Shown: one piece after another, positions 1-54,027 of the stretch | Position numbering within the stretch: position 1 is the stretch's first letter | Layout: every line of letters begins with the position of its first letter | Assembly (NCBI GenBank): GCA_934630735.1 | Contig: CAKTWK010000013.1 | Coordinates: forward strand, 1 to 54,027 | Length of the DNA: 54,027 bases | Direction: 5' to 3' | Source of the DNA: an uncultured Collinsella sp. | GTDB taxonomy: Bacteria; Actinomycetota; Coriobacteriia; Coriobacteriales; Coriobacteriaceae | Translations under genes and position numbers: made by a program | The notes under the pieces: model-generated | The model's input: only the letters and a program-made list of their open reading frames with translations | The model's database searches: none | What the model was told of the DNA's origin: nothing

Positions 1-72
1 TGGACGGGGATAGCCCGATTATTTTCCGGTTCGACGAACAGCCGATCGTGTCAAACTTGGTCTAACAGAGCC
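1..72. repeat. Left copy of a 72-bp window-spanning inverted repeat
   Basis: Bases 1-72 are the exact reverse complement of bases 53953-54024. The match stops at base 73, where the terminator of the tRNA-Arg repeat module begins. The repeat may continue beyond the window start. Its right-hand copy contains the last codons and stop of the SIR2-like gene, so this copy carries a stranded 3' gene end. It could be a recombination site, a dispersed repeat, or a repeat that stopped an assembly. Confidence 0.9.
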
Positions 73-321
73 AAAAGAAAAGCCCCCGTTGCCGGAGGCT
101 TCAAGTTCAATTGGTGCGGCGTATAGGATTCCGCGCATCCGCTTCGCGGATCCGCGCCGGCTTCGCCCGCCTGCCGGCGGACTCGCCCGCTCGCTAAAAA
201 CGCTCCGCGTTTTCTTGACGTTCGCGCCTCGACCGAGGTTCGAATCCATGCCTGGTTTCCTAAAAAGAAAAGCCCCCGTTGCCGGAGGCTTCAAGTTCAA
301 TTGGTGCGGCGTATAGGATTC
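73..321. repeat. tRNA-tail duplication module 1 (tRNA-Arg)
   Basis: A 59-bp direct repeat (73-131 and 263-321, offset 190) covers the terminator hairpin plus the 3' end of tRNA-Arg as far as the T-loop. The 131 bp between the copies hold GC-rich hairpins (ATCCGC-TTC-GCGGAT and AAAACGC-TCC-GCGTTTT) and end in a plus-strand T-loop-like GGTTCGAATCC. The same architecture recurs beside tRNA-Leu and tRNA-Phe with offsets of 189 and 186. It looks like a small structured element inserted at tRNA 3' ends. No protein is encoded. Confidence 0.85.
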
Positions 322-378
322 GAACCTATGACGTTCTGATTCGTAGTCAGACCCTCTATCCAGCTGAGGTAACGCCGC
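302..378 (-). tRNA. tRNA-Arg (ACG), CCA encoded
   Basis: On the minus strand the sequence folds as a full cloverleaf: acceptor GCGGCGT/ACGCCGC with perfect pairing, anticodon stem TCTGA/TCAGA around loop CTACGAA giving anticodon ACG, T-loop GGTTCGAATCC, discriminator A and a genomically encoded CCA. A Rho-independent terminator (263-292) follows directly. The 3' half is duplicated at 111-131 in the adjacent module. Confidence 0.95.
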
Positions 379-389
379 AGCGCAAGACA

Positions 390-419
390 TATAAAACCAC
401 TTTAGTTCGTTAGAGTCAA
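390..419 (-). promoter_or_regulatory. Promoter of tRNA-Arg
   Basis: On the minus strand a TTGACT -35 box (414-419) and a TTTATA -10 box (390-395) are separated by 18 bp. They lie just upstream of the tRNA-Arg 5' end at 378, the position expected for a housekeeping promoter. Confidence 0.6.
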
Positions 420-458
420 GCAAAATCTCAAACTTTTTTTCGCGCGGACCGCAATTTG

Positions 459-836
459 TCACGCTGCACTGCAAGCATCAGCGCTTCTCGTGCGATCAAT
501 TGGCTTTTCGATCACATCGAACCCGGCGCCAAGCTCCCCCAGAAGCGACCGCACCCGTTGGGCACAGTCGTAGTCGGCAAACGAGATACTCAGCATGCGC
601 GCCACCTGGTTAGAAGTTCTCACCTCATAAAACCGCTCAAGCGCCACAAGCCCCTCATGCGCCACAAACGTCTCGACCACATGCGGCGACTCCTCATAGC
701 ACCATTGCGTCAATGGTCCCTCACTCGTCTGCCGAACCACCAAGCCACCCATACCCGACGGCTCGCACGTTACCAGCAGGTGCTCCCCGCCCTCATCGCT
801 CTGGAACAAAACAACCCGCTCGTCGAACAGCTCCAT
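459..836 (-). CDS. Hypothetical protein, about 125 aa
   Basis: I do not recognise this protein. It is a soluble-looking mixed alpha/beta sequence without signal peptide or membrane segment, and no catalytic motif stands out. It begins MELFDERVVLFQSDEGG and ends in a polar tail. I chose ATG at 836 because AAGGGG lies 5 bases upstream; a GTG at 839 is also open. It sits alone between the tRNA-Arg promoter and the serS terminator, so it is probably its own transcription unit. The coding potential is reasonable because the frame is long for the gap and has a good ribosome site. Confidence 0.6.
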   Translation of the reverse strand: MELFDERVVLFQSDEGGEHLLVTCEPSGMGGLVVRQTSEGPLTQWCYEESPHVVETFVAHEGLVALERFYEVRTSNQVARMLSISFADYDCAQRVRSLLGELGAGFDVIEKPIDRTRSADACSAA

Positions 837-954
837 CACATCCCCTTTCTCTTGCTCTTAGTTAGCAAAAGCATAGCAGGTAAATGCATGTATACAGAAC
901 GTTTGTTCGTGTGTTTTCTATCGAGCTGTCCGCACGGCATGGTATAGCCGTACA

Positions 955-984
955 CAAAAAGGGCGCCCCTAAAAGGAGCGCCCT
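955..984 (-). terminator. Intrinsic terminator of serS
   Basis: The minus strand has an AGGGCGCTCC stem, a short loop, the complementary arm, and then a run of T residues (A tract 955-959 on the plus strand). It lies 24 bp after the serS stop. Confidence 0.85.
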
Positions 985-1007
985 CGCAAATCGCCTATGC
1001 AGCTAGT

Positions 1008-2291
1008 TTACGCGACCGGCTCGATCTTCTCGAGGCCGCCCATGTAGGGACGCAGAACCTCGGGGATCGTGATGGTGCCGTCGGCGTTCTGGTAGTTCTC
1101 CAGAATGGCAGCCATGGTACGACCAGCCGGCAGGCCGGAACCGTTAAGGGTGTGCAGGTAGCGCGAGCCCTTGAAGTTCTCGGGGTCGCGATACTTGATG
1201 TTGGCACGACGGGCCTGGAAGTCGCCGCAATTGGAGCAGGAGCTGATCTCCTTGTAGGCGTTGTAGCTCGGCAGCCAAACCTCGATGTCGTAGGTCTGAC
1301 GGGCAGAGAAGCCCAGGTCGCCGGTGCACAAGCTAATCACGCGATACGGCAGGCCCAGCTGCTGCAGCAGGTACTCGGCCTCGGCGGTCATGCTCTCGAG
1401 CTCCTCGTCGGACTCCTCCGGCTTGGCAAACTTAACCATCTCGACCTTGTCGAACTCGTGCTGGCGAATGATGCCGCGGGTGTCGCGACCGGCGGAACCG
1501 GCCTCCTCGCGGAAGCAGGGGGTGAAGGCAGTGTAGCGACGAGGCAGAGTGTCGGCGTCCAGAACCTCACCGGCGTGCAGGTTGGTAAGCACGACCTCGG
1601 CGGTAGGGATCAGGAAGTTGTCGCCCGAGACGTGATAGGCGTCGTCCTCGAACTTGGGCAGCTGGCCCGTACCGAACATGGTCTGACGCTTGACGACGAT
1701 GGGCGGCCACCACTCCTTGAAGCCACGGCTCGTGTGCGTGTCCAGGAAGAAGTTGATAAGGGCGCGCTCCAGGCGGGCACCGGCGCCACCGAGAACGGTG
1801 AAGCGGCTGCCGGAGAGCTTGTTGCCACGCTCGAAGTCGAGGATGTCCAGATCGGTGCCCAGATCCCAGTGCGGCTTAAAGTCGAAGTCGAACTCGCGCG
1901 GGGTGCCCCAGCGGCGACGCTCGATGTTCTCGTCCTCGTCCTTACCGTACGGGGTGGCCTCGCACGGAATGTTGGGCAGGTGAGACATGAAGTCGTACTG
2001 CTCCTGCTCAAGAGCGGTACGGCGCTCGGCCAGACCGTCAATCTTCTCGTTGACGGCGCGCACGGCCTCCTTGGCGGCCTCGGCCTCGTCCTTCTTGCCC
2101 TCCTTCATCAGGGCGCCAATCTTCTTGGACTCGGCGTTACGCGTGGCCTGGAGCTCCTCAACCTCGGTGATGACGGCACGGCGCTCGTCGTCGAGTTCAA
2201 AGAACTTCTCGCGATTCCAAGACGTCTGACGATTTGCCATGGCGGTATCGATGGCATCGGGGTTCTCGCGAACAAACTTGATATCAAGCAT
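1008..2291 (-). CDS. serS: Seryl-tRNA synthetase
   Basis: Class II aminoacyl-tRNA synthetase that charges tRNA-Ser (and tRNA-Sec where present) in the cytoplasm. The N-terminal about 110 residues form the long antiparallel coiled-coil arm that grips the tRNA variable arm ([12 protein letters not shown] onward, rich in E/K/A). The catalytic core follows, with motif 2-like [14 protein letters not shown] and motif 3-like [18 protein letters not shown]. At 427 aa it has the usual length. I chose ATG 2291 because GGAGG lies 6 bases upstream; an earlier in-frame ATG at 2318 has no such site. It is followed by its own terminator. Confidence 0.97.
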
Positions 2292-2402
2292 TAGATCCTC
2301 CGGCGATATACATTCCATTTAGGTTGCAACCTTGTACATGTATGGGCAAGTATATACTTATGAGCGTTTACGACCCAACTCAACTACGCAAGAAGGCACC
2401 CA

Positions 2403-2576
2403 ATGGACGCAGTTTTTTCCTTTTTGTTTGGCACCCGCACCGGTTTTGCCATCCTTTTCGCCGGCGGCATCCTGCTGTTTGCGATTCTTGCCTTTGTAAT
2501 GGAGAAGCGCACCCATAAGATGTACGTCGACCGCGGCCCCAAGTCCGAGGATGAAGAAGACAGCTTCTGGGAATAA
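2403..2576 (+). CDS. Small single-span membrane protein, 57 aa
   Basis: A short plus-strand frame starts at ATG 2403 (MDAVFSFLFGTRTGFAILF) and ends at TAA 2574-2576. Residues about 12-33 form one hydrophobic helix, followed by a basic-then-acidic cytoplasmic tail ending EDEEDSFWE. AGAAGG lies about 6 bases upstream. A strong plus-strand terminator (2629-2675) follows and supports real transcription in this direction, opposite to serS and proC. I do not recognise the family and propose no function. The start and frame rest on composition and the terminator only. Confidence 0.55.
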   Translation: MDAVFSFLFGTRTGFAILFAGGILLFAILAFVMEKRTHKMYVDRGPKSEDEEDSFWE

Positions 2577-2587
2577 CCTGCCAAAAA

Positions 2588-2719
2588 GAGACAGGTTTAT
2601 TTTGGTCGGTTTTATCTGGGCAAACGCAAGCGCCTCGCAACTGGAATTGAGCCAGTTGCGAGGCGCTTTTTGCTATAGAGATAAAACCGCAGGAAAACCT
2701 GCCAAAATAAACCTGTCCC
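2588..2719. repeat. Nested palindromic repeat (REP/MITE-like)
   Basis: The outer arms GACAGGTTTATTTTGG (from 2590) and CCAAAATAAACCTGTC (to 2717) are perfect inverted repeats. They continue inward as GGTTTTATCT/AGATAAAACC and enclose a perfect terminator hairpin. The right arm carries an extra 11-12 bp that is itself palindromic (CAGG-AAAA-CCTG type). The whole 130-bp element looks like a small non-autonomous repeat that also supplies a terminator between the 57-aa gene and proC. Confidence 0.7.
2629..2675 (+). terminator. Intrinsic terminator after the 57-aa gene
   Basis: AAGCGCCTCGCAACTGG pairs perfectly with CCAGTTGCGAGGCGCTT across a 7-base loop, and TTTTTGC follows on the plus strand. 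On the minus strand the T run is poor, so its polarity favours the plus-strand small gene, although it may also stop proC transcripts. Confidence 0.75.
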
Positions 2720-2732
2720 TAAATGGAAGGTT

Positions 2733-3503
2733 TTACTGGAGGGTGGCGTCGATGGCTTTGACTAGGGCGCTGCGCATGCCGGCGTCCTCGAGCGCGACGA
2801 CGCCCTTGATGGTGGCACCGCCGGGCGAGCAAACGGCATCCTTCATCGCTGCGGGATGCTGACCGGTTGCAAGCTGCAACTTTGCCGTACCCAGCACCAT
2901 CTGGCTCACAATGCGATAGGCATCGGCGCGCGGAATACCGTGTTTGACGGCCGCATCGCCCAGAGCCTCGATCGCCATGGCGACAAACGCCGGGGCGCAG
3001 CCGCCCACGGTACCGCCCACAAACAGCAGACTCGAATCGAGCTCGACCACCGTGCCAAGCTTTCCGAGCAGACCGAGCACCGTGGCACGCTGCTCATCGC
3101 TAAGCGTAGAAGCCTTCTCGCAGGCGATAACGCCCTCGTCCACCGAAACCGGCGTGTTGGGCACCGTCGAGATATGAGCGACACCTGGCAGGACCTGTTC
3201 CCACTTGGCACTATCCCAGGTCCAGGCGACCGAAAGGACGACCTTGTCGGCAAGCGCATCCTTGAGTGGAGCGAAGACCTTCTCAATCATGTACGGCTTG
3301 ACCGCCGCAACTACGATGTCGGACGCGGCAACAACCTCCGCCGCATCATGGCAGGCAGCCATGCCCCGCGCCTCGCAACGCTCAACCAGAGCATCGTAGC
3401 GGCCTGCGCAGGCGCACATGTCGCCCGCGGCCACGCCGGCGACAATCCAGCCATCGGCCATAGCGCTCGCCATATTGCCAAAACCGACAAATCCGATCTT
3501 CAT
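2733..3503 (-). CDS. proC: Pyrroline-5-carboxylate reductase
   Basis: NAD(P)H-dependent last step of proline synthesis, reducing pyrroline-5-carboxylate to proline in the cytoplasm. The N-terminal Rossmann motif is GFVGFGNMASAMADG. The C-terminal dimerisation half carries the family signature region around SPGGATIKGVVALEDAGMRSAL. The length of 256 aa is slightly below the usual 260-280. It is followed by the palindromic terminator element and preceded by a short gap to rlmH, so it may have its own promoter. Confidence 0.95.
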   Translation of the reverse strand: MKIGFVGFGNMASAMADGWIVAGVAAGDMCACAGRYDALVERCEARGMAACHDAAEVVAASDIVVAAVKPYMIEKVFAPLKDALADKVVLSVAWTWDSAKWEQVLPGVAHISTVPNTPVSVDEGVIACEKASTLSDEQRATVLGLLGKLGTVVELDSSLLFVGGTVGGCAPAFVAMAIEALGDAAVKHGIPRADAYRIVSQMVLGTAKLQLATGQHPAAMKDAVCSPGGATIKGVVALEDAGMRSALVKAIDATLQ

Positions 3504-3576
3504 ATCACACAGTCCTCTCAGATGCGTTCCCCAAAACGAAAGTCATTGTCCCACGCTATTGTTTCGTATTGCCGAC

Positions 3577-4047
3577 CTACTTGTGATACGGCTCGCCACG
3601 GCTAATCTTGCAGGCGCGGTAGATCTGCTCCAGCAGCACCACGCGCGCCAGGTTGTGCGGCAAGGTAATGCGTCCAAAGCTGAGCATCTCGTCGGCGCGG
3701 GCGCGCACGGCATCGCTCACGCCGTCCGATCCGCCGATTACAAAAGCGATGTCGCTGTTGCCTCGCAGCATGAGGTCATCGAGACGGGTCGAGAGCTCCT
3801 CGCTCGAACGCTCCTTGCCCTCGATAGCCAACAGAATCACATGTGCCCGCGGTGGCAGGGCAGCAAGAATCGCCGCGCCTTCTTTGTCGCGCGCGGCATC
3901 CACGCCGCCCGCCTTGGCCGGATCGATATCGGCAACCTCGCGCATATCTACCTTGGCATAGGCACCTAGGCGCTTGGTGTACTCGGCGCACGCGTCCTTC
4001 CAAAAGCGCTCTTTGAGCTTGCCGACGCAAACAACAGTATATTTCAC
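3577..4047 (-). CDS. rlmH: 23S rRNA (pseudouridine-1915-N3)-methyltransferase
   Basis: SPOUT-class methyltransferase that methylates pseudouridine 1915 in helix 69 of 23S rRNA, acting on assembled 70S ribosomes. The sequence begins MKYTVVCVGKLKERFWKD and has the trefoil-knot SAM-binding part IAFVIGGSDG and the C-terminal LPHNLARVVLLEQIYRA followed by the conserved YHK end. It has the standard length of 156 aa. It lies 6 bp downstream of the SPFH gene, so the two are probably co-transcribed. Confidence 0.96.
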   Translation of the reverse strand: MKYTVVCVGKLKERFWKDACAEYTKRLGAYAKVDMREVADIDPAKAGGVDAARDKEGAAILAALPPRAHVILLAIEGKERSSEELSTRLDDLMLRGNSDIAFVIGGSDGVSDAVRARADEMLSFGRITLPHNLARVVLLEQIYRACKISRGEPYHK

Positions 4048-4053
4048 GCGCGT

Positions 4054-4992
4054 CTACTCCTTCGATTCGTTCTGAACTTTGCCGGCGGCCAGCATCTGCT
4101 CGAACATCGAGGCCGACTGCGAAAAGTCGCTCGGCAGCACGACCGTCGAGGTTTTGCCCGTGCGAGCGAACTCCGTCATCATCTCGGACCACTGCGTGAA
4201 CATGAACAGCTGGTTGGCCTCATCGTTGCCGACGCCCGTCTCCTGGATGATCTCGAGCGAATCTTTGATGCCCAGCGCAATGGCCTTGCGCTGGTTGGCG
4301 ATGCCCTCGCCCGCCTTTTCCATTGCCTCGGCCTCGGCGGTCGCCTCGGTAACGCGCTTGATGCGATCGGCCTCGGCGAGCTCCTGCGCAGCGGCGCGCT
4401 TTCGCTGGGCGGCGTTGATGTCGTTCATGGAGTTCTCGACCTCGGTCGGCAGCGCGATCTTGGTGATTAGTGTCGACACGAGGGTGAAGCCGTAGGCGGC
4501 CATTTGCTCGGACACGGTGGCGTCGACGTCCTTGGCGATATCGTCTTTTTTGGCAAAGACCTCATCGAGCGTGTAGACGGGGATGGAAGAGCGCAGGGCA
4601 TCGGTGATGAAGTCACGCATTTGGTCGACGGGCTCCTGCAGCATGTAGTAGCTCTTGTAGATGCCCGAATCTGCCGGGCCGGCGCCCATGTCATAGCTCA
4701 CGTGGTACTGAGCAGAGACCTCAAGACCGATAGTCACGTTGTCCTGGGTCTTAACGTCGATGCCAAAACCGTTTTTCATGGTGCGCAGACTCACCGTAGC
4801 GGCTTTGCGGTCGATCACGGGCACCTTCATGTGGAAGCCCGCGTTGACGATGCGGTTGAACTTGCCCAGGCGCTCGATGATCACAGCATGCTGCTGTTCA
4901 ACGACATAGCAGGCGTTGGGGAGCAGTAGTAACAAAATGATGATGGGAAGCAGAAGGCTCGTAAGGGCAGCGATGATACCGGAAAACAGCAT
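4054..4992 (-). CDS. SPFH/Band 7 membrane scaffold protein
   Basis: Membrane-anchored stomatin/flotillin-type protein. Residues about 5-30 form one membrane helix, followed by the SPFH domain beginning VVEQQHAVIIERLGKFNRI and a charged Ala/Glu/Lys-rich helix (AAQRKRAAAQELAEADRIKR) typical of the oligomerising C-terminal half. Such proteins form rings at the membrane and influence proteases and lipid domains; the substrate here cannot be told. I chose ATG 4992 because AGAGGAGAG precedes it. It has 312 aa and no adjacent NfeD gene, which is a common partner. It is probably in an operon with rlmH. Confidence 0.88.
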   Translation of the reverse strand: MLFSGIIAALTSLLLPIIILLLLLPNACYVVEQQHAVIIERLGKFNRIVNAGFHMKVPVIDRKAATVSLRTMKNGFGIDVKTQDNVTIGLEVSAQYHVSYDMGAGPADSGIYKSYYMLQEPVDQMRDFITDALRSSIPVYTLDEVFAKKDDIAKDVDATVSEQMAAYGFTLVSTLITKIALPTEVENSMNDINAAQRKRAAAQELAEADRIKRVTEATAEAEAMEKAGEGIANQRKAIALGIKDSLEIIQETGVGNDEANQLFMFTQWSEMMTEFARTGKTSTVVLPSDFSQSASMFEQMLAAGKVQNESKE

Positions 4993-5049
4993 GGTCTCTC
5001 CTCTGATAGGCACACGTTGGCATTAGGATACCCGTCCAAGGAGATCGTG

Positions 5050-5298
5050 CATAACAAAAAAGCCCCCATTGCTGGGAGCTCTTTCAATCAATGGTGCGGG
5101 CGAAAGGACGTCCGCGTATCCGCTTCGCGGATCCGCACCGGCTTCGGCCGCCTGCCGGCGTCCTCGCCAGCTCGCTAAAAACGCTCCGCGTTTTCTTGAC
5201 GCTCGCTCCTTCACAGGTTCAAGTCCCTGTGATGGGCCCATAACAAAAAAGCTCCCATTGCTGGGAGCTCTTTCATTTAATGGTGCGGGCGAAAGGAC
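5050..5298. repeat. tRNA-tail duplication module 2 (tRNA-Leu)
   Basis: A direct repeat of 60 bp with about 57 matches (5050-5109 and 5239-5298, offset 189) covers a terminator hairpin plus the tRNA-Leu 3' end up to the T-loop. The 129 bp between the copies are closely similar to module 1, with the same two hairpins ATCCGC-TTC-GCGGAT and AAAACGC-TCC-GCGTTTT. They end in plus-strand GGTTCAAGTCC, which matches the T-loop variant of tRNA-Leu itself. Confidence 0.85.
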
Positions 5299-5367
5299 TT
5301 GAACCTTCATGGGGTTGCCCCCATACGGACCTGAACCGTACGCGTCTGCCAATTCCGCCACGCCCGC
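5281..5367 (-). tRNA. tRNA-Leu (CAG), CCA encoded
   Basis: The minus strand gives a type II tRNA of 87 nt with acceptor GCGGGCG/CGCCCGC, anticodon stem TACGG/CCGTA around TTCAGGT (anticodon CAG), a long variable arm TGGGGGCAACCCCA, T-loop GGTTCAAGTCC, discriminator A and encoded CCA. A terminator (copy 2 of the module) follows directly. Confidence 0.95.
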
Positions 5368-5378
5368 GTGCAGGAATT

Positions 5379-5407
5379 AGAATAACGGAGCGCCACCGCG
5401 AACGCAA
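5379..5407 (-). promoter_or_regulatory. Promoter of tRNA-Leu
   Basis: On the minus strand TTGCGT (5402-5407) and TATTCT (5379-5384) are spaced 17 bp, ending 11 bp before the tRNA 5' end and lying between tatD and the tRNA. Confidence 0.6.
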
Positions 5408-5410
5408 GAA

Positions 5411-6328
5411 CTATTTTTGAAAAAGTTTGCAGGCGTTTTCCCAGGCGGCTCGAGCGATTGCTTCGGCGTCCTCGCCGGTACGATCGACGCGGTCGTTGAC
5501 CAGCGCGTTTGCCGTGATGGAAATCATTGCAGGCTCGCACTCAAGACCGCGAATGGGCTCAGGCGCCATATAGGGACAATCCGTCTCGAACAAAATACGG
5601 TCGAGCGGTGTTGCCGCGAATGCCTCGCGCACGTCGTCGTTGCGCTTAAAGGTAGCCGCTCCGCCATAGGCGATGTAACAACCCAAGTCCACAAAGCGCT
5701 CCATCGTGGCTCGGTCCTCGCCAAAGCAGTGTAGTACGCAACCGGCCTGGGGCACGCCGACCTCGCGCAACACGTTGTACGCGTCCACATGCGAGGTGCG
5801 TTCCTCGTCCGTGTCCTCATGACGCAGGTGCAGCTCTACCGGCACATTGTGGCATACGGCAACCTCGAGTTGGCGCGCCATACAGTCGATCTGCACGTCG
5901 TGGGGCGCCGGCGCGATATCGTCGTCGTAATCCATGTGGTAGTCCAAACCGATCTCGCCAATGCCAACGCATAGGGGATCATCAAGCGCAGTCACAATCT
6001 GGGCATGGATGTTATCGGTGTAGTCGGGCGCGCCATACGGATGCACACCGGCGAGATACTTGACCTGCGGAATATCCCGCATCGGCAGGATCTCGCGAAC
6101 CAGCCAGTCGCTATAGTCCGCCACGCTGCGCTTATCGGCAATGGGGTCGAAGACCGTCACCAACAAGTCAATGCCCGCTTCCTTGGCGCGCTCGAGCGTC
6201 TCGGGCACTTCCTTGCTCCAAAATGAGAGCAGGTGCGCATGCGTATCGGCAAGCGGTGCCAGCGGTTCCGGGCAGGCCACCGTTTTCTTCTTTTTGGTAA
6301 ACGTCACGCTTTCGACATTAGGCGTCAT
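5411..6328 (-). CDS. tatD: TatD family metal-dependent hydrolase
   Basis: TIM-barrel metal-dependent DNase of the amidohydrolase-like TatD family, associated with DNA repair and 3'-5' exonuclease activity. Metal ligands are visible in order: DTHAHL near the N-terminus, the acidic residue in GIGEIGLDYH, HLRHED, the His in CVLHCFGE, and the Asp in FETDCPYM. The family's PYMAPEP is also present. ATG 6328 has AGGAG upstream and overlaps rsmA by 11 bp, so rsmA and tatD are co-transcribed, a gene pair also known from other bacteria. A small insertion TKKKK precedes the barrel. The length is 305 aa. Confidence 0.93.
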   Translation of the reverse strand: MTPNVESVTFTKKKKTVACPEPLAPLADTHAHLLSFWSKEVPETLERAKEAGIDLLVTVFDPIADKRSVADYSDWLVREILPMRDIPQVKYLAGVHPYGAPDYTDNIHAQIVTALDDPLCVGIGEIGLDYHMDYDDDIAPAPHDVQIDCMARQLEVAVCHNVPVELHLRHEDTDEERTSHVDAYNVLREVGVPQAGCVLHCFGEDRATMERFVDLGCYIAYGGAATFKRNDDVREAFAATPLDRILFETDCPYMAPEPIRGLECEPAMISITANALVNDRVDRTGEDAEAIARAAWENACKLFQK

Positions 6329-7178
6329 GGGAAAGCTCCTGAGCCAAGCGGACAAAGGCGGCGACGTCGAGTGTCTCGGCGCGCGTGGTAGGTGCGATAC
6401 CGCAGGCCTCAAAGGCGGCGTCGAGCACGTCCTTGGCAAAGCCGTTGGCGCTCATGGAGTTGCGGATCGTCTTGCGGCGCTGAGCAAACGCGGCGTCGAT
6501 CACACGAGCCACAAACTCGCGGTCGAGGCCCTCGGGTACCACGCCGTCAACGCGATCGATGCGCACTACGGCAGAATCCACATGCGGCGCCGGCATAAAG
6601 CAGCGCGGCGGTACCTCAAAGCGCCCCGTCACCTGCGCATACAGGCCGAGCTTTGCCGTGTAGCCGCCATAGGTCTTGTTGCCCGGCGTTGCGGCAATAC
6701 GATCTGCAACTTCTTTTTGCACCATGACGACAGCGCGCTTAAGCGCGGGCATCGTCTGGAAGAACTGAAGGATGATCGTCGCCGCCACGTTATAGGGCAG
6801 ATTCGCGACGAACACCGTGGGTTCACCACCGGCGGCCTGCTCAATCTGCTCCGGCGTCACCTTGAGCGCATCGCCCATGATAAAGCGGAAGTTGGCATAG
6901 TCGGCGGCGTGGGCGTCAAGCACCGGCTCGAGCTCGGGATCTGCCTCAATCGACGTGACGCACGCCGCCTCCTGCAGCAGGGCCAACGTCAGCGTACCGC
7001 AGCCCGGGCCGACCTCGAGCACACGCTCATCGCCCGCAAGCTCAGCGAGCTCACAGATACGTTCGATCACATGGTTGTCGATCAGGAAGTTTTGGCCCAG
7101 GCGATGCTTGGTTGCAAGGCCAAACTCCTCTAGCAGCTCCCTCGTTGCCGTGGGGCTTGCCAAAGGCGAAGTTGTCAT
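6318..7178 (-). CDS. rsmA: 16S rRNA dimethyladenosine transferase
   Basis: KsgA-type enzyme that dimethylates two adjacent adenines in the 3'-terminal hairpin of 16S rRNA late in 30S assembly. It shows the start-of-domain motif HRLGQNFLID, SAM-binding LEVGPGCGTLT at about 54-64, acidic SIEADPEL and the catalytic NLPYN. The length of 286 aa is usual. It has its own promoter region between 7179 and the metG terminator and overlaps tatD downstream. Confidence 0.97.
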   Translation of the reverse strand: MTTSPLASPTATRELLEEFGLATKHRLGQNFLIDNHVIERICELAELAGDERVLEVGPGCGTLTLALLQEAACVTSIEADPELEPVLDAHAADYANFRFIMGDALKVTPEQIEQAAGGEPTVFVANLPYNVAATIILQFFQTMPALKRAVVMVQKEVADRIAATPGNKTYGGYTAKLGLYAQVTGRFEVPPRCFMPAPHVDSAVVRIDRVDGVVPEGLDREFVARVIDAAFAQRRKTIRNSMSANGFAKDVLDAAFEACGIAPTTRAETLDVAAFVRLAQELSHDA

Positions 7179-7214
7179 GGTTGCCTCCTTAACATAGTGG
7201 CTGCATCGTAAAGC

Positions 7215-7246
7215 AAAAGGGCATGGACCGTTGCGGCCATGCCCTT
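7215..7246 (-). terminator. Intrinsic terminator of metG
   Basis: AAGGGCATGG and CCATGCCCTT form a perfect stem with a 10-base loop. On the minus strand it is followed by TTTTGC. It lies 40 bp after the metG stop and separates metG from rsmA. Confidence 0.85.
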
Positions 7247-7285
7247 ACATCTAAACAGCAAATTGCCGATATGGCGCGCGACGTC

Positions 7286-8887
<1,602 letters not shown>

Positions 8888-8956
8888 GGGGTTTGTCCTC
8901 CAGAAAAACGTTGCATACAGGGGATGATTCTAGCGCAAGGGCCGGATATCCTCCAT

Positions 8957-9835
8957 CTATTGCATATCGAGCACCATGGCATAGACATCGCGCTTGCGGC
9001 GCGAATACTTCTGAGACAGGCGCTTGGCCACCGCAGAGGCGGGCTCCCCCTCCTCGAGCGCGGCGCGGATGTCCTCGCGCAGGGCCTCGTCAGGATCTGC
9101 CGCCGCAGCGCCAACCGGCGCGATACCAGCCTCTTCGTCCTCGCTCGGTGGCGCGATGACCAGCGCAATCTCGCCCTTTACCTCGCCGCGAGCACGCAGC
9201 TCCTCGGCAAGCTGGGCAGCGGGCCCGCGCAAGACCTCCTCGTGCAGCTTGGTGAGTTCGCGGCAGACGGCAACCTCACGCTGGGGAAAGACCTCGGCCA
9301 CGGCCTCGAGCGTCGCCACGATGCGATGTGGAGACTCGTAGAAGATGAGTGCGCCGGGCACCACGGCAAGGCGCTGCAAACGGCGCACGCGGTCGCCGTG
9401 CTTGCGGCCCAAAAAGCCTTCGAAGAAAAAATGCTCACAGGGAATGCCGGATGAGACAAGCGCCGTGACGCACGCGGACGGCCCAGGGATGACCTCGACG
9501 GGCACATCGGCCTCGCGCGCCGCCTCGACCAGCGCCTGGCCGGGATCGGACACGCTCGGCATACCGGCGTCCGAGGCAAAGGCGAGGGTCTCCCCCGCCA
9601 GCAGACGGTCAACCAGACCGGCGGCGCGGCTGGCGATCACATTCTCGTCGCAACGGACAAGCGGCTTGGAAATGCCCAGGTGCATCAGCAGCTTTGACGT
9701 CACGCGCGTGTCTTCGCAGCAGATGGCATCGGCGACGGCAAATGCCTCGCCAACGCGCGGAGACAGGTCGCCCAGGTTGCCGATGGGCGTTCCGACCACA
9801 TAGAGTTTGCCCGTATGGGCGCTGTTTTGCGTCAT
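8957..9835 (-). CDS. rsmI: 16S rRNA (cytidine-1402-2'-O)-methyltransferase
   Basis: Tetrapyrrole-methylase fold enzyme that 2'-O-methylates C1402 in the ribosomal P site. The signature VGTPIGNLGDLSPR opens the domain, followed by CEDTRVTSKLL and ASDAGMPSVSDPG. The C-terminal region includes an acidic linker (EDEEAGIAPVG) and a small basic tail SQKYSRRKRDVYAM. The length is 292 aa. It follows the GH5-like gene by only 6 bp, so both are read from one transcript. Confidence 0.96.
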   Translation of the reverse strand: MTQNSAHTGKLYVVGTPIGNLGDLSPRVGEAFAVADAICCEDTRVTSKLLMHLGISKPLVRCDENVIASRAAGLVDRLLAGETLAFASDAGMPSVSDPGQALVEAAREADVPVEVIPGPSACVTALVSSGIPCEHFFFEGFLGRKHGDRVRRLQRLAVVPGALIFYESPHRIVATLEAVAEVFPQREVAVCRELTKLHEEVLRGPAAQLAEELRARGEVKGEIALVIAPPSEDEEAGIAPVGAAAADPDEALREDIRAALEEGEPASAVAKRLSQKYSRRKRDVYAMVLDMQ

Positions 9836-9841
9836 ATCAAC

Positions 9842-10903
9842 CTATTCAATCATGCCGCGCTCGAGCGTACCGAGCGCCGCGCGGGCGTCCCATGCCGCAA
9901 TGCGCTTCTCGGTCTTCCACGTTTGGAAGAACCAACCGGCGGCCGGCGCAAACGAAGCCAGCTGGTTGGCGATAAACACGCGCTCGTAGGCATTGCGGCC
10001 CTCGGGCGTAACCGACGAGTTGGCAAAGATCGCCGCGCCCGACCATTCGCCCACCAGCACGGGGAACCCTGTCGAAATCGCTTCTTTAAGCTCGCGCTTG
10101 TTGCGCGAAATCGCCGTCGTCAGCCCGCGGGGGCTCGTGATGTCGAGCGCGTGCTCGTCGCGGTAGTGGTACAGGTGAAGGTCCATGTAGACGTTCTTGT
10201 ACTTGGCGCCGCGCATAAAATGCTTCCACTCGCTGGGATGCCCCGAAGACGAGAAGACGACGATCTTATCCTCGGGCATATACGAACGGACGAGCTCATA
10301 GGCATCGCGATAGAAGTTGCGCAGGTAGTGGGCCGGAATACCGTCCGTCACAGTAAAGAGGCTCTTGCGTACACTCATCTGCGGCGTATCCAACAGCTCG
10401 ATGCCCAGCAGGCTCTCGGACTCACCATAGCGATCGGCCAGGCGCTCAAGCACATCGAGCGCAACGTGACGACCATTGGTGGACGAATGCCACTCAGCGA
10501 CGACTTCCGGCGTCGTGGGCGAATCGTTGGAATCGCCCTGGCCGCCGGGTACAGTCGCCAGATCGAGCAGTACGCGGATGTTGTACTTGGCGGCCCACTC
10601 AATAGCACGGTCGATATAATCGACAACCGAGATGTAGGAAACGTCGGACTCTTGCGAGCCAAAGGCATACCACGGCACCGGCAGGCGCACGGCGTTGAGA
10701 CCGATCTGCGCCATACGACGAAAATCGTCCTCGCTCACAAACGTCTCGTAATGGCGACGCATGCGCTCGTTATAAGCAGCGGTGCCCATGGCCTCCTGCA
10801 GCTCGGCTGCATTGGATGCTCCGGTCGCTGCATAGAGCGACGGGGTCACCCAGGGCTCGGGAATAAACCAACCAGAGAGATTAACGCCGAGAATCCTCTC
10901 CAT
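9842..10903 (-). CDS. Glycoside hydrolase family 5-like protein, catalytic acid apparently lost
   Basis: A (beta/alpha)8-barrel protein resembling exo-beta-1,3-glucanases of GH5 subfamily 9: it begins ILGVNLSGWFIPEPWVTPS, close to the family's GVNLGGW and EPWITPS. The nucleophile strand VLVGEWSGA keeps its Glu. The acid/base site, normally NEP, reads GIELLDTPQ, so the Glu is replaced by Thr. The conserved His after the VLLDL strand is also replaced (VLLDLATVPGG). It may be inactive or have changed chemistry. No signal peptide is visible, so it is cytoplasmic. ATG 10903 was chosen from the alignment to the family start. It has 353 aa and is co-transcribed with rsmI. Confidence 0.75.
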   Translation of the reverse strand: MERILGVNLSGWFIPEPWVTPSLYAATGASNAAELQEAMGTAAYNERMRRHYETFVSEDDFRRMAQIGLNAVRLPVPWYAFGSQESDVSYISVVDYIDRAIEWAAKYNIRVLLDLATVPGGQGDSNDSPTTPEVVAEWHSSTNGRHVALDVLERLADRYGESESLLGIELLDTPQMSVRKSLFTVTDGIPAHYLRNFYRDAYELVRSYMPEDKIVVFSSSGHPSEWKHFMRGAKYKNVYMDLHLYHYRDEHALDITSPRGLTTAISRNKRELKEAISTGFPVLVGEWSGAAIFANSSVTPEGRNAYERVFIANQLASFAPAAGWFFQTWKTEKRIAAWDARAALGTLERGMIE

Positions 10904-11154
10904 CACGGCCCCCTTCGAATCGCGCAGGTCGAACCTGCATCGTATTGCATAGGAAAAGTATCGTTTTGAGTATACCCGCGCGTGCGGACAGGCGACCGAA
11001 CGGTCTACAAAGTGGCGCAAAAGTGGGAGGAATGTCCGGGCAGACGGAGCCCGAGATGGCGCGCCGAGATGTACATATGCGCCGGAAGTAGGCGGCCGGA
11101 AGGCGTGCCCCGTTTTTTCGCAAAAGACTGGGATGCATTTTCCGCAGAGCCATG

Positions 11155-11386
11155 CATAAAAGAAAAGGACCCCTTTGCAGAGGTCCTAGTCAATTCAAGG
11201 TGGCGGGGAAGGGAATCGCGTCCGCGCGCTGCGCGGACGGACCGCTGCGGCGCTTGCGCGCCTTGCGAGCTACGCTGGCAAACGCTTGCGCGTTTACTCA
11301 GCTCCGCGCCCTCACGGGGTTCGATTCCGCGTGGGGGCCACATAAAAGAAAAGGACCCCTTTGCAGAGGTCCTAGTCAATTCAAGG

Positions 11387-11404
<18 letters not shown>
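11155..11404. repeat. tRNA-tail duplication module 3 (tRNA-Phe)
   Basis: A perfect 64-bp direct repeat (11155-11218 and 11341-11404, offset 186) covers a terminator-like hairpin and the tRNA-Phe 3' end up to the T-loop. The 122 bp between differ in sequence from modules 1 and 2 but keep the layout: a strong GTCCGCG-type hairpin, then AAACGC-TTGC-GCGTTT, then plus-strand GGGGTTCGATTCC, the T-loop variant of tRNA-Phe itself. Confidence 0.85.
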
Positions 11405-11459
<55 letters not shown>

Positions 11460-11491
11460 ATTTGAGGTGTGCCTTGTTTCAAGGCCTGATT

Positions 11492-11519
11492 AGTATAACC
11501 AAGGACGCGCTCCGGTCAA
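11492..11519 (-). promoter_or_regulatory. Promoter of tRNA-Phe
   Basis: On the minus strand TTGACC (11514-11519) and TATACT (11492-11497) are spaced 16 bp and lie 33 bp upstream of the tRNA 5' end. Confidence 0.65.
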
Positions 11520-11594
11520 CCGAGAATTTTAAAAAAGTTTTTGGGCGCGACATCGACCACGATCTCGATCCTATAGAACGGCACGTCAGAAGCA

Positions 11595-11882
11595 TCAACC
11601 GGCAGCAAGAAGTTTTTCACTCAGGGCCGCACGGGCAAACTCACTTGGCGTCATCCCCTCGGCAGCTGCCCGTCGACGAATGGCCTCCTTCATTCCCAGA
11701 GGAATCTTGACCGATAGCGTTGCCGTTCCCTCGCCTGAGAGTGGGGGCCGTCCATGCACGATCCCACCAACGGTGTGTTCGCCATCCGGAAACTCTCCGC
11801 GCTCGTACGACTCACACCACGCGTCAATCATTTCATCCGTTACAACCTGACCATTAGCGGTCGTATATGTCTTGCCCATCAT
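11595..11882 (-). CDS. Ribbon-helix-helix antitoxin
   Basis: Predicted antitoxin that neutralises the upstream toxin and represses the operon. The C-terminal half TATLSVKIPLGMKEAIRRRA followed by GMTPSEFARAALSEKL is a typical RHH DNA-binding fold. The N-terminal part (DEMIDAWCESYERGEFPDG) is acidic and likely contacts the toxin. The start ATGATG overlaps the toxin stop (ATGA arrangement) with AAAGGGG upstream. It has 95 aa. The partner family is inferred from context and size. Confidence 0.75.
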   Translation of the reverse strand: MMGKTYTTANGQVVTDEMIDAWCESYERGEFPDGEHTVGGIVHGRPPLSGEGTATLSVKIPLGMKEAIRRRAAAEGMTPSEFARAALSEKLLAAG

Positions 11883-12145
11883 CGACCCCTTTGCCGAGCT
11901 CGCTCGATCTCTTGCCAGAATTTCTTCTGAACCGGAGACAAGGCATGAATAATGAGCCATCCACGAATAAGTTCGACCGCAACGAGCTCCACGCTCCGTC
12001 CGTCCGGAAGCCATCCAATTGCAAGCCATCTCGGCGGCTCGTCTTCCGACTCGCGGCGAATACACTCAGTAACCGCGAGCCAGGCACCAAGCACCTGTTT
12101 TTCCGTCAGGTGCTTTTTGGCGTTGGGATGGATCTCGACATCCAT
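11879..12145 (-). CDS. Putative toxin of a type II toxin-antitoxin pair
   Basis: A basic 88-aa protein read just before the RHH gene and overlapping it by 4 bp. The layout HPNAKKHLTEKQVLGAW, the strand LAIGWLPDGRSVELVAVEL and then LIIHALSPVQKKFW resemble small BrnT/RelE-like actinobacterial toxins with a VIHA-type ending. The mechanism (mRNA cleavage in those families) is inferred only. GGAGGAG lies 6 bases before ATG 12145, a very strong ribosome site. Toxin-first order is less usual than antitoxin-first. It neighbours tRNA-Phe and the Tad locus. Confidence 0.65.
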   Translation of the reverse strand: MDVEIHPNAKKHLTEKQVLGAWLAVTECIRRESEDEPPRWLAIGWLPDGRSVELVAVELIRGWLIIHALSPVQKKFWQEIERARQRGR

Positions 12146-12203
12146 GCATCTCCTCCTCCATCGTACCAAATTTCGTATGACGAAAGTCCACTGTCGCCAA
12201 TTC

Positions 12204-12563
12204 CTATGCCGGCACGCGTTGGAGAGCAGGGGGTGAAACAATGATTGAAGGGCGCTCGAGTGCCGCCCAGGCGCTGGGGCAAGAACACATGCGCCAGGGA
12301 CGTACGTTTTCGTAGCATACGAGGACATTGCCATTGCGATCGATAAAGGCGATGTCGATGGGATAGGCCATAAAGCAGGTGTGAACCGAGGAACAGCGCG
12401 GAAACGCCATGACAAGCGGCAGTCCGCTGGCGGCAATCGGCCGCCGTCCCAGCATGCCGCGCAGACGCACGGTAAACGACTCCGCCACCACAAACTCGGC
12501 TGGCGTCCAGCCCAACCTGTTGAGCGCCCGCGCGTAGGCGATATAGGACGAGGCCGCACTCAC
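12204..12563 (-). CDS. DUF192 family protein
   Basis: Small protein of the DUF192 family, whose biochemical role is unknown; archaeal and bacterial structures show a single beta-rich domain. Family features are the LRGMLGRRP region, SVHTCFMAYPIDIAFID and the PWRMCSCP segment that normally precedes the LEL-type end. It overlaps the TadE-like gene by 4 bp (GTGA), so it is the last gene of the Tad operon. I prefer GTG 12563; an ATG at 12584 is also open. It has 119 aa. A role with the pilus is possible because of the coupling but unproven. Confidence 0.8.
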   Translation of the reverse strand: MSAASSYIAYARALNRLGWTPAEFVVAESFTVRLRGMLGRRPIAASGLPLVMAFPRCSSVHTCFMAYPIDIAFIDRNGNVLVCYENVRPWRMCSCPSAWAALERPSIIVSPPALQRVPA

Positions 12564-13036
12564 ATGACCACCCCCGGGCGCCATGGATCGACCGTCACCG
12601 CGCGTTCATGCGTGAGCACGGCCGGCGCCCCCAGGGAAACGCCGGCGATGCTCAGCGAACTCGGCCACGGTTCGTAGTGCATGGTGCAGGTATAGGTCCT
12701 AAACGTGCCAGAAAGAGAGAGCAGGCCACCATCCGATGACGCCGTGCCTTGCTCGCTCGAGACCTCGACCTGTAGGCCATATCCCTCCATGGCATCCTGA
12801 ATCTGAGCTTGAACGGTCACGGAAGCGTCAATGGAGCTCTCGTCACCCTCCCCGCCCGGCGCCACAGCGTGCGCCAGCACGATGTCGGGCACCACGCGGT
12901 CGAAGCGCGCGACCGCGCCGGCAAAGATCATGACGTTGTACGCGATGAGAGCCAGCACGAGCAGGACAGGCGTGACCACAGCCATCTCGACCGTCGCCTG
13001 GGCACGCTCCTCGCGCAAGCCCGTGTGAGTGCCCAT
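12560..13036 (-). CDS. TadE/TadF-like pseudopilin
   Basis: Minor pseudopilin of the Tad pilus. It opens MGTHTGLREERAQATVEMAVVTPVLLV: a short basic leader, then the TadE-type hydrophobic segment with the E of TVEMA at the pilin-like position, then about 110 exported residues with two Cys-free beta-like stretches and one CTMHYEP. The start ATG 13036 overlaps the stop of the preceding gene by one base (TAATG), indicating translational coupling. It has 158 aa. Confidence 0.8.
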   Translation of the reverse strand: MGTHTGLREERAQATVEMAVVTPVLLVLALIAYNVMIFAGAVARFDRVVPDIVLAHAVAPGGEGDESSIDASVTVQAQIQDAMEGYGLQVEVSSEQGTASSDGGLLSLSGTFRTYTCTMHYEPWPSSLSIAGVSLGAPAVLTHERAVTVDPWRPGVVM

Positions 13037-15201
13037 TACGACCCACCGCCAAAAGCTCCCACCAGCGTGGCAACATCGACCGTGAGCGGGATGGAGCCGC
13101 CGCCGGGCAGCGGGATTTCGGCGATGGTGAACACTGCCCCGTTGATCGTACGCTCGACCTGGTATTGCAAGGCCTCGCAAAGTGCCTTGGGGTCAGTCAC
13201 GCCCAAGGGGATTTTTCGCAGGGTATCTTGAGTTTTGGAGATGCCTACGATATCGGACCCCGGACTTTTGATGACATTGGCAGTATCGGTCAGCACCGGT
13301 TTTCGCAAACGCAAATCGCACGGCTCGAGTCCCAGCGCCGCCACGGAGGACGAGACGGTGTCACCGAGCCAGGACGCGATGGAACCCAACGCGCCGCCGC
13401 CCCCTCCCAAGCCACCGATCAGCTCTCCCATAAGCTCGTCGGCCGCACCCTGGATGTCTCCGTACCCCACAAGCAGGCGGCCCCAAACATCCATAACGCC
13501 GTCGAGCACGCCGGCAACGCCGCCCGAACGCTCCTCCAGCGTCGAGAAAAACCGCGCGAGGACGTTATTTTGTGCCGTCGCATCATCGGGCGCGAGCACT
13601 GCAGCAGAAATTGCACCACGATCGCCAAGCTCAACTGCCGTGTTAAACGAGGAGTTGAGCTCGTCGGGACTGGAGATGGTGCCCGAGACCGCAAAGGCGA
13701 CTACGCCGTTGCGGCCGGGCGGCGCGATGCGCGGGCGCTCACCAGAAAGTTCTTTGATGGCGGTATCGAACGCATTGCCCGCACGGTCGGCTTCGTCCTC
13801 GGTCTGACGCTCGAGTTCGAGTTCCTTGTTGCGACAGTCGACATAGTCCTCCAGGGCGTCTTTAAACTTGTCAAAGTGATACTCGAAGCCGTTTTCGATA
13901 GAGGTTGAAGGCGCCGCAACAGCACCAAGCGACAAAACGCCAAAATGGCATTTGCTGCATTTGTCCCGTCCATCGTAATCGGCAACCGAAGCAAATCCGC
14001 TCGGCGTTCCTTTCTTGTAGTTAGGGCAGGTCGTCCCGTAATGCAGATACGCCTTGTCATCGTTCACGCTAGTCGGCCACACCGCATCGGTATAGAGTTC
14101 CGTCGCCCGAACCTCATCAGAGTTGCGCGGCAGCAGCGGAATATAGGAGGAAACCCTGTCTCCGTTCTCGGTTATATATGCCCGATCGACCTCCGCGCTC
14201 GCGTAGGTATAAAACGCCTTACGCGCCGCAGACTCTGCCTTCATCTCGACACTCGAGCCTTGGGGCTTCTCATTTGTCAGACGCCAATGGTAGTAGTCCT
14301 TCGCGCGATCAAGGGCAACTTGAGGCTCCCACGTAACGCTCGATGAGTAATGCGGATTTTGAACACCGGAGAGATCCGTTAGGCTTTTTGCGCGCTCCCA
14401 CATACAAGAACAGCTGCCAACCGAACCTTTATCCGATCCACCGCAATCCGCTAGCCAGGCGCGCTCTTTGGCCTTCGCCGTCTCCTCCGATGCTTTTTGT
14501 AGCTCCTCGGCCGCGCGCTCCAGATCTTCAGAGGCATCTTTAATGGCATCGGTCGAGATTTCGGATCCTTCGAGCGCAACAAAATCAGACTCGGACGTCC
14601 TGGGCACGGCAAGCGCCGTACCGGTATAGGTTACGCCGTCGGTATCCTGCGCCGATACTGCCTGCATGGCGCGCGCGGCAACCAGGTACGGCAAGGCGGT
14701 CTCGATCTTTTGCAGGCCCTTTGCCGCGCTTTTGGCAAACTTGTTACGCGTTTTAATGATCTGGGTTCCCGTATCGATGATATCGCTGCCAACAACCTCG
14801 GCGCCCGGAATGAGAATGGCAACCAAGCCGGTGCCGATCGTGGCAAACCCCGCCAGGCCCAAACTCAAAATGCTCGCATCCACCACCGTGGCGGCTGTGT
14901 GATAGGACGACACCACGTTGGCGCCTGCCAGGGCACCGCTATCGGCCGCCACCTGGGTGTCTCCGGCGCGCGACATGCTCCATATCGCCGCGGTCGACGA
15001 AAACAGCAGCGTAAGCACCACCAGAATGACAACCGCAGAGGAGAGCGTGGTATAGGCACCGTCTTCGATAAACAAGTCGATACCGGCACGACCCATAAAG
15101 CCGCCCCGCTTGTGGCGAGTGCCTGGTCGACGGTGGGCCGCAAGCCCTTGCGTCACCCGCAGTAGGCAGCGCCTAATACCATGCAGCAATCCATGAATCA
15201 T
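13036..15201 (-). CDS. tadG: TadG-like pilus assembly protein with large extracellular region
   Basis: A 721-aa protein with an N-terminal membrane helix (about residues 48-67, TTLSSAVVILVVLTLLF) followed by QVAADSGALAGA, the hallmark of TadG-type proteins. The remaining about 640 residues should be outside the membrane and include a helical segment rich in E/K/A, a Cys-rich part (CGGSDKGSVGSCSCM and CSKCHFG) and a Gly-rich stretch LIGGLGGGGGALG. ATG 15201 has GGAGGGAG upstream and overlaps the TadE gene by 29 bp; an internal ATG at 15096 is an alternative. It is unusually large for the family and could present the pilus base or tip at the surface. Confidence 0.75.
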   Translation of the reverse strand: MIHGLLHGIRRCLLRVTQGLAAHRRPGTRHKRGGFMGRAGIDLFIEDGAYTTLSSAVVILVVLTLLFSSTAAIWSMSRAGDTQVAADSGALAGANVVSSYHTAATVVDASILSLGLAGFATIGTGLVAILIPGAEVVGSDIIDTGTQIIKTRNKFAKSAAKGLQKIETALPYLVAARAMQAVSAQDTDGVTYTGTALAVPRTSESDFVALEGSEISTDAIKDASEDLERAAEELQKASEETAKAKERAWLADCGGSDKGSVGSCSCMWERAKSLTDLSGVQNPHYSSSVTWEPQVALDRAKDYYHWRLTNEKPQGSSVEMKAESAARKAFYTYASAEVDRAYITENGDRVSSYIPLLPRNSDEVRATELYTDAVWPTSVNDDKAYLHYGTTCPNYKKGTPSGFASVADYDGRDKCSKCHFGVLSLGAVAAPSTSIENGFEYHFDKFKDALEDYVDCRNKELELERQTEDEADRAGNAFDTAIKELSGERPRIAPPGRNGVVAFAVSGTISSPDELNSSFNTAVELGDRGAISAAVLAPDDATAQNNVLARFFSTLEERSGGVAGVLDGVMDVWGRLLVGYGDIQGAADELMGELIGGLGGGGGALGSIASWLGDTVSSSVAALGLEPCDLRLRKPVLTDTANVIKSPGSDIVGISKTQDTLRKIPLGVTDPKALCEALQYQVERTINGAVFTIAEIPLPGGGSIPLTVDVATLVGAFGGGS

Positions 15202-15685
15202 AATCTCCCTCCAGCCATTCGGGACGTGATCGATACGAGACGTCGACCTTGAGCTCGACATAGCCGCCCTCACCCGCACTGCCCATGGCCTGCACAAATG
15301 CACCGATCACGGGCAGCGGCTCAACCTCGCCGGCAACAGACACGGACGAAACGCCGCCGGCACCGGCCCGCCCCAACTCGATATCCCACGACAGCGGCCC
15401 GCCGGCATGAAAAATCGAGACGTTGGGCACCGCGGCAAGTCTGCGGCGAGTGAACTCCTTAAGGTCATCGTCGTCCTCCACCGTCGTCGTGGTCATAAGC
15501 CGCGCGGTCTCGGCGGCGGCAGACTCCATGACCGCGCGCGTATAGAGCAGGCACACCGGCTGCAACGCGAGCAAGATAAGCGCCAAAAACGTCGGTAGCA
15601 AAAAGGCGGCCTCGACCGTAGACTGTGCCCGATCCTCGCACGCGATATCAATACAGAGCGATGTCCTTGGCACCCGTCGCGGCAT
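15173..15685 (-). CDS. tadE: TadE-like pseudopilin
   Basis: TadE family pseudopilin: DRAQSTVEAAFLLPTFLALI gives the conserved TVEAA entry to the hydrophobic helix, followed by an exported domain with an acidic patch (VEDDDDLKEF). It is read between the second Flp-like pilin and TadG and overlaps both. The start is uncertain: ATG 15685 has a weak ribosome site and overlaps the upstream gene by 38 bp, while a better-placed AAGGAC precedes only non-ATG codons near 15650. It has about 170 aa with the listed start. Confidence 0.75.
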   Translation of the reverse strand: MPRRVPRTSLCIDIACEDRAQSTVEAAFLLPTFLALILLALQPVCLLYTRAVMESAAAETARLMTTTTVEDDDDLKEFTRRRLAAVPNVSIFHAGGPLSWDIELGRAGAGGVSSVSVAGEVEPLPVIGAFVQAMGSAGEGGYVELKVDVSYRSRPEWLEGDYDSWIAAWY

Positions 15686-15866
15686 CGATAACCGACGATG
15701 GGGCGACGCCATGAGACGCTGCCCGCTCGACCAGTGCCGCCAAGCGTCCATCGGTGCCAGCGCGCCAAAGCCCCGCAATCGCCAGCACAATCGACAACAG
15801 CGCCACGGTGACGATGGCGTATTCGACGGTCGACTGAGCAGATTCCTCACGCAGGACATCATGCAT
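15648..15866 (-). CDS. Second Flp-like pilin (72 aa)
   Basis: A short leader with MHDVLREESAQSTVEYAIV matches the Flp pilin processing region, where a prepilin peptidase cuts before the hydrophobic helix and the Glu and Tyr are conserved. The helix VTVALLSIVLAIAGL follows, then a C-terminal part AALVERAASHGVAP not typical of the main Flp. GGAGGGG precedes ATG 15866. It may be a minor or alternative pilin alongside the canonical Flp at 16395-16628. Confidence 0.75.
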   Translation of the reverse strand: MHDVLREESAQSTVEYAIVTVALLSIVLAIAGLWRAGTDGRLAALVERAASHGVAPSSVIDAATGAKDIALY

Positions 15867-15867
15867 T

Positions 15868-16431
15868 TCACGACCCCTCCTTTGACTCCGTTGTTTGCGG
15901 AACCAGACGCACGGCACGCAGGCGGCACGAGGCATCGCCAGCATCCGCAGCAACCGTCACCATGTCGACCCAGCCTCGCCCATCGCGCACGATGGCGCCC
16001 CATACGTTGCCCTTAATATCGAGATAGCCGCTCAGGGCGAGCTGGGCCGTGGGCACCTCGCGATAGGCGCGCAACAGGTCTGCCGCCGCCTCGGTCATCG
16101 GCCGGTCCTCGGACCATGCGAGCCGAACCGCGATCGCGTTGTCTGCAGGCGGCTCCGTCGCGCTGGCCGCCCGCTCGTCGAGTGCCTGCAAAAAGGTCCG
16201 AGCCGTGACGGCGGCATTCTGACCGCCCGAATCTCGCGCGCCTTCCGCTTGTGACACCGCCGCCGAGCCCGATCCCAAATCGGCAGTAGCGCCTGGACGC
16301 TGCTGTCGCGCAACACCCAGCCCCCAAAGCGTCACCGCTATTGCCACGAGCAAACAGACGAGCACCAGCGACGAACCAACAGGCCGCCTGCCTCCTACAG
16401 GCTGTTGATGCCGTCTTTGATCGCGTTCCAT
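15868..16431 (-). CDS. Membrane-anchored Tad-locus protein, unknown family
   Basis: I do not recognise this 187-aa protein. After a short Arg/Gln-rich start, residues about 20-42 (SSLVLVCLLVAIAVTLWGL) form one membrane helix. The rest is probably exterior and has a conserved-looking segment around GYLDIKGNVWGAIVRDGRGW, reminiscent of a small beta domain. It lies between two pilin genes and its stop abuts the second Flp start (TGAAATG), so it is likely a pilus accessory. ATG 16431 lies inside the flp gene with a weak site; GGAGG at the flp stop could drive a later start. Confidence 0.6.
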   Translation of the reverse strand: MERDQRRHQQPVGGRRPVGSSLVLVCLLVAIAVTLWGLGVARQQRPGATADLGSGSAAVSQAEGARDSGGQNAAVTARTFLQALDERAASATEPPADNAIAVRLAWSEDRPMTEAAADLLRAYREVPTAQLALSGYLDIKGNVWGAIVRDGRGWVDMVTVAADAGDASCRLRAVRLVPQTTESKEGS

Positions 16432-16628
16432 AGTTCTTCGACTTTGCTCTTAAACGCGACGATGGCGATAATCGCGATCACTACGAGCACGCCGACCAGG
16501 ATGGCGTATTCGGTAGTGCCCTGCGCGCTCTCCTCCCGCAACAGCGCCTTGGCACGCTGGCGAGCGCGGATTGCCCGGCAAAAAGCCCAGCTCCAAGCCT
16601 TGCCCGCAATGTCGGTCATCGTGTTCAT
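16395..16628 (-). CDS. flp: Flp/Fap-type major pilin
   Basis: A 77-aa pilin precursor. The mature part starts near EESAQGTTEYAILVGVL, the Flp consensus with the conserved Glu and Tyr, followed by a long hydrophobic helix (VVIAIIAIVAF) and a short polar tail KSKVEELWNAIKDGINSL. A basic leader of about 30 residues precedes it. It should be processed by a TadV-type prepilin peptidase, which is not encoded in this window. It follows tadC directly. Confidence 0.9.
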   Translation of the reverse strand: MNTMTDIAGKAWSWAFCRAIRARQRAKALLREESAQGTTEYAILVGVLVVIAIIAIVAFKSKVEELWNAIKDGINSL

Positions 16629-16638
16629 GTATTCCTCC

Positions 16639-17280
16639 CTACATCATCCCGCCTGCTCCCAGCAGCGGGCCCAATATGGACAGAAGCAACGCCGGCAAGA
16701 TGAGCGTGCCGGTGGGAATCAGCAACTTGACCGGTGCGCGCTCGATCTCGCGCTCGACTGCGGCGCGATGGGCCGCACGAATCTCGCGACTTTGAGCAGC
16801 CAGCGTCTCGGCCAACGGAGCGCCCAGGGCAAGCGCCTGCCCCACCGTGATGGCAAAGGTCTCGAGCGCCCTCACGTCCAAATCACGCGCAGCAGCCAAC
16901 AGCTCGGCCTCGCGCGTCCCCACACCCACCTGCCACGCCATGCAGGCGCGCTCAAGGCGAAGAGCCAGCACTGACCGGCGGTTAGCACAGAAAATCTCAA
17001 GCGCTGCATCAAACGAAAGACCGGCCGAAAGCCCCAGGCGCACCACGTCGATCATCTCGGACACCTCGCCAAGCGACACCCGCGCCGGGCCGCCCGCCCC
17101 AATCGCGCCCTTCATTCGCGCGGTCAGGGCATCGATCACCGAGCAGCCCGCAGCAAAGACCAGTACCGCCTCACGCTTGCACGCCTCTGCAATCTTGCGA
17201 GCATCCGCACGCTCCAAACCCGTCGCGACAAATACGCTCAGGGCACACAGACAAGCCACGACCCCGACTAGGGCGCTCAT
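16639..17280 (-). CDS. tadC: Tad pilus inner-membrane platform protein TadC
   Basis: T2SF-domain membrane protein that pairs with TadB to form the platform turned by the TadA ATPase. There is an N-terminal membrane helix (LVGVVACLCALSVFVATGL), then the cytoplasmic helical domain with GLSAGLSFDAALE, the signature of the type II secretion F domain, and a C-terminal double hydrophobic segment (LLIPTGTLILPALLLSILGP). It has 213 aa. ATG 17280 overlaps the tadB stop in an ATGA arrangement. Confidence 0.88.
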   Translation of the reverse strand: MSALVGVVACLCALSVFVATGLERADARKIAEACKREAVLVFAAGCSVIDALTARMKGAIGAGGPARVSLGEVSEMIDVVRLGLSAGLSFDAALEIFCANRRSVLALRLERACMAWQVGVGTREAELLAAARDLDVRALETFAITVGQALALGAPLAETLAAQSREIRAAHRAAVEREIERAPVKLLIPTGTLILPALLLSILGPLLGAGGMM

Positions 17281-18203
17281 AACTCCACCCGCATAATGCG
17301 CCGGATAACTACCAGGGCAACGACGTTGAGGGCAAGTCCCAGCACCACAGCGCCCGCACCAGCCGGCGTCGCAAGACCGCGGCGAAAGTCTGCCGAAAGC
17401 AAAGCCAGTACCGCGCACATGCCCGCCGGCATCGCCGCGACCATGTGTGCCGACATACGCGCCTGTGACGTCTTAACGTCCAGACGGCGTTTGAGCTCAA
17501 TGCGCTCACCCACCATGCTCGACGCCTCGGACAGCAAGCCGGCAAGCGGAGCCCCGGTACGCTGCGATACTTTGAGCGCCAAGGTGACAAGCGAAAGGCC
17601 GGGGGCATCGATGCGAACGAGCAGGTCATCGAGTGCGTCGGTCGCCGAGATACCGCAATCGATTGCCGCCGCCACCCGCAAAAACTCGGTATGCACCGGC
17701 TCTTGCGCATGGGCGCCCACAAAGCGCATGCCCTGTGCCAGCGAATGCCCCGAGGCAAGTGACATGGATAACGCTGTGAATGCCTCGGGCATAGCCTCTT
17801 CCACATCATGCTGTTCGCGTCGGCGATCGAAGGTGTCACGCGCGGCGCCCACGCCAAACGGCGCCACCAGCCCCAAGGCAAAGCCGATGGGCGACAACGA
17901 CGCAACGGCCAGCAAAACGCTGCAGATACCACTCGACAGCAGCAGAAATGCCAGACGAGCCGCGTTATCCTCAATAGTAAGCCCAAGGCGATCTGCGGGA
18001 ATCAGCGACGCCCACGAGCGGGCAATCTTTGTCAGCAGGTCGTTTTCCGCCAACTCACGCGGCAGCTTCTCCGCCATCGATTCGAGCGTCTGGCGCGCCA
18101 GCTCCGCCGGCGGCATCCGCGGCACACGAGGCTCTGCCCCACACGCCGTCGCGACAGAAAGCCCCGCCAAACCCCCTACGACGAGGGACATAGCGATCTC
18201 CAT
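17277..18203 (-). CDS. tadB: Tad pilus inner-membrane platform protein TadB
   Basis: T2SF-domain platform protein. Membrane helices are visible near the N-terminus ([18 protein letters not shown]), around residue 90-125 (FLLLSSGICSVLLAVASL) and at the C-terminus, with the cytoplasmic domain ALSMSLASGHSLAQGMRFV between them. It has 308 aa, the usual size. It overlaps tadA by 28 bp and tadC by 4 bp, so the three are translated in sequence. Confidence 0.88.
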   Translation of the reverse strand: MEIAMSLVVGGLAGLSVATACGAEPRVPRMPPAELARQTLESMAEKLPRELAENDLLTKIARSWASLIPADRLGLTIEDNAARLAFLLLSSGICSVLLAVASLSPIGFALGLVAPFGVGAARDTFDRRREQHDVEEAMPEAFTALSMSLASGHSLAQGMRFVGAHAQEPVHTEFLRVAAAIDCGISATDALDDLLVRIDAPGLSLVTLALKVSQRTGAPLAGLLSEASSMVGERIELKRRLDVKTSQARMSAHMVAAMPAGMCAVLALLSADFRRGLATPAGAGAVVLGLALNVVALVVIRRIMRVEL

Positions 18204-19504
18204 TCGTCCACCTCCTCTTGCGTGAGCGTTCCCGACCGCAAGCCCTCCGCGATAAACGGCGGCTCGCGGTCGAGCGTCCAGGTACGTTCGGCGGCATCAA
18301 ACGTCACGTAGCGTTCGAGCTCAACACCGCCCGACGCGCCGCGGTGAACCCCCGAATATGAGGCCACAAAGCGCCTGCCATCTGCATGACGCTCGGACAT
18401 CACGATGCCGTCGAGCGCCATGGCGATCTGCTCTTCGATAAGCTCACTCGGCAAATCGATGCCGTAGCGCGCAAGCAGCGTCAGGCGAACCACGGTCTCC
18501 TGCTCGGTACCCGCATGGAGTGTGGTGAGCGAACCGTCGTGGCCCGTGTTCATGGCCTGCAGCATGTCACAGCACTCGGCACCACGCACCTCGCCCACGA
18601 CGATGCGGTCGGGGCGCATACGCAGAGCATTGGTCACCAGGTCGCGAATCGTCACCGCACCCTCGCCCTCGATTGACGCCTCACGCGCCTCCAGACGAAC
18701 AACGTGTGGGTGATGTGCAAACTTGAGCTCGGCGGAATCCTCGATCGTCACGATACGCTCGCCGGTAGAAATCTCGCACGACAGCGCGTTGAGCAGCGTG
18801 GTTTTGCCCGACCCCGTGCCTCCCGCAACCGCCAAGTCCTGCCGTAACGACACCGCGCACGACAGTAGCTGCGCATACCAAAGCGGCAGTGACCCCAACC
18901 CCACAAGCTCGTCCAACGAACAGATACGGTCCGAGAACTTACGGATGGTGAGGATTGGCCCGTCGATCGCCACGGGTGGAATCACCGCGTTGACGCGATA
19001 ACCCGTCTTGAGGCGGGCGTTGACGATGGGGCTACGCTCATCGATACGACGGCCGAGCGGCGAGATGATGCGATCGATGAGCACACGGATCTGTTCGTCG
19101 TCCTCAAACGCGTGCTCGATGGGATACAAAACGCCACTGCGCTCAAAAAAGGCAGAGCGACAGCCGTTGATCATGATTTCGGTAACGGTGTCGTCCTCGA
19201 TGAGCGGCTGCAGCGGTCCCAGGCCCACCACGTCATCTAGGATCTCGTCGATGATGGTCTCACGCTCAGGCGTCGCCAAGTCGGTCGGCTCTTCCACGTT
19301 GAGCGCCGCTTCCACCGCCGGACGTAGCTCAGAGCGGGCAAGAGCCGGGTCGACATAGGCGCTGATGCGCGCCACCTCGTCGTAGCCCACGCGGTCCATC
19401 ACCGCACGCTTGGTGCGGCGTTTAACGGCACGGCGGCGTCCCGCATCAACGGGGGCAGCCGCGGCGGCCGCGCCAGCGGCTTTAATCCTCGTCTGCAGAC
19501 TCAT
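18176..19504 (-). CDS. tadA: Tad pilus assembly ATPase TadA/CpaF
   Basis: Hexameric secretion ATPase of the VirB11/GspE superfamily that powers Flp pilin assembly. It has an N-terminal helical domain, then [20 protein letters not shown] (CpaF signature), Walker [13 protein letters not shown] near residue 225, the Asp box [10 protein letters not shown], Walker [11 protein letters not shown] and the His box [13 protein letters not shown]. It has 442 aa. An N-terminal Ala-rich run ([10 protein letters not shown]) is specific to this copy. The start overlaps the tadZ stop (ATGA). Confidence 0.95.
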
Positions 19505-21150
19505 CGCGAATCACCCTCACGCGACCAGGGAAGACGGATGCGCGGGCGCTCGGTGCGGGTCGCGCGGTCGGCGACCATATCGCTCCAAGGACCGACGGCG
19601 CAGCCCAGCTCCACGAGCATCTCGCGCGTGGCTTCGCGCACGCTGGTCGCAAAAGCGCTCGTCTGACCCACTGCCTCGTCGGCGCGACCGAATGCCATGA
19701 GCGCGGCCAAGTCCTGACCGCCATCGGCAATGCGGATCTTGGAGCTCAGTGCGCAGGCAATCTCGAAGCGCATGGCGACGTCCTCGTCGGCACCGCGCGC
19801 ACCAAACCGGTTGAACACGGCGCTCATGCGTGTGCGCGGCACGCCCACACGGCTCGCCAGCTCAATGACGCGCGAAGCGGATGTCGCGGACGATACTGCC
19901 GCATCGCCTACGACCAGGCAACGGTCGCTCGCCGCCACAGCGGCGGCCACGGCATCACCCCAAAAGACCGAGGTGTCGACAAAGACCACGTCGGATTCGC
20001 GACGCAAAATATCGAGCAATAGCTCCACCGGACGTGCCATGAGCTCGGCCTTCTCGGGGGCCGCGACAGGTCCCCAGAGCGTGACGCCCGGGGCGACACG
20101 CATCGATGCGGCCACGATATCCGGCTCGGCAAGTGCGCCCGCCGCCGACGGCTCGATAAGCGTCGCCATATCGTGCGGGGCATCGACACCCAGCAGATCG
20201 TATAGGTTTCCAAACATGAGGTCCAAGTCGAGCACAGCGGCACGCAAACCCAGCAACGACGCCGCATGCGCCATAGTGGCAACGATCGTCGACTTGCCGC
20301 AACCGCCCGAACCCGAAACGGCGCAGACAACCGGTGCCCGACGAGACGGAATCGAAGCGTCCGCCGACAGCGCGGGGGCTGACGGCGCAGGAACCGGCGA
20401 CACGGACGCGGGCGATAACATCCCCGTCTCCCCCGCCGCGGTCACGTGCTGAGCCCAAGCCGGCATGGCAGGCTGCCCGGGCTGCGGTTCCGAAGCCAAA
20501 GACGCAGCGGCACACGGCTCGCCAGCCCCGGCAAAACCCTCGACCTCGTCGAGCTCATCGGCCAGATTTACGCCGTGCACGTATCCCATATCTTCAGCCA
20601 GAACGTCATCGCCATACGGCACCGGCCCTCCAGCGTCATCGTATGCAAGGGGGTCCCGGGGGCGCCGACCATGCTCGGCTTCCGCTTTTCCATATTCATC
20701 AACACGCGGGCCTCTTGTAGCGCGAGGCGCCCCGGGTTCCCTATCAACAAAAGCATCGGGCTCAATCGTCATGCGCCAATCGGAATCAACCGTTCCCTCA
20801 CCCGCGCGCCCGTTGCCGCACAAACTGTGCGCAGCGATGACCTCGGTCGCCCCCGCGCGAAACAGCCCTTCGATATCCGACGGGTCGAGTGTCTCGATCA
20901 ACACGACGACACGACTCACGCGGCCCTCGGCCGTCAGGCGCGCAACGGTCTTCCGCACATCTTCGGTATCGAACAGAGACGCCGCGATGATGGCGGCACC
21001 GCGACGCGACGGAAACGCCCGCGCCATGGATACCAGCCCGTCCAGGTCGCCCACGCGAAGCACCTGCGCGCCCACATCGCGACCCTCGACTTCCTGCTGT
21101 AGCAGCCCGTAATCGCCGCATGCGCAGCACGCAAGCCAGATCGCCTTCAT
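19501..21150 (-). CDS. tadZ: Tad pilus localisation protein TadZ/CpaE-like
   Basis: A 549-aa protein with an N-terminal receiver-like or pseudo-receiver region (to about 130), a low-complexity Pro/Ala linker (about 150-260) and a C-terminal ParA/MinD-type ATPase domain. The P-loop reads SGSGGCGKST rather than the usual KGGVGKT, with the signature first Lys absent. AVLDLDLMFGNLYDLLG follows. Such proteins place the pilus machinery at the cell pole or septum. ATG 21150 was preferred over an upstream in-frame start because it overlaps the cpaB stop by one base. It lies between cpaB and tadA. Confidence 0.88.
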   Translation of the reverse strand: MKAIWLACCACGDYGLLQQEVEGRDVGAQVLRVGDLDGLVSMARAFPSRRGAAIIAASLFDTEDVRKTVARLTAEGRVSRVVVLIETLDPSDIEGLFRAGATEVIAAHSLCGNGRAGEGTVDSDWRMTIEPDAFVDREPGAPRATRGPRVDEYGKAEAEHGRRPRDPLAYDDAGGPVPYGDDVLAEDMGYVHGVNLADELDEVEGFAGAGEPCAAASLASEPQPGQPAMPAWAQHVTAAGETGMLSPASVSPVPAPSAPALSADASIPSRRAPVVCAVSGSGGCGKSTIVATMAHAASLLGLRAAVLDLDLMFGNLYDLLGVDAPHDMATLIEPSAAGALAEPDIVAASMRVAPGVTLWGPVAAPEKAELMARPVELLLDILRRESDVVFVDTSVFWGDAVAAAVAASDRCLVVGDAAVSSATSASRVIELASRVGVPRTRMSAVFNRFGARGADEDVAMRFEIACALSSKIRIADGGQDLAALMAFGRADEAVGQTSAFATSVREATREMLVELGCAVGPWSDMVADRATRTERPRIRLPWSREGDSR

Positions 21151-21809
21151 CACTCGTCGCCTCCGCTCTTTTTGCCGCGCGCCGTGGCGGGAATCGTCAA
21201 GCTGACCGTTCCCTTTCCCGAGGCTCCCAGCAATTCCTTGACATCTTCGGGGTCTGCCGCCAGCGTCACCCACTCGATCTTGCCTTCACGCGTGGTGCCG
21301 GCATCTTCGCTGGTATCGATCACGTACGCGCCGCACAGCCGATCGGTTACGCCATCTTTTTGCACATACACATCCACGTAGCTGCCCACGCCCGTGGCGC
21401 CGCCGACCGAGTGCTCGGCATCGACCGCCACCGAAACGGCGACCTTGCCCTTAGGCACCTCGAGCTTGTGGCTCTCGGCCTTGGTGTAGACATTGCATAT
21501 CACGGCGTTTTTGGGAATGCGCGAGGTCGTCACGTCGCCGCGCACCTGACGCAGCTCGGTCGCCGCATCACGCGGCAGCAGACTTGCCACCCATTCCTGA
21601 GTTATGACATTAGTCTCGTCGAGGGTCTCGCCCGCATCAATATCGCGCGCCGCGACGCACACCTCAACGCGGTCGCCGCCGTATTTTGCCAAAGTCTCGG
21701 CCTGGGCCTGCTCGGCTTGCGAGCGGATCGACGCGCTGTGGACCATGCAGAGCGCCGCGGCAAGCACGCCCGCGACCAGGCTGATGGCGATGCGCTTGCT
21801 CTTGTTCAC
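21150..21809 (-). CDS. cpaB: CpaB/RcpC-like SAF-domain protein
   Basis: Membrane-anchored protein with one N-terminal helix (RIAISLVAGVLAAALCMV), then a SAF-like domain (VCVAARDIDAGETLDETNV) and a beta-rich domain (VAVSVAVDAEHSVGGATG, GSYVDVYVQ). In Gram-negative Tad systems it links to the secretin; here no secretin is present, as expected for a monoderm. GTG 21809 is chosen because GAGAGGAG precedes it closely. It is the first gene of the operon. It has 219 aa. Confidence 0.85.
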   Translation of the reverse strand: MNKSKRIAISLVAGVLAAALCMVHSASIRSQAEQAQAETLAKYGGDRVEVCVAARDIDAGETLDETNVITQEWVASLLPRDAATELRQVRGDVTTSRIPKNAVICNVYTKAESHKLEVPKGKVAVSVAVDAEHSVGGATGVGSYVDVYVQKDGVTDRLCGAYVIDTSEDAGTTREGKIEWVTLAADPEDVKELLGASGKGTVSLTIPATARGKKSGGDE

Positions 21810-21920
21810 GGCCGCTCCTCTCAAGGTAGCACCGGGCAAATGCCCGTACCACCATTGTCTGGGCGACCAGGGCGCAAAGCGGCGCAATCGCAATCTTGGT
21901 TTTACGTGTCAAACCAATTG

Positions 21921-21971
21921 CTGACCAAAAGCTGACCAGCCCGTCAAGCTCGTGGCAAGGTTTTGGTCAGC
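21921..21971. promoter_or_regulatory. Putative operator upstream of the Tad operon
   Basis: An 18-bp motif CTGACCAAAAGCTGACCA (21921-21938) contains two TGACCA repeats. A 22-bp stretch (21941-21962) and an inverted TTTTGGTCAGC (21961-21971) follow. The same 18-mer occurs once more at 51826-51843, and the 22-bp stretch also has a near match there (51795-51816, 19 of 22). It lies 110-160 bp upstream of cpaB. The regulator is unknown. Confidence 0.5.
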
Positions 21972-22008
21972 ACGTCAGCAAACTGCATGTTTCGTGGCTT
22001 TTCCGCAG

Positions 22009-22044
22009 TAAAAAAGCCGTCTCCCAAGCAATTAGGAGACGGCT
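22009..22044 (-). terminator. Intrinsic terminator of rsgA
   Basis: AGCCGTCTCC pairs perfectly with GGAGACGGCT. On the minus strand the arm is followed by a T run (A tract 22009-22014). It lies 17 bp after the rsgA stop. Confidence 0.85.
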
Positions 22045-22061
22045 GTCATAGGAAAATTCAA

Positions 22062-23246
22062 TTACAGATGAACATCGGGGTCGAGCATTTGGGCACTCAC
22101 GCGCATGGATGACGCCAGGTTTTGGAACGTCTCCAGACGCAGACTGTCGATCTGTCCGGCATCTTCGGCCTCGCGAACGGCGCAACCCGGCTCGTGAGTA
22201 TGCGTGCAATCGCCAAACCGGCACGCACGCGACGCCTCGACGATCTCGGGGAAGGCACGCGCCAGACCCCGCTCATGTCCCACGAGCGGCAGGCTGCGCA
22301 GGCCCGGGGCATCAGCGATCACGCCGGCGTCGCCCGGCAGCGCCACCATCACGCGCGCAACCGTGGTGTGGCGACCTTGGTCATCACGCTCGCGCACGCC
22401 GCCAGTGGCCAGCGCATCGTGGCCCAACAGCGCATTGAGCAGTGTCGACTTACCGGCACCCGACTCGCCCAAAATCATGGCACAGCTCCCGGCGGGCACG
22501 CAGGCACGGACCCCGTCCAGACCGAGGCCCTCGGCAGAGGACGTCACGATCACGCGAACTTCCGGACCCACCAGACGGCGCACGCGGTCCAGATCGCGCT
22601 CGAGCTCATCGGCCTCGCAGCGGTCGGCCTTGGTGAGCACCACCACCGGCTCGGCATCGCAATCGAGCGCCAACACCAGCGAGCGTGCCACGCGGTCGAG
22701 CAGCACCTCGCCGGCGCCGAGCGCCTGCACGATCAGCACGCTGTCAACGTTGGAGCAGAGCACCTGGCGCTCACCGCGGGCACGGCCACGCCAACGCTCA
22801 AAGCTCGTACGGCGTGGCAGTACGCACTCGATCACGCCCATGTCGTGCCCGGGAGCACGACGAACCGCCACGCGGTCGCCCACGGCGGGCAGCAGCACCT
22901 CGTCCTCGCCACGCGACTTGGCAAACCCTACGGCATGCTCGGCACGAAACGCGTCATCGGCAGTCGCCACCAGCGGAAACCCGCGGTCCAGGCGCACCAC
23001 GGCACCGAGCTGCATCTGCTCGGACTCCTCGGCCTGTGCGCAAAAGTCGTCAAATGCAGCCTGCTGAGCCGCATCGACCGGCAGGTCATCGAACGCCGGA
23101 ACATCCTGCAATGCGTCAAGCCCCGGTACACTCGCCAGCAACTCCTCAGCAGATGCAGGGGCTTCAGTCGCGAGCTTCCGACGACGATCACGCTTAGCCC
23201 GCGCCCCCGTCGTCTTTTTCTTCGCCTTCGCCTTAGCCTTAGCCAC
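22062..23246 (-). CDS. rsgA: Ribosome small subunit-dependent GTPase A
   Basis: Circularly permuted GTPase (G4-G1-G3) that checks late 30S assembly and releases on 50S joining. Visible are LTKADRCE (G4), GESGAGKSTLLNAL (G1), DAPGLRSLP (G3) and a C-terminal Cys/His zinc site CRFGDCTHTHEPGC. The N-terminus carries a Lys/Ala-rich extension (AKAKAKAKKK) before the OB domain. GTG 23246 has GGGAGG upstream; the earlier ATG at 23297 lacks a site. It has 394 aa, longer than usual because of the extension. Confidence 0.95.
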   Translation of the reverse strand: MAKAKAKAKKKTTGARAKRDRRRKLATEAPASAEELLASVPGLDALQDVPAFDDLPVDAAQQAAFDDFCAQAEESEQMQLGAVVRLDRGFPLVATADDAFRAEHAVGFAKSRGEDEVLLPAVGDRVAVRRAPGHDMGVIECVLPRRTSFERWRGRARGERQVLCSNVDSVLIVQALGAGEVLLDRVARSLVLALDCDAEPVVVLTKADRCEADELERDLDRVRRLVGPEVRVIVTSSAEGLGLDGVRACVPAGSCAMILGESGAGKSTLLNALLGHDALATGGVRERDDQGRHTTVARVMVALPGDAGVIADAPGLRSLPLVGHERGLARAFPEIVEASRACRFGDCTHTHEPGCAVREAEDAGQIDSLRLETFQNLASSMRVSAQMLDPDVHL

Positions 23247-23295
23247 AAACGCCTCCCAGCACCAAAAATCACAACTGAGCAGGTATTTTACCCAC

Positions 23296-23332
23296 AAAAA
23301 AAGAGCCGGTCGAGCAAACGCTCGACCGGCTC
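23296..23332 (-). terminator. Intrinsic terminator after the P-type ATPase gene
   Basis: GAGCCGGTCGAGC, a 4-base loop AAAC and its complement form a 13-bp perfect stem followed on the minus strand by seven T residues (23296-23302). It terminates transcripts from the ATPase and lies upstream of rsgA. Confidence 0.88.
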
Positions 23333-23374
23333 ACACACTTTCCCTCAGCTAATGGTCCCGAGAGGTTATCCGAA

Positions 23375-23462
23375 GGCCCGCCCGCCGGGAGGGGTTTCTT
23401 CTGAGCGATCCCGCAGCGCGAAGCGCGAGGACCAGTGAGGGAGAAAGGGCGTGGGGCGGGCC
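23375..23462. repeat. Structured intergenic repeat, copy E1
   Basis: The outer arms GGCCCGCCC and GGGCGGGCC enclose a long hairpin whose apex contains ATCCCGCAG, a short GCGC-GAA-GCGC stem-loop and GAGGACC (23408-23433). The same apex in the same layout occurs at 32155-32182 after pheT. Both copies lie just downstream of minus-strand genes. It could be an RNA element or a dispersed palindromic repeat. Confidence 0.6.
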
Positions 23463-23474
23463 CGGACGAGTACG

Positions 23475-26156
23475 CTACTCTTTCTCCAAAGCGCGCATGA
23501 TTGCCTTGTAGATCTCCATCAGCGGGATGATCAGGAAGGCCAGGCCCAGCGCGGCAAGAACACCCTTGAGCTCAAGCGTCACAGGTCCAAAGAACATCTC
23601 GGCAAGCGTCGGCTGCACGGTTACGATCACCGTCAGCACCAGCGCCAGCGCGGCGGAAGCCCACAGCCACTTGTTCTGCTTCTTCATGGTGAACAGCGAC
23701 GCGCGACGGCTGCGCATATTGAAGCAGTGGAAGATCTCGACCATGTTGAGCGTGATGAAGGCCATCATCACGCCTTCCTCATCGGCATTGCCGGCGACCA
23801 TATCGGCGATGTGGATGTAGCCCATGTCAAAGTACACGCCCACAAAGAAGCTCGCCAGCACCAGCACGGTGATGATTAGGCCCTGGACCACGCAATCCAG
23901 ACCCATGTTGCCGGCAAAGACGCCGTCCTTGGCGTTGCGCGGCTTGCGCTTCATGATGTCGCCCTCGGCATCCTCCATGCCCAGCGCAAGCGCGGGGAAG
24001 CAGTCGGTGACCAGGTTCACCCACAGCAGCTGCACCGGCTGGAAGATGGTAAAGCCGATAAGCGTGGCGATAAACACCGAGAACACCTCGGCGAGGTTGG
24101 CCGAAAGCAGGAACTGGATGACCTTGCGGATGTTGTCATAGATGCGACGGCCCTCTTCGCAGGCACCGATGATGGTGGCGAAGTTGTCGTCGGCGAGCAC
24201 CATGTCGGCGACGTTCTTGGTGACGTCGGTACCGGTGATGCCCATGCCAACGCCGATATCGGCGCGCTTGATGGACGGGGCGTCGTTGACGCCGTCGCCC
24301 GTCATGGCCACGATCTGGTCGCGCGACTTCCAAGCCTCGACGATGCGGGTCTTGTGCTCGGGCTGGACGCGGGCGTACACGCCGTAGTCCTCGATGTGCG
24401 CGTCGAGCTCCTCGTCGCTCATGCGATCGAGGTCGGCACCGGTGATGGCATGGCTGCGATCGGTGACGATTCCCAGCTGCTTGGCAATGGCCACGGCGGT
24501 GTCGATATGGTCACCCGTGATCATGACAGTGCGGATACCGGCGTCGTGCGCCTCGCGGATAGCGTCGGCCACCTCGGGACGGACCGGGTCAATCATGCCG
24601 GACAGGCCGCAGAAGACCAGGTCGTGCTCGAGCGCAGCGGGGCTGCAGTCGCTCGGGACCTCGGTGTAGGTGCGGCTTGCCAGCGCCAGCACGCGCAGGG
24701 CCTCGTCGGCCATGGCCTTGTTGGCCGCCACGAGCTCGGCGCGGCGCTCCTCAGTCAGCGGGACGACCTTCTCACCGTCATAGATGTGGGTGCACAGGTC
24801 AATCACCACGTCGGGCGCGCCCTTGGTGTACTGCTCGTACTCGCCGTCCAGGGTCTCGACGACCACGGACATCATCTTGCGGCCCGAATCGAACGGGGCC
24901 TCGCCCACGCGCGGGTGCTCGGCAGTCAGACCAGTGAGACCAGCCTTACCGGCATCGTTGACGAGCGCGCACTCGGTCGGCTCGCCCACGGCCTCGCCCA
25001 GCTCCTCGTCCCACTGGGCATCGGAGCACAGCGCCATGCCGGCCAGGAACTTCTCCTTGGGCGCAGCGAGCTCGTGCTTGACGACGGTCATCTTGTTCTG
25101 AGTAAGCGTGCCAGTCTTGTCGGAGCAGATGGTCTGTGTGCAGCCAAGGGTCTCGACAGCAGAGAGCTTGCGGATAATCGCCTGGCGCTTGGCCATCTTG
25201 GTCACGCCGAGGGAAAGGACGATGGTCACGACGGCGACCAGGCCCTCGGGGATGGCAGCGACGGCGAGCGAGACAGCGACCATAAAGGTGTCGAGCAAGG
25301 CAGTCGGGTCGGTAAGGACGTTGCCCACGCCGTGGCGGAGGATGTCAACGCCAAAGATCACGACGCAGATGATAATCACCATGATGGTGAGGATGCGGCT
25401 GAGCTCGGCAAGCTTCACCTGCAGCGGCGTGAGCTCTTCCTTGGCCTCGGCCAGGGCGCCGGCGATCTTGCCCATCTCGGTGTTCATGCCGGTGCCGACC
25501 ACGACGGCGCGGCCGCGGCCGTATACCACGGTGGAACCCATGTAGCACATGTTCTTGCGGTCGCCGAGCGGCACGTCATCGGTGCCCGCGGCAAGCTCAA
25601 TCACGTCGGCGTGCTTCTCTACGGGCACCGACTCACCGGTGAGTGCGGCCTCTTCGATCTTCATCGTGGCGCTCTCGAGCACACGGCAGTCGGCCGGGAC
25701 GGAGTCGCCCGCCTCGAGCATGATAACGTCGCCGGGCACGAGCTCAGCGCTCGGCAGGTGCACGAGCTTGCCGTCGCGCAACACCTTGGACTGCGCCGCG
25801 CTCATCTCCTGCAGGGCCTCGAGGGCCTCCTCGCTCTTGGCTTCCTGGACCACGCCCAGCACCGAGTTGACGATAACGACGAACATGATGATGAAGACAT
25901 CGGCAAAGTCGGGCTCGCCCTTGACCATGCCCGTGAGTGCACTGATGACGGCGGCAACGATCAGCATGATGACCATGGGGTCGGCCATCTGCTCAAAGAA
26001 GCGCTTCCACAACGGTGTCTTCTCTGCTTCCTCGAGCTTGTTAGGGCCTGTCTTGGCGAGGCGCGACGACGCCTCGCCGGTGCTCAGGCCGAGGTTCTCA
26101 TCGACACCCTGGTCGCTGAGCACCTCCGCCGCGGCGGACAGGTATTCCTTTTGCAT
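23475..26156 (-). CDS. Calcium-transporting P-type ATPase (P2A/PMCA-like)
   Basis: An 893-aa cation pump. It has an N-terminal cation ATPase domain (LSTGEASSRLAKTGPN), about ten membrane segments and the actuator motif LTGESVPVE. The P2-type ion site is IPEGLVAVV in the fourth helix, the phosphorylation site is SDKTGTLTQNK near residue 340 and the hinge is MTGDGVNDAPS near 620. The PEGL motif and second half (WVNLVTD) fit Ca2+ export to the outside. The N-terminus and TM sequence resemble Lactococcus/Listeria Ca2+ pumps. It stands alone with its own terminator and is followed on the opposite strand by pyk. Confidence 0.93.
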   Translation of the reverse strand: MQKEYLSAAAEVLSDQGVDENLGLSTGEASSRLAKTGPNKLEEAEKTPLWKRFFEQMADPMVIMLIVAAVISALTGMVKGEPDFADVFIIMFVVIVNSVLGVVQEAKSEEALEALQEMSAAQSKVLRDGKLVHLPSAELVPGDVIMLEAGDSVPADCRVLESATMKIEEAALTGESVPVEKHADVIELAAGTDDVPLGDRKNMCYMGSTVVYGRGRAVVVGTGMNTEMGKIAGALAEAKEELTPLQVKLAELSRILTIMVIIICVVIFGVDILRHGVGNVLTDPTALLDTFMVAVSLAVAAIPEGLVAVVTIVLSLGVTKMAKRQAIIRKLSAVETLGCTQTICSDKTGTLTQNKMTVVKHELAAPKEKFLAGMALCSDAQWDEELGEAVGEPTECALVNDAGKAGLTGLTAEHPRVGEAPFDSGRKMMSVVVETLDGEYEQYTKGAPDVVIDLCTHIYDGEKVVPLTEERRAELVAANKAMADEALRVLALASRTYTEVPSDCSPAALEHDLVFCGLSGMIDPVRPEVADAIREAHDAGIRTVMITGDHIDTAVAIAKQLGIVTDRSHAITGADLDRMSDEELDAHIEDYGVYARVQPEHKTRIVEAWKSRDQIVAMTGDGVNDAPSIKRADIGVGMGITGTDVTKNVADMVLADDNFATIIGACEEGRRIYDNIRKVIQFLLSANLAEVFSVFIATLIGFTIFQPVQLLWVNLVTDCFPALALGMEDAEGDIMKRKPRNAKDGVFAGNMGLDCVVQGLIITVLVLASFFVGVYFDMGYIHIADMVAGNADEEGVMMAFITLNMVEIFHCFNMRSRRASLFTMKKQNKWLWASAALALVLTVIVTVQPTLAEMFFGPVTLELKGVLAALGLAFLIIPLMEIYKAIMRALEKE

Positions 26157-26598
26157 ATAGAGTCCCCTCCTGGGATTCGGGCCACTCAGCAGATTGATGC
26201 CCGATCATAATTCCCAGGAGAAGGGCAAGGGCTCATCAAGGCTGCCGTGCTGAGCGGCAGTTGATAGTGGAGCTATGGTACCCCAAAGCGGCGCGTCTAG
26301 CCAAAACATTCCAATTGGAAACACGGCTCGAGTGCAACGGTGCAGACCGTGTGATGCTCAATGTTGGTAAAACGTTTTTTCTTCGGCACTTCGTCAAACT
26401 GAAATATCGCCCAGATAGCAGCGGTAAGAGCAGTTGGTAAAATTTTTGCATATACCGTTTTTCCCGCAAAAAATGAACTTCTTAATCGGCATACGGTCGT
26501 TTTTTTGGGGTATTCGGTCGGTATTTCGTTATAATCAACTCGATTTTATTTCTTATGGTTTATCTATCAGCGCAAGACGATGTCAGATGGAGGTCTGA
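26157..26598. other. Divergent intergenic region (ATPase / pyk)
   Basis: This 442-bp stretch holds no supported gene. It is relatively AT-rich near 26340-26560 and includes imperfect repeats (ATACGGTCG and TTCGGTCGG at 26490-26520) next to the pyk promoter, possibly operator sites. No RNA motif was recognised. Confidence 0.6.
26505..26535 (+). promoter_or_regulatory. Promoter of pyk
   Basis: A perfect TATAAT -10 (26530-26535) is preceded by TTGGGG (26505-26510) at a long 19-bp spacing. Start of transcription is expected near 26542, leaving a leader of about 57 nt. Confidence 0.6.
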
Positions 26599-28059
26599 AT
26601 GTACAAGCGCACTAAGATTGTATGCACCATGGGTCCCGCCTGCGATAGCGACGAGACCATCCGCGAGATGATCAAGGCGGGCATGAACGTCGCCCGTTTT
26701 AACTTCTCGCACGGCTCTTACGACGAGCACCACGGTCGCATTGAGCGCGTCCGTCGTATTTCCAAGGAGCTCGGTCTGCCCGTCGGCATCCTGCTCGACA
26801 CCAAGGGCCCCGAGGTCCGCACCGGCCTTCTGGTCGACGGCAAGAAGGTTGCCGTCAAGACCGGCGACAAGATCGTCGTCACCGCTCAGCCCACGTCCGA
26901 GGATTTCCACGGCACCGCTGAGCACATCTCCCTCGACTACCTGGCTCTGCCCTCCGAGGTCGAGAAGGGCTCCCTCATCCTGATCGATGACGGCCTGGTT
27001 GCCCTCGAGGTCGAGTCCGTCAGCGGCCAGGACATGACCTGCGTCGTCAAGAACGACGGCCTGATCGGCGAGCGCAAGGGCGTCAACATGCCCAACGTCA
27101 ACATCTCGCTGCCCGCCATCACCGAGCGCGATCGTCAGGACATCCTCTTTGGCCTGACCGAGAACATCGACTACATCGCCGCTTCCTTCATCCGTGACGG
27201 CGAGTCCGTCCGCGGCATCCGCAAGCTTTGCCGCGAGAACGGTGGCGAGCACGTGACGATCTTCCCGAAGATCGAGTGCGCCCTGGGCGTCGAGAACTTT
27301 GACGAGATCCTCGAGGCTTCCGACGGCATCATGGTCGCCCGTGGCGACCTGGGCATCGAGATCAAGCCCGAACTCGTTCCCCATATCCAGAAGGAGATCA
27401 TCGCCAAGTGCAACGCGGCTTACAAGCCCGTCATCACCGCTACGCAGATGCTCGACTCCATGCAGCAGAACCCGCGCCCGACGCGCGCCGAGGTTGCCGA
27501 CGTTGCTAACGCCATCTACGACGGCACCGACGCCGTCATGCTCTCTGGCGAGTCCGCTGCCGGTAAGTACCCGGTCGAGGCCGTTAAGATGCAGGCCAGC
27601 ATTGCTCTCGAGACCGAGAAGTACCTCCCGGCTCACGCTCCGCTCGAGGTTCCGGCTGACGCTCACGGCACCCGCGTCGTCAACAACGTTGTGGGTATGT
27701 CCGCTGTAAACATGGCCACCACCGTTGGCGCCAAGTGCATCACCGTGCCGACGACCACCGGTCGTACCGCTCGCCTGATCTCGCACTTCCGTCCCAACAT
27801 GCCGATCTGCGCGTTCTCCCGCCACGAGTGGGCCGTCCAGCAGATGATCATGTACTGGGGCGTTATCCCGCACCAAGCCGAGATTACCCAGGGCACCGTC
27901 AACGGCACGATTGTCAAGGCAATCGAGACCGCTAAGGAGCTCGGCTACGTCGAGGCCGGCGATTTGACCGTCGCTACCGCCGGCGATCCCCGCATGAGCG
28001 TCCAGCTCGAGGACAAGGTCTCCTCGACCAACGTCGCTTACGTCGCTCAGGTGCGCTAA
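26599..28059 (+). CDS. pyk: Pyruvate kinase
   Basis: Last ATP-forming step of glycolysis: phosphoenolpyruvate to pyruvate. It begins YKRTKIVCTMGPACDSDE, with the B-domain insertion and active-site residues in FPKIECALGV, MVARGDLGIEI and the TATQMLDSM region. It has 486 aa and a complete C-terminal domain (about 350-486). GGAGG precedes ATG 26599. The plus-strand gene stands alone with its own promoter and terminator. Codon use is strongly biased, as in highly expressed genes. Confidence 0.98.
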   Translation: MYKRTKIVCTMGPACDSDETIREMIKAGMNVARFNFSHGSYDEHHGRIERVRRISKELGLPVGILLDTKGPEVRTGLLVDGKKVAVKTGDKIVVTAQPTSEDFHGTAEHISLDYLALPSEVEKGSLILIDDGLVALEVESVSGQDMTCVVKNDGLIGERKGVNMPNVNISLPAITERDRQDILFGLTENIDYIAASFIRDGESVRGIRKLCRENGGEHVTIFPKIECALGVENFDEILEASDGIMVARGDLGIEIKPELVPHIQKEIIAKCNAAYKPVITATQMLDSMQQNPRPTRAEVADVANAIYDGTDAVMLSGESAAGKYPVEAVKMQASIALETEKYLPAHAPLEVPADAHGTRVVNNVVGMSAVNMATTVGAKCITVPTTTGRTARLISHFRPNMPICAFSRHEWAVQQMIMYWGVIPHQAEITQGTVNGTIVKAIETAKELGYVEAGDLTVATAGDPRMSVQLEDKVSSTNVAYVAQVR

Positions 28060-28087
28060 ATCGCACTTGCAAGCAGATTTGCATTGC

Positions 28088-28125
28088 AAAGGGCCCGGAA
28101 GGCTTTGCCTTCCGGGCCCTTTTTT
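28088..28125 (+). terminator. Intrinsic terminator of pyk
   Basis: AAGGGCCCGGAAGGC, a loop, and GCCTTCCGGGCCCTT form a perfect stem followed by TTTTTT on the plus strand. Confidence 0.9.
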
Positions 28126-28127
28126 AG

Positions 28128-28265
28128 ACCTTCTTCGTATGCCGCTTCATCAATTTATGTTCAGTCGCAAGCCTCTCCGATGTCGAGCGTACCACCGAAG
28201 ATGCCCTGCGACGGGAGCTGTTGGTCAATTGGGATGAACTGTTCACCGTTAAGCCGGCCGGCTAG
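28128..28265 (+). pseudogene. Possible gene remnant
   Basis: An open plus-strand frame without a plausible start ends at TAG 28263. Its last 31 residues (SLSDVERTTEDALRRELLVN and on) look coding-like in composition. It could be the tail of a deleted gene or chance. It runs into the convergent phospholipase gene end at 28262. Confidence 0.2.
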
Positions 28266-29110
28266 CAGCTAGCGATCAGGGGGACTGCGGGAACGTCAGA
28301 AGCAGCAACGCGAGCCGCAAATCCCGCCTCGGTTAGCTCGATGACCTCGGTAAATGTTGCATCGAAGAACTCCTCGGTTAGCAGGCGATACGGCGGATGA
28401 TCGGGCTCACCGGGGTTTTCGCGCACAATCTCGTGCATAACGCCAATGGTCTTGAGCACATACTCCTTATGGATGGGATACTGCCCAAAACGCGTCGCCG
28501 CAGTATACAGGCGATCGGTCGCGCGCGGAATCGAAACAATGCCGAGCGTCTTACCAAACCAGTCAAAGTCACCTTGCTTTTTAATGCGGAATTCCTCGCA
28601 CGGCTTGCCGCCGTGCGCCTCCAGGTACTGATTCACGCGCGTATTCCATACGGTATCGGCCACCAGATGCGACCAGACGCCCAGCGTTAAATCGAGCAAC
28701 GACTGCGCCACATCTTCGGACGCAAGCGAGAACTCACAGGCGCCGGGACCGACAACCGGCTCGACATCCCTGTAGCGCTGGGGATAGTGCACACGATTCA
28801 GTCGCTCGCGCTCCTCGATAATCGAGGTCGCCGCGGCCGGCGCACCGGTAGGAGAACTTTTAAGCAGCGGTGCCACATAGGTATCCCAGAACTCATGCTC
28901 ACGAGGCTTAGGGATAGGCTCGGGCTTTGCAAAGTGCGTAATGCGATACGGAATGGGGTCGGCGATACCGGGAACCATATAGCCCACAAAAATGTCCGGA
29001 ACCACGCAGCCAAACAAAAAGGCATTGCGGTCACGCACGCTATTGGCAAGCGCACTGGTGCGCTCCAGCAAACACTCCGTCTGAGCGATATGAATGTTCC
29101 AGCTTGGCAT
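28262..29110 (-). CDS. Zinc-dependent phospholipase C-like protein
   Basis: Member of the zinc-dependent PLC/S1-P1-like helical family (PF00882 type). The N-terminal MPSWNIHIAQTECLL gives the start of the zinc-binding helix bundle. FLFGCVVPDIFVGY and GVWSHLVADTVWNTRVNQYL carry the His/Asp ligand motif HLVAD. No signal peptide is visible, so a cytoplasmic metal-dependent hydrolase is more likely than a secreted toxin. ATG 29110 has GGGGGTGG upstream. It has 282 aa. The substrate is unknown. Confidence 0.75.
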   Translation of the reverse strand: MPSWNIHIAQTECLLERTSALANSVRDRNAFLFGCVVPDIFVGYMVPGIADPIPYRITHFAKPEPIPKPREHEFWDTYVAPLLKSSPTGAPAAATSIIEERERLNRVHYPQRYRDVEPVVGPGACEFSLASEDVAQSLLDLTLGVWSHLVADTVWNTRVNQYLEAHGGKPCEEFRIKKQGDFDWFGKTLGIVSIPRATDRLYTAATRFGQYPIHKEYVLKTIGVMHEIVRENPGEPDHPPYRLLTEEFFDATFTEVIELTEAGFAARVAASDVPAVPLIASC

Positions 29111-29190
29111 AGCCACCCCCATAAAAAACCTGGATAACTATACCATCACGGCAAAGCCGCGCGGGCGGCTACGCATCCTCTACGCAGCAA

Positions 29191-29982
29191 CTAGTCCGTA
29201 GCATCGCTTTCGGTTCCATACGACGGCACGGGCGCCTCGACCACATGGTGATATCGATCGATATAGATGGCACGGGCCCCCAGGCGGCGCACCAAATCTT
29301 GATGGTGCGTACTCATCAAAACCGTCTTACCGGCAGCAACGTAGGCCAGCAAAAAGTTGACCACAATGTCGCACGAGTCCTCATCGAGACCGTTGGTGGG
29401 CTCGTCGAGCACCAAGATATCGGGGTTCATCGACACGACCGCAGCCAGCGCCACGCGCTTCTTTTGCCCACCCGAAAGCTGATAGGGCGAGGCATCGACC
29501 AGGTCGGCAACTTGAAACAGTTCCGTGGCATCGCGCACGCGACGGTCGAGCTCGCCCGTCGGCAACCCCATCTGAGCCGGGCCAAAAGCGACTTCCTCGC
29601 CCACCGTGGCGCAGAACAGCTGAGCATCGGCGTTCTGGAACACAAAGCCCACGCGCTGATGGAACCGCTGAGCGGCCGCGGAATCCTTGAGATATGCCGC
29701 ATCGATCACGTGCCCGTCAAACAGGTATGTCCCTGCGTCCGCGAGTTCAAGGCCGTTAATAAGGCGCATAATCGTCGTCTTACCGCAGCCGTTGGGACCG
29801 AGTAGGGCAACGAGTTCACCACGATCGACCTGCAGCGAAACGCCGTCGACCACCGTATGCCCCGCATAGGAGAACACCACGTCGCGCAGCTCGATGAGCG
29901 GCGCGACCTCGGCGCCCGCACCGTTCGTGCCCGCCGCACTATTCATATCGATCGTCAAAACGTCGCCCTTCCCTATTTCCAT
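29191..29982 (-). CDS. cbiO: ECF transporter ATP-binding protein CbiO
   Basis: Energises uptake of cobalt or nickel by the Cbi-type ECF transporter. It shows Walker A GPNGCGKTT, Q-loop FVFQNADAQLF, signature LSGGQKKRV, Walker B ILVLDEPTNGLDE and switch His in STHHQDLVR. It is the last gene of cbiMQO and lies 22 bp after cbiQ. The start is uncertain: ATG 29982 is listed, but TTG 29958 has a better AAGGG site and ATG 29946 is also in frame. The domain proper begins about residue 20. Confidence 0.93.
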   Translation of the reverse strand: MEIGKGDVLTIDMNSAAGTNGAGAEVAPLIELRDVVFSYAGHTVVDGVSLQVDRGELVALLGPNGCGKTTIMRLINGLELADAGTYLFDGHVIDAAYLKDSAAAQRFHQRVGFVFQNADAQLFCATVGEEVAFGPAQMGLPTGELDRRVRDATELFQVADLVDASPYQLSGGQKKRVALAAVVSMNPDILVLDEPTNGLDEDSCDIVVNFLLAYVAAGKTVLMSTHHQDLVRRLGARAIYIDRYHHVVEAPVPSYGTESDATD

Positions 29983-30004
29983 CCCCAGCCAGAACCAGCA
30001 GCGC

Positions 30005-30841
30005 CTACAGCACGGCGCACAACACTGCCAGCAGCGCCACGCCGGCCGCATAGACCGCATCGCGCCAGCCAAACCCGGCGCGCGCGGGCGCCGGATACGC
30101 ACCGGCAAAGCCGCGGCAAAGCATAGCCTCGTCCATCGCGTGGCTGCATTCCATCGCCTTGATAAAGGTCATGCCCATGATACCCGCCAGCGAGTCGGTG
30201 CGCGAAAAACCCGCAGGTGCACGGCCAACGCTGCGCAGCATGACCGATTCGCACAGATCGTGCGCCGTTCGGCCCAGCACCTCGATGTGCTTGAGCGCCA
30301 TATCAAACGTAAAGATAACTTCGTCGGGTAAATGCAGCATCTTGAGCGCTGCCGACATGCGGCTCCAGGTGAGTGTCCACGAAACGCCCAGCACCAGCGA
30401 CACATTAATGAAGGTCTTGAGCGCAATCTTGAGCATGGCGCCCGCGGCAGAAGCGTCCAGCAGCAAGGCGGGCAGCGCCAGAACCACCGCGAGCCCCGCA
30501 GCGCCAAGCGCCGGCACAAAGGTTGCCCGCAGCCCGCGTACGGGGCGCACGGCAACGAGCACCAGCGCGATAGCCGCCATCAACATCAGATACAGCGGGC
30601 TTTGCGTCAGGCACACGCACAGAACGCAGACGAACATCCCCACCAGGCGCACCGGAGCCGAAACGCAAGAAAGGGCGCGGTCGATTATCGACCCGCCCTT
30701 GTGTGCGCCACCGCCCAGACGGACCCGCTCAAGCAGGCTCGCCAGGTGCAGGACATTCTTTTGCATCACACGATGTCGAGCCCCCGCGGGCTCGTAACGC
30801 TGCTCGACCGCAAGCCAGCTAGGCAGCTCGGCTATTGCCAT
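30005..30841 (-). CDS. cbiQ: ECF transporter transmembrane protein CbiQ
   Basis: Membrane T-component of the cobalt/nickel ECF transporter, with about five helices (LVGMFVCVLCVCLTQSPLYL, ALVLVAVRPVRGLRATFVPA and later segments). Two cytoplasmic coupling helices carry the Ala-Arg-Gly-type motif; here EAMLCRGFAGAYP is the second. ATG 30841 has AAGGAAGG upstream, and a GTG at 30847 is possible. It overlaps cbiM by 23 bp. It has 278 aa. Confidence 0.92.
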   Translation of the reverse strand: MAIAELPSWLAVEQRYEPAGARHRVMQKNVLHLASLLERVRLGGGAHKGGSIIDRALSCVSAPVRLVGMFVCVLCVCLTQSPLYLMLMAAIALVLVAVRPVRGLRATFVPALGAAGLAVVLALPALLLDASAAGAMLKIALKTFINVSLVLGVSWTLTWSRMSAALKMLHLPDEVIFTFDMALKHIEVLGRTAHDLCESVMLRSVGRAPAGFSRTDSLAGIMGMTFIKAMECSHAMDEAMLCRGFAGAYPAPARAGFGWRDAVYAAGVALLAVLCAVL

Positions 30842-31901
30842 GAGCACCGCCTTCCTTGACCGTCAGCGAGACCAGGCGGAATGCGATGGTGAGCACCGCC
30901 ACGCCAATCACGCCCGAAAGAATATACATCGCGGCCTGGCCGGCAAAGCCAAGGCCCTGTTCCTCGGAATAGGCCTGCAGGTAATCACCCGTGGGCAGCG
31001 CGTCGGCAAAGGTCGGGGTATCGAGACCGACCGAAGCCTGCAGGCTGTCGTCGCCAGCCTCCTGAACGGCAGTCGCGGCGCCCTCAGCGTCCCACTCGCC
31101 CCAGGCGTCACCGGTGGCAAGCAAGCCGAGCGGCGTAGCCACGACAAGCACGGCGACCAGAATGAGCGTGGGAATCAGGGAAGTCTTCTTGGCAGTACCA
31201 TCGGCGGCAAGCTGGCCATCGACGGCCTCGGGCCCGACGATAACGCTCGGCGCCGTCTTCTTGATAAAGCCGTAGATGGCGGCCGTCGCCACGCCCTCGA
31301 TCACGCCGGCAACCAGCATATGCGGAATCAACATGGCCGGAATAGCCACGGACAGCGGGAAGGGGCAGTAAAGCGGAGCGCCCGAGGCGTTGGTGAAGAG
31401 CATCGGCTGAATGCCAAACTCGATTGCCGCGCACAGGGCCGCCAGGCACAGGCCGACCCAGCCGCTCACGATGGCAGAAACCGAAGTGCCCCAGCTCTTG
31501 TCGTGCAGACGACTGTTGAGCGCACGGAACACGATAGCAGCGACAAACGGCAGCACAAAGGCCATGTTAAAGCAGTTGGCGCCAAAGGACAGAACGCCGC
31601 CGTCGCCAAACAGCAGAGCCTGCAGCGCGAGTGCAACCGAGACTGCTATGGCAGCAGCCTCGGGGCCCAGCAGCAGCGCGATGAGCGCGCCACCAACGGC
31701 GTGACCAGTGGTGCCACCGGGGAGCGGCACGTTGAACATCATGAGCAAGAAGGAGAACGCGGCGCAGATGCCCAGAAACGCCATATGCTCGCGATCGAGC
31801 GTGGCGCGTACCTTTTTGATGCAATGGACCCAAACGGGCACCATCGCCACCGCCATAACGGCATCGGTCTGCGGGGACAGATAATTATCGGGAATATGCA
31901 T
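30819..31901 (-). CDS. cbiM: Cobalt/nickel ECF substrate-binding protein CbiM fused to a CbiN-like tail
   Basis: A 360-aa membrane protein. The mature N-terminus MHIPDNYLSP is the metal-binding motif of CbiM/NikM, in which the amino group, His2 and a loop His chelate Co(II) or Ni(II). The CbiM core has about seven helices with PLPGGTTGHAVGGALIALLLG. The last about 110 residues add a helix, an exterior loop (GDAWGEWDAEGAATAVQEAG) and a final helix, the arrangement of CbiN/NikN fused in one chain. ATG 31901 has AGAGGG upstream. It is first in the operon, behind the promoter/palindrome at 31926-31991. Confidence 0.92.
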   Translation of the reverse strand: MHIPDNYLSPQTDAVMAVAMVPVWVHCIKKVRATLDREHMAFLGICAAFSFLLMMFNVPLPGGTTGHAVGGALIALLLGPEAAAIAVSVALALQALLFGDGGVLSFGANCFNMAFVLPFVAAIVFRALNSRLHDKSWGTSVSAIVSGWVGLCLAALCAAIEFGIQPMLFTNASGAPLYCPFPLSVAIPAMLIPHMLVAGVIEGVATAAIYGFIKKTAPSVIVGPEAVDGQLAADGTAKKTSLIPTLILVAVLVVATPLGLLATGDAWGEWDAEGAATAVQEAGDDSLQASVGLDTPTFADALPTGDYLQAYSEEQGLGFAGQAAMYILSGVIGVAVLTIAFRLVSLTVKEGGAHGNSRAA

Positions 31902-31925
31902 GAGCCCTCTCAATCAGAACGTTGC

Positions 31926-31991
31926 GTGTTACGTTTCCAACAATCCGTAACACCGACTCTGCATACTAACAAAAAGGCGCACCGCCCACAA
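31926..31991 (-). promoter_or_regulatory. Promoter and palindromic operator of cbiMQO
   Basis: On the minus strand TTGTGG (31986-31991), 17 bp, TAGTAT (31963-31968) form a promoter. Just downstream is a perfect palindrome GTGTTACG-N12-CGTAACAC (31926-31953), 25-52 bp before the cbiM start, so it overlaps the transcribed leader. The half-site spacing suits a dimeric or tetrameric metal repressor such as NikR-type, but the regulator is not identified. I looked for a cobalamin or NiCo riboswitch here and saw none. Confidence 0.55.
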
Positions 31992-32120
31992 CGCAGCACG
32001 CCCTTGCAATACGTACGTTATTAACCCAGGTCCACGCACCGTCCAATAAAGGCCCATGCACTCCCAACTTTCCGGTCACCCGGAAGAAGGTGCAGTCCGC
32101 TCGCAACAAGGTTAACGCAG

Positions 32121-32213
32121 GAACCCGCCCCCGAGAGGGGTTTTCTAAGGCAACATCCCGCAGCCGCAAAGCGGGGAGGACCTTGCCGTGAAAACCCCGC
32201 AGGGGGCGGGTTC
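32121..32213. repeat. Structured intergenic repeat, copy E2
   Basis: The outer arms GAACCCGCCCCC/GGGGGCGGGTTC and inner GGGGTTTT/AAAACCCC enclose the apex ATCCCGCAG, CGC-AAA-GCG and GAGGACC (32155-32182), the same apex as copy E1 at 23375-23462. It lies directly after pheT. The hairpin is long and the two copies have covarying arms, consistent with a selected RNA or DNA fold. Confidence 0.6.
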
Positions 32214-32226
32214 CGAACGGCAAAGA

Positions 32227-34680
32227 TTACGAGCGAACCTCGCCGTTTACGCCCTTGCACACCTTGGTGACGATCTTCTGGTGTGCCTTCTCGACCTCTT
32301 CGCTGGTAAGCGTGTGGTCGTCCGAGCGATACGTGAGCGCAAAGGCCATGGACTTCTTACCCTTGCCGATGCGGACCGGATCGCGGTAGACATCGAACAG
32401 GCGCACGCCCTCGAGCAGCTTGCCGCCGGCACTGGTAATGCGGCGCTCAAGATCCTCGCAGGTCACAGTGTTGTCGACCACAATGGCAAGGTCATGCTCA
32501 ACAGCCGGGTACTGCGAGAACTCGCGATAGTTCTCCTGGTTGCGGGCGCCCTTGATCAGCTTGTCCAAGTCGAGCTCAAAGGCAACGACGACCTCATCGA
32601 TGCCCATCGCCTCGCGCGCCTCGGGGTGAATCTCGCCGACCCAGCCCAGCACGGTTCCGCCGGACAGAACCTCGGCCGCACGACCCGGCTGCAAGAAAGC
32701 GTAGCCCTCGCCCTCGACGGGACGGAAGCGAACCTTCTCGATGCGCAGCTGGGCGAGCAGCTCCTCGACAATGCCCTTGCCAAAGAAGAAGCGCAGCTTG
32801 CGGTACTTCATGTTCCAGGACTGCTCGCTCCACTGGCCCGAGAGCACACCCGCCACGGACTTGGTCTCCTTGGGCAGGCTGGCGTTCTCGCGACCGTGGA
32901 ACAGGCTGCCGACCTCGTACAGGTGCACGTTGGGCGTGCCGTGAGCCTCGTTGTAGGCCACGGACTGCAGCAGGCCCGGAAGCAGCGAGCGGCGCATCTC
33001 GGTCTGCTCGGCAACCAGCGGGTTCATGAGCACCACGGGGCAACCGCGGCCCTCGGTGGACATACCGATCTTCTCCAGGTCGCCCGGGGCGGCAAAGCCA
33101 AAAGTCGTGGTCTCGTTGAGGCCGCAGGCGCGCAGGATCTCGCCGACCTTACGGGTGAGCTTCTGCTCGCGGGTCAGGCCGCCGATGTGGTTCTTGGCAG
33201 CCGGGATGGTCGCCGTCACGCGGCCCATGCCCCACAGGCGCAGGACCTCCTCGATCAGGTCGATCTCGCGCGGCAGGTCGGGACGGAAGCTCGGCGGGGT
33301 GACCATAAAGTCCTCGCCGTCGCGCTCGACGGTGCAGCCCAGGCGGGTGAGCGAGCGCTCGATAAAGTCGGGCTCGATGTCGGCACCGCAGATGGCGTGC
33401 ACACGGGCCAGGCGCAGCTTAATGCTGTCGATGGTCTTGGGCGCGGGGAAAACGTCGACATAGCCGGGAGCAACCTCGCCGCCGGCGATCTCCTCGATGA
33501 GCGCGCAGGTAACGTTGGCGACATCCACGCAGCCGGTCTCGTCAACCTGGCGCTCAAAGCGAATGGATGCGTCGGAGATCAGCGACAGGTCACGGCTGGT
33601 GTGCGAGGTGCGGCCGGCGTTGAAGCAGGCGCTCTCGACCATCACGTCGACGGTATCGTCCTCAATCTCGGAATCCATGCCACCCATAACGCCGGCCAGC
33701 GCCACAGGACGCTCGCCGTCGGTGATGAGGCCCATGCCGGCGTCGAGCACGCGCTCCTCGCCATCGAGCGTCGTGAACTTCTCATCCTGCTGGGCGGCGC
33801 GAACCACCACGCGACGGTGGCCATCGCGCTCGGCAAAGGTGTCGAGGTCAAAGGCGTGCAGTGGCTGGCCGGTGAGCATCATCACGTAGTTGGTGATGTC
33901 GACGATGTTGTTGTGCGGGCGCACGCCCAGGGCGTTGAGGCGTTTGACCATCCAGTCAGGCGACGGGCCGACCTTCACGTTGCGCACGATACGGGCAACG
34001 TAGCGGTCACACAGGCCCTCGTCGGCAATCTCGACCGAAAGCTCGTCGTCGGTCGCGCGGCCGGTCTCGATCTTGATGGCGGGCAGCTCAACGTGGAAAT
34101 CGCGGTCGAAAATGGCGCCGGTCTCGCGGGCCATGCCAATCATGGACAGGCAGTCGGGGCGGTTGGGCGTGATCTCGCAGTCGAGCACGGTGTCGCTCGA
34201 GCCCACATACTCGGCAAACGGCATGCCGCAGGGCGTATCCTCGGGCAGGATCATGATGCCGGAGTGGTCGCCGCCCAGGCCGAGCTCGCGTGCGGAGCAG
34301 TTCATGCCCATGGACACGACGCCGCGAAGCTTGCTCTTCTTGATCTTGACGTCGCCAGGCAGAACTGCGCCGATCATGGCCGTGACGATGTGGTCGCCGG
34401 CCTCGAAGTTCTGCGCACCGCAGACGATCTGCAGCGGAGCGGGATTGCCGTCAGCGTCGAGGTTCTTGTCACCCACGTCGACCGAGCACACATACATATG
34501 GTCGCTATCGGGGTGCGGGGTCTTGGTGAGCACCTTGGCAGTCACCACATGGTCGAAGGACTCGCCCACGGTGTCGATCGCCTCGACCTCGGTGCCGGTA
34601 CGGATATATTCGTCCGAAAGAGTCTTGGGATCCTCCGGAATATCGATCATGGTCTTGAGCCAGTCGTAAGAAACGCGCAT
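32227..34680 (-). CDS. pheT: Phenylalanyl-tRNA synthetase beta subunit
   Basis: Large subunit of the heterotetrameric PheRS. At 817 aa it shows the order of this subunit: an N-terminal OB-fold EMAP-type tRNA-binding domain, the B1/B5-type core (FDLDTFAERDGHR, GLITDGERPVALAGVMGG) and a C-terminal anticodon-recognition domain ending in the ferredoxin-like part. It is read 162 bp after pheS with a hairpin between. Expression should follow the T-box upstream of pheS. Confidence 0.97.
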   Translation of the reverse strand: MRVSYDWLKTMIDIPEDPKTLSDEYIRTGTEVEAIDTVGESFDHVVTAKVLTKTPHPDSDHMYVCSVDVGDKNLDADGNPAPLQIVCGAQNFEAGDHIVTAMIGAVLPGDVKIKKSKLRGVVSMGMNCSARELGLGGDHSGIMILPEDTPCGMPFAEYVGSSDTVLDCEITPNRPDCLSMIGMARETGAIFDRDFHVELPAIKIETGRATDDELSVEIADEGLCDRYVARIVRNVKVGPSPDWMVKRLNALGVRPHNNIVDITNYVMMLTGQPLHAFDLDTFAERDGHRRVVVRAAQQDEKFTTLDGEERVLDAGMGLITDGERPVALAGVMGGMDSEIEDDTVDVMVESACFNAGRTSHTSRDLSLISDASIRFERQVDETGCVDVANVTCALIEEIAGGEVAPGYVDVFPAPKTIDSIKLRLARVHAICGADIEPDFIERSLTRLGCTVERDGEDFMVTPPSFRPDLPREIDLIEEVLRLWGMGRVTATIPAAKNHIGGLTREQKLTRKVGEILRACGLNETTTFGFAAPGDLEKIGMSTEGRGCPVVLMNPLVAEQTEMRRSLLPGLLQSVAYNEAHGTPNVHLYEVGSLFHGRENASLPKETKSVAGVLSGQWSEQSWNMKYRKLRFFFGKGIVEELLAQLRIEKVRFRPVEGEGYAFLQPGRAAEVLSGGTVLGWVGEIHPEAREAMGIDEVVVAFELDLDKLIKGARNQENYREFSQYPAVEHDLAIVVDNTVTCEDLERRITSAGGKLLEGVRLFDVYRDPVRIGKGKKSMAFALTYRSDDHTLTSEEVEKAHQKIVTKVCKGVNGEVRS

Positions 34681-34749
34681 ATAGCTCTCCTAGTTCTTAA
34701 TCTCCGCATAGGGAGGGGTATCAAATGAAGACGTTCGCCTTAGGGTTGT

Positions 34750-34836
34750 CCAGGTGCCCCAGGTTGGCGTGAAAGAGGAGCGACGCGTACTAAAGGTACG
34801 CGAGCGACGGTTTGAACGCCAAGATGGGGTGCCTGG
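34750..34836. repeat. Imperfect palindrome between pheS and pheT
   Basis: Arms of 21 bp (34750-34770 and 34816-34836, about 17 matches) enclose a second stem GCGTAC/GTACGC around TAAAG near 34786-34801. The 87-bp element would form a stable RNA hairpin in the pheST transcript. It could be a processing or translation-coupling stem or a dispersed repeat. Confidence 0.55.
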
Positions 34837-34842
34837 GCAAGC

Positions 34843-35919
34843 CTAAAATTGGTTCAGGAAGCGCATATCGCCAGTCATGAGCGTTCTGAGGTCGGGCAGG
34901 TCGTAGCGCAGGGCCGCGACGCGTTCGGCGCCAATGCCAAAGGCGAAGCCGGTATACTTCTCGGGGTCGATGCCGCAGTTGATAAGAACGTTGGGGTCGA
35001 CCATGCCGCAGCCCAGGATCTCGATCCAGCCGCTGTGCTTGCAGAAGTTGCAACCCTTGCCGCCGCAGACGTGGCAGCTCACGTCCACCTCGCAGCTGGG
35101 CTCGGTGAAGGGGAAGAAGTGCGGGCGGTAGCGCGTCTTACGGTCCTCGCCAAACATGCACTTAACAAAGTAGTCGAGCGTGCCCTTCAGGTCGCCAAAG
35201 GTGATACCCTCGTCGACGACCAAGCCCTCGATCTGGTTGAACTGCGGCAGGTGGCAAGCGTCGGCCGTATCGGGACGGTAGACGGTGCCCGGGCAGATCA
35301 TGTAGATGGGCGGCTTCTGTGACTCCATGGTGTGGATCTGCACGCCCGAGGTCTGGGTGCGCAGCAGCACGTCGGACTCGCCGTGGGCGTGAGCCTCGGG
35401 ATGCGCGACGCTGCCGGGATTGTTGTCGACCACATAGAACGTGTCGCGGGCCGAGCGGCTCGGGTGATCCATGGGGGCGTTGAGCGCAGTGAAGTTGTAG
35501 TAGGAGGTGTCGACCATGGGGCCGGACTCGACGGTGTAGCCGATGCCGCAGAAGATGTCCTCGGCCTCCTCGATGATCTGCTTGATCAGGTGCTGGTGAC
35601 CGATCTGCGGACGGATGCCCGGCAGTGTGATGTCGACGGCCTCGTGCTCCAGTGCGTGCTTGAGGGCGGCGGCCTTCATCTCGGTGTTGCGCTCGTCGAG
35701 CATGCCCTCGATCAGCTGGCGCATCTCGTTGGCGCGCTTACCCATCACGGGACGATCCTCGGGGGCGAGCTTGCCCATCATGCGCATCAGGCCGGTAATG
35801 CGACCCTTGCGGCCGAGCAGCTCAACGCGCGCAGCCTCGAGCTTGGCGGCGTCGTCGGCGCCTGCGACGAGCTCCTTGGCCTCTTCCTCGAGTTTGACCA
35901 GATCATCAATCAGACTCAT
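34843..35919 (-). CDS. pheS: Phenylalanyl-tRNA synthetase alpha subunit
   Basis: Catalytic alpha subunit of PheRS (class II). It has an N-terminal coiled region (MSLIDDLVKLEEEAKELVAG), core motif 1 near DITLPG, and motif 2 and 3 elements including FNQIEGLVVDEG and GFAFGIGAERVAAL. It has 358 aa. ATG 35919 follows AAAGGGAAG; an upstream in-frame extension to 36102 runs into the T-box terminator and is not real. It is read from the T-box-controlled promoter with pheT. Confidence 0.97.
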   Translation of the reverse strand: MSLIDDLVKLEEEAKELVAGADDAAKLEAARVELLGRKGRITGLMRMMGKLAPEDRPVMGKRANEMRQLIEGMLDERNTEMKAAALKHALEHEAVDITLPGIRPQIGHQHLIKQIIEEAEDIFCGIGYTVESGPMVDTSYYNFTALNAPMDHPSRSARDTFYVVDNNPGSVAHPEAHAHGESDVLLRTQTSGVQIHTMESQKPPIYMICPGTVYRPDTADACHLPQFNQIEGLVVDEGITFGDLKGTLDYFVKCMFGEDRKTRYRPHFFPFTEPSCEVDVSCHVCGGKGCNFCKHSGWIEILGCGMVDPNVLINCGIDPEKYTGFAFGIGAERVAALRYDLPDLRTLMTGDMRFLNQF

Positions 35920-36004
35920 GTCTTCCCTTTCGTCTCTCGCGCTCCCCGCTCGCCGGGACGACTGCCGCCGCCCAGCGTTGCGAAAACGCGGCCCGGTTCG
36001 GTAA

Positions 36005-36280
36005 CAAAAAACCGCCCTCGGGCATGTGCATTGCCCAAGGACGGTTGAATTCCGCGGTACCACCTTGTTTGACCTGGCGGATGTCTGGCCCGCCGTGCCC
36101 ACTCTGCGCCCCTTATCGCGAGGCTCACGGCTTCCCTACTGGGGCTTCGCCGCCGCTAGCCGCGCGCCCGTTGAGGTCGCTGCTCGGGAGTGAACGCTTG
36201 GCCCTTGCCACCGCAGGAAGGCTTGCAGCCCATGACCTTCCCTCTCTTGCCGGCGACGCGGCGGGCAAAACCCTCTCCGT
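36005..36280 (-). promoter_or_regulatory. T-box leader of pheST
   Basis: On the minus strand the conserved T-box GGTGGTACCGCGGA lies at 36051-36064. It is followed by a terminator stem ACCGTCCTTGGGC/GCCCGAGGGCGGT with a T run (36006-36046). Long stem-I-type pairing lies upstream to about 36280. Uncharged tRNA-Phe should bind it and favour the antiterminator. The expected specifier is TTC, and candidate triplets are present near 36195 and 36215, but I could not fix the specifier loop. Confidence 0.9.
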
Positions 36281-36423
36281 CAACGCATTGGGCTATAGGA
36301 TAACACATTCTGCGAGCATATCGCCGCGTTCCGTTTTGTTCGCACTGGGTACAAGGCGGGTAGCTGTGCAAACTGGCCGCACGCCCACCCGTGGCGTCCG
36401 GTCTGCGAGATCAAGGATACGGT

Positions 36424-38007
36424 ATGGGAAAGAAACTCGATAAGAAGGCCAAGGCCGCCGTGGCAAAGACTGTCAAGGGCGTCAAGGCTGCTAAAGTCGA
36501 CAAGGCCGTCAAAAAGTTCCGCAAACTCGAGGGCAAGCTGTGGACTCGTGAGTACCTGCTCAAGATTGCCGAGTTCGATGGAGCGACGATTGCTCCTGCC
36601 AACGGCGCAGCAGCGCGTGCCGACGCCATGGGCACGCTTGCCGGTGAGCATCACAAGCTGCTGACCAGCGAGAAGTCCGTTGAGCTCGTACGCTCGTTAG
36701 CGCGCGAGACCGTCGCCGGCGGCAAAATCGACGACCCGCAGCTGCTCGACGAGATCCGCGTGCTCGGCCGCGACCAGCGCGAGGCAAGCGTTATTCCTAC
36801 CGAGGAGGCCGAGGCCTGGACCAGGCTCACCTGCGAGGCCGACGCCGTGTGGCATAAAGCAAAGGCGGCCAACGACTGGGCAAGCTTTGAGCCCTATGTG
36901 GACAAGATTGTGGGCCAGCTCAAGCATCAGGCCGAGCTTATGGACCCCAAGCGCGACCCATACGACGTTTGGCTCGACCAGTACGAGCGCGGCCTTTCCA
37001 CCAAGAGCTTCGATGCGTTTTGCGATGAGGTCAAGGCGACGGTCGTGCCGCTCGTGCACGCCATCGGCGAGCGCGGCCAGCAGCCCGATGCCGACTTTTT
37101 GCACGCCCGCGTGCCCGAGGCCGCCCAGCGCGCCATGAGCTTCGACCTTATGAAGCTTGTCGGCCTGAACCTGGACGACACCACGCTTGCCTTTACCGAG
37201 CACCCGTTTAGCGAGGGCTTTGCCGTGGGTGACGCGCGCATCGCGACACACATCTACGAGGACGATTGCATCTCCAACGTCTACAGCATCATCCACGAGG
37301 CGGGACACGCCATGTACGAGCTGGGCGTCAATCCTGCCTATGCGCGCACCTGTCTTGAGGGTGGCACCTCCATGGGCATCCACGAGAGCCAGAGCCGCTT
37401 CTTCGAGAACACCGTGGGTCGCAGCCGCGCCTTTATGGGACCGCTGCTCGAGGTGCTGCGCCGCCACGCACCCGAGGTCTACGGCAACGTCGACGAGGAC
37501 ACGCTCTACCGCGCCGTGAACATCGCGCAGCCGTCGTTGATCCGCACCGAGGCCGACGAGCTCACCTATCCGCTGCACGTTATGGTGCGCTACGAGATCG
37601 AGCGCATGCTGTTTGCCGGCGAGGCCACGGCCAAGGACATCCCCGCGCTTTGGAATCGCTTTATGAACGAGTACCTGGGCATTCCCGTTCCCGACGACAC
37701 GCGCGGCTGTCTGCAGGATACGCACTGGAGCGGCGGATCGTTTGGCTACTTCCCCACCTATGCGCTGGGCAGCGCCTACGACGCCATGTTCGTGCCGGCC
37801 ATGTGCCGCGACGGCGTCGACCTCAATGGCGCCTGTGCGAGCGGCGACCTGGCACCCGTCCGCACCTGGCTGGGCGAGCACATTTGGCAGTGGGGCCGCG
37901 CCAAAGACGCGCCGGAACTCATCAAGGGCGCCTGCGGCATGGCCTTTGACGCCCGCTACTACTGCAGCTACCTGCAGGACAAGTTCACCACGCTGTACGA
38001 GCTGTAA
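36424..38007 (+). CDS. Carboxypeptidase, peptidase family M32
   Basis: Zinc metallocarboxypeptidase of the Thermus/Taq carboxypeptidase 1 type. The zinc motif is IIHEAGHAMYELG with the third ligand downstream in GIHESQSRFFENTVGRSR. At 527 aa it is longer than most M32 enzymes because a Lys/Ala-rich N-terminus of about 30 residues (MGKKLDKKAKAAVAKTV) precedes the helical fold. Cytoplasmic peptide trimming is the usual role. AAGGA precedes ATG 36424. It is monocistronic and faces pheST divergently. Confidence 0.92.
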   Translation: MGKKLDKKAKAAVAKTVKGVKAAKVDKAVKKFRKLEGKLWTREYLLKIAEFDGATIAPANGAAARADAMGTLAGEHHKLLTSEKSVELVRSLARETVAGGKIDDPQLLDEIRVLGRDQREASVIPTEEAEAWTRLTCEADAVWHKAKAANDWASFEPYVDKIVGQLKHQAELMDPKRDPYDVWLDQYERGLSTKSFDAFCDEVKATVVPLVHAIGERGQQPDADFLHARVPEAAQRAMSFDLMKLVGLNLDDTTLAFTEHPFSEGFAVGDARIATHIYEDDCISNVYSIIHEAGHAMYELGVNPAYARTCLEGGTSMGIHESQSRFFENTVGRSRAFMGPLLEVLRRHAPEVYGNVDEDTLYRAVNIAQPSLIRTEADELTYPLHVMVRYEIERMLFAGEATAKDIPALWNRFMNEYLGIPVPDDTRGCLQDTHWSGGSFGYFPTYALGSAYDAMFVPAMCRDGVDLNGACASGDLAPVRTWLGEHIWQWGRAKDAPELIKGACGMAFDARYYCSYLQDKFTTLYEL

Positions 38008-38061
38008 GGATTGACCAGCACGCCATCGCCAACGCCAACCATGTTGACGCCAATGTCTTGG

Positions 38062-38181
38062 CAACGTCAGCGAAAACGACCCTAAGCGAGCAAGGTGACG
38101 TGAAATGAAAGGGCGCTGACCTTCTGGTCGCGCCCTTGAAATTGAACGTCAGATTGCCGCTTAGGGACGTTTGCAGCGTCG
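38062..38181. repeat. Large imperfect palindrome between convergent genes
   Basis: Arms 38062-38116 and 38130-38181 match over most of their length, with perfect inner parts AAGGGCGC/GCGCCCTT and CCCTAAGCG/CGCTTAGGG and a GACC-TTCT-GGTC apex. It lies between the carboxypeptidase gene and glmM and may stop both transcripts. No T run is obvious. Confidence 0.55.
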
Positions 38182-38212
38182 AGCCGTTACGCGGTTTGGT
38201 AAAACCGCGTAA

Positions 38213-39544
38213 CTACAGAGCCTCGAGTGCGCTAGCGATGCGCTTCATGGCGGCGTCGGCGGCCGATTGGTCCGGAGCCTCAGCCAGCACGCGAATCACC
38301 GACTCGGTTCCGCTCTTGCGCACCAGCACGCGGCCCTCGCCCGCCAGCGACGCCTCGGCCTCGGCGATGGCGGCCTGCACGCCCATGTTGCCCAGCGCGG
38401 CGTCCTTATCCGCCACGCGCACGGCAACCTGCGCCTGCGGCAGCAGCTTGCACGGAGCCGTGAGCTGCGAGAGCGTCTCGCGCTCGGCACGAATCACTTC
38501 CATCACGCGCAGCGAGGTCATAATGCCGTCGCCCGTGCGCTCGATATCGCCAAAGATCGTATGGCCCGTCTGCTCGCCGCCCAGGCTGTAACCGCCCTCG
38601 CGCATCTTGGCATACACGTGACGGTCGCCCACACCGCTGGTCACGGCACTTAGGCCGGCAAGCTCCAACGACTTGATCAGGCCAAAGTTGCTGGCAATCG
38701 TCGGAACCACGGTACCGCCCGAAAGGCGACCGTGCTTGTTCAGGTACACGCCGCACACGTACAGGATCTGGTCGCCATCGACCACGCGGCCGCGCTCGTC
38801 CACGGCCAGACAGCGGTCGGCATCGCCGTCGTAGGCAAAGCCCACGTCCAGGCCCTGCTCCACCACGTGGCGCTGCAGACGCTCCATATGCGTGGAGCCG
38901 CAGTCGACGTTGATGTTAAAGCCATCGGGCGCGGCATTGATCACGCGCACGTCGGCACCAAGCGCGTCAAACACCGGCTTGGCCACCGAGGACGCCGAGC
39001 CGTTGGCGCAGTCGATACCGATCTTGACTCCCTGCAGCGAAAAGTTCGCGCTCGCGATGAGCGAGGCAATATAGCGGTTGCGGCCCTGCATGTAATCGAC
39101 CGTAGCACCAATGTGGTTGCCCGTGGCCAGCGGAACTTCGCTCTTGCCATCGATGTAATCCTCGATGAGCTCCAGCACGTCCTCGTCCATCTTAAAGCCG
39201 TCGCTGTTGACGAGCTTAATGCCGTTATCGCAAAACGGGTTGTGGCTCGCACTGATCATGATGCCGCAATCGAAGCAGCCCTCCACGGTCTGATGCGCCA
39301 CGCCCGGCGTTGGAATCACATGCAGCATATATGCGTCCGCACCGCTCGCGACCAGGCCACTCACCAGCGCCGCCTCGAACATGTAGCTCGAACGACGCGT
39401 GTCCTTACCCACGATCACGCGTGCCTTGCGCTCGCGGTTGGCACCGTAATACCAACCCACAAAACGGCCGATCTTGTACGCATGCTCTACGGTCAGCCCA
39501 ACGTTGGCCTCGCCGCGAAATCCGTCGGTGCCAAAGTACTTCAT
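38213..39544 (-). CDS. glmM: Phosphoglucosamine mutase
   Basis: Converts glucosamine-6-phosphate to glucosamine-1-phosphate for peptidoglycan and UDP-GlcNAc. The phosphoserine loop is ISASHNPFCDNG with Ser at residue 100, the metal-binding loop is AYDGDADRCL and the phosphate-binding end is VRKSGTESVIRV. At 443 aa it has the usual size. It is monocistronic here, and a small palindrome overlaps its stop. Downstream on the other side is the convergent palindrome. Confidence 0.97.
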   Translation of the reverse strand: MKYFGTDGFRGEANVGLTVEHAYKIGRFVGWYYGANRERKARVIVGKDTRRSSYMFEAALVSGLVASGADAYMLHVIPTPGVAHQTVEGCFDCGIMISASHNPFCDNGIKLVNSDGFKMDEDVLELIEDYIDGKSEVPLATGNHIGATVDYMQGRNRYIASLIASANFSLQGVKIGIDCANGSASSVAKPVFDALGADVRVINAAPDGFNINVDCGSTHMERLQRHVVEQGLDVGFAYDGDADRCLAVDERGRVVDGDQILYVCGVYLNKHGRLSGGTVVPTIASNFGLIKSLELAGLSAVTSGVGDRHVYAKMREGGYSLGGEQTGHTIFGDIERTGDGIMTSLRVMEVIRAERETLSQLTAPCKLLPQAQVAVRVADKDAALGNMGVQAAIAEAEASLAGEGRVLVRKSGTESVIRVLAEAPDQSAADAAMKRIASALEAL

Positions 39545-39625
39545 AAGAGGTCCTCTCTATAGACAAAGGCGCGCCGCCAAAGCAACGCGCCGCCAGCCTA
39601 TTATCCTTTAAAGCAACCGCAGGGG

Positions 39626-40648
39626 CTACACCGTGAGGAACATCATCACGATGATCATGGCAAAGCCGATAAGGTCGGTCGGCAAAAACACCGTGCCCAG
39701 CATAACGGCGCTGGTGATGGTCGCCGAAACCGGCTCCACAGTTCCAATGAGGCTCGCGCGCACCGAGCCGATGTCCTTAACGCCCTGCATATAGAACATG
39801 TAAGCAAAAAACGATCCGATAACCACGAACACCGCGAGCGCCTCGACGCCGGCAGCGTCGAGCGCCGGCATATGCGCCCAGGGCTGCACGAAAACACACG
39901 AGACCACGCCCGCCGTGAGCATTGCCGAGCCCGTGACGATGGGGCTGCCGTATTCGGGCAGAATCTTGGCGGGAATCACCGCCATGCACGTGGCGCTGAC
40001 CGCACACATAAGACCTGCTGCCAGGCCAAGCGGCGAGATATTCAGGCTGGTGGGGTCGCCGCCGGTGGCGATTAAAAAGGTTCCGCCCAGAGCCAGGCCA
40101 ATGCCGATGACTTCGCGAGTACGCGGCATGCGGCGATCGGTCACGCAGGTGTAGCCCATAATGATAACGAGCTGCAGGCACTGGAGCACCGTCGCGGTCC
40201 CGGCGTTTGTCAGGCGTACGGCCGAAAGATAGCAAAACTGGTTGAACAGCAGGCCAAAGGCGGTAAAGAGCAGCAGCTGCTTGCGATCGGCGGGTGTGGT
40301 CCAGAGCTTAATCAGGCGCTCGCGGTCGCGCGTAACAACCACGGCCATAAAGAGTAGACCGGCGAGAATCTGGCGCACGCTCATAAGCCACAAGGTGTCG
40401 ACGTGATAGGTATCGAACAGAAAGCTCGCGCTGGTGCCCGAGAAGCCCCAAAACGAACCGCCCACCAGCGTTGCCAGGACGCCCGTGATCAACTTGCGCG
40501 TCGAAGCGCTGTTCAGGCGGTCGCGCCACGCGCGGCGGGTGCTGCGGCTCAGCTCGTCGGTTCCCTCCGGAACGACAAAATCGGACGCCGCCGTCATCGG
40601 CACCGAAGCCCTTTCGCGTGTGCGCCGCGCTGCGCGCTCCTGTTCCAT
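39626..40648 (-). CDS. EamA/DMT family transporter
   Basis: Ten-helix membrane protein of the drug/metabolite transporter superfamily: two EamA repeats, each about five helices, the first starting LVGGSFWGFSGTSASFLFD, the second around AAGLMCAVSATCMAVIPAKI. The substrate is unknown. An N-terminal cytoplasmic extension of about 40 residues (EQERAARRTRERAS) is basic. ATG 40648 has GGGGAG upstream, and ATG 40597 is an alternative. It has 340 aa. Confidence 0.88.
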   Translation of the reverse strand: MEQERAARRTRERASVPMTAASDFVVPEGTDELSRSTRRAWRDRLNSASTRKLITGVLATLVGGSFWGFSGTSASFLFDTYHVDTLWLMSVRQILAGLLFMAVVVTRDRERLIKLWTTPADRKQLLLFTAFGLLFNQFCYLSAVRLTNAGTATVLQCLQLVIIMGYTCVTDRRMPRTREVIGIGLALGGTFLIATGGDPTSLNISPLGLAAGLMCAVSATCMAVIPAKILPEYGSPIVTGSAMLTAGVVSCVFVQPWAHMPALDAAGVEALAVFVVIGSFFAYMFYMQGVKDIGSVRASLIGTVEPVSATITSAVMLGTVFLPTDLIGFAMIIVMMFLTV

Positions 40649-40772
40649 TCCACTCCCCGAAATCAATTGGCAACAAAGCGCTCAAACTGTAGCACGAATA
40701 TTGGTATGAAAAAGCGGATGATTTGGAACATCTACGGGCGTCTAAATTGTGGGGACGAAAGGCTCCGATGAG

Positions 40773-41477
40773 CTATGCCGAGCGGTTGGAATCGTCTAGG
40801 GCTCCGGGGTCGGCTTCCGAACCTTCATCAGTATGGTCGCCGTCGCTCTGCTCCTTGTCGCTGTCCTGCTCCTCCTGCTCGCGACGGCGCTTTTCACGGA
40901 TCTGCTCCACGGCAGCACGCAGGGCGGCCTCGTCCTCGGCACGCGCCACATCTTGCGTGGCTTTAACCATATGGCGAATTTCGAGCACCAGCAGCACAAT
41001 CAACGGCACCACGATAAACGGAAAGAACAGCAGCGGATTGGTGAGCAGCGACACCACCACGCCCAGGCCTGCCGAAACAAAGACCACGCGGCCCACCACA
41101 TCGGCGGCGGGCACGGGCGCGGCGTCCTCGACCGGATTGGCGTCGCCCTTGGTGTGGTAGACCGGCGAGCCGTCGAGCGCGGCCTCCACGGATACGATGC
41201 GGTGCGTGTTGAGCGAACCCTCCAGCGCGTCATCGGACGAATGGAAGGTGATGATGTCGCCCACCTGGTAGACCTGGCTGTTGTCGGTATCGACGACGAT
41301 AAACGAATGCACGGGAATCGCCGGCTCCATCGAGCCGGTCAGCGTACGCATAAAGCCGTAGCCCATGATGGTGGGAATCTCGCCGGCGGGCGTGAACACC
41401 GTGCGCAACAGCACCACAAAGGCGACCAGGATCACCACGGTCGCCAGCACGTTGATCACGCGGAGCACATGCTTCAT
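40773..41477 (-). CDS. SipW-like signal peptidase I (second, end of operon)
   Basis: Signal peptidase I of the Ser-His (ER/SipW) type. It has an N-terminal membrane helix (VINVLATVVILVAFVVLL) and nucleophile motif TGSMEPAI (Ser49). LNTHRIV supplies His92 where Gram-negative enzymes have Lys. A second membrane helix (FFPFIVVPLIVLLVLEI) and a charged cytoplasmic tail follow, with the tail rich in E/R/D (REKRRREQEEQDSDKEQSDG). ATG 41477 overlaps the coiled-coil gene stop (TGATG). It has 234 aa and is the last gene of the exported-protein operon. Confidence 0.88.
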   Translation of the reverse strand: MKHVLRVINVLATVVILVAFVVLLRTVFTPAGEIPTIMGYGFMRTLTGSMEPAIPVHSFIVVDTDNSQVYQVGDIITFHSSDDALEGSLNTHRIVSVEAALDGSPVYHTKGDANPVEDAAPVPAADVVGRVVFVSAGLGVVVSLLTNPLLFFPFIVVPLIVLLVLEIRHMVKATQDVARAEDEAALRAAVEQIREKRRREQEEQDSDKEQSDGDHTDEGSEADPGALDDSNRSA

Positions 41478-43723
41478 CACTTGTCGTCGTCCTTTGCGGA
41501 AGTCTCGGGGTCGCCAGCGACCTCGGCCTCGATGGTATCCGCCGCAGAAGCGCCATCCTCGTCAGGCGCGGCGGCCACGCCCTCGCCGGCCTCGCCGCGC
41601 AGGCGGGCCAGCAGATAGCGCGACAGGCTGTTGCCCTCGGCGCGGCGCTCGGCACGCTCACGATTGCGCTCGGCCTGCTCCAGTTCCTGTGCCAGTGCAT
41701 CCAGGCGCTGCTGCATCTCCGCGCGAGCGGCTTCGACCTCGCGCTCGCAAGCGGCGCGGACGGCGGCGACCTCCTGCTCGATGCGCTCCCCCGCCTCAAG
41801 CTCGGCCGCAGCGATACGCGCGTCGGCATCGACACGGGCCTCCTCGGCGGCACGCGTGGCGGCGTCGCGCTCGGCGGCAGCGGCGGCGACCTTTTCGTTG
41901 GCATCCACCGCAGCCTGCTCAACGGCAGAGTCGGCGGCGGCGCGGGCAGCATCGATCGCGGCATCGGTGGCCTGCTGGGCGGCGGAGACCTTCGCCTCGG
42001 ACGCGGCAACGGCGTCGGCGAGCGCCTGCTCCGCTGCGGCTGCCGCCGCGTCGGCCGCCTCCTGCGCGGCGCGGGCATCACGCTCGGCCGTCAGCTGCAC
42101 CTCCTCAATGCGCAGCTCGGCGGCATCAAGCTTGGCATGCAGTGCAGCCGCTTCCTTGGCAGAGGCCTCACGCACGGCGGCGAGCTCGGCCGCAGCAGCG
42201 TCCTTGGCGGCCTGCAGCTCGGCAGCGTCGGCAGCCGTCTTGGCGGCCAGGGCCGCAGTAGCGTCGCTCTTAACCTGCGCGACCTGAGCGGCAGCGGCCT
42301 GCTCGGCGGCAGCAACCTTGGCGTCCGCGTCGGCACGGGCGGCAACCACCTCGGCATCGGCCTCGGCACGCATCTGCGCCAGCTGCGCCGCCGCGGTCTC
42401 ACGCGCCTCGACAGCGTCGGCCTCGGCAGCTTTCTTGCCCGCCTCGACATCCTCCAGCGAACCTTTCAGCTCCTCAACATCAGCCTCGGCCATCTGAGCG
42501 CGCTGCGTCAACGCCAGCTCGCGCGTCTTTGCCTCGTCCAGCTCGTCGGCCAGGTCGTCGCGCTCGTCGGTCAGCGCATGGGCCTGAACCTTCCAAGACT
42601 TGACCTGCCCCTGCAGCTCCTCGATCTGCTCGCGGGCCTCAGCCAGCGCCTGCTCGGCATCGATCTGGGCCTGCGTAACCTCCTCCACAAACACGCGACG
42701 GACCTCAACGTCGGGCAGGTCGGGGCTATCGACCTGCACCTCCTTAATCTCCTTAATAAACTTGGGCGCCACCGGCGCGTGTTGCGCGCTTTCGAGCTCC
42801 TGCAGGTTGCGCTCGTCATCGGTCAGGCTCTTAAAGACGGCGTAGTTGTTGATGAGGTTGGTGTACATCTGCACCATGTACTCGTCATCGAACGCCAGCG
42901 TCTGCTGCTGCACGTCGATGTTGTAGCCCACCTTGTCGTAGCGCTCCATAAACTGCCACAGCTGGTAGCACTTGCGGTAGTTGGGGTCTTTCATGATGAG
43001 GTTGGTGCGCTGAATGGGGCTGCGGACCGCACTGCACCCATTCATGATCTGGCAGAACGACGCGCCACGCAGCGCCATGACCAGGCGGCGCACGCGGTCG
43101 ATGCGCATAAAGACGTCCATGTTATCGGCGTCGTTCTCGGCAAAGCTCTGACGGTTCTTGACCGTCATCTCGACGTTATACTCGATCTCTTCGTACGCAT
43201 CGTCGATCTTGCTGTGCATCTTAAAGCGGTTGCGGATCTCGTTGCCCGTCGACCAAAAGATCACGTCGGTGCGCTTGTCCACAAACGTCAGCAGGCGCTG
43301 AATCAGGTGGTAGATAAAGCGGTTCTCGTACAGATCGTACGTCTCGACGGTATTGACGTTGAGGATGCGCGTAGGGTGGACGCTGCCATCGTCGCTCGGT
43401 GCCAAAAACTGCGTGTTCTGGCTCAGGTGACGGACACTGTCGGCGCTGATCTTTTTGGCAAGCGAGACCGGCACCACCTCTTCCTCGGTGGTGATGAAGC
43501 GGCGCGGCTTTTCGATAATGGTGTTAATGGCGTCGAGCGAGTCCTCGATCATGCTGATCCATTCCTCGTCCACCACCTTGACGAGCTCCTCGCGCTGCTG
43601 CTCGATCGTGGTGCCCGAGGCCTGCGCCATCTCAAACAGATAGCGGAAGTAGCGGCTGTCCTCCTGGATGGGCTCCATCTGCTCGGAGAAGCTGGTATAG
43701 AGGTCCTGAATAGTCTCGGACAT
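41477..43723 (-). CDS. DUF2357/McrC-like N-terminus fused to a long Ala/Glu coiled coil
   Basis: A 748-aa soluble protein. Residues 1-310 resemble the DUF2357 region of McrC-like proteins: LDAINTIIEKPRRFITTEEE with VPVSLAKKIS, and YDLYENRFIYHLIQRLL in place of the family's DTPENRF-type motif. No nuclease domain follows. Instead about residues 345-700 form an uninterrupted coiled coil made almost wholly of A, E, D, R, Q, V, then a short SLSRYLLARLRGE patch and an acidic tail. GGAG precedes ATG 43723. It sits right after the AAA+ ATPase gene, as McrC follows McrB. It probably forms the rod or regulator of that ATPase; its task is unknown. Confidence 0.75.
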   Translation of the reverse strand: MSETIQDLYTSFSEQMEPIQEDSRYFRYLFEMAQASGTTIEQQREELVKVVDEEWISMIEDSLDAINTIIEKPRRFITTEEEVVPVSLAKKISADSVRHLSQNTQFLAPSDDGSVHPTRILNVNTVETYDLYENRFIYHLIQRLLTFVDKRTDVIFWSTGNEIRNRFKMHSKIDDAYEEIEYNVEMTVKNRQSFAENDADNMDVFMRIDRVRRLVMALRGASFCQIMNGCSAVRSPIQRTNLIMKDPNYRKCYQLWQFMERYDKVGYNIDVQQQTLAFDDEYMVQMYTNLINNYAVFKSLTDDERNLQELESAQHAPVAPKFIKEIKEVQVDSPDLPDVEVRRVFVEEVTQAQIDAEQALAEAREQIEELQGQVKSWKVQAHALTDERDDLADELDEAKTRELALTQRAQMAEADVEELKGSLEDVEAGKKAAEADAVEARETAAAQLAQMRAEADAEVVAARADADAKVAAAEQAAAAQVAQVKSDATAALAAKTAADAAELQAAKDAAAAELAAVREASAKEAAALHAKLDAAELRIEEVQLTAERDARAAQEAADAAAAAAEQALADAVAASEAKVSAAQQATDAAIDAARAAADSAVEQAAVDANEKVAAAAAERDAATRAAEEARVDADARIAAAELEAGERIEQEVAAVRAACEREVEAARAEMQQRLDALAQELEQAERNRERAERRAEGNSLSRYLLARLRGEAGEGVAAAPDEDGASAADTIEAEVAGDPETSAKDDDK

Positions 43724-43792
43724 GGGTTACTCCATAGGTTGGATCGATCGGAAAGAGGCGGGGCGACATCACGCCGCCCCGCACTTACGCCA

Positions 43793-45493
43793 TTAGTAGA
43801 AGTTCTGGATCCGCTGCAGGTACATGACGGAATCGGGCAGACCGCCCTCGCCAAAGGTCTTCTCGATGTACTCGATCAGGCCCTTCATCTCGTCGCGCAC
43901 AAAGCTTACGTTCATGGACTCAAACTTCTTGAGCACCTTGCGGGCGATGATGTAGTCCATGCCGCCCAGCTCGGTGCCGCCGCACGCCACGTACACGGGG
44001 ATAAAGTCGTACATCTGCTTGATGATACGGTTGCCAAAGGCCAGCTTAAAGCGGGTCTGCAGGTACTGGTCCAGCTTGTGCATCTTCTGGAGCAGCTCGT
44101 CGTCGATCACGTACTCGACCTTGGCCTTCTGGAACAGATACTGCAGGTGGTCGGCCGTCACGTGCACGCGCTCGTGCGGCTCGCACTCAAATGCGTCGGC
44201 ACGCTCGTTGAGCTCGATGGGGATCGCGCGGTCGTACACCTTGTCCGTGATGGTAAAGGTGGAGTCGTCGTTGTTGGCCGTGCCAATGAACCACAGGCTG
44301 TCGGGGATGGTGAGCTTGCCGTCGTGCAGGCCCTTGGGGTCGGCGGCCCACTGGGTGGGCACCAGATCGAGTACCCACTCGTCGTGGCTGGGCATCTCGA
44401 GCACCGACAGGATCTCGGCAAAGTAGTACTCCACGCGGGCGAGGTTCATCTCGTCGAGCACGATCATGGACGGGTCCTGGCGAAGGCCCGCCTCGTATAC
44501 GGCGCGGAGGAACTCGGTCTCGTTAAAGCGCTTGGAAAACTCGTTAAAGTAGCCGAGCACCTCGGTGCGGTCGCGGAAGCTCGGCTGCACCGACACGATG
44601 GTCGCGGGGTTGTCCAAATAGCGGCTAAAGCTGTAGGGCAGCGACGTCTTACCGGTACCCGAGATGCCCTCCAGGATCAGCAGCTTAGAGGCGGCCATGC
44701 CGGCCACAAAGCGGCGGATGATCTCGGGCGTGTAGTAGAGCTTCATCTGGCTGCAGGCGAACGCGCGGAAGCTGTCGACAAAGTCCTCCAGCGAGATGGC
44801 ATCGTCGTAGACCGGCGACTCCCAGTCGCGGTACTTGAGGTCCACAAGGGACAGCTTGGGGAAGCGGTTGGCCTGGGCGATTTCTTTTTCCTCGGCAAGG
44901 GTCTTGGCCTCGACGGTGGCCTTGGCCATGGCGGCCGCGGCGTCCTTGACACCCGCGCCATCGAGCGCGAGCGACGCGTTACCCGACATGACGGCCGTCG
45001 CCGCGGCGCCCTCGCCCGCAGGCGCACCGGCGCCCGCGGCGGCGCCCACCACGTTGCCCACCGTGGGCAGGTGGTCGTCGGCAAGGGCCGAGGCACCCAC
45101 GTACGGAATCTGCTTGGTGCCGCCCATGGCGTTGACCTTAAGCGCCAGCAGCTTGTTCTTCTCGTCCATGAGGTCGAGCACCTGCTTGTTCAGGCGGCCG
45201 ATCTCGCGATAGAGCGCCTTGTTGGACGTGTCGTCGCGATGCAGGCGGCGGTTGATGCGGTAGCGGTGGACCAGGATGGCCACGATCAGCACGGGGACCG
45301 CGATGAGCATGACAAACAGAATGACCGCGCCAATCTTGCCCACCAGGTCAAACGTGGTGAAGTAGGTCATAAAGATGTTGAAGTACTCAACCCAGCCAAA
45401 CACCAGCAGGTTCAGGATGGAGCTCACGACGGCAACGACGTTGTAGACGACCTTTGCCAGCAGCTCCCAGGCAAATCCCAGAAACTCACTCAC
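43793..45493 (-). CDS. Membrane-anchored McrB-like AAA+ ATPase
   Basis: A 566-aa protein. Two hydrophobic helices (about 10-34 and 51-75), a short coiled segment (95-118) and an Ala/Gly-rich linker (145-200) precede an AAA+ domain. Walker A is EGISGTGKTS (275-284), Walker B MIVLDEMN (343-350) followed by LARVEYYFAEILSVLE as in McrB relatives, and sensor-type GTANNDDS (404-411). The nucleotide, motor and membrane parts are therefore joined. It follows a SipW gene (8-bp overlap) and precedes the DUF2357/coiled-coil gene. McrB itself is soluble and cuts modified DNA with McrC; here no nuclease is seen. Confidence 0.85.
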   Translation of the reverse strand: MSEFLGFAWELLAKVVYNVVAVVSSILNLLVFGWVEYFNIFMTYFTTFDLVGKIGAVILFVMLIAVPVLIVAILVHRYRINRRLHRDDTSNKALYREIGRLNKQVLDLMDEKNKLLALKVNAMGGTKQIPYVGASALADDHLPTVGNVVGAAAGAGAPAGEGAAATAVMSGNASLALDGAGVKDAAAAMAKATVEAKTLAEEKEIAQANRFPKLSLVDLKYRDWESPVYDDAISLEDFVDSFRAFACSQMKLYYTPEIIRRFVAGMAASKLLILEGISGTGKTSLPYSFSRYLDNPATIVSVQPSFRDRTEVLGYFNEFSKRFNETEFLRAVYEAGLRQDPSMIVLDEMNLARVEYYFAEILSVLEMPSHDEWVLDLVPTQWAADPKGLHDGKLTIPDSLWFIGTANNDDSTFTITDKVYDRAIPIELNERADAFECEPHERVHVTADHLQYLFQKAKVEYVIDDELLQKMHKLDQYLQTRFKLAFGNRIIKQMYDFIPVYVACGGTELGGMDYIIARKVLKKFESMNVSFVRDEMKGLIEYIEKTFGEGGLPDSVMYLQRIQNFY

Positions 45494-46232
45494 CGTCGGT
45501 ACCCTCCTGCTTGGTCGCGTTCATCGCCGCCTCGGCCTCGGCCTTCAGACGACGGGCTTCCTCGAGCTTGGCCTCGGCCTGAGCGAGCTGCTCGGCGGCG
45601 TTATCGGCGGTGACGGCGGTGTCGCCCTTGCCCTCGGCGTCCACGATGGCGGCCGCGGCGGCCAGGCGGTCCTCCTCGGCCATGGCGCGCTTGAGGTTCA
45701 TGCCCACCACGATGAGGTGATACACCTGGTAGATAAAGAACAGCAGCATGGGCAGCACGATCACGATGAGGAATCCCATTGAGCTGGACAGGAAGTCCAT
45801 GACCTTGCCCATCTGCGGCAGCGCGAACACGTACTTGCCCACGATGTCGCCGTCGCTGATGATGTGCGTATCGGCCACGTCGTTGTTGTCGCCCTTGGTG
45901 GTAAAGCTGCGCATGCCGTTGACCTCGTCGATGGCGGCGATGCGGTGCGTGTTGAGCGCGTACTCGTTGTCGATGATGGTGTGGAACGTCACGATGTCGC
46001 CCACCTCGAGCTTGGAGGTGTCGCACTTTTGGATGACGATGAGGTCGCCCTTGTTAAACGTGGGTGCCATGGAGTCGGACTGCACGGCGAGCGGGGTGAA
46101 GCCGGCGATGTCAGAGACGCTGCCGTCCTCGTGCGTGGCGAGCGTGGTAAACGCATATAGGGCCGCCACCAGGATGATGATCCACATGACGACGCTCAGC
46201 GCGATGGATGCGACTTTTTTAACAGATTGCAT
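45486..46232 (-). CDS. sipW: SipW-like signal peptidase I (first)
   Basis: Ser-His signal peptidase of the SipW group, which cuts TasA/camelysin-type exported proteins. The N-terminal helix (ALSVVMWIIILVAALYAF) is followed by catalytic Ser54 in QSDSMAPTF and His96 in ALNTHRIAA, the second membrane helix (GFLIVIVLPMLLFFIYQV) and a cytoplasmic A/E-rich coiled tail (AEAKLEEARRLKAEAEAAM). It is placed between the four exported proteins and the AAA+ ATPase, as expected for a dedicated peptidase. It has 248 aa. Confidence 0.9.
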   Translation of the reverse strand: MQSVKKVASIALSVVMWIIILVAALYAFTTLATHEDGSVSDIAGFTPLAVQSDSMAPTFNKGDLIVIQKCDTSKLEVGDIVTFHTIIDNEYALNTHRIAAIDEVNGMRSFTTKGDNNDVADTHIISDGDIVGKYVFALPQMGKVMDFLSSSMGFLIVIVLPMLLFFIYQVYHLIVVGMNLKRAMAEEDRLAAAAAIVDAEGKGDTAVTADNAAEQLAQAEAKLEEARRLKAEAEAAMNATKQEGTDGE

Positions 46233-46292
46233 GATGTCCCTTACTACCGTGTCTGACTAGGTCGTGCGCGGCCCGGTGGCCGCCGTGCGTAT

Positions 46293-47096
46293 CTACTGTT
46301 CCTCGATGCCCTCAAAGCGCATCGAAACCGAATAGTTAGCTCCCTTTAGCATATTAGTGCAATTTGGGTCCGTTCCCTCGAGCCATATGCGAACAGTTAC
46401 CGGCTTGTCCGTATCTTTTATCAGGTCGAACATATCGCTGGCCGAAGTTGCCGTACCCGAATCGAGCCCAAAGACGGTGGCCGTGCCAGATGAGCCCCCG
46501 CCCCCGTTGGGGTTGTAGACCCAGGTGTGGCCGTCGGCGGTAAAGCTCATGCGCATGGCGCTTGCCATGCCCTGCGTGTCGGAGCTAAACCGCGTACCGG
46601 ATGCGCCGTTGTCGCCGTCCTGCCCGGTCAGTCGAACGCGCAGGTCCGTGCTGCTCATAAAGTGCAGCGTAAACTCCAGGTAGGCGCCGGTGGCGGGGTC
46701 GGCGGTGGAACCGTCCTCGAAGGTGAAGGTCTGGTAGTCGCTCGTGGTGACGGGTTTGAGCTTGGACGCATCGATGTCCACGCCCTTTTCGCTGGCGATG
46801 CGCGCCGAGATCTGGTCGAAGCCCAGGCTGTGGATGTACTCTTCGAAGGTGGCATGCTCGTCCAGGTCAAAGCGCAGCGAACCGTCGGCGTTGGCGTCAA
46901 TCATGAGCATGCGGGTTTTGGCGCTATCGGCGATGGAGAACCAGGCGAACGTTGCCATGGCTATCGCCACCAGCGCAAACAGCACCAGCACCACGGTGGT
47001 GGTGAGCTTGCGGCGCAGGTCGGTGTCGGCGGGCGCGGCGGCGTTGGGCTTGCCGGTGGCGGGCGTGCAGTTGGCGGCGGGTTGCTTACGCGTCAT
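46293..47096 (-). CDS. SipW-type exported protein D (TasA-like)
   Basis: A 267-aa precursor with a basic N-terminus, a hydrophobic helix (VVLVLFALVAIAMATF) and TFAWFS at 49-54, the cleavage-region motif of SipW substrates. The rest is beta-rich with few Cys. Near the C-terminus is IWLEGTDPNCTNML, which recurs in the three upstream paralogues. It resembles TasA/camelysin-type fibre proteins in layout, not in close sequence. It is the last of four such genes and directly precedes sipW. Confidence 0.8.
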   Translation of the reverse strand: MTRKQPAANCTPATGKPNAAAPADTDLRRKLTTTVVLVLFALVAIAMATFAWFSIADSAKTRMLMIDANADGSLRFDLDEHATFEEYIHSLGFDQISARIASEKGVDIDASKLKPVTTSDYQTFTFEDGSTADPATGAYLEFTLHFMSSTDLRVRLTGQDGDNGASGTRFSSDTQGMASAMRMSFTADGHTWVYNPNGGGGSSGTATVFGLDSGTATSASDMFDLIKDTDKPVTVRIWLEGTDPNCTNMLKGANYSVSMRFEGIEEQ

Positions 47097-47098
47097 GG

Positions 47099-48055
47099 CT
47101 ACTCACCGTCCAGGGTCGCAAAGAGGGCCAGGTGCAGGGTGCCCGGGTCTTGATGCAGGTAGTCGGCGCTATCGGGGTCGGTACCCTCGATGTAGTAATA
47201 GATATCCAGGCGATAGGTCTGGCCCAGCGCCAGCGTGGCGAGCGAGTTTTGCGGACGCTCGGCCGTCTCGCTCGTGTCCAGCGTAAAGGTGGCCGGGTCC
47301 TGTGTCACGTTGGCGCCGCAAGCGAGCTGGCCGTTTTGCCAGCCCAGCAGCATGCCATCGGCGTAGCCGGCCAGGCCCGCAGGCGCGGTCGTGGGATGCT
47401 CGCCGCGATGGCCGCTGTCGGAACTGTCGAGTTCAAAGATGTTGGTGGCAAGCACCCGGCCGCCGCTCGAGATCTTGATGCCCACGCGGGCCGCGCGCAG
47501 CAGCTCGGCGTCGGCACCCTGCGGAACCAGCGATTCGGCCAGATACAGGCTCACCCTGCCCTTAACCTTGCTGGCGCCCGTGCCCGTGATGGTGGGGCGC
47601 AGGTCAATCCAGCCGTGATAGAACGCGGAACCGTTGTCTTTTGCCTGCTCGAACACCGTGGCATCGCCGGCTGAGTTGTTTTGTGCGCAGGCAGCAAAGC
47701 CGTTGAGGTCAAAGGTCGAGACCGGGTAGAGCGTCACGGCGCCGGTCGCATTGGAAGTTAGGGAAACGTCGCCCTGATGCGACCAGCTGCCGCGATCGGC
47801 GTCGCCCAGCTCAAGCACCAGCTTGGACGTGTCACTGCGCACGCTCACCGAGTTGGTGTTGACCTTCATGTTGTTGGTAAACCAGGCGTAGGTCGCGGCG
47901 CCCAAGGTGGCGGCGAGCGCCACCATAACGAGCGCGATGTAGGCACGCGCGCGGCGAGCGTGGCGGCGGGCATCGGCGCTGGAGGAGACCGCGGAGTCCG
48001 CGCTCTGGGTTTTGGCCTCGCAGCTATCTGCTGGCATGTGCTTCTGATCTTCCAT
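47099..48055 (-). CDS. SipW-type exported protein C (TasA-like)
   Basis: A 318-aa precursor with a 37-residue cytoplasmic start, a helix (AYIALVMVALAATLGAATY) and TYAWFTNN at 55-62. The exterior is beta-rich with a conserved SVSVRSDTSKL-type region, and the C-terminal motif is YIEGTDPDSADYL (the second Cys of the motif is Ser here). The start at 48055 is 14 bp after the stop of protein B. It shares layout with A, B and D and is likely one subunit of a hetero-fibre or a set of alternative subunits. Confidence 0.8.
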   Translation of the reverse strand: MEDQKHMPADSCEAKTQSADSAVSSSADARRHARRARAYIALVMVALAATLGAATYAWFTNNMKVNTNSVSVRSDTSKLVLELGDADRGSWSHQGDVSLTSNATGAVTLYPVSTFDLNGFAACAQNNSAGDATVFEQAKDNGSAFYHGWIDLRPTITGTGASKVKGRVSLYLAESLVPQGADAELLRAARVGIKISSGGRVLATNIFELDSSDSGHRGEHPTTAPAGLAGYADGMLLGWQNGQLACGANVTQDPATFTLDTSETAERPQNSLATLALGQTYRLDIYYYIEGTDPDSADYLHQDPGTLHLALFATLDGE

Positions 48056-48068
48056 GTCGCTCGCCCCC

Positions 48069-48905
48069 TTATGCCTTGGCCGCGGCAAAGGCAAGCTGCA
48101 GCACCACATCGCGGGCCTGAGCCTCGTCGATGCAATTGGCGTCGCAGCCTTCCATGTACACAACGTAGCGAACACTTGCCACCTCGTTGGCGGCCAGCGT
48201 GCAAATGGGCGTGGCGCCCGCGCGCGCCGTGGGCGTGTCACCGGTGCCGTCCATGCTGTAAGCGCTTATGGCGCGCGCAGGGTCGGAGGTGTAGCTCCAG
48301 CCCGAAGCGCCGCCCGCTACGACCACGCCGTCTTGCGCCGTGGTGCGTCTGCTGGTAGCGCCCGCGGTATTGCCTAGGTCGTCGCAGGTAAAGATATGCG
48401 TTTGCGTGCCCGATTGGGTCGTGATGACCAGGCCCAGGCGCAGTGCGGCCAGCAGCTGCGGGTCGCTCGTCACGCTCATCTGGCCCTGATACAGGTACAC
48501 GTTGAGCGCGCTATCGCTGCCCTTGAGGTACAGCGTGCCCGAGAGAGCGTAGTCGTCCAGCTGCGCGGTGCAGTCGGCGTAGTCGGTCGTGACGCCCGCG
48601 GCGTTTTGGAACGTGCCACGCCAAAAGCGGGAAAGGTCTGCCGTCGAGATGGGATAGAGCGTCTTGTCGGCAGAGGCGAGTGCAGCCGTCGTGTCCCAGG
48701 GCCCGTTGGCCGAAAGGCCAATCTGCAGGTCGGAGCCCTCGTCGCTTACCGTGTGTGCCACGGGCGTCACATTAGTGTAGCGCGAGTTGCTAAACCATGC
48801 GTAGGTGGCGGCGCTCAGGGCGGCTACCAGCACCAGCATCCATGCAGCCGCAGCAACCATGCGACGGCGCGAGCTTAGGATATCTTTGATGTTCGATGCA
48901 CTCAT
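48069..48905 (-). CDS. SipW-type exported protein B (TasA-like)
   Basis: A 278-aa precursor: MSASNIKDILSSRRRM, a helix to about 33, then TYAWFSNS at 34-41. The exterior domain includes DLQIGLSANGPWDTT and several beta-type strands. The C-terminal YMEGCDANCIDEAQ has a Cys-x3-Cys pair. Start and stop are tightly spaced from A and C (about 10 bp). Together with A it carries the strictest form of the shared Cys motif. Confidence 0.8.
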   Translation of the reverse strand: MSASNIKDILSSRRRMVAAAAWMLVLVAALSAATYAWFSNSRYTNVTPVAHTVSDEGSDLQIGLSANGPWDTTAALASADKTLYPISTADLSRFWRGTFQNAAGVTTDYADCTAQLDDYALSGTLYLKGSDSALNVYLYQGQMSVTSDPQLLAALRLGLVITTQSGTQTHIFTCDDLGNTAGATSRRTTAQDGVVVAGGASGWSYTSDPARAISAYSMDGTGDTPTARAGATPICTLAANEVASVRYVVYMEGCDANCIDEAQARDVVLQLAFAAAKA

Positions 48906-48916
48906 ACCCAGCCCCC

Positions 48917-49801
48917 TTACGAACGCTTGCCGGCAAAGCGCAGCGCCAGCGATTGCAGGCTAGTGGCGGCCAGGTTGTTGGTGCAGTCGGGGTCGCAGCC
49001 TTCCAGCCACACGTATACATCCACACGCACGGGCGTGCTGCGGTTGGCTCCCTTGGCAGCGGCGGGCAGGCTGCAGATCTTGGTCGTGGCCTCTTTGAGA
49101 CTCACGATACCGGTGTCTTCGTTGTAGTCGCAGAAGTTAGCGCTGGTCAGCTGGTCAAAATGGACCGTGGCACCATCGGAGCGGGTACTGTCGAGCACCA
49201 GGTGGTCCTGCTCGCTTTCGCTGGCATCCTTGCCGTCGAGCGTGTTATAGCGCGCTTGGGGATTGTGCTCGCCCGAGACCTCAAAGATGTACTGGCCCGT
49301 CACGGTGTCGCTTTTGCCCGGGGCATAGGCGACCAGCCCCACGCGCAGGGCGGTAGAGATAGGATTTGCCGGGTCCTGCTCGGTAAAGTCGATGCCCGAC
49401 AGGTACACGTCGGTCGCGGCCGAGTTGGTGGCCAGGTACAGGGAAGTCTTGTAGTAGTCGGAATGCTCGGCGGCGCCAAACATGCTGGCAAACAGCGAGT
49501 CCTGGGTGGTTCCGCCAGTAAAACCCGTTACCTTTTGGAAGCCGTTGAGCACGTTATCGGTCGAGACGGGATCGAGCAGGCCCGCAAAGCTTAGACCGGC
49601 GTTGGTCTTATACTCGCCGTCGTATTCGTTGGAGATAAGGAAGGTCACGCCCGTGCCCGCGGCCATCTTGACGTCGGTGATATGACGGTTGGCATTGTAG
49701 ATGTACCAGGCATACGTTACAGCTCCGGCAGCAGCAAGGGCCACCAGCAACGTGGCGAGCATACGATTGAACTGTTTTCGCAACGAGCGCGCGTCCGACA
49801 T
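48917..49801 (-). CDS. SipW-type exported protein A (TasA-like), first of operon
   Basis: A 294-aa precursor with MSDARSLRKQFNRML, a helix (ATLLVALAAAGAVTYAW) and TYAWYI at 29-34. The exterior domain begins with GTGVTFLISNEYDGEYKT, and the C-terminal motif is WLEGCDPDCTNNL followed by a final ALRFAGKRS strand. ATG 49801 has GGGGGAGGG upstream; an in-frame start at 49852 lacks a site. It is the first gene of the exported-protein operon. Confidence 0.8.
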   Translation of the reverse strand: MSDARSLRKQFNRMLATLLVALAAAGAVTYAWYIYNANRHITDVKMAAGTGVTFLISNEYDGEYKTNAGLSFAGLLDPVSTDNVLNGFQKVTGFTGGTTQDSLFASMFGAAEHSDYYKTSLYLATNSAATDVYLSGIDFTEQDPANPISTALRVGLVAYAPGKSDTVTGQYIFEVSGEHNPQARYNTLDGKDASESEQDHLVLDSTRSDGATVHFDQLTSANFCDYNEDTGIVSLKEATTKICSLPAAAKGANRSTPVRVDVYVWLEGCDPDCTNNLAATSLQSLALRFAGKRS

Positions 49802-49973
49802 GTCCCTCCCCCAGATGCCGCGTTGTAAACTGCCTGGGCACCATTTGCCCATAATGGAGTTATTTTACGCGAACGTGCAGTTCATCGGGGGTACAAACGG
49901 GACTTTTCGCGTGCTGTTCGCGCTGCGGCGGGCTCCGATGGGGCCACAATTCACCAGTTTTTTAAAATAGTTC

Positions 49974-50002
49974 TTGCCACTGGGCGGGAGCTCCGTTATA
50001 TT
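49974..50002 (+). promoter_or_regulatory. Promoter of tRNA-Val
   Basis: TTGCCA (49974-49979), 17 bp, TATATT (49997-50002) lie 30 bp before the tRNA 5' end. Confidence 0.65.
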
Positions 50003-50031
50003 ATTCCCTGCGCACTCGCGCACCCTTGATC

Positions 50032-50106
50032 GGGCGTTTAGCTCAGGGGGAGAGCGCTTCCCTGACACGGAAGAGGTCAGAAGTTCAAATCTTCTAACGC
50101 CCACCA
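50032..50106 (+). tRNA. tRNA-Val (GAC), CCA encoded
   Basis: The cloverleaf has acceptor GGGCGTT/AACGCCC, anticodon loop CTGACAC (anticodon GAC), a T-arm with GTTCAAATC, discriminator A and an encoded CCA. It is the only tRNA here on the plus strand and has no duplication module. Confidence 0.95.
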
Positions 50107-50114
50107 AATGTTCG

Positions 50115-50150
50115 CAGCTCAGAGGCTTCGCCTCTGAGCTGTTTTGTTTT
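50115..50150 (+). terminator. Intrinsic terminator of tRNA-Val
   Basis: CAGCTCAGAGGC-TTC-GCCTCTGAGCTG is a perfect stem followed by TTTTGTTTT, 9 bp after the tRNA. Confidence 0.9.
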
Positions 50151-50349
50151 ACGCCGCCAAGCCAAGAGGGCGTCGCGGCACCCAAAACCGCCTCAACAAC
50201 TCCAATAACCATCCCGGCCGAGACCAATACCGCCTCGGCAGCGCCAGCAATCATTTCAACCAAGTCCACAGTCGCCCAAACCGTCTTGGCGACCGCCTCA
50301 ACCGAGCCTGGATGGGCCTCGATGCCACATCCGGACAACCTTCCTATAG

Positions 50350-50531
50350 TCAGGTCTAATACTTTTCCGCGAAGTGAACGAGCTTATTTGGACCCCCGAA
50401 GCATGCACACTTTTTGAAGCCAAAACCGCAGGATTCCAATGTCAAAACCGCAGGAAATGAGCCGCCAAAAGTGTCGATGCTTCGGGGGTCCATTTTGACT
50501 CGTTCACTTCGCAAAAAAGTATTAGACCTGA
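50350..50531. mobile_element. MITE-like palindromic element, 182 bp
   Basis: The ends carry TCAGGTCTAATACTTTT and its inverted form, perfect over 15 or more bp. The long arms (about 65 bp, largely matching, with GACCCCCGAAGC/GCTTCGGGGGTC inside) enclose a core with two direct CAAAACCGCAGGA repeats. No coding frame is supported. No clear target-site duplication is visible. It fits a miniature inverted-repeat element mobilised by a transposase encoded elsewhere. Confidence 0.7.
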
Positions 50532-50568
50532 AAACAGGGCCCCTGGCCCACCCCTCCAGCAACCGCCC

Positions 50569-51672
50569 TTACCAATGTTGACGCGCCTCGATAACCGTTT
50601 GCCAAAGCTTAAACCGCTTTGTTTCGGCGCGCGCGAGGGCAAGATGCCGCTGTTCCTCCGTCATGGGCCTGTTAAAGATGGGTCGCTTATTCCGATGCAG
50701 CTTGCGCCGGACGCGTTCGCACAGGCGAACGAGCTTTTCGTAGTCGCTCGCCTGGTCAGTCGTCACCGTAAAGTACGCGACCCCATTGAGCATCTGCAGC
50801 TCGTTGCGGCGCTCGGCATCCTTGTGGATTTTCTCGCTTCCATCATGGATGGCGTCGCTGTCGTAATCGACCAGCGCGGTAAGCACCTCGGGCAGCAAGC
50901 CAGCCCTTACTTTATCCAGGCCCACCTCGGCTTTCGCCGTAAGCGTTATGTCGGGCGTGCGCTCCAACACGCGCAGTTTGCGGTTGCGCCCATCGTTGTA
51001 GCCGTCGCGAATGAAGTACTTCTTGTTCAGCTCGGCCTTGCCCAGCGCAAGTCCGCCGTAATGCGCAGGCAGCGACATAAACATGCAAAGCCCCGACTCC
51101 CTTGGAGACCGTGAGCCCTCTTCCACGTACGGAAGCAACGCCTTCGCCTTGGCGGCGCCTCTCACCTTTGACGCCCGGTCAAGGTACGCCGCAATGAGTT
51201 CCTTAGTCGTAAGCCTGCCATCGCGCATGCCCGCATCCCTGCTGGTCACCCCGCCGGGAGCAAGGTTATCCAGCCGGTAGTCCGATGTCATGGCATAGCC
51301 GGCATAGATGGCCGCCGCCGCATCGCCATCGTGCGCGGCCTGCAAAAACGCCAGCTCGGGAGAGCACACGTATGCATCCAGGTCGCCTCTCCAGTGGCCC
51401 AGCGAGATAAACGAACCCGCGGGGAGCTCGTTGGTGCACAGATGCGTCTTAACATGCTTGGTCCGCCGGCGGTCGGCGCGCGTCGGCACCATCAGATCCA
51501 GCGTTTCAATCCCCAGGTCGTAGCGATCGATAAACTCCTGCGCCTCCTGGTCACAGAGCGCGCAGGCACCCGCGATCGACACGACCTCTGGTTCCGAATC
51601 CCCAAAGCGCGGGTTCGGGATGTGCGCCAAGAGCGCCAGCGCAGCGTTATGTGAAACGATAAAGTACCCCAT
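50569..51672 (-). CDS. AbiEi/DUF559-like protein
   Basis: A 367-aa protein of a type common in Coriobacteriia. The first 250 residues resemble AbiEi-type winged-helix/antitoxin-like proteins (GYFIVSHNAALALLAHIPNP; VPTRADRRRTKHVK). The last 100 contain VDYDSDAIH, KDAERRNELQMLNGVAYFTVT, similar in order to a DUF559/VSR-like nuclease fold (Y-D-x, H, D-x2-R-x2-L-x2-x-G). The nuclease Asp/Glu set looks incomplete. ATG 51672 is the best start though its site is weak. A defence or DNA-processing role is possible and unproven. Confidence 0.65.
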   Translation of the reverse strand: MGYFIVSHNAALALLAHIPNPRFGDSEPEVVSIAGACALCDQEAQEFIDRYDLGIETLDLMVPTRADRRRTKHVKTHLCTNELPAGSFISLGHWRGDLDAYVCSPELAFLQAAHDGDAAAAIYAGYAMTSDYRLDNLAPGGVTSRDAGMRDGRLTTKELIAAYLDRASKVRGAAKAKALLPYVEEGSRSPRESGLCMFMSLPAHYGGLALGKAELNKKYFIRDGYNDGRNRKLRVLERTPDITLTAKAEVGLDKVRAGLLPEVLTALVDYDSDAIHDGSEKIHKDAERRNELQMLNGVAYFTVTTDQASDYEKLVRLCERVRRKLHRNKRPIFNRPMTEEQRHLALARAETKRFKLWQTVIEARQHW

Positions 51673-51794
51673 GGCGCGAAGATAGCACGCGCGTCGGCGG
51701 CGGCTCGCGGCCCTGGCGAGTTTTCGGCAAACGACCAGCAGTTTTTTGCCGCGGCGCAACCAAAGTGTTCATTCGTCGACGTCTAAATGCAAAT

Positions 51795-51843
51795 CCGTCA
51801 AACTTCTGGCAAGGTTGCCGCTCAACTGACCAAAAGCTGACCA
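51795..51843. promoter_or_regulatory. Second copy of the TGACCA-repeat motif
   Basis: The 18-mer CTGACCAAAAGCTGACCA (51826-51843) is identical to 21921-21938, and the 22-bp stretch at 51795-51816 is a near match to 21941-21962. The order of the two parts is reversed relative to the Tad copy. It lies between the AbiEi-like and DUF5710 genes, which are divergent, and may control either. Confidence 0.5.
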
Positions 51844-51989
51844 TTTGCTTGCCCATTTGCCTGACGGCGCGCCCTCGCCAAAATGCTCCGCGACTTCTCG
51901 GGCGGTCGAAGTGCTCGTTTAGCGACCACACACCCGCCGCTGGGGTATCCTTGGAGCACATGCACCGCAAGCCGCACAAAGGAGCCGCC

Positions 51990-52688
51990 ATGCGCACCGA
52001 GCTCGATGTTCCCTTTTCGCACAAAGACAAGGCCAAGGCCCTGGGCGCCAAGTGGGACCGGGCCAAGAAGATCTGGTACGTGCCCGATGGCGTCAACCCC
52101 GAGCCCTTTGCCGCGTGGCTACCCGGCGTGGATCGCTCCGACCCCAGCGCGCCCTACATCTACCTGGTGCTGGGCAAGCGCGAATGTTGGAAGTGCCACG
52201 AGCAGACGACGGTCGCGGCTTTTGGCATTCCGTATTGGGCGGCCGAGGACTCGGGCAGTAAGGCTGCGCCCAGCGCCGCGCCCGCCATGGACGACGCGGG
52301 CCACATCGCGATCGACACCGCCCGCGCCAACGCCGTAGCCATCGTCCCCGCGCTGGGCTGCGTGCCGGCCGAGATTCGCGACTACCTGCGCGAGCGCTGC
52401 GGCTACAAGCCCGTAACGTCGCGCACCACCAAGACCGCATCGCTCGCCAGCACCTGCACCGGCTGCGGCGCGCTGCAAGGCAGCCATTACCTGTTCGAGA
52501 AGCCCACGTCGCCGTTTGCGCTCACGGCCATCAACAAGCTGCCCGCGCTGGAGTTCGTGCGCGTGGAAGTCGCCGGCGTCTACGGCATCCCCGACAGTCA
52601 GGACAACTTTGACCAGGCGCTCTTCACCTGGGCACGCGACCACCACACCCAGTTTCACAAGACCCTGTGCGAGGGGATTTACCTGTAG
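51990..52688 (+). CDS. DUF5710 domain protein with two CxxC pairs
   Basis: A 232-aa protein. Residues 1-33 (TELDVPFSHKDKAKALGAKW and WYVPDG) match DUF5710, a short domain seen with DNA-primase/helicase and mobile-element proteins. CWKC (66-69) and CTGC (156-159) form two probable zinc ribbons, each in a beta setting. No catalytic motif is visible. AAAGGAG precedes ATG 51990 closely. The role is unknown; it may bind nucleic acid. Confidence 0.8.
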   Translation: MRTELDVPFSHKDKAKALGAKWDRAKKIWYVPDGVNPEPFAAWLPGVDRSDPSAPYIYLVLGKRECWKCHEQTTVAAFGIPYWAAEDSGSKAAPSAAPAMDDAGHIAIDTARANAVAIVPALGCVPAEIRDYLRERCGYKPVTSRTTKTASLASTCTGCGALQGSHYLFEKPTSPFALTAINKLPALEFVRVEVAGVYGIPDSQDNFDQALFTWARDHHTQFHKTLCEGIYL

Positions 52689-52937
52689 CGATTGTGATGT
52701 ACAAACTGATGTACAAACAAAGCTATAAAGCGCATGCCCCGTTAAACCAAATACGAATTCATTAGTTTGAGCAATCAAACGAAAAGGGCATATATAAATT
52801 TTACGCTGACACCGTTCAGATTCTCGATCAGATGAGGCCCGCTCTTCACTTCGTCGGTAAACAACTACCGAAACATACTCAGCATACTCAGCAATCGTCC
52901 TAACAATGAAGCAACACCATCTACCAACTGCGATTTG

Positions 52938-52960
52938 GTACAATTGTTCGTATATTGTAC
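52938..52960 (+). promoter_or_regulatory. Palindrome in front of the SIR2-like gene
   Basis: A perfect GTACAAT-N9-ATTGTAC palindrome ends 3 bp before the AAGGAGA ribosome site. TATATT within it could serve as a -10. It may be an operator for autoregulation. The 270 bp upstream contains short direct repeats (GATGTACAAAC twice, CATACTCAG twice) and no other gene. Confidence 0.5.
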
Positions 52961-52976
52961 GCAAAGGAGAGAGCCC

Positions 52977-53963
52977 ATGGACGAAACGATCTGCAGCATT
53001 ATTCGAAGCGCTGTTTCGGATGCAAACCGCTACCCGTTTTTGTTTGTTGGCTCCGGTTTATCACGTAGATACATGAATTCGCCCAACTGGGCAGACTTGC
53101 TTGAAGCTGTCTGCAGCAGAGCCTTTGGTGACACAGCGGATTTTACAAAGTTTAGGACCAAAGCGTCTGTTGCCTATCGAAACGAAAAAGTAAAAGCAGA
53201 GCTTCCTTATGTCGCAACACTCATGGAAGATCGTGTTAATGATGCTTTGCTAGATGACACCGAATTCATGCGCGCTCACGCCGAAACGATTGCATCAGGC
53301 GGGTCTCCCATGAAACAGCTCGTTGCCGACATCGTAAATTCTTATACGCTTGAAGACGACGCCGAGGTTGAATTGCTGAAGAGCGCCGGTGATTCCAAAT
53401 TGTCTGGAATAATCACTACCAACTACGATCAAATGTGCGAGCACCTATTTGATAGCTTCACCGTATACGAAAGCCAAGACGACTTGCTTTTCGCTGAACA
53501 GAGCTTCACTCGCGAAATATATAAGATACATGGTTCCGTTTCGAACCCAGACGGCATGGTCCTCACCGATGCAGACTACGATGAATTCGGCCGCAAGCGG
53601 AAATACCTCTCCGCAAAGCTACTATCTGTGTTCCTAGAGTATCCCGTCATCTTTCTTGGTTACTCAATCCAAGACGAGAACATTAAAAGCATTCTCTCTG
53701 ATATTGCAGAATGCCTCTCCGACGAGACAATTAGCAGGCTTAAGACGCGCCTGATCTTTGTACAGTGGGGAAACACCACCTCTATCAGCGATTACACTGT
53801 TTCCTTTGGAAATAAACTGATCTCAATGACAAAGATTGAAACTGACGATTTTGCGTCTATTTACGAAAGCATCGGCCAGACCGAGAGACTGTATAGTACA
53901 AAAATCCTGCAAGAGCTTAGGGGCAGCGTTTTTAGACTTGCCGATAAAATAAGGCTCTGTTAG
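52977..53963 (+). CDS. SIR2-like NAD-binding protein, probable defence NADase
   Basis: A 328-aa standalone SIR2-type Rossmann protein. FLFVGSGLSRRY gives the Gly-rich nucleotide loop, IITTNYDQM the conserved Asn-Asp pair, KIHGSVSNPDG the catalytic His and FLGYSIQDENI the closing motif, so the NAD site is intact. Such proteins in bacterial defence systems cleave NAD+ on phage infection and cause abortive infection. Codons and composition are far more AT-rich than the neighbourhood, suggesting recent transfer. ATG 52977 has AAGGAGA upstream. No partner gene is in the window; the final codons lie in the 72-bp inverted repeat. Confidence 0.8.
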   Translation: MDETICSIIRSAVSDANRYPFLFVGSGLSRRYMNSPNWADLLEAVCSRAFGDTADFTKFRTKASVAYRNEKVKAELPYVATLMEDRVNDALLDDTEFMRAHAETIASGGSPMKQLVADIVNSYTLEDDAEVELLKSAGDSKLSGIITTNYDQMCEHLFDSFTVYESQDDLLFAEQSFTREIYKIHGSVSNPDGMVLTDADYDEFGRKRKYLSAKLLSVFLEYPVIFLGYSIQDENIKSILSDIAECLSDETISRLKTRLIFVQWGNTTSISDYTVSFGNKLISMTKIETDDFASIYESIGQTERLYSTKILQELRGSVFRLADKIRLC

Positions 53964-54024
53964 ACCAAGTTTGACACGATCGGCTGTTCGTCGAACCGGA
54001 AAATAATCGGGCTATCCCCGTCCA
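53953..54024. repeat. Right copy of the 72-bp window-spanning inverted repeat
   Basis: It is the exact reverse complement of bases 1-72. It starts inside the SIR2-like gene (last two codons and stop) and runs to 54024; three more bases end the window. Confidence 0.9.
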
Positions 54025-54027
54025 TCG

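Follow-up and report, generated by a model that had tools for sequence, protein, structure and literature searches.

A candidate surface-fibre gene cluster in an uncultured Collinsella sp. that joins signal peptidases and exported proteins to a McrB-like AAA+ protein and a McrC-like protein

The stretch of DNA analysed here (hereafter the window, 54,027 nt of an uncultured Collinsella sp.) carries eight minus-strand open reading frames (ORFs) at 40773..49801. They are arranged in the order four exported proteins (E4 to E1), signal peptidase (SipB), AAA+ protein, McrC-like protein and second signal peptidase (SipA), and successive genes from E4 to SipA are spaced by 11, 13, 2, 60, -8, 69 and -4 bp, negative values being overlaps. 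The coordinates given by a first-pass annotation were reproduced, and the products that it assigned were confirmed by the ORFs, family matches and transmembrane (TM) segments. Promoter and terminator scans of the cluster gave nothing better than shuffles, and its GC content does not set it apart from its surroundings.

Each of the four exported proteins has one N-terminal TM segment ending in T[FY]AW[FY], in agreement with the SipW-type cleavage motifs noted earlier. E4, the first gene (48917..49801, minus strand), encodes 294 aa from the ATG at 49801 and has the leader VTYA/WY (the slash marks the predicted cleavage site); its start is uncertain, being either this ATG, directly behind GGGGGAGGGAC, or the ATG at 49852, which would give a longer protein. 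It is followed by E3 (48069..48905, minus strand; 278 aa, leader ATYA/WF, TM 16-34), E2 (47099..48055, minus strand; 318 aa from an internal ATG, leader ATYA/WF, TM 40-58) and E1 (46293..47096, minus strand; 267 aa, leader ATFA/WF), which adjoins the peptidase SipB and has WLEGTDPNC near its C-terminus. All four predicted leaders place an aromatic residue at P2'. According to the available text of PMC10269814, TasA has Phe at P2' and is cleaved poorly by LepB but is cleaved by the dedicated SipW; residue F29 of TasA is counted among the donor-strand residues in the accessible part of PMC9674648.

The A and W of the leader are invariant in a 44-sequence alignment of E1. A leader motif with AW[FYLV] is carried by 150 of the 197 exported-family ORFs (the leader pattern missed 42 of these) and by 10 of the 570 other ORFs of at least 200 aa from the same loci, and other taxa share the gene order; the arrangement is thus more than chance. 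The earlier proposal of a coherent surface-fibre or envelope system, as opposed to a chance neighbourhood, is supported. The exported proteins form four ortholog lineages in fixed order: the E4 clade (25 sequences, support 1.0) has 24 members at position u4, the E3 clade (26 sequences, support 0.999) has 25 at u3, and all members of the E2 clade (26 sequences, support 0.98) stand at u2.

The first-pass annotation also called the four proteins TasA-like, a description that holds for the leaders and perhaps for the fold, as modelled for E1 alone of the four, but not for family membership by sequence. None of the four window proteins exceeds the Pfam cut-off of the TasA/camelysin family PF12389, and a single member of the 44-sequence E1 alignment matches it, weakly (E=0.013). 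The TapA family TIGR04087 is likewise matched by one of the 44 (E=0.096 only) and is not listed for any window protein, while E2 scores 16.2 bits against TIGR04088 (cognate_SipW), below the cut-off of 19. The Izemoplasma-type variant has extra exported proteins, of which 2 of 15 match PF12389 at E<=0.01, with a score over the cut-off in locus L060. The E1 model predicts a leader helix, a low-confidence strand at 59-69 and then a beta sandwich. In a structural search with this model, the archaeal 0406 filament and the TasA fibre took rows 1 and 2 of 50, with middling Z, and many of the other rows were FimA/FimH/CfaB pilins.

SipB (45486..46232, minus strand; two TMs and a long charged C-terminal tail) and SipA (40773..41480, minus strand; TMs and a charged C-terminal tail) are Ser/His signal peptidases, SipB being of S26B type. 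Both exceed the curated cut-off of the archaeal-type model TIGR02228 (51.85 bits), with 112.1 bits (E=2.2e-32) for SipB and 81.5 bits (E=5.7e-23) for SipA. Against the SipW equivalog NF046067 the two score 85.4 and 95.9 bits, below the curated cut-off of 190; the previous label of SipW-like Ser-His peptidases thus stands for the catalytic type but falls short of the SipW equivalog. Among the relatives, 54 of 133 peptidase ORFs escaped a strict Ser-His pattern, and a looser one fits 122 of the 126 of at least 150 aa; in three of its four misses Ser and His can be recognised by eye, and the fourth is cut. C-terminal tails of at least 30 residues were found in 71/71 upstream and 48/57 downstream peptidases, the outside control being small (five peptidases) and mixed in outcome. 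A coiled-coil contact through these tails was considered and dropped, as the window tails have no heptad signal.

The AAA+ protein (43793..45493, minus strand; 566 aa) has the motifs GISGTGKT, DEMN and GTANND. The earlier description of a membrane-anchored McrB-like protein is borne out by its two N-terminal TM regions and by a family profile of 29 sequences, whose PDB matches at E<=0.1 are McrB only (best 6.8e-4). PADLOC assigns it to PDC-M26A (E=2.7e-37). No Pfam recognition domain was found N-terminal to the McrB-like domain in the window; the N-terminus consists of TM and coiled coil, the latter with a heptad signal at 84-122 that was matched by 6 of 300 shuffles. GTAN[NKQRH]D is present in 77 of 81 AAA+ ORFs (L100 included) and an N-terminal TM in 78, the exceptions being two that start at contig edges and L100.

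The McrC-like protein (41477..43723, minus strand; 748 aa) matches DUF2357 (PF09823, E=1.9e-11), and a C-terminal coiled-coil rod takes the place of the nuclease. The rod, at 345-725, is Ala/Glu-rich with one Pro, and its heptad signal was matched by 0/300 shuffles; the fusion of a DUF2357 protein to a coiled coil was thus rightly recognised. In ten McrC-like relatives the signal is clear in six and weak or absent in four. All coiled coils were judged by heptad signal versus 300 shuffles, not by a dedicated predictor. The modelled core aligns with residues 34-191 of E. coli McrC, i.e., with the stalk region only. No PD-(D/E)xK nuclease family was detected by Pfam in the window protein, nor any nuclease family in five relatives, of which three match DUF2357 and two match nothing, although the rod may hold a degenerate nuclease.

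Conservation was assessed in the best 80 loci of at least 566 confirmed relatives (AAA+ identity 39-98%), the remaining 486 lying outside the counts. Because many contigs are cut, counts were restricted to loci with enough DNA. Within these best 80, a signal peptidase is present in 80/80 loci and lies directly upstream of the AAA+ gene in 58/62 (L044, L075, L095 and L096 have none within 400 bp upstream); McrC accompanies AAA+ in 61/62 (in L076 it does not adjoin); a second peptidase follows downstream in 47/48. Exported genes lie upstream in 41 of 44 loci with at least 6 kb of upstream DNA, so that in the nearest relatives the AAA+/coiled-coil pair is not mostly found without them; L055, L085 and L089 have peptidase, AAA+ and McrC without a recognised exported gene upstream. 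Loci from Collinsella to Lachnospiraceae share the order four exported, peptidase, AAA+, McrC, peptidase. The more distant AAA+ relatives L012 and L013 (within short flanks) and L100 showed no peptidase. The record of L082 is titled Omnitrophota but may be misbinned, its McrC agreeing with that of L081 in listed length and end.

In Collinsella the cluster is a 9.3-kb insertion (40663..49958, strand not applicable) between an EamA gene and tRNA-Val, bounded by the outer blocks common to cluster-free genomes (EamA gene and tRNA-Val leader). It is present in 2 of 43 genus genomes and in the window. Thirty loci have the EamA gene: 17 show the empty site, two are carriers, and the tRNA-side block was not seen in the near L106 and L107 and nine more distant ones. 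PADLOC also finds a SIR2-like PDC-S25 gene 3 kb from the cluster, past the tRNA.

Genes linked to c-di-GMP are frequent neighbours. PilZ genes occur in 14/80 loci and EAL/GGDEF-like genes in 18/80 (either in 30/80; best 80 of at least 566 relatives), the EAL profile also picking up GGDEF-only proteins (L044, L087), with 22 of 34 ORFs, L029's included, outside the Pfam check. Where at least 6 kb is available on both sides, such genes adjoin the cluster in 22/36 loci. In 1.15 Mb of locus DNA, 14 PilZ genes were observed versus 0.35 expected from measured density, and in two sets of 20 chosen genomes the cluster accounts for 9 of the 14 PilZ places and 19 of the 89 EAL places. A membrane-anchored, uncleaved-looking protein that adjoins PilZ is a relative of E1 (hhalign 97.1%, E=6.5e-11). 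This was tested by hhalign because a profile seeded with that protein drifted into the exported family; the counts from the profile were discarded.

The gene set and its order, the families, their conservation, the McrC-stalk match without the nuclease region and the c-di-GMP genes near many copies are best explained by a surface-fibre system of the CoCoPALM type, often linked to c-di-GMP and powered or gated by an McrBC machine that lacks the nuclease, and we consider this reading probable. E1-E4 would cross the membrane with their N-terminal anchors, and the two membrane Ser/His peptidases would cut them at T[FY]A/W[FY], freeing an aromatic-led N-terminal strand. Like TasA, the freed subunits may then form polymers outside the cell through donor-strand exchange. 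A McrB-like AAA+ ring, anchored in the membrane at its inner face, would bind the long-rodded, nuclease-less McrC-like stalk and be stimulated by it. This platform, possibly in contact with the peptidases, would hydrolyse NTP to gate or power the processing and assembly steps. The c-di-GMP genes that adjoin the cluster in many hosts would control the system there.

In another version, the AAA+/McrC pair serves regulation or quality control (e.g., by extracting or positioning peptidase-substrate complexes) and the fibres assemble unaided; this departs from the preferred reading only in the target of the motor. TasA fibres form via donor-strand exchange with the aid of TapA, and no motor is described in the available text of PMC9674648, the pair appears to face the cytosol, and L055, L085 and L089 keep it beside a peptidase without a recognised upstream exported gene. 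However, the conservation of the pair is close to that of the peptidases, between which it sits in the operon, and we find this version unlikely. It is very improbable that unrelated modules are co-transcribed by chance: order and content recur in many taxa at 39-98% AAA+ identity, and the cluster is present as a single 9.3-kb block, although physical interaction of the parts is a prediction and the distant relatives L012, L013 (within short flanks) and L100 showed no peptidase.

A role in defence, with a membrane-tethered McrBC derivative sensing infection and the exported proteins shielding the cell surface from phage or masking its receptors, would agree with the McrBC ancestry of the AAA+/McrC pair, the PADLOC listing as candidate PDC-M26A, the SIR2-like PDC-S25 gene 3 kb off past the tRNA, and the clean insertion with patchy presence (2/43 genus genomes). 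Patchiness does not decide for defence, because surface genes are patchy too. A nuclease domain was looked for and none was found, the N-terminal TMs sit where McrB has its recognition domain (PMC11090510, available text), viral contigs yield one relative among 33 pattern matches, without a peptidase, and the c-di-GMP genes near many copies better match a surface lifestyle. Defence thus seems quite improbable.

If the fibre reading is true, the CoCoPALM loci now filed under type IV restriction make filaments, and a defence motor has been reused for surface architecture. Gut Lachnospiraceae, Erysipelotrichaceae and Collinsella would then have a dedicated fibre, and its substrates, processing site and regulator are now testable. 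Tentatively, and with less assurance than the fibre reading itself, a new class of filament assembly may be envisaged for gut Bacillota, wall-less lineages and Collinsella: an AAA+ GTPase/ATPase ring of restriction origin and the stalk that activates it, having lost recognition domain and nuclease and gained a membrane anchor and rod, would serve as an energised, c-di-GMP-gated inner-membrane platform on which dedicated subunits are built into donor-strand-exchange fibres.

Among known systems, the likeness of E1 to the archaeal 0406 filament and bundling pili was seen in structure, at middling scores from a model, and none is evident in sequence. Chaperone-usher pili (FimA, CfaB) differ in that the eight window genes include no usher or periplasmic chaperone; the cluster hosts are presumably Gram-positive. 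With tapA-sipW-tasA of Bacillus the window shares a dedicated signal peptidase, aromatic P2' leaders and possibly a jelly-roll donor-strand fold, whereas its exported proteins are of another sequence family and it has two peptidases, four subunit lineages and the AAA+/McrC pair. To our knowledge, the Bacillus operon is without such a pair; no AAA+ motor linked to TasA-type fibres is known to us, and none appears among the titles and abstract openings surveyed. In the accessible part of PMC9674648, TasA fibres are described as forming by donor-strand exchange with help from TapA, and no motor is described.

The AAA+ profile, which finds McrB alone in the PDB (E<=0.1), and the core, which matches McrC stalks, link the window to McrBC type IV restriction; in contrast, the window has a membrane anchor for the recognition domain, a rod for the PD-(D/E)xK nuclease, and linked export genes. 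The available text of PMC11090510 places the recognition domain of McrB where CoCoPALM-type proteins have N-terminal TMs. One paragraph there describes CoCoPALM loci as having a coiled-coil McrC homolog and linked signal peptidase family proteins, with an NxD McrB-like GTPase fused to an N-terminal FtsB-like TM and coiled coil. The window also has an NxD McrB-like domain, a coiled-coil McrC homolog and two signal peptidases; its AAA+ protein shows the N-terminal TM and a heptad signal (6/300 shuffles), a putative FtsB-like layout. The earlier statement that known McrBC loci do not encode exported proteins, taken to mean that McrBC relatives are never linked to export, is therefore not supported, as CoCoPALM loci already pair them (PMC11090510, available text). 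TasA, SipW, c-di-GMP, PilZ, biofilm and camelysin are absent from the main text of PMC11090510, as far as it is available. The four exported lineages, the absence of a nuclease and the c-di-GMP neighbours are described here, some of which the supplements of PMC11090510 may hold, whereas the CoCoPALM pairing itself was already named in that paper.

The eight genes that the first-pass annotation had described were borne out in both existence and position, and all of the ORFs lie on the minus strand. The exported proteins E4 (48917-49801, or as far as 49852), E3 (48069-48905), E2 (47099-48055) and E1 (46293-47096) are followed by the Ser/His signal peptidase SipB (45486-46232), the membrane-anchored McrB-like AAA+ protein (43793-45493), the McrC-like protein with its coiled-coil rod (41477-43723) and the second peptidase, SipA (40773-41480). 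The gaps of 11, 13, 2, 60, -8, 69 and -4 bp, from E4 to SipA, suggest a single transcription unit; a promoter scan of the cluster could place none.

Each of E1-E4 carries one N-terminal transmembrane segment with T[FY]AW[FY] at its end, and a Pfam search of the four gave no significant family match. They are mutually related: a single shared profile picks up 206 ORFs across 61 of the 81 loci, the conserved marks being T.AWF and, close to the C-terminus, W.EG.D..C. In a tree of 200 sequences, E1-E4 fall into four separate clades, each almost wholly one operon position upstream of the peptidase: u1 (32/32, support 0.98), u2 (26/26, 0.98), u3 (25/26, 0.999) and u4 (24/25, 1.0). Since the clades match operon positions, the four subunits form an old, ordered set in Collinsella and Clostridia-type loci; exported copies from other loci sort differently.

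A scan of named genomes covered 80 loci, the best 80 of 566 confirmed relatives. Among these, a peptidase is present in 80/80, and in loci with enough flanking DNA one lies no more than 400 bp upstream in 58/62, McrC is present in 61/62, a downstream second peptidase in 47/48, and upstream exported genes in 41/44 (at least four in 26/44). By record title, the hosts of these best 80 include Collinsella, Lachnospiraceae, Oscillospiraceae, Erysipelotrichaceae, Christensenellaceae and the wall-less Izemoplasmatales and Acholeplasmatales. Viral contigs yielded one relative among 33 pattern matches, with no peptidase at its locus and with a McrC partner ending in a cysteine-rich segment.

In 15 loci, which come from Izemoplasmatales, Acholeplasmatales and records related to them (L057, L059-L061, L063, L065, L069, L070, L073, L074, L076, L079, L083, L084 and L086), an additional exported protein of about 200 residues (193-208) sits shortly after McrC, or after AAA+ in L076. 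Two of the 15 match camelysin PF12389 at E<=0.01, one copy (L060) passing the cut-off, and hhalign pairs the leader region with the E1 leader region at 96.3% across 54 columns. L076 has no McrC beside its AAA+; its source genome, G552, holds elsewhere another archaeal-type signal peptidase pair, ~5 kb apart, perhaps a second cluster.

Genes of c-di-GMP signalling adjoin many of the best 80 of 566: PilZ-type in 14/80, EAL/GGDEF-like in 18/80 and either in 30/80, or 22/36 with at least 6 kb either side of AAA+. The 14 PilZ genes in 1.15 Mb of locus DNA compare with 0.35 expected from the PilZ density in 20 chosen genomes. Pfam confirmed PilZ in the one protein checked (7.1e-12) and, in 12 of 34 EAL/GGDEF-like ORFs, found EAL in 10 and GGDEF alone in 2. 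In two sets of 20 chosen genomes, searched in full and with coordinates compared by hand, 19/89 EAL places fall at the cluster, spread over 10 genomes (in three, the genome's only two), as do 9/14 PilZ places, the sole PilZ in 7 of those 9 genomes. Both sets were picked largely for such genes already seen at the locus, and the fair rate is therefore that of the locus counts (30/80; 22/36).

A membrane protein of 316-384 residues adjoins PilZ in 12 loci (L023 17313-18284, L043 16856-18010 and 10 relatives). It lacks an AW motif after its transmembrane segment, shares a W.(E/D)G.DP(E/D)C end with E1 and aligns with it over 119 columns (hhalign 97.1%, E=6.5e-11). It is a membrane-anchored, apparently uncleaved subunit relative, and a candidate fibre base under c-di-GMP control. 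The window's copy of the cluster has none of these neighbours. The two cluster-bearing genomes of the genus do have genes for GGDEF proteins, with 8 and 9 matches, and 27/43 genus genomes have any match. Very large proteins, possible adhesins with no Pfam match, stand beside the cluster in L066 (3999-8945, 1648 aa, TM-GWF-type start) and L039 (2-5332, 1776 aa, truncated by the start of the locus).

In Collinsella, the EamA gene adjoining the cluster is present in 40/43 genus genomes and the cluster's peptidase in 2/43. Among 30 EamA loci, the block preceding tRNA-Val lies ~200-255 bases from EamA in 17, two carry the cluster and 11 have no visible tRNA-Val block; tRNA-Val itself was detected in 14/19 loci scanned. 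In both carriers (L020, L021) the cluster adjoins EamA, with tRNA-Val on the opposite side. Because the tRNA-side block is close to EamA in these relatives, the site is empty there and the cluster is a 9.3-kb block inserted 5' of tRNA-Val. The stretch 50160-51935, between the tRNA-Val block and a DUF5710 gene, is unmatched in 14/30 EamA loci in which both flanking blocks are present and close together, and makes up a second variable spot next to the cluster. Beyond tRNA-Val, 52935-53963 encodes a SIR2-like protein (PF13289; PADLOC candidate PDC-S25, 1.6e-104) in DNA of lower GC (0.47), perhaps a mobile defence gene. A separate, second surface-fibre system in the window is the Tad/Flp pilus locus (16639-21893), with a T2SSE ATPase (18176-19504), two T2SSF proteins and RcpC/CpaB; a nearby ORF (13036-15303) has no Pfam match.

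Beyond the gene families and their conservation, we infer that the subunits would be exported and retained by their leaders, that the two peptidases would cut these leaders, and that the freed subunits would polymerise outside the cell via strand exchange. In McrBC, the corresponding parts make up a hexamer plus a stalk that stimulates it (PMC11090510). Here, the ring (AAA+) and the stalk (McrC) would work at the inner face; stripped of the nuclease and recognition parts, they would most plausibly use their cycle to gate or drive a membrane platform.

The cluster belongs to a type that has been named but hardly described: PMC11090510 calls this architecture CoCoPALM and announces a separate paper, none such turning up in the literature searched, and its main text makes no mention of TasA, SipW, c-di-GMP, PilZ, biofilm or camelysin. 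In B. cereus, TasA/CalY filaments are described as governed by a chaperone-like partner, CapP (PMC13082335). What makes a testable hypothesis of it is the set of substrates, the absence of the nuclease and the tie to c-di-GMP.
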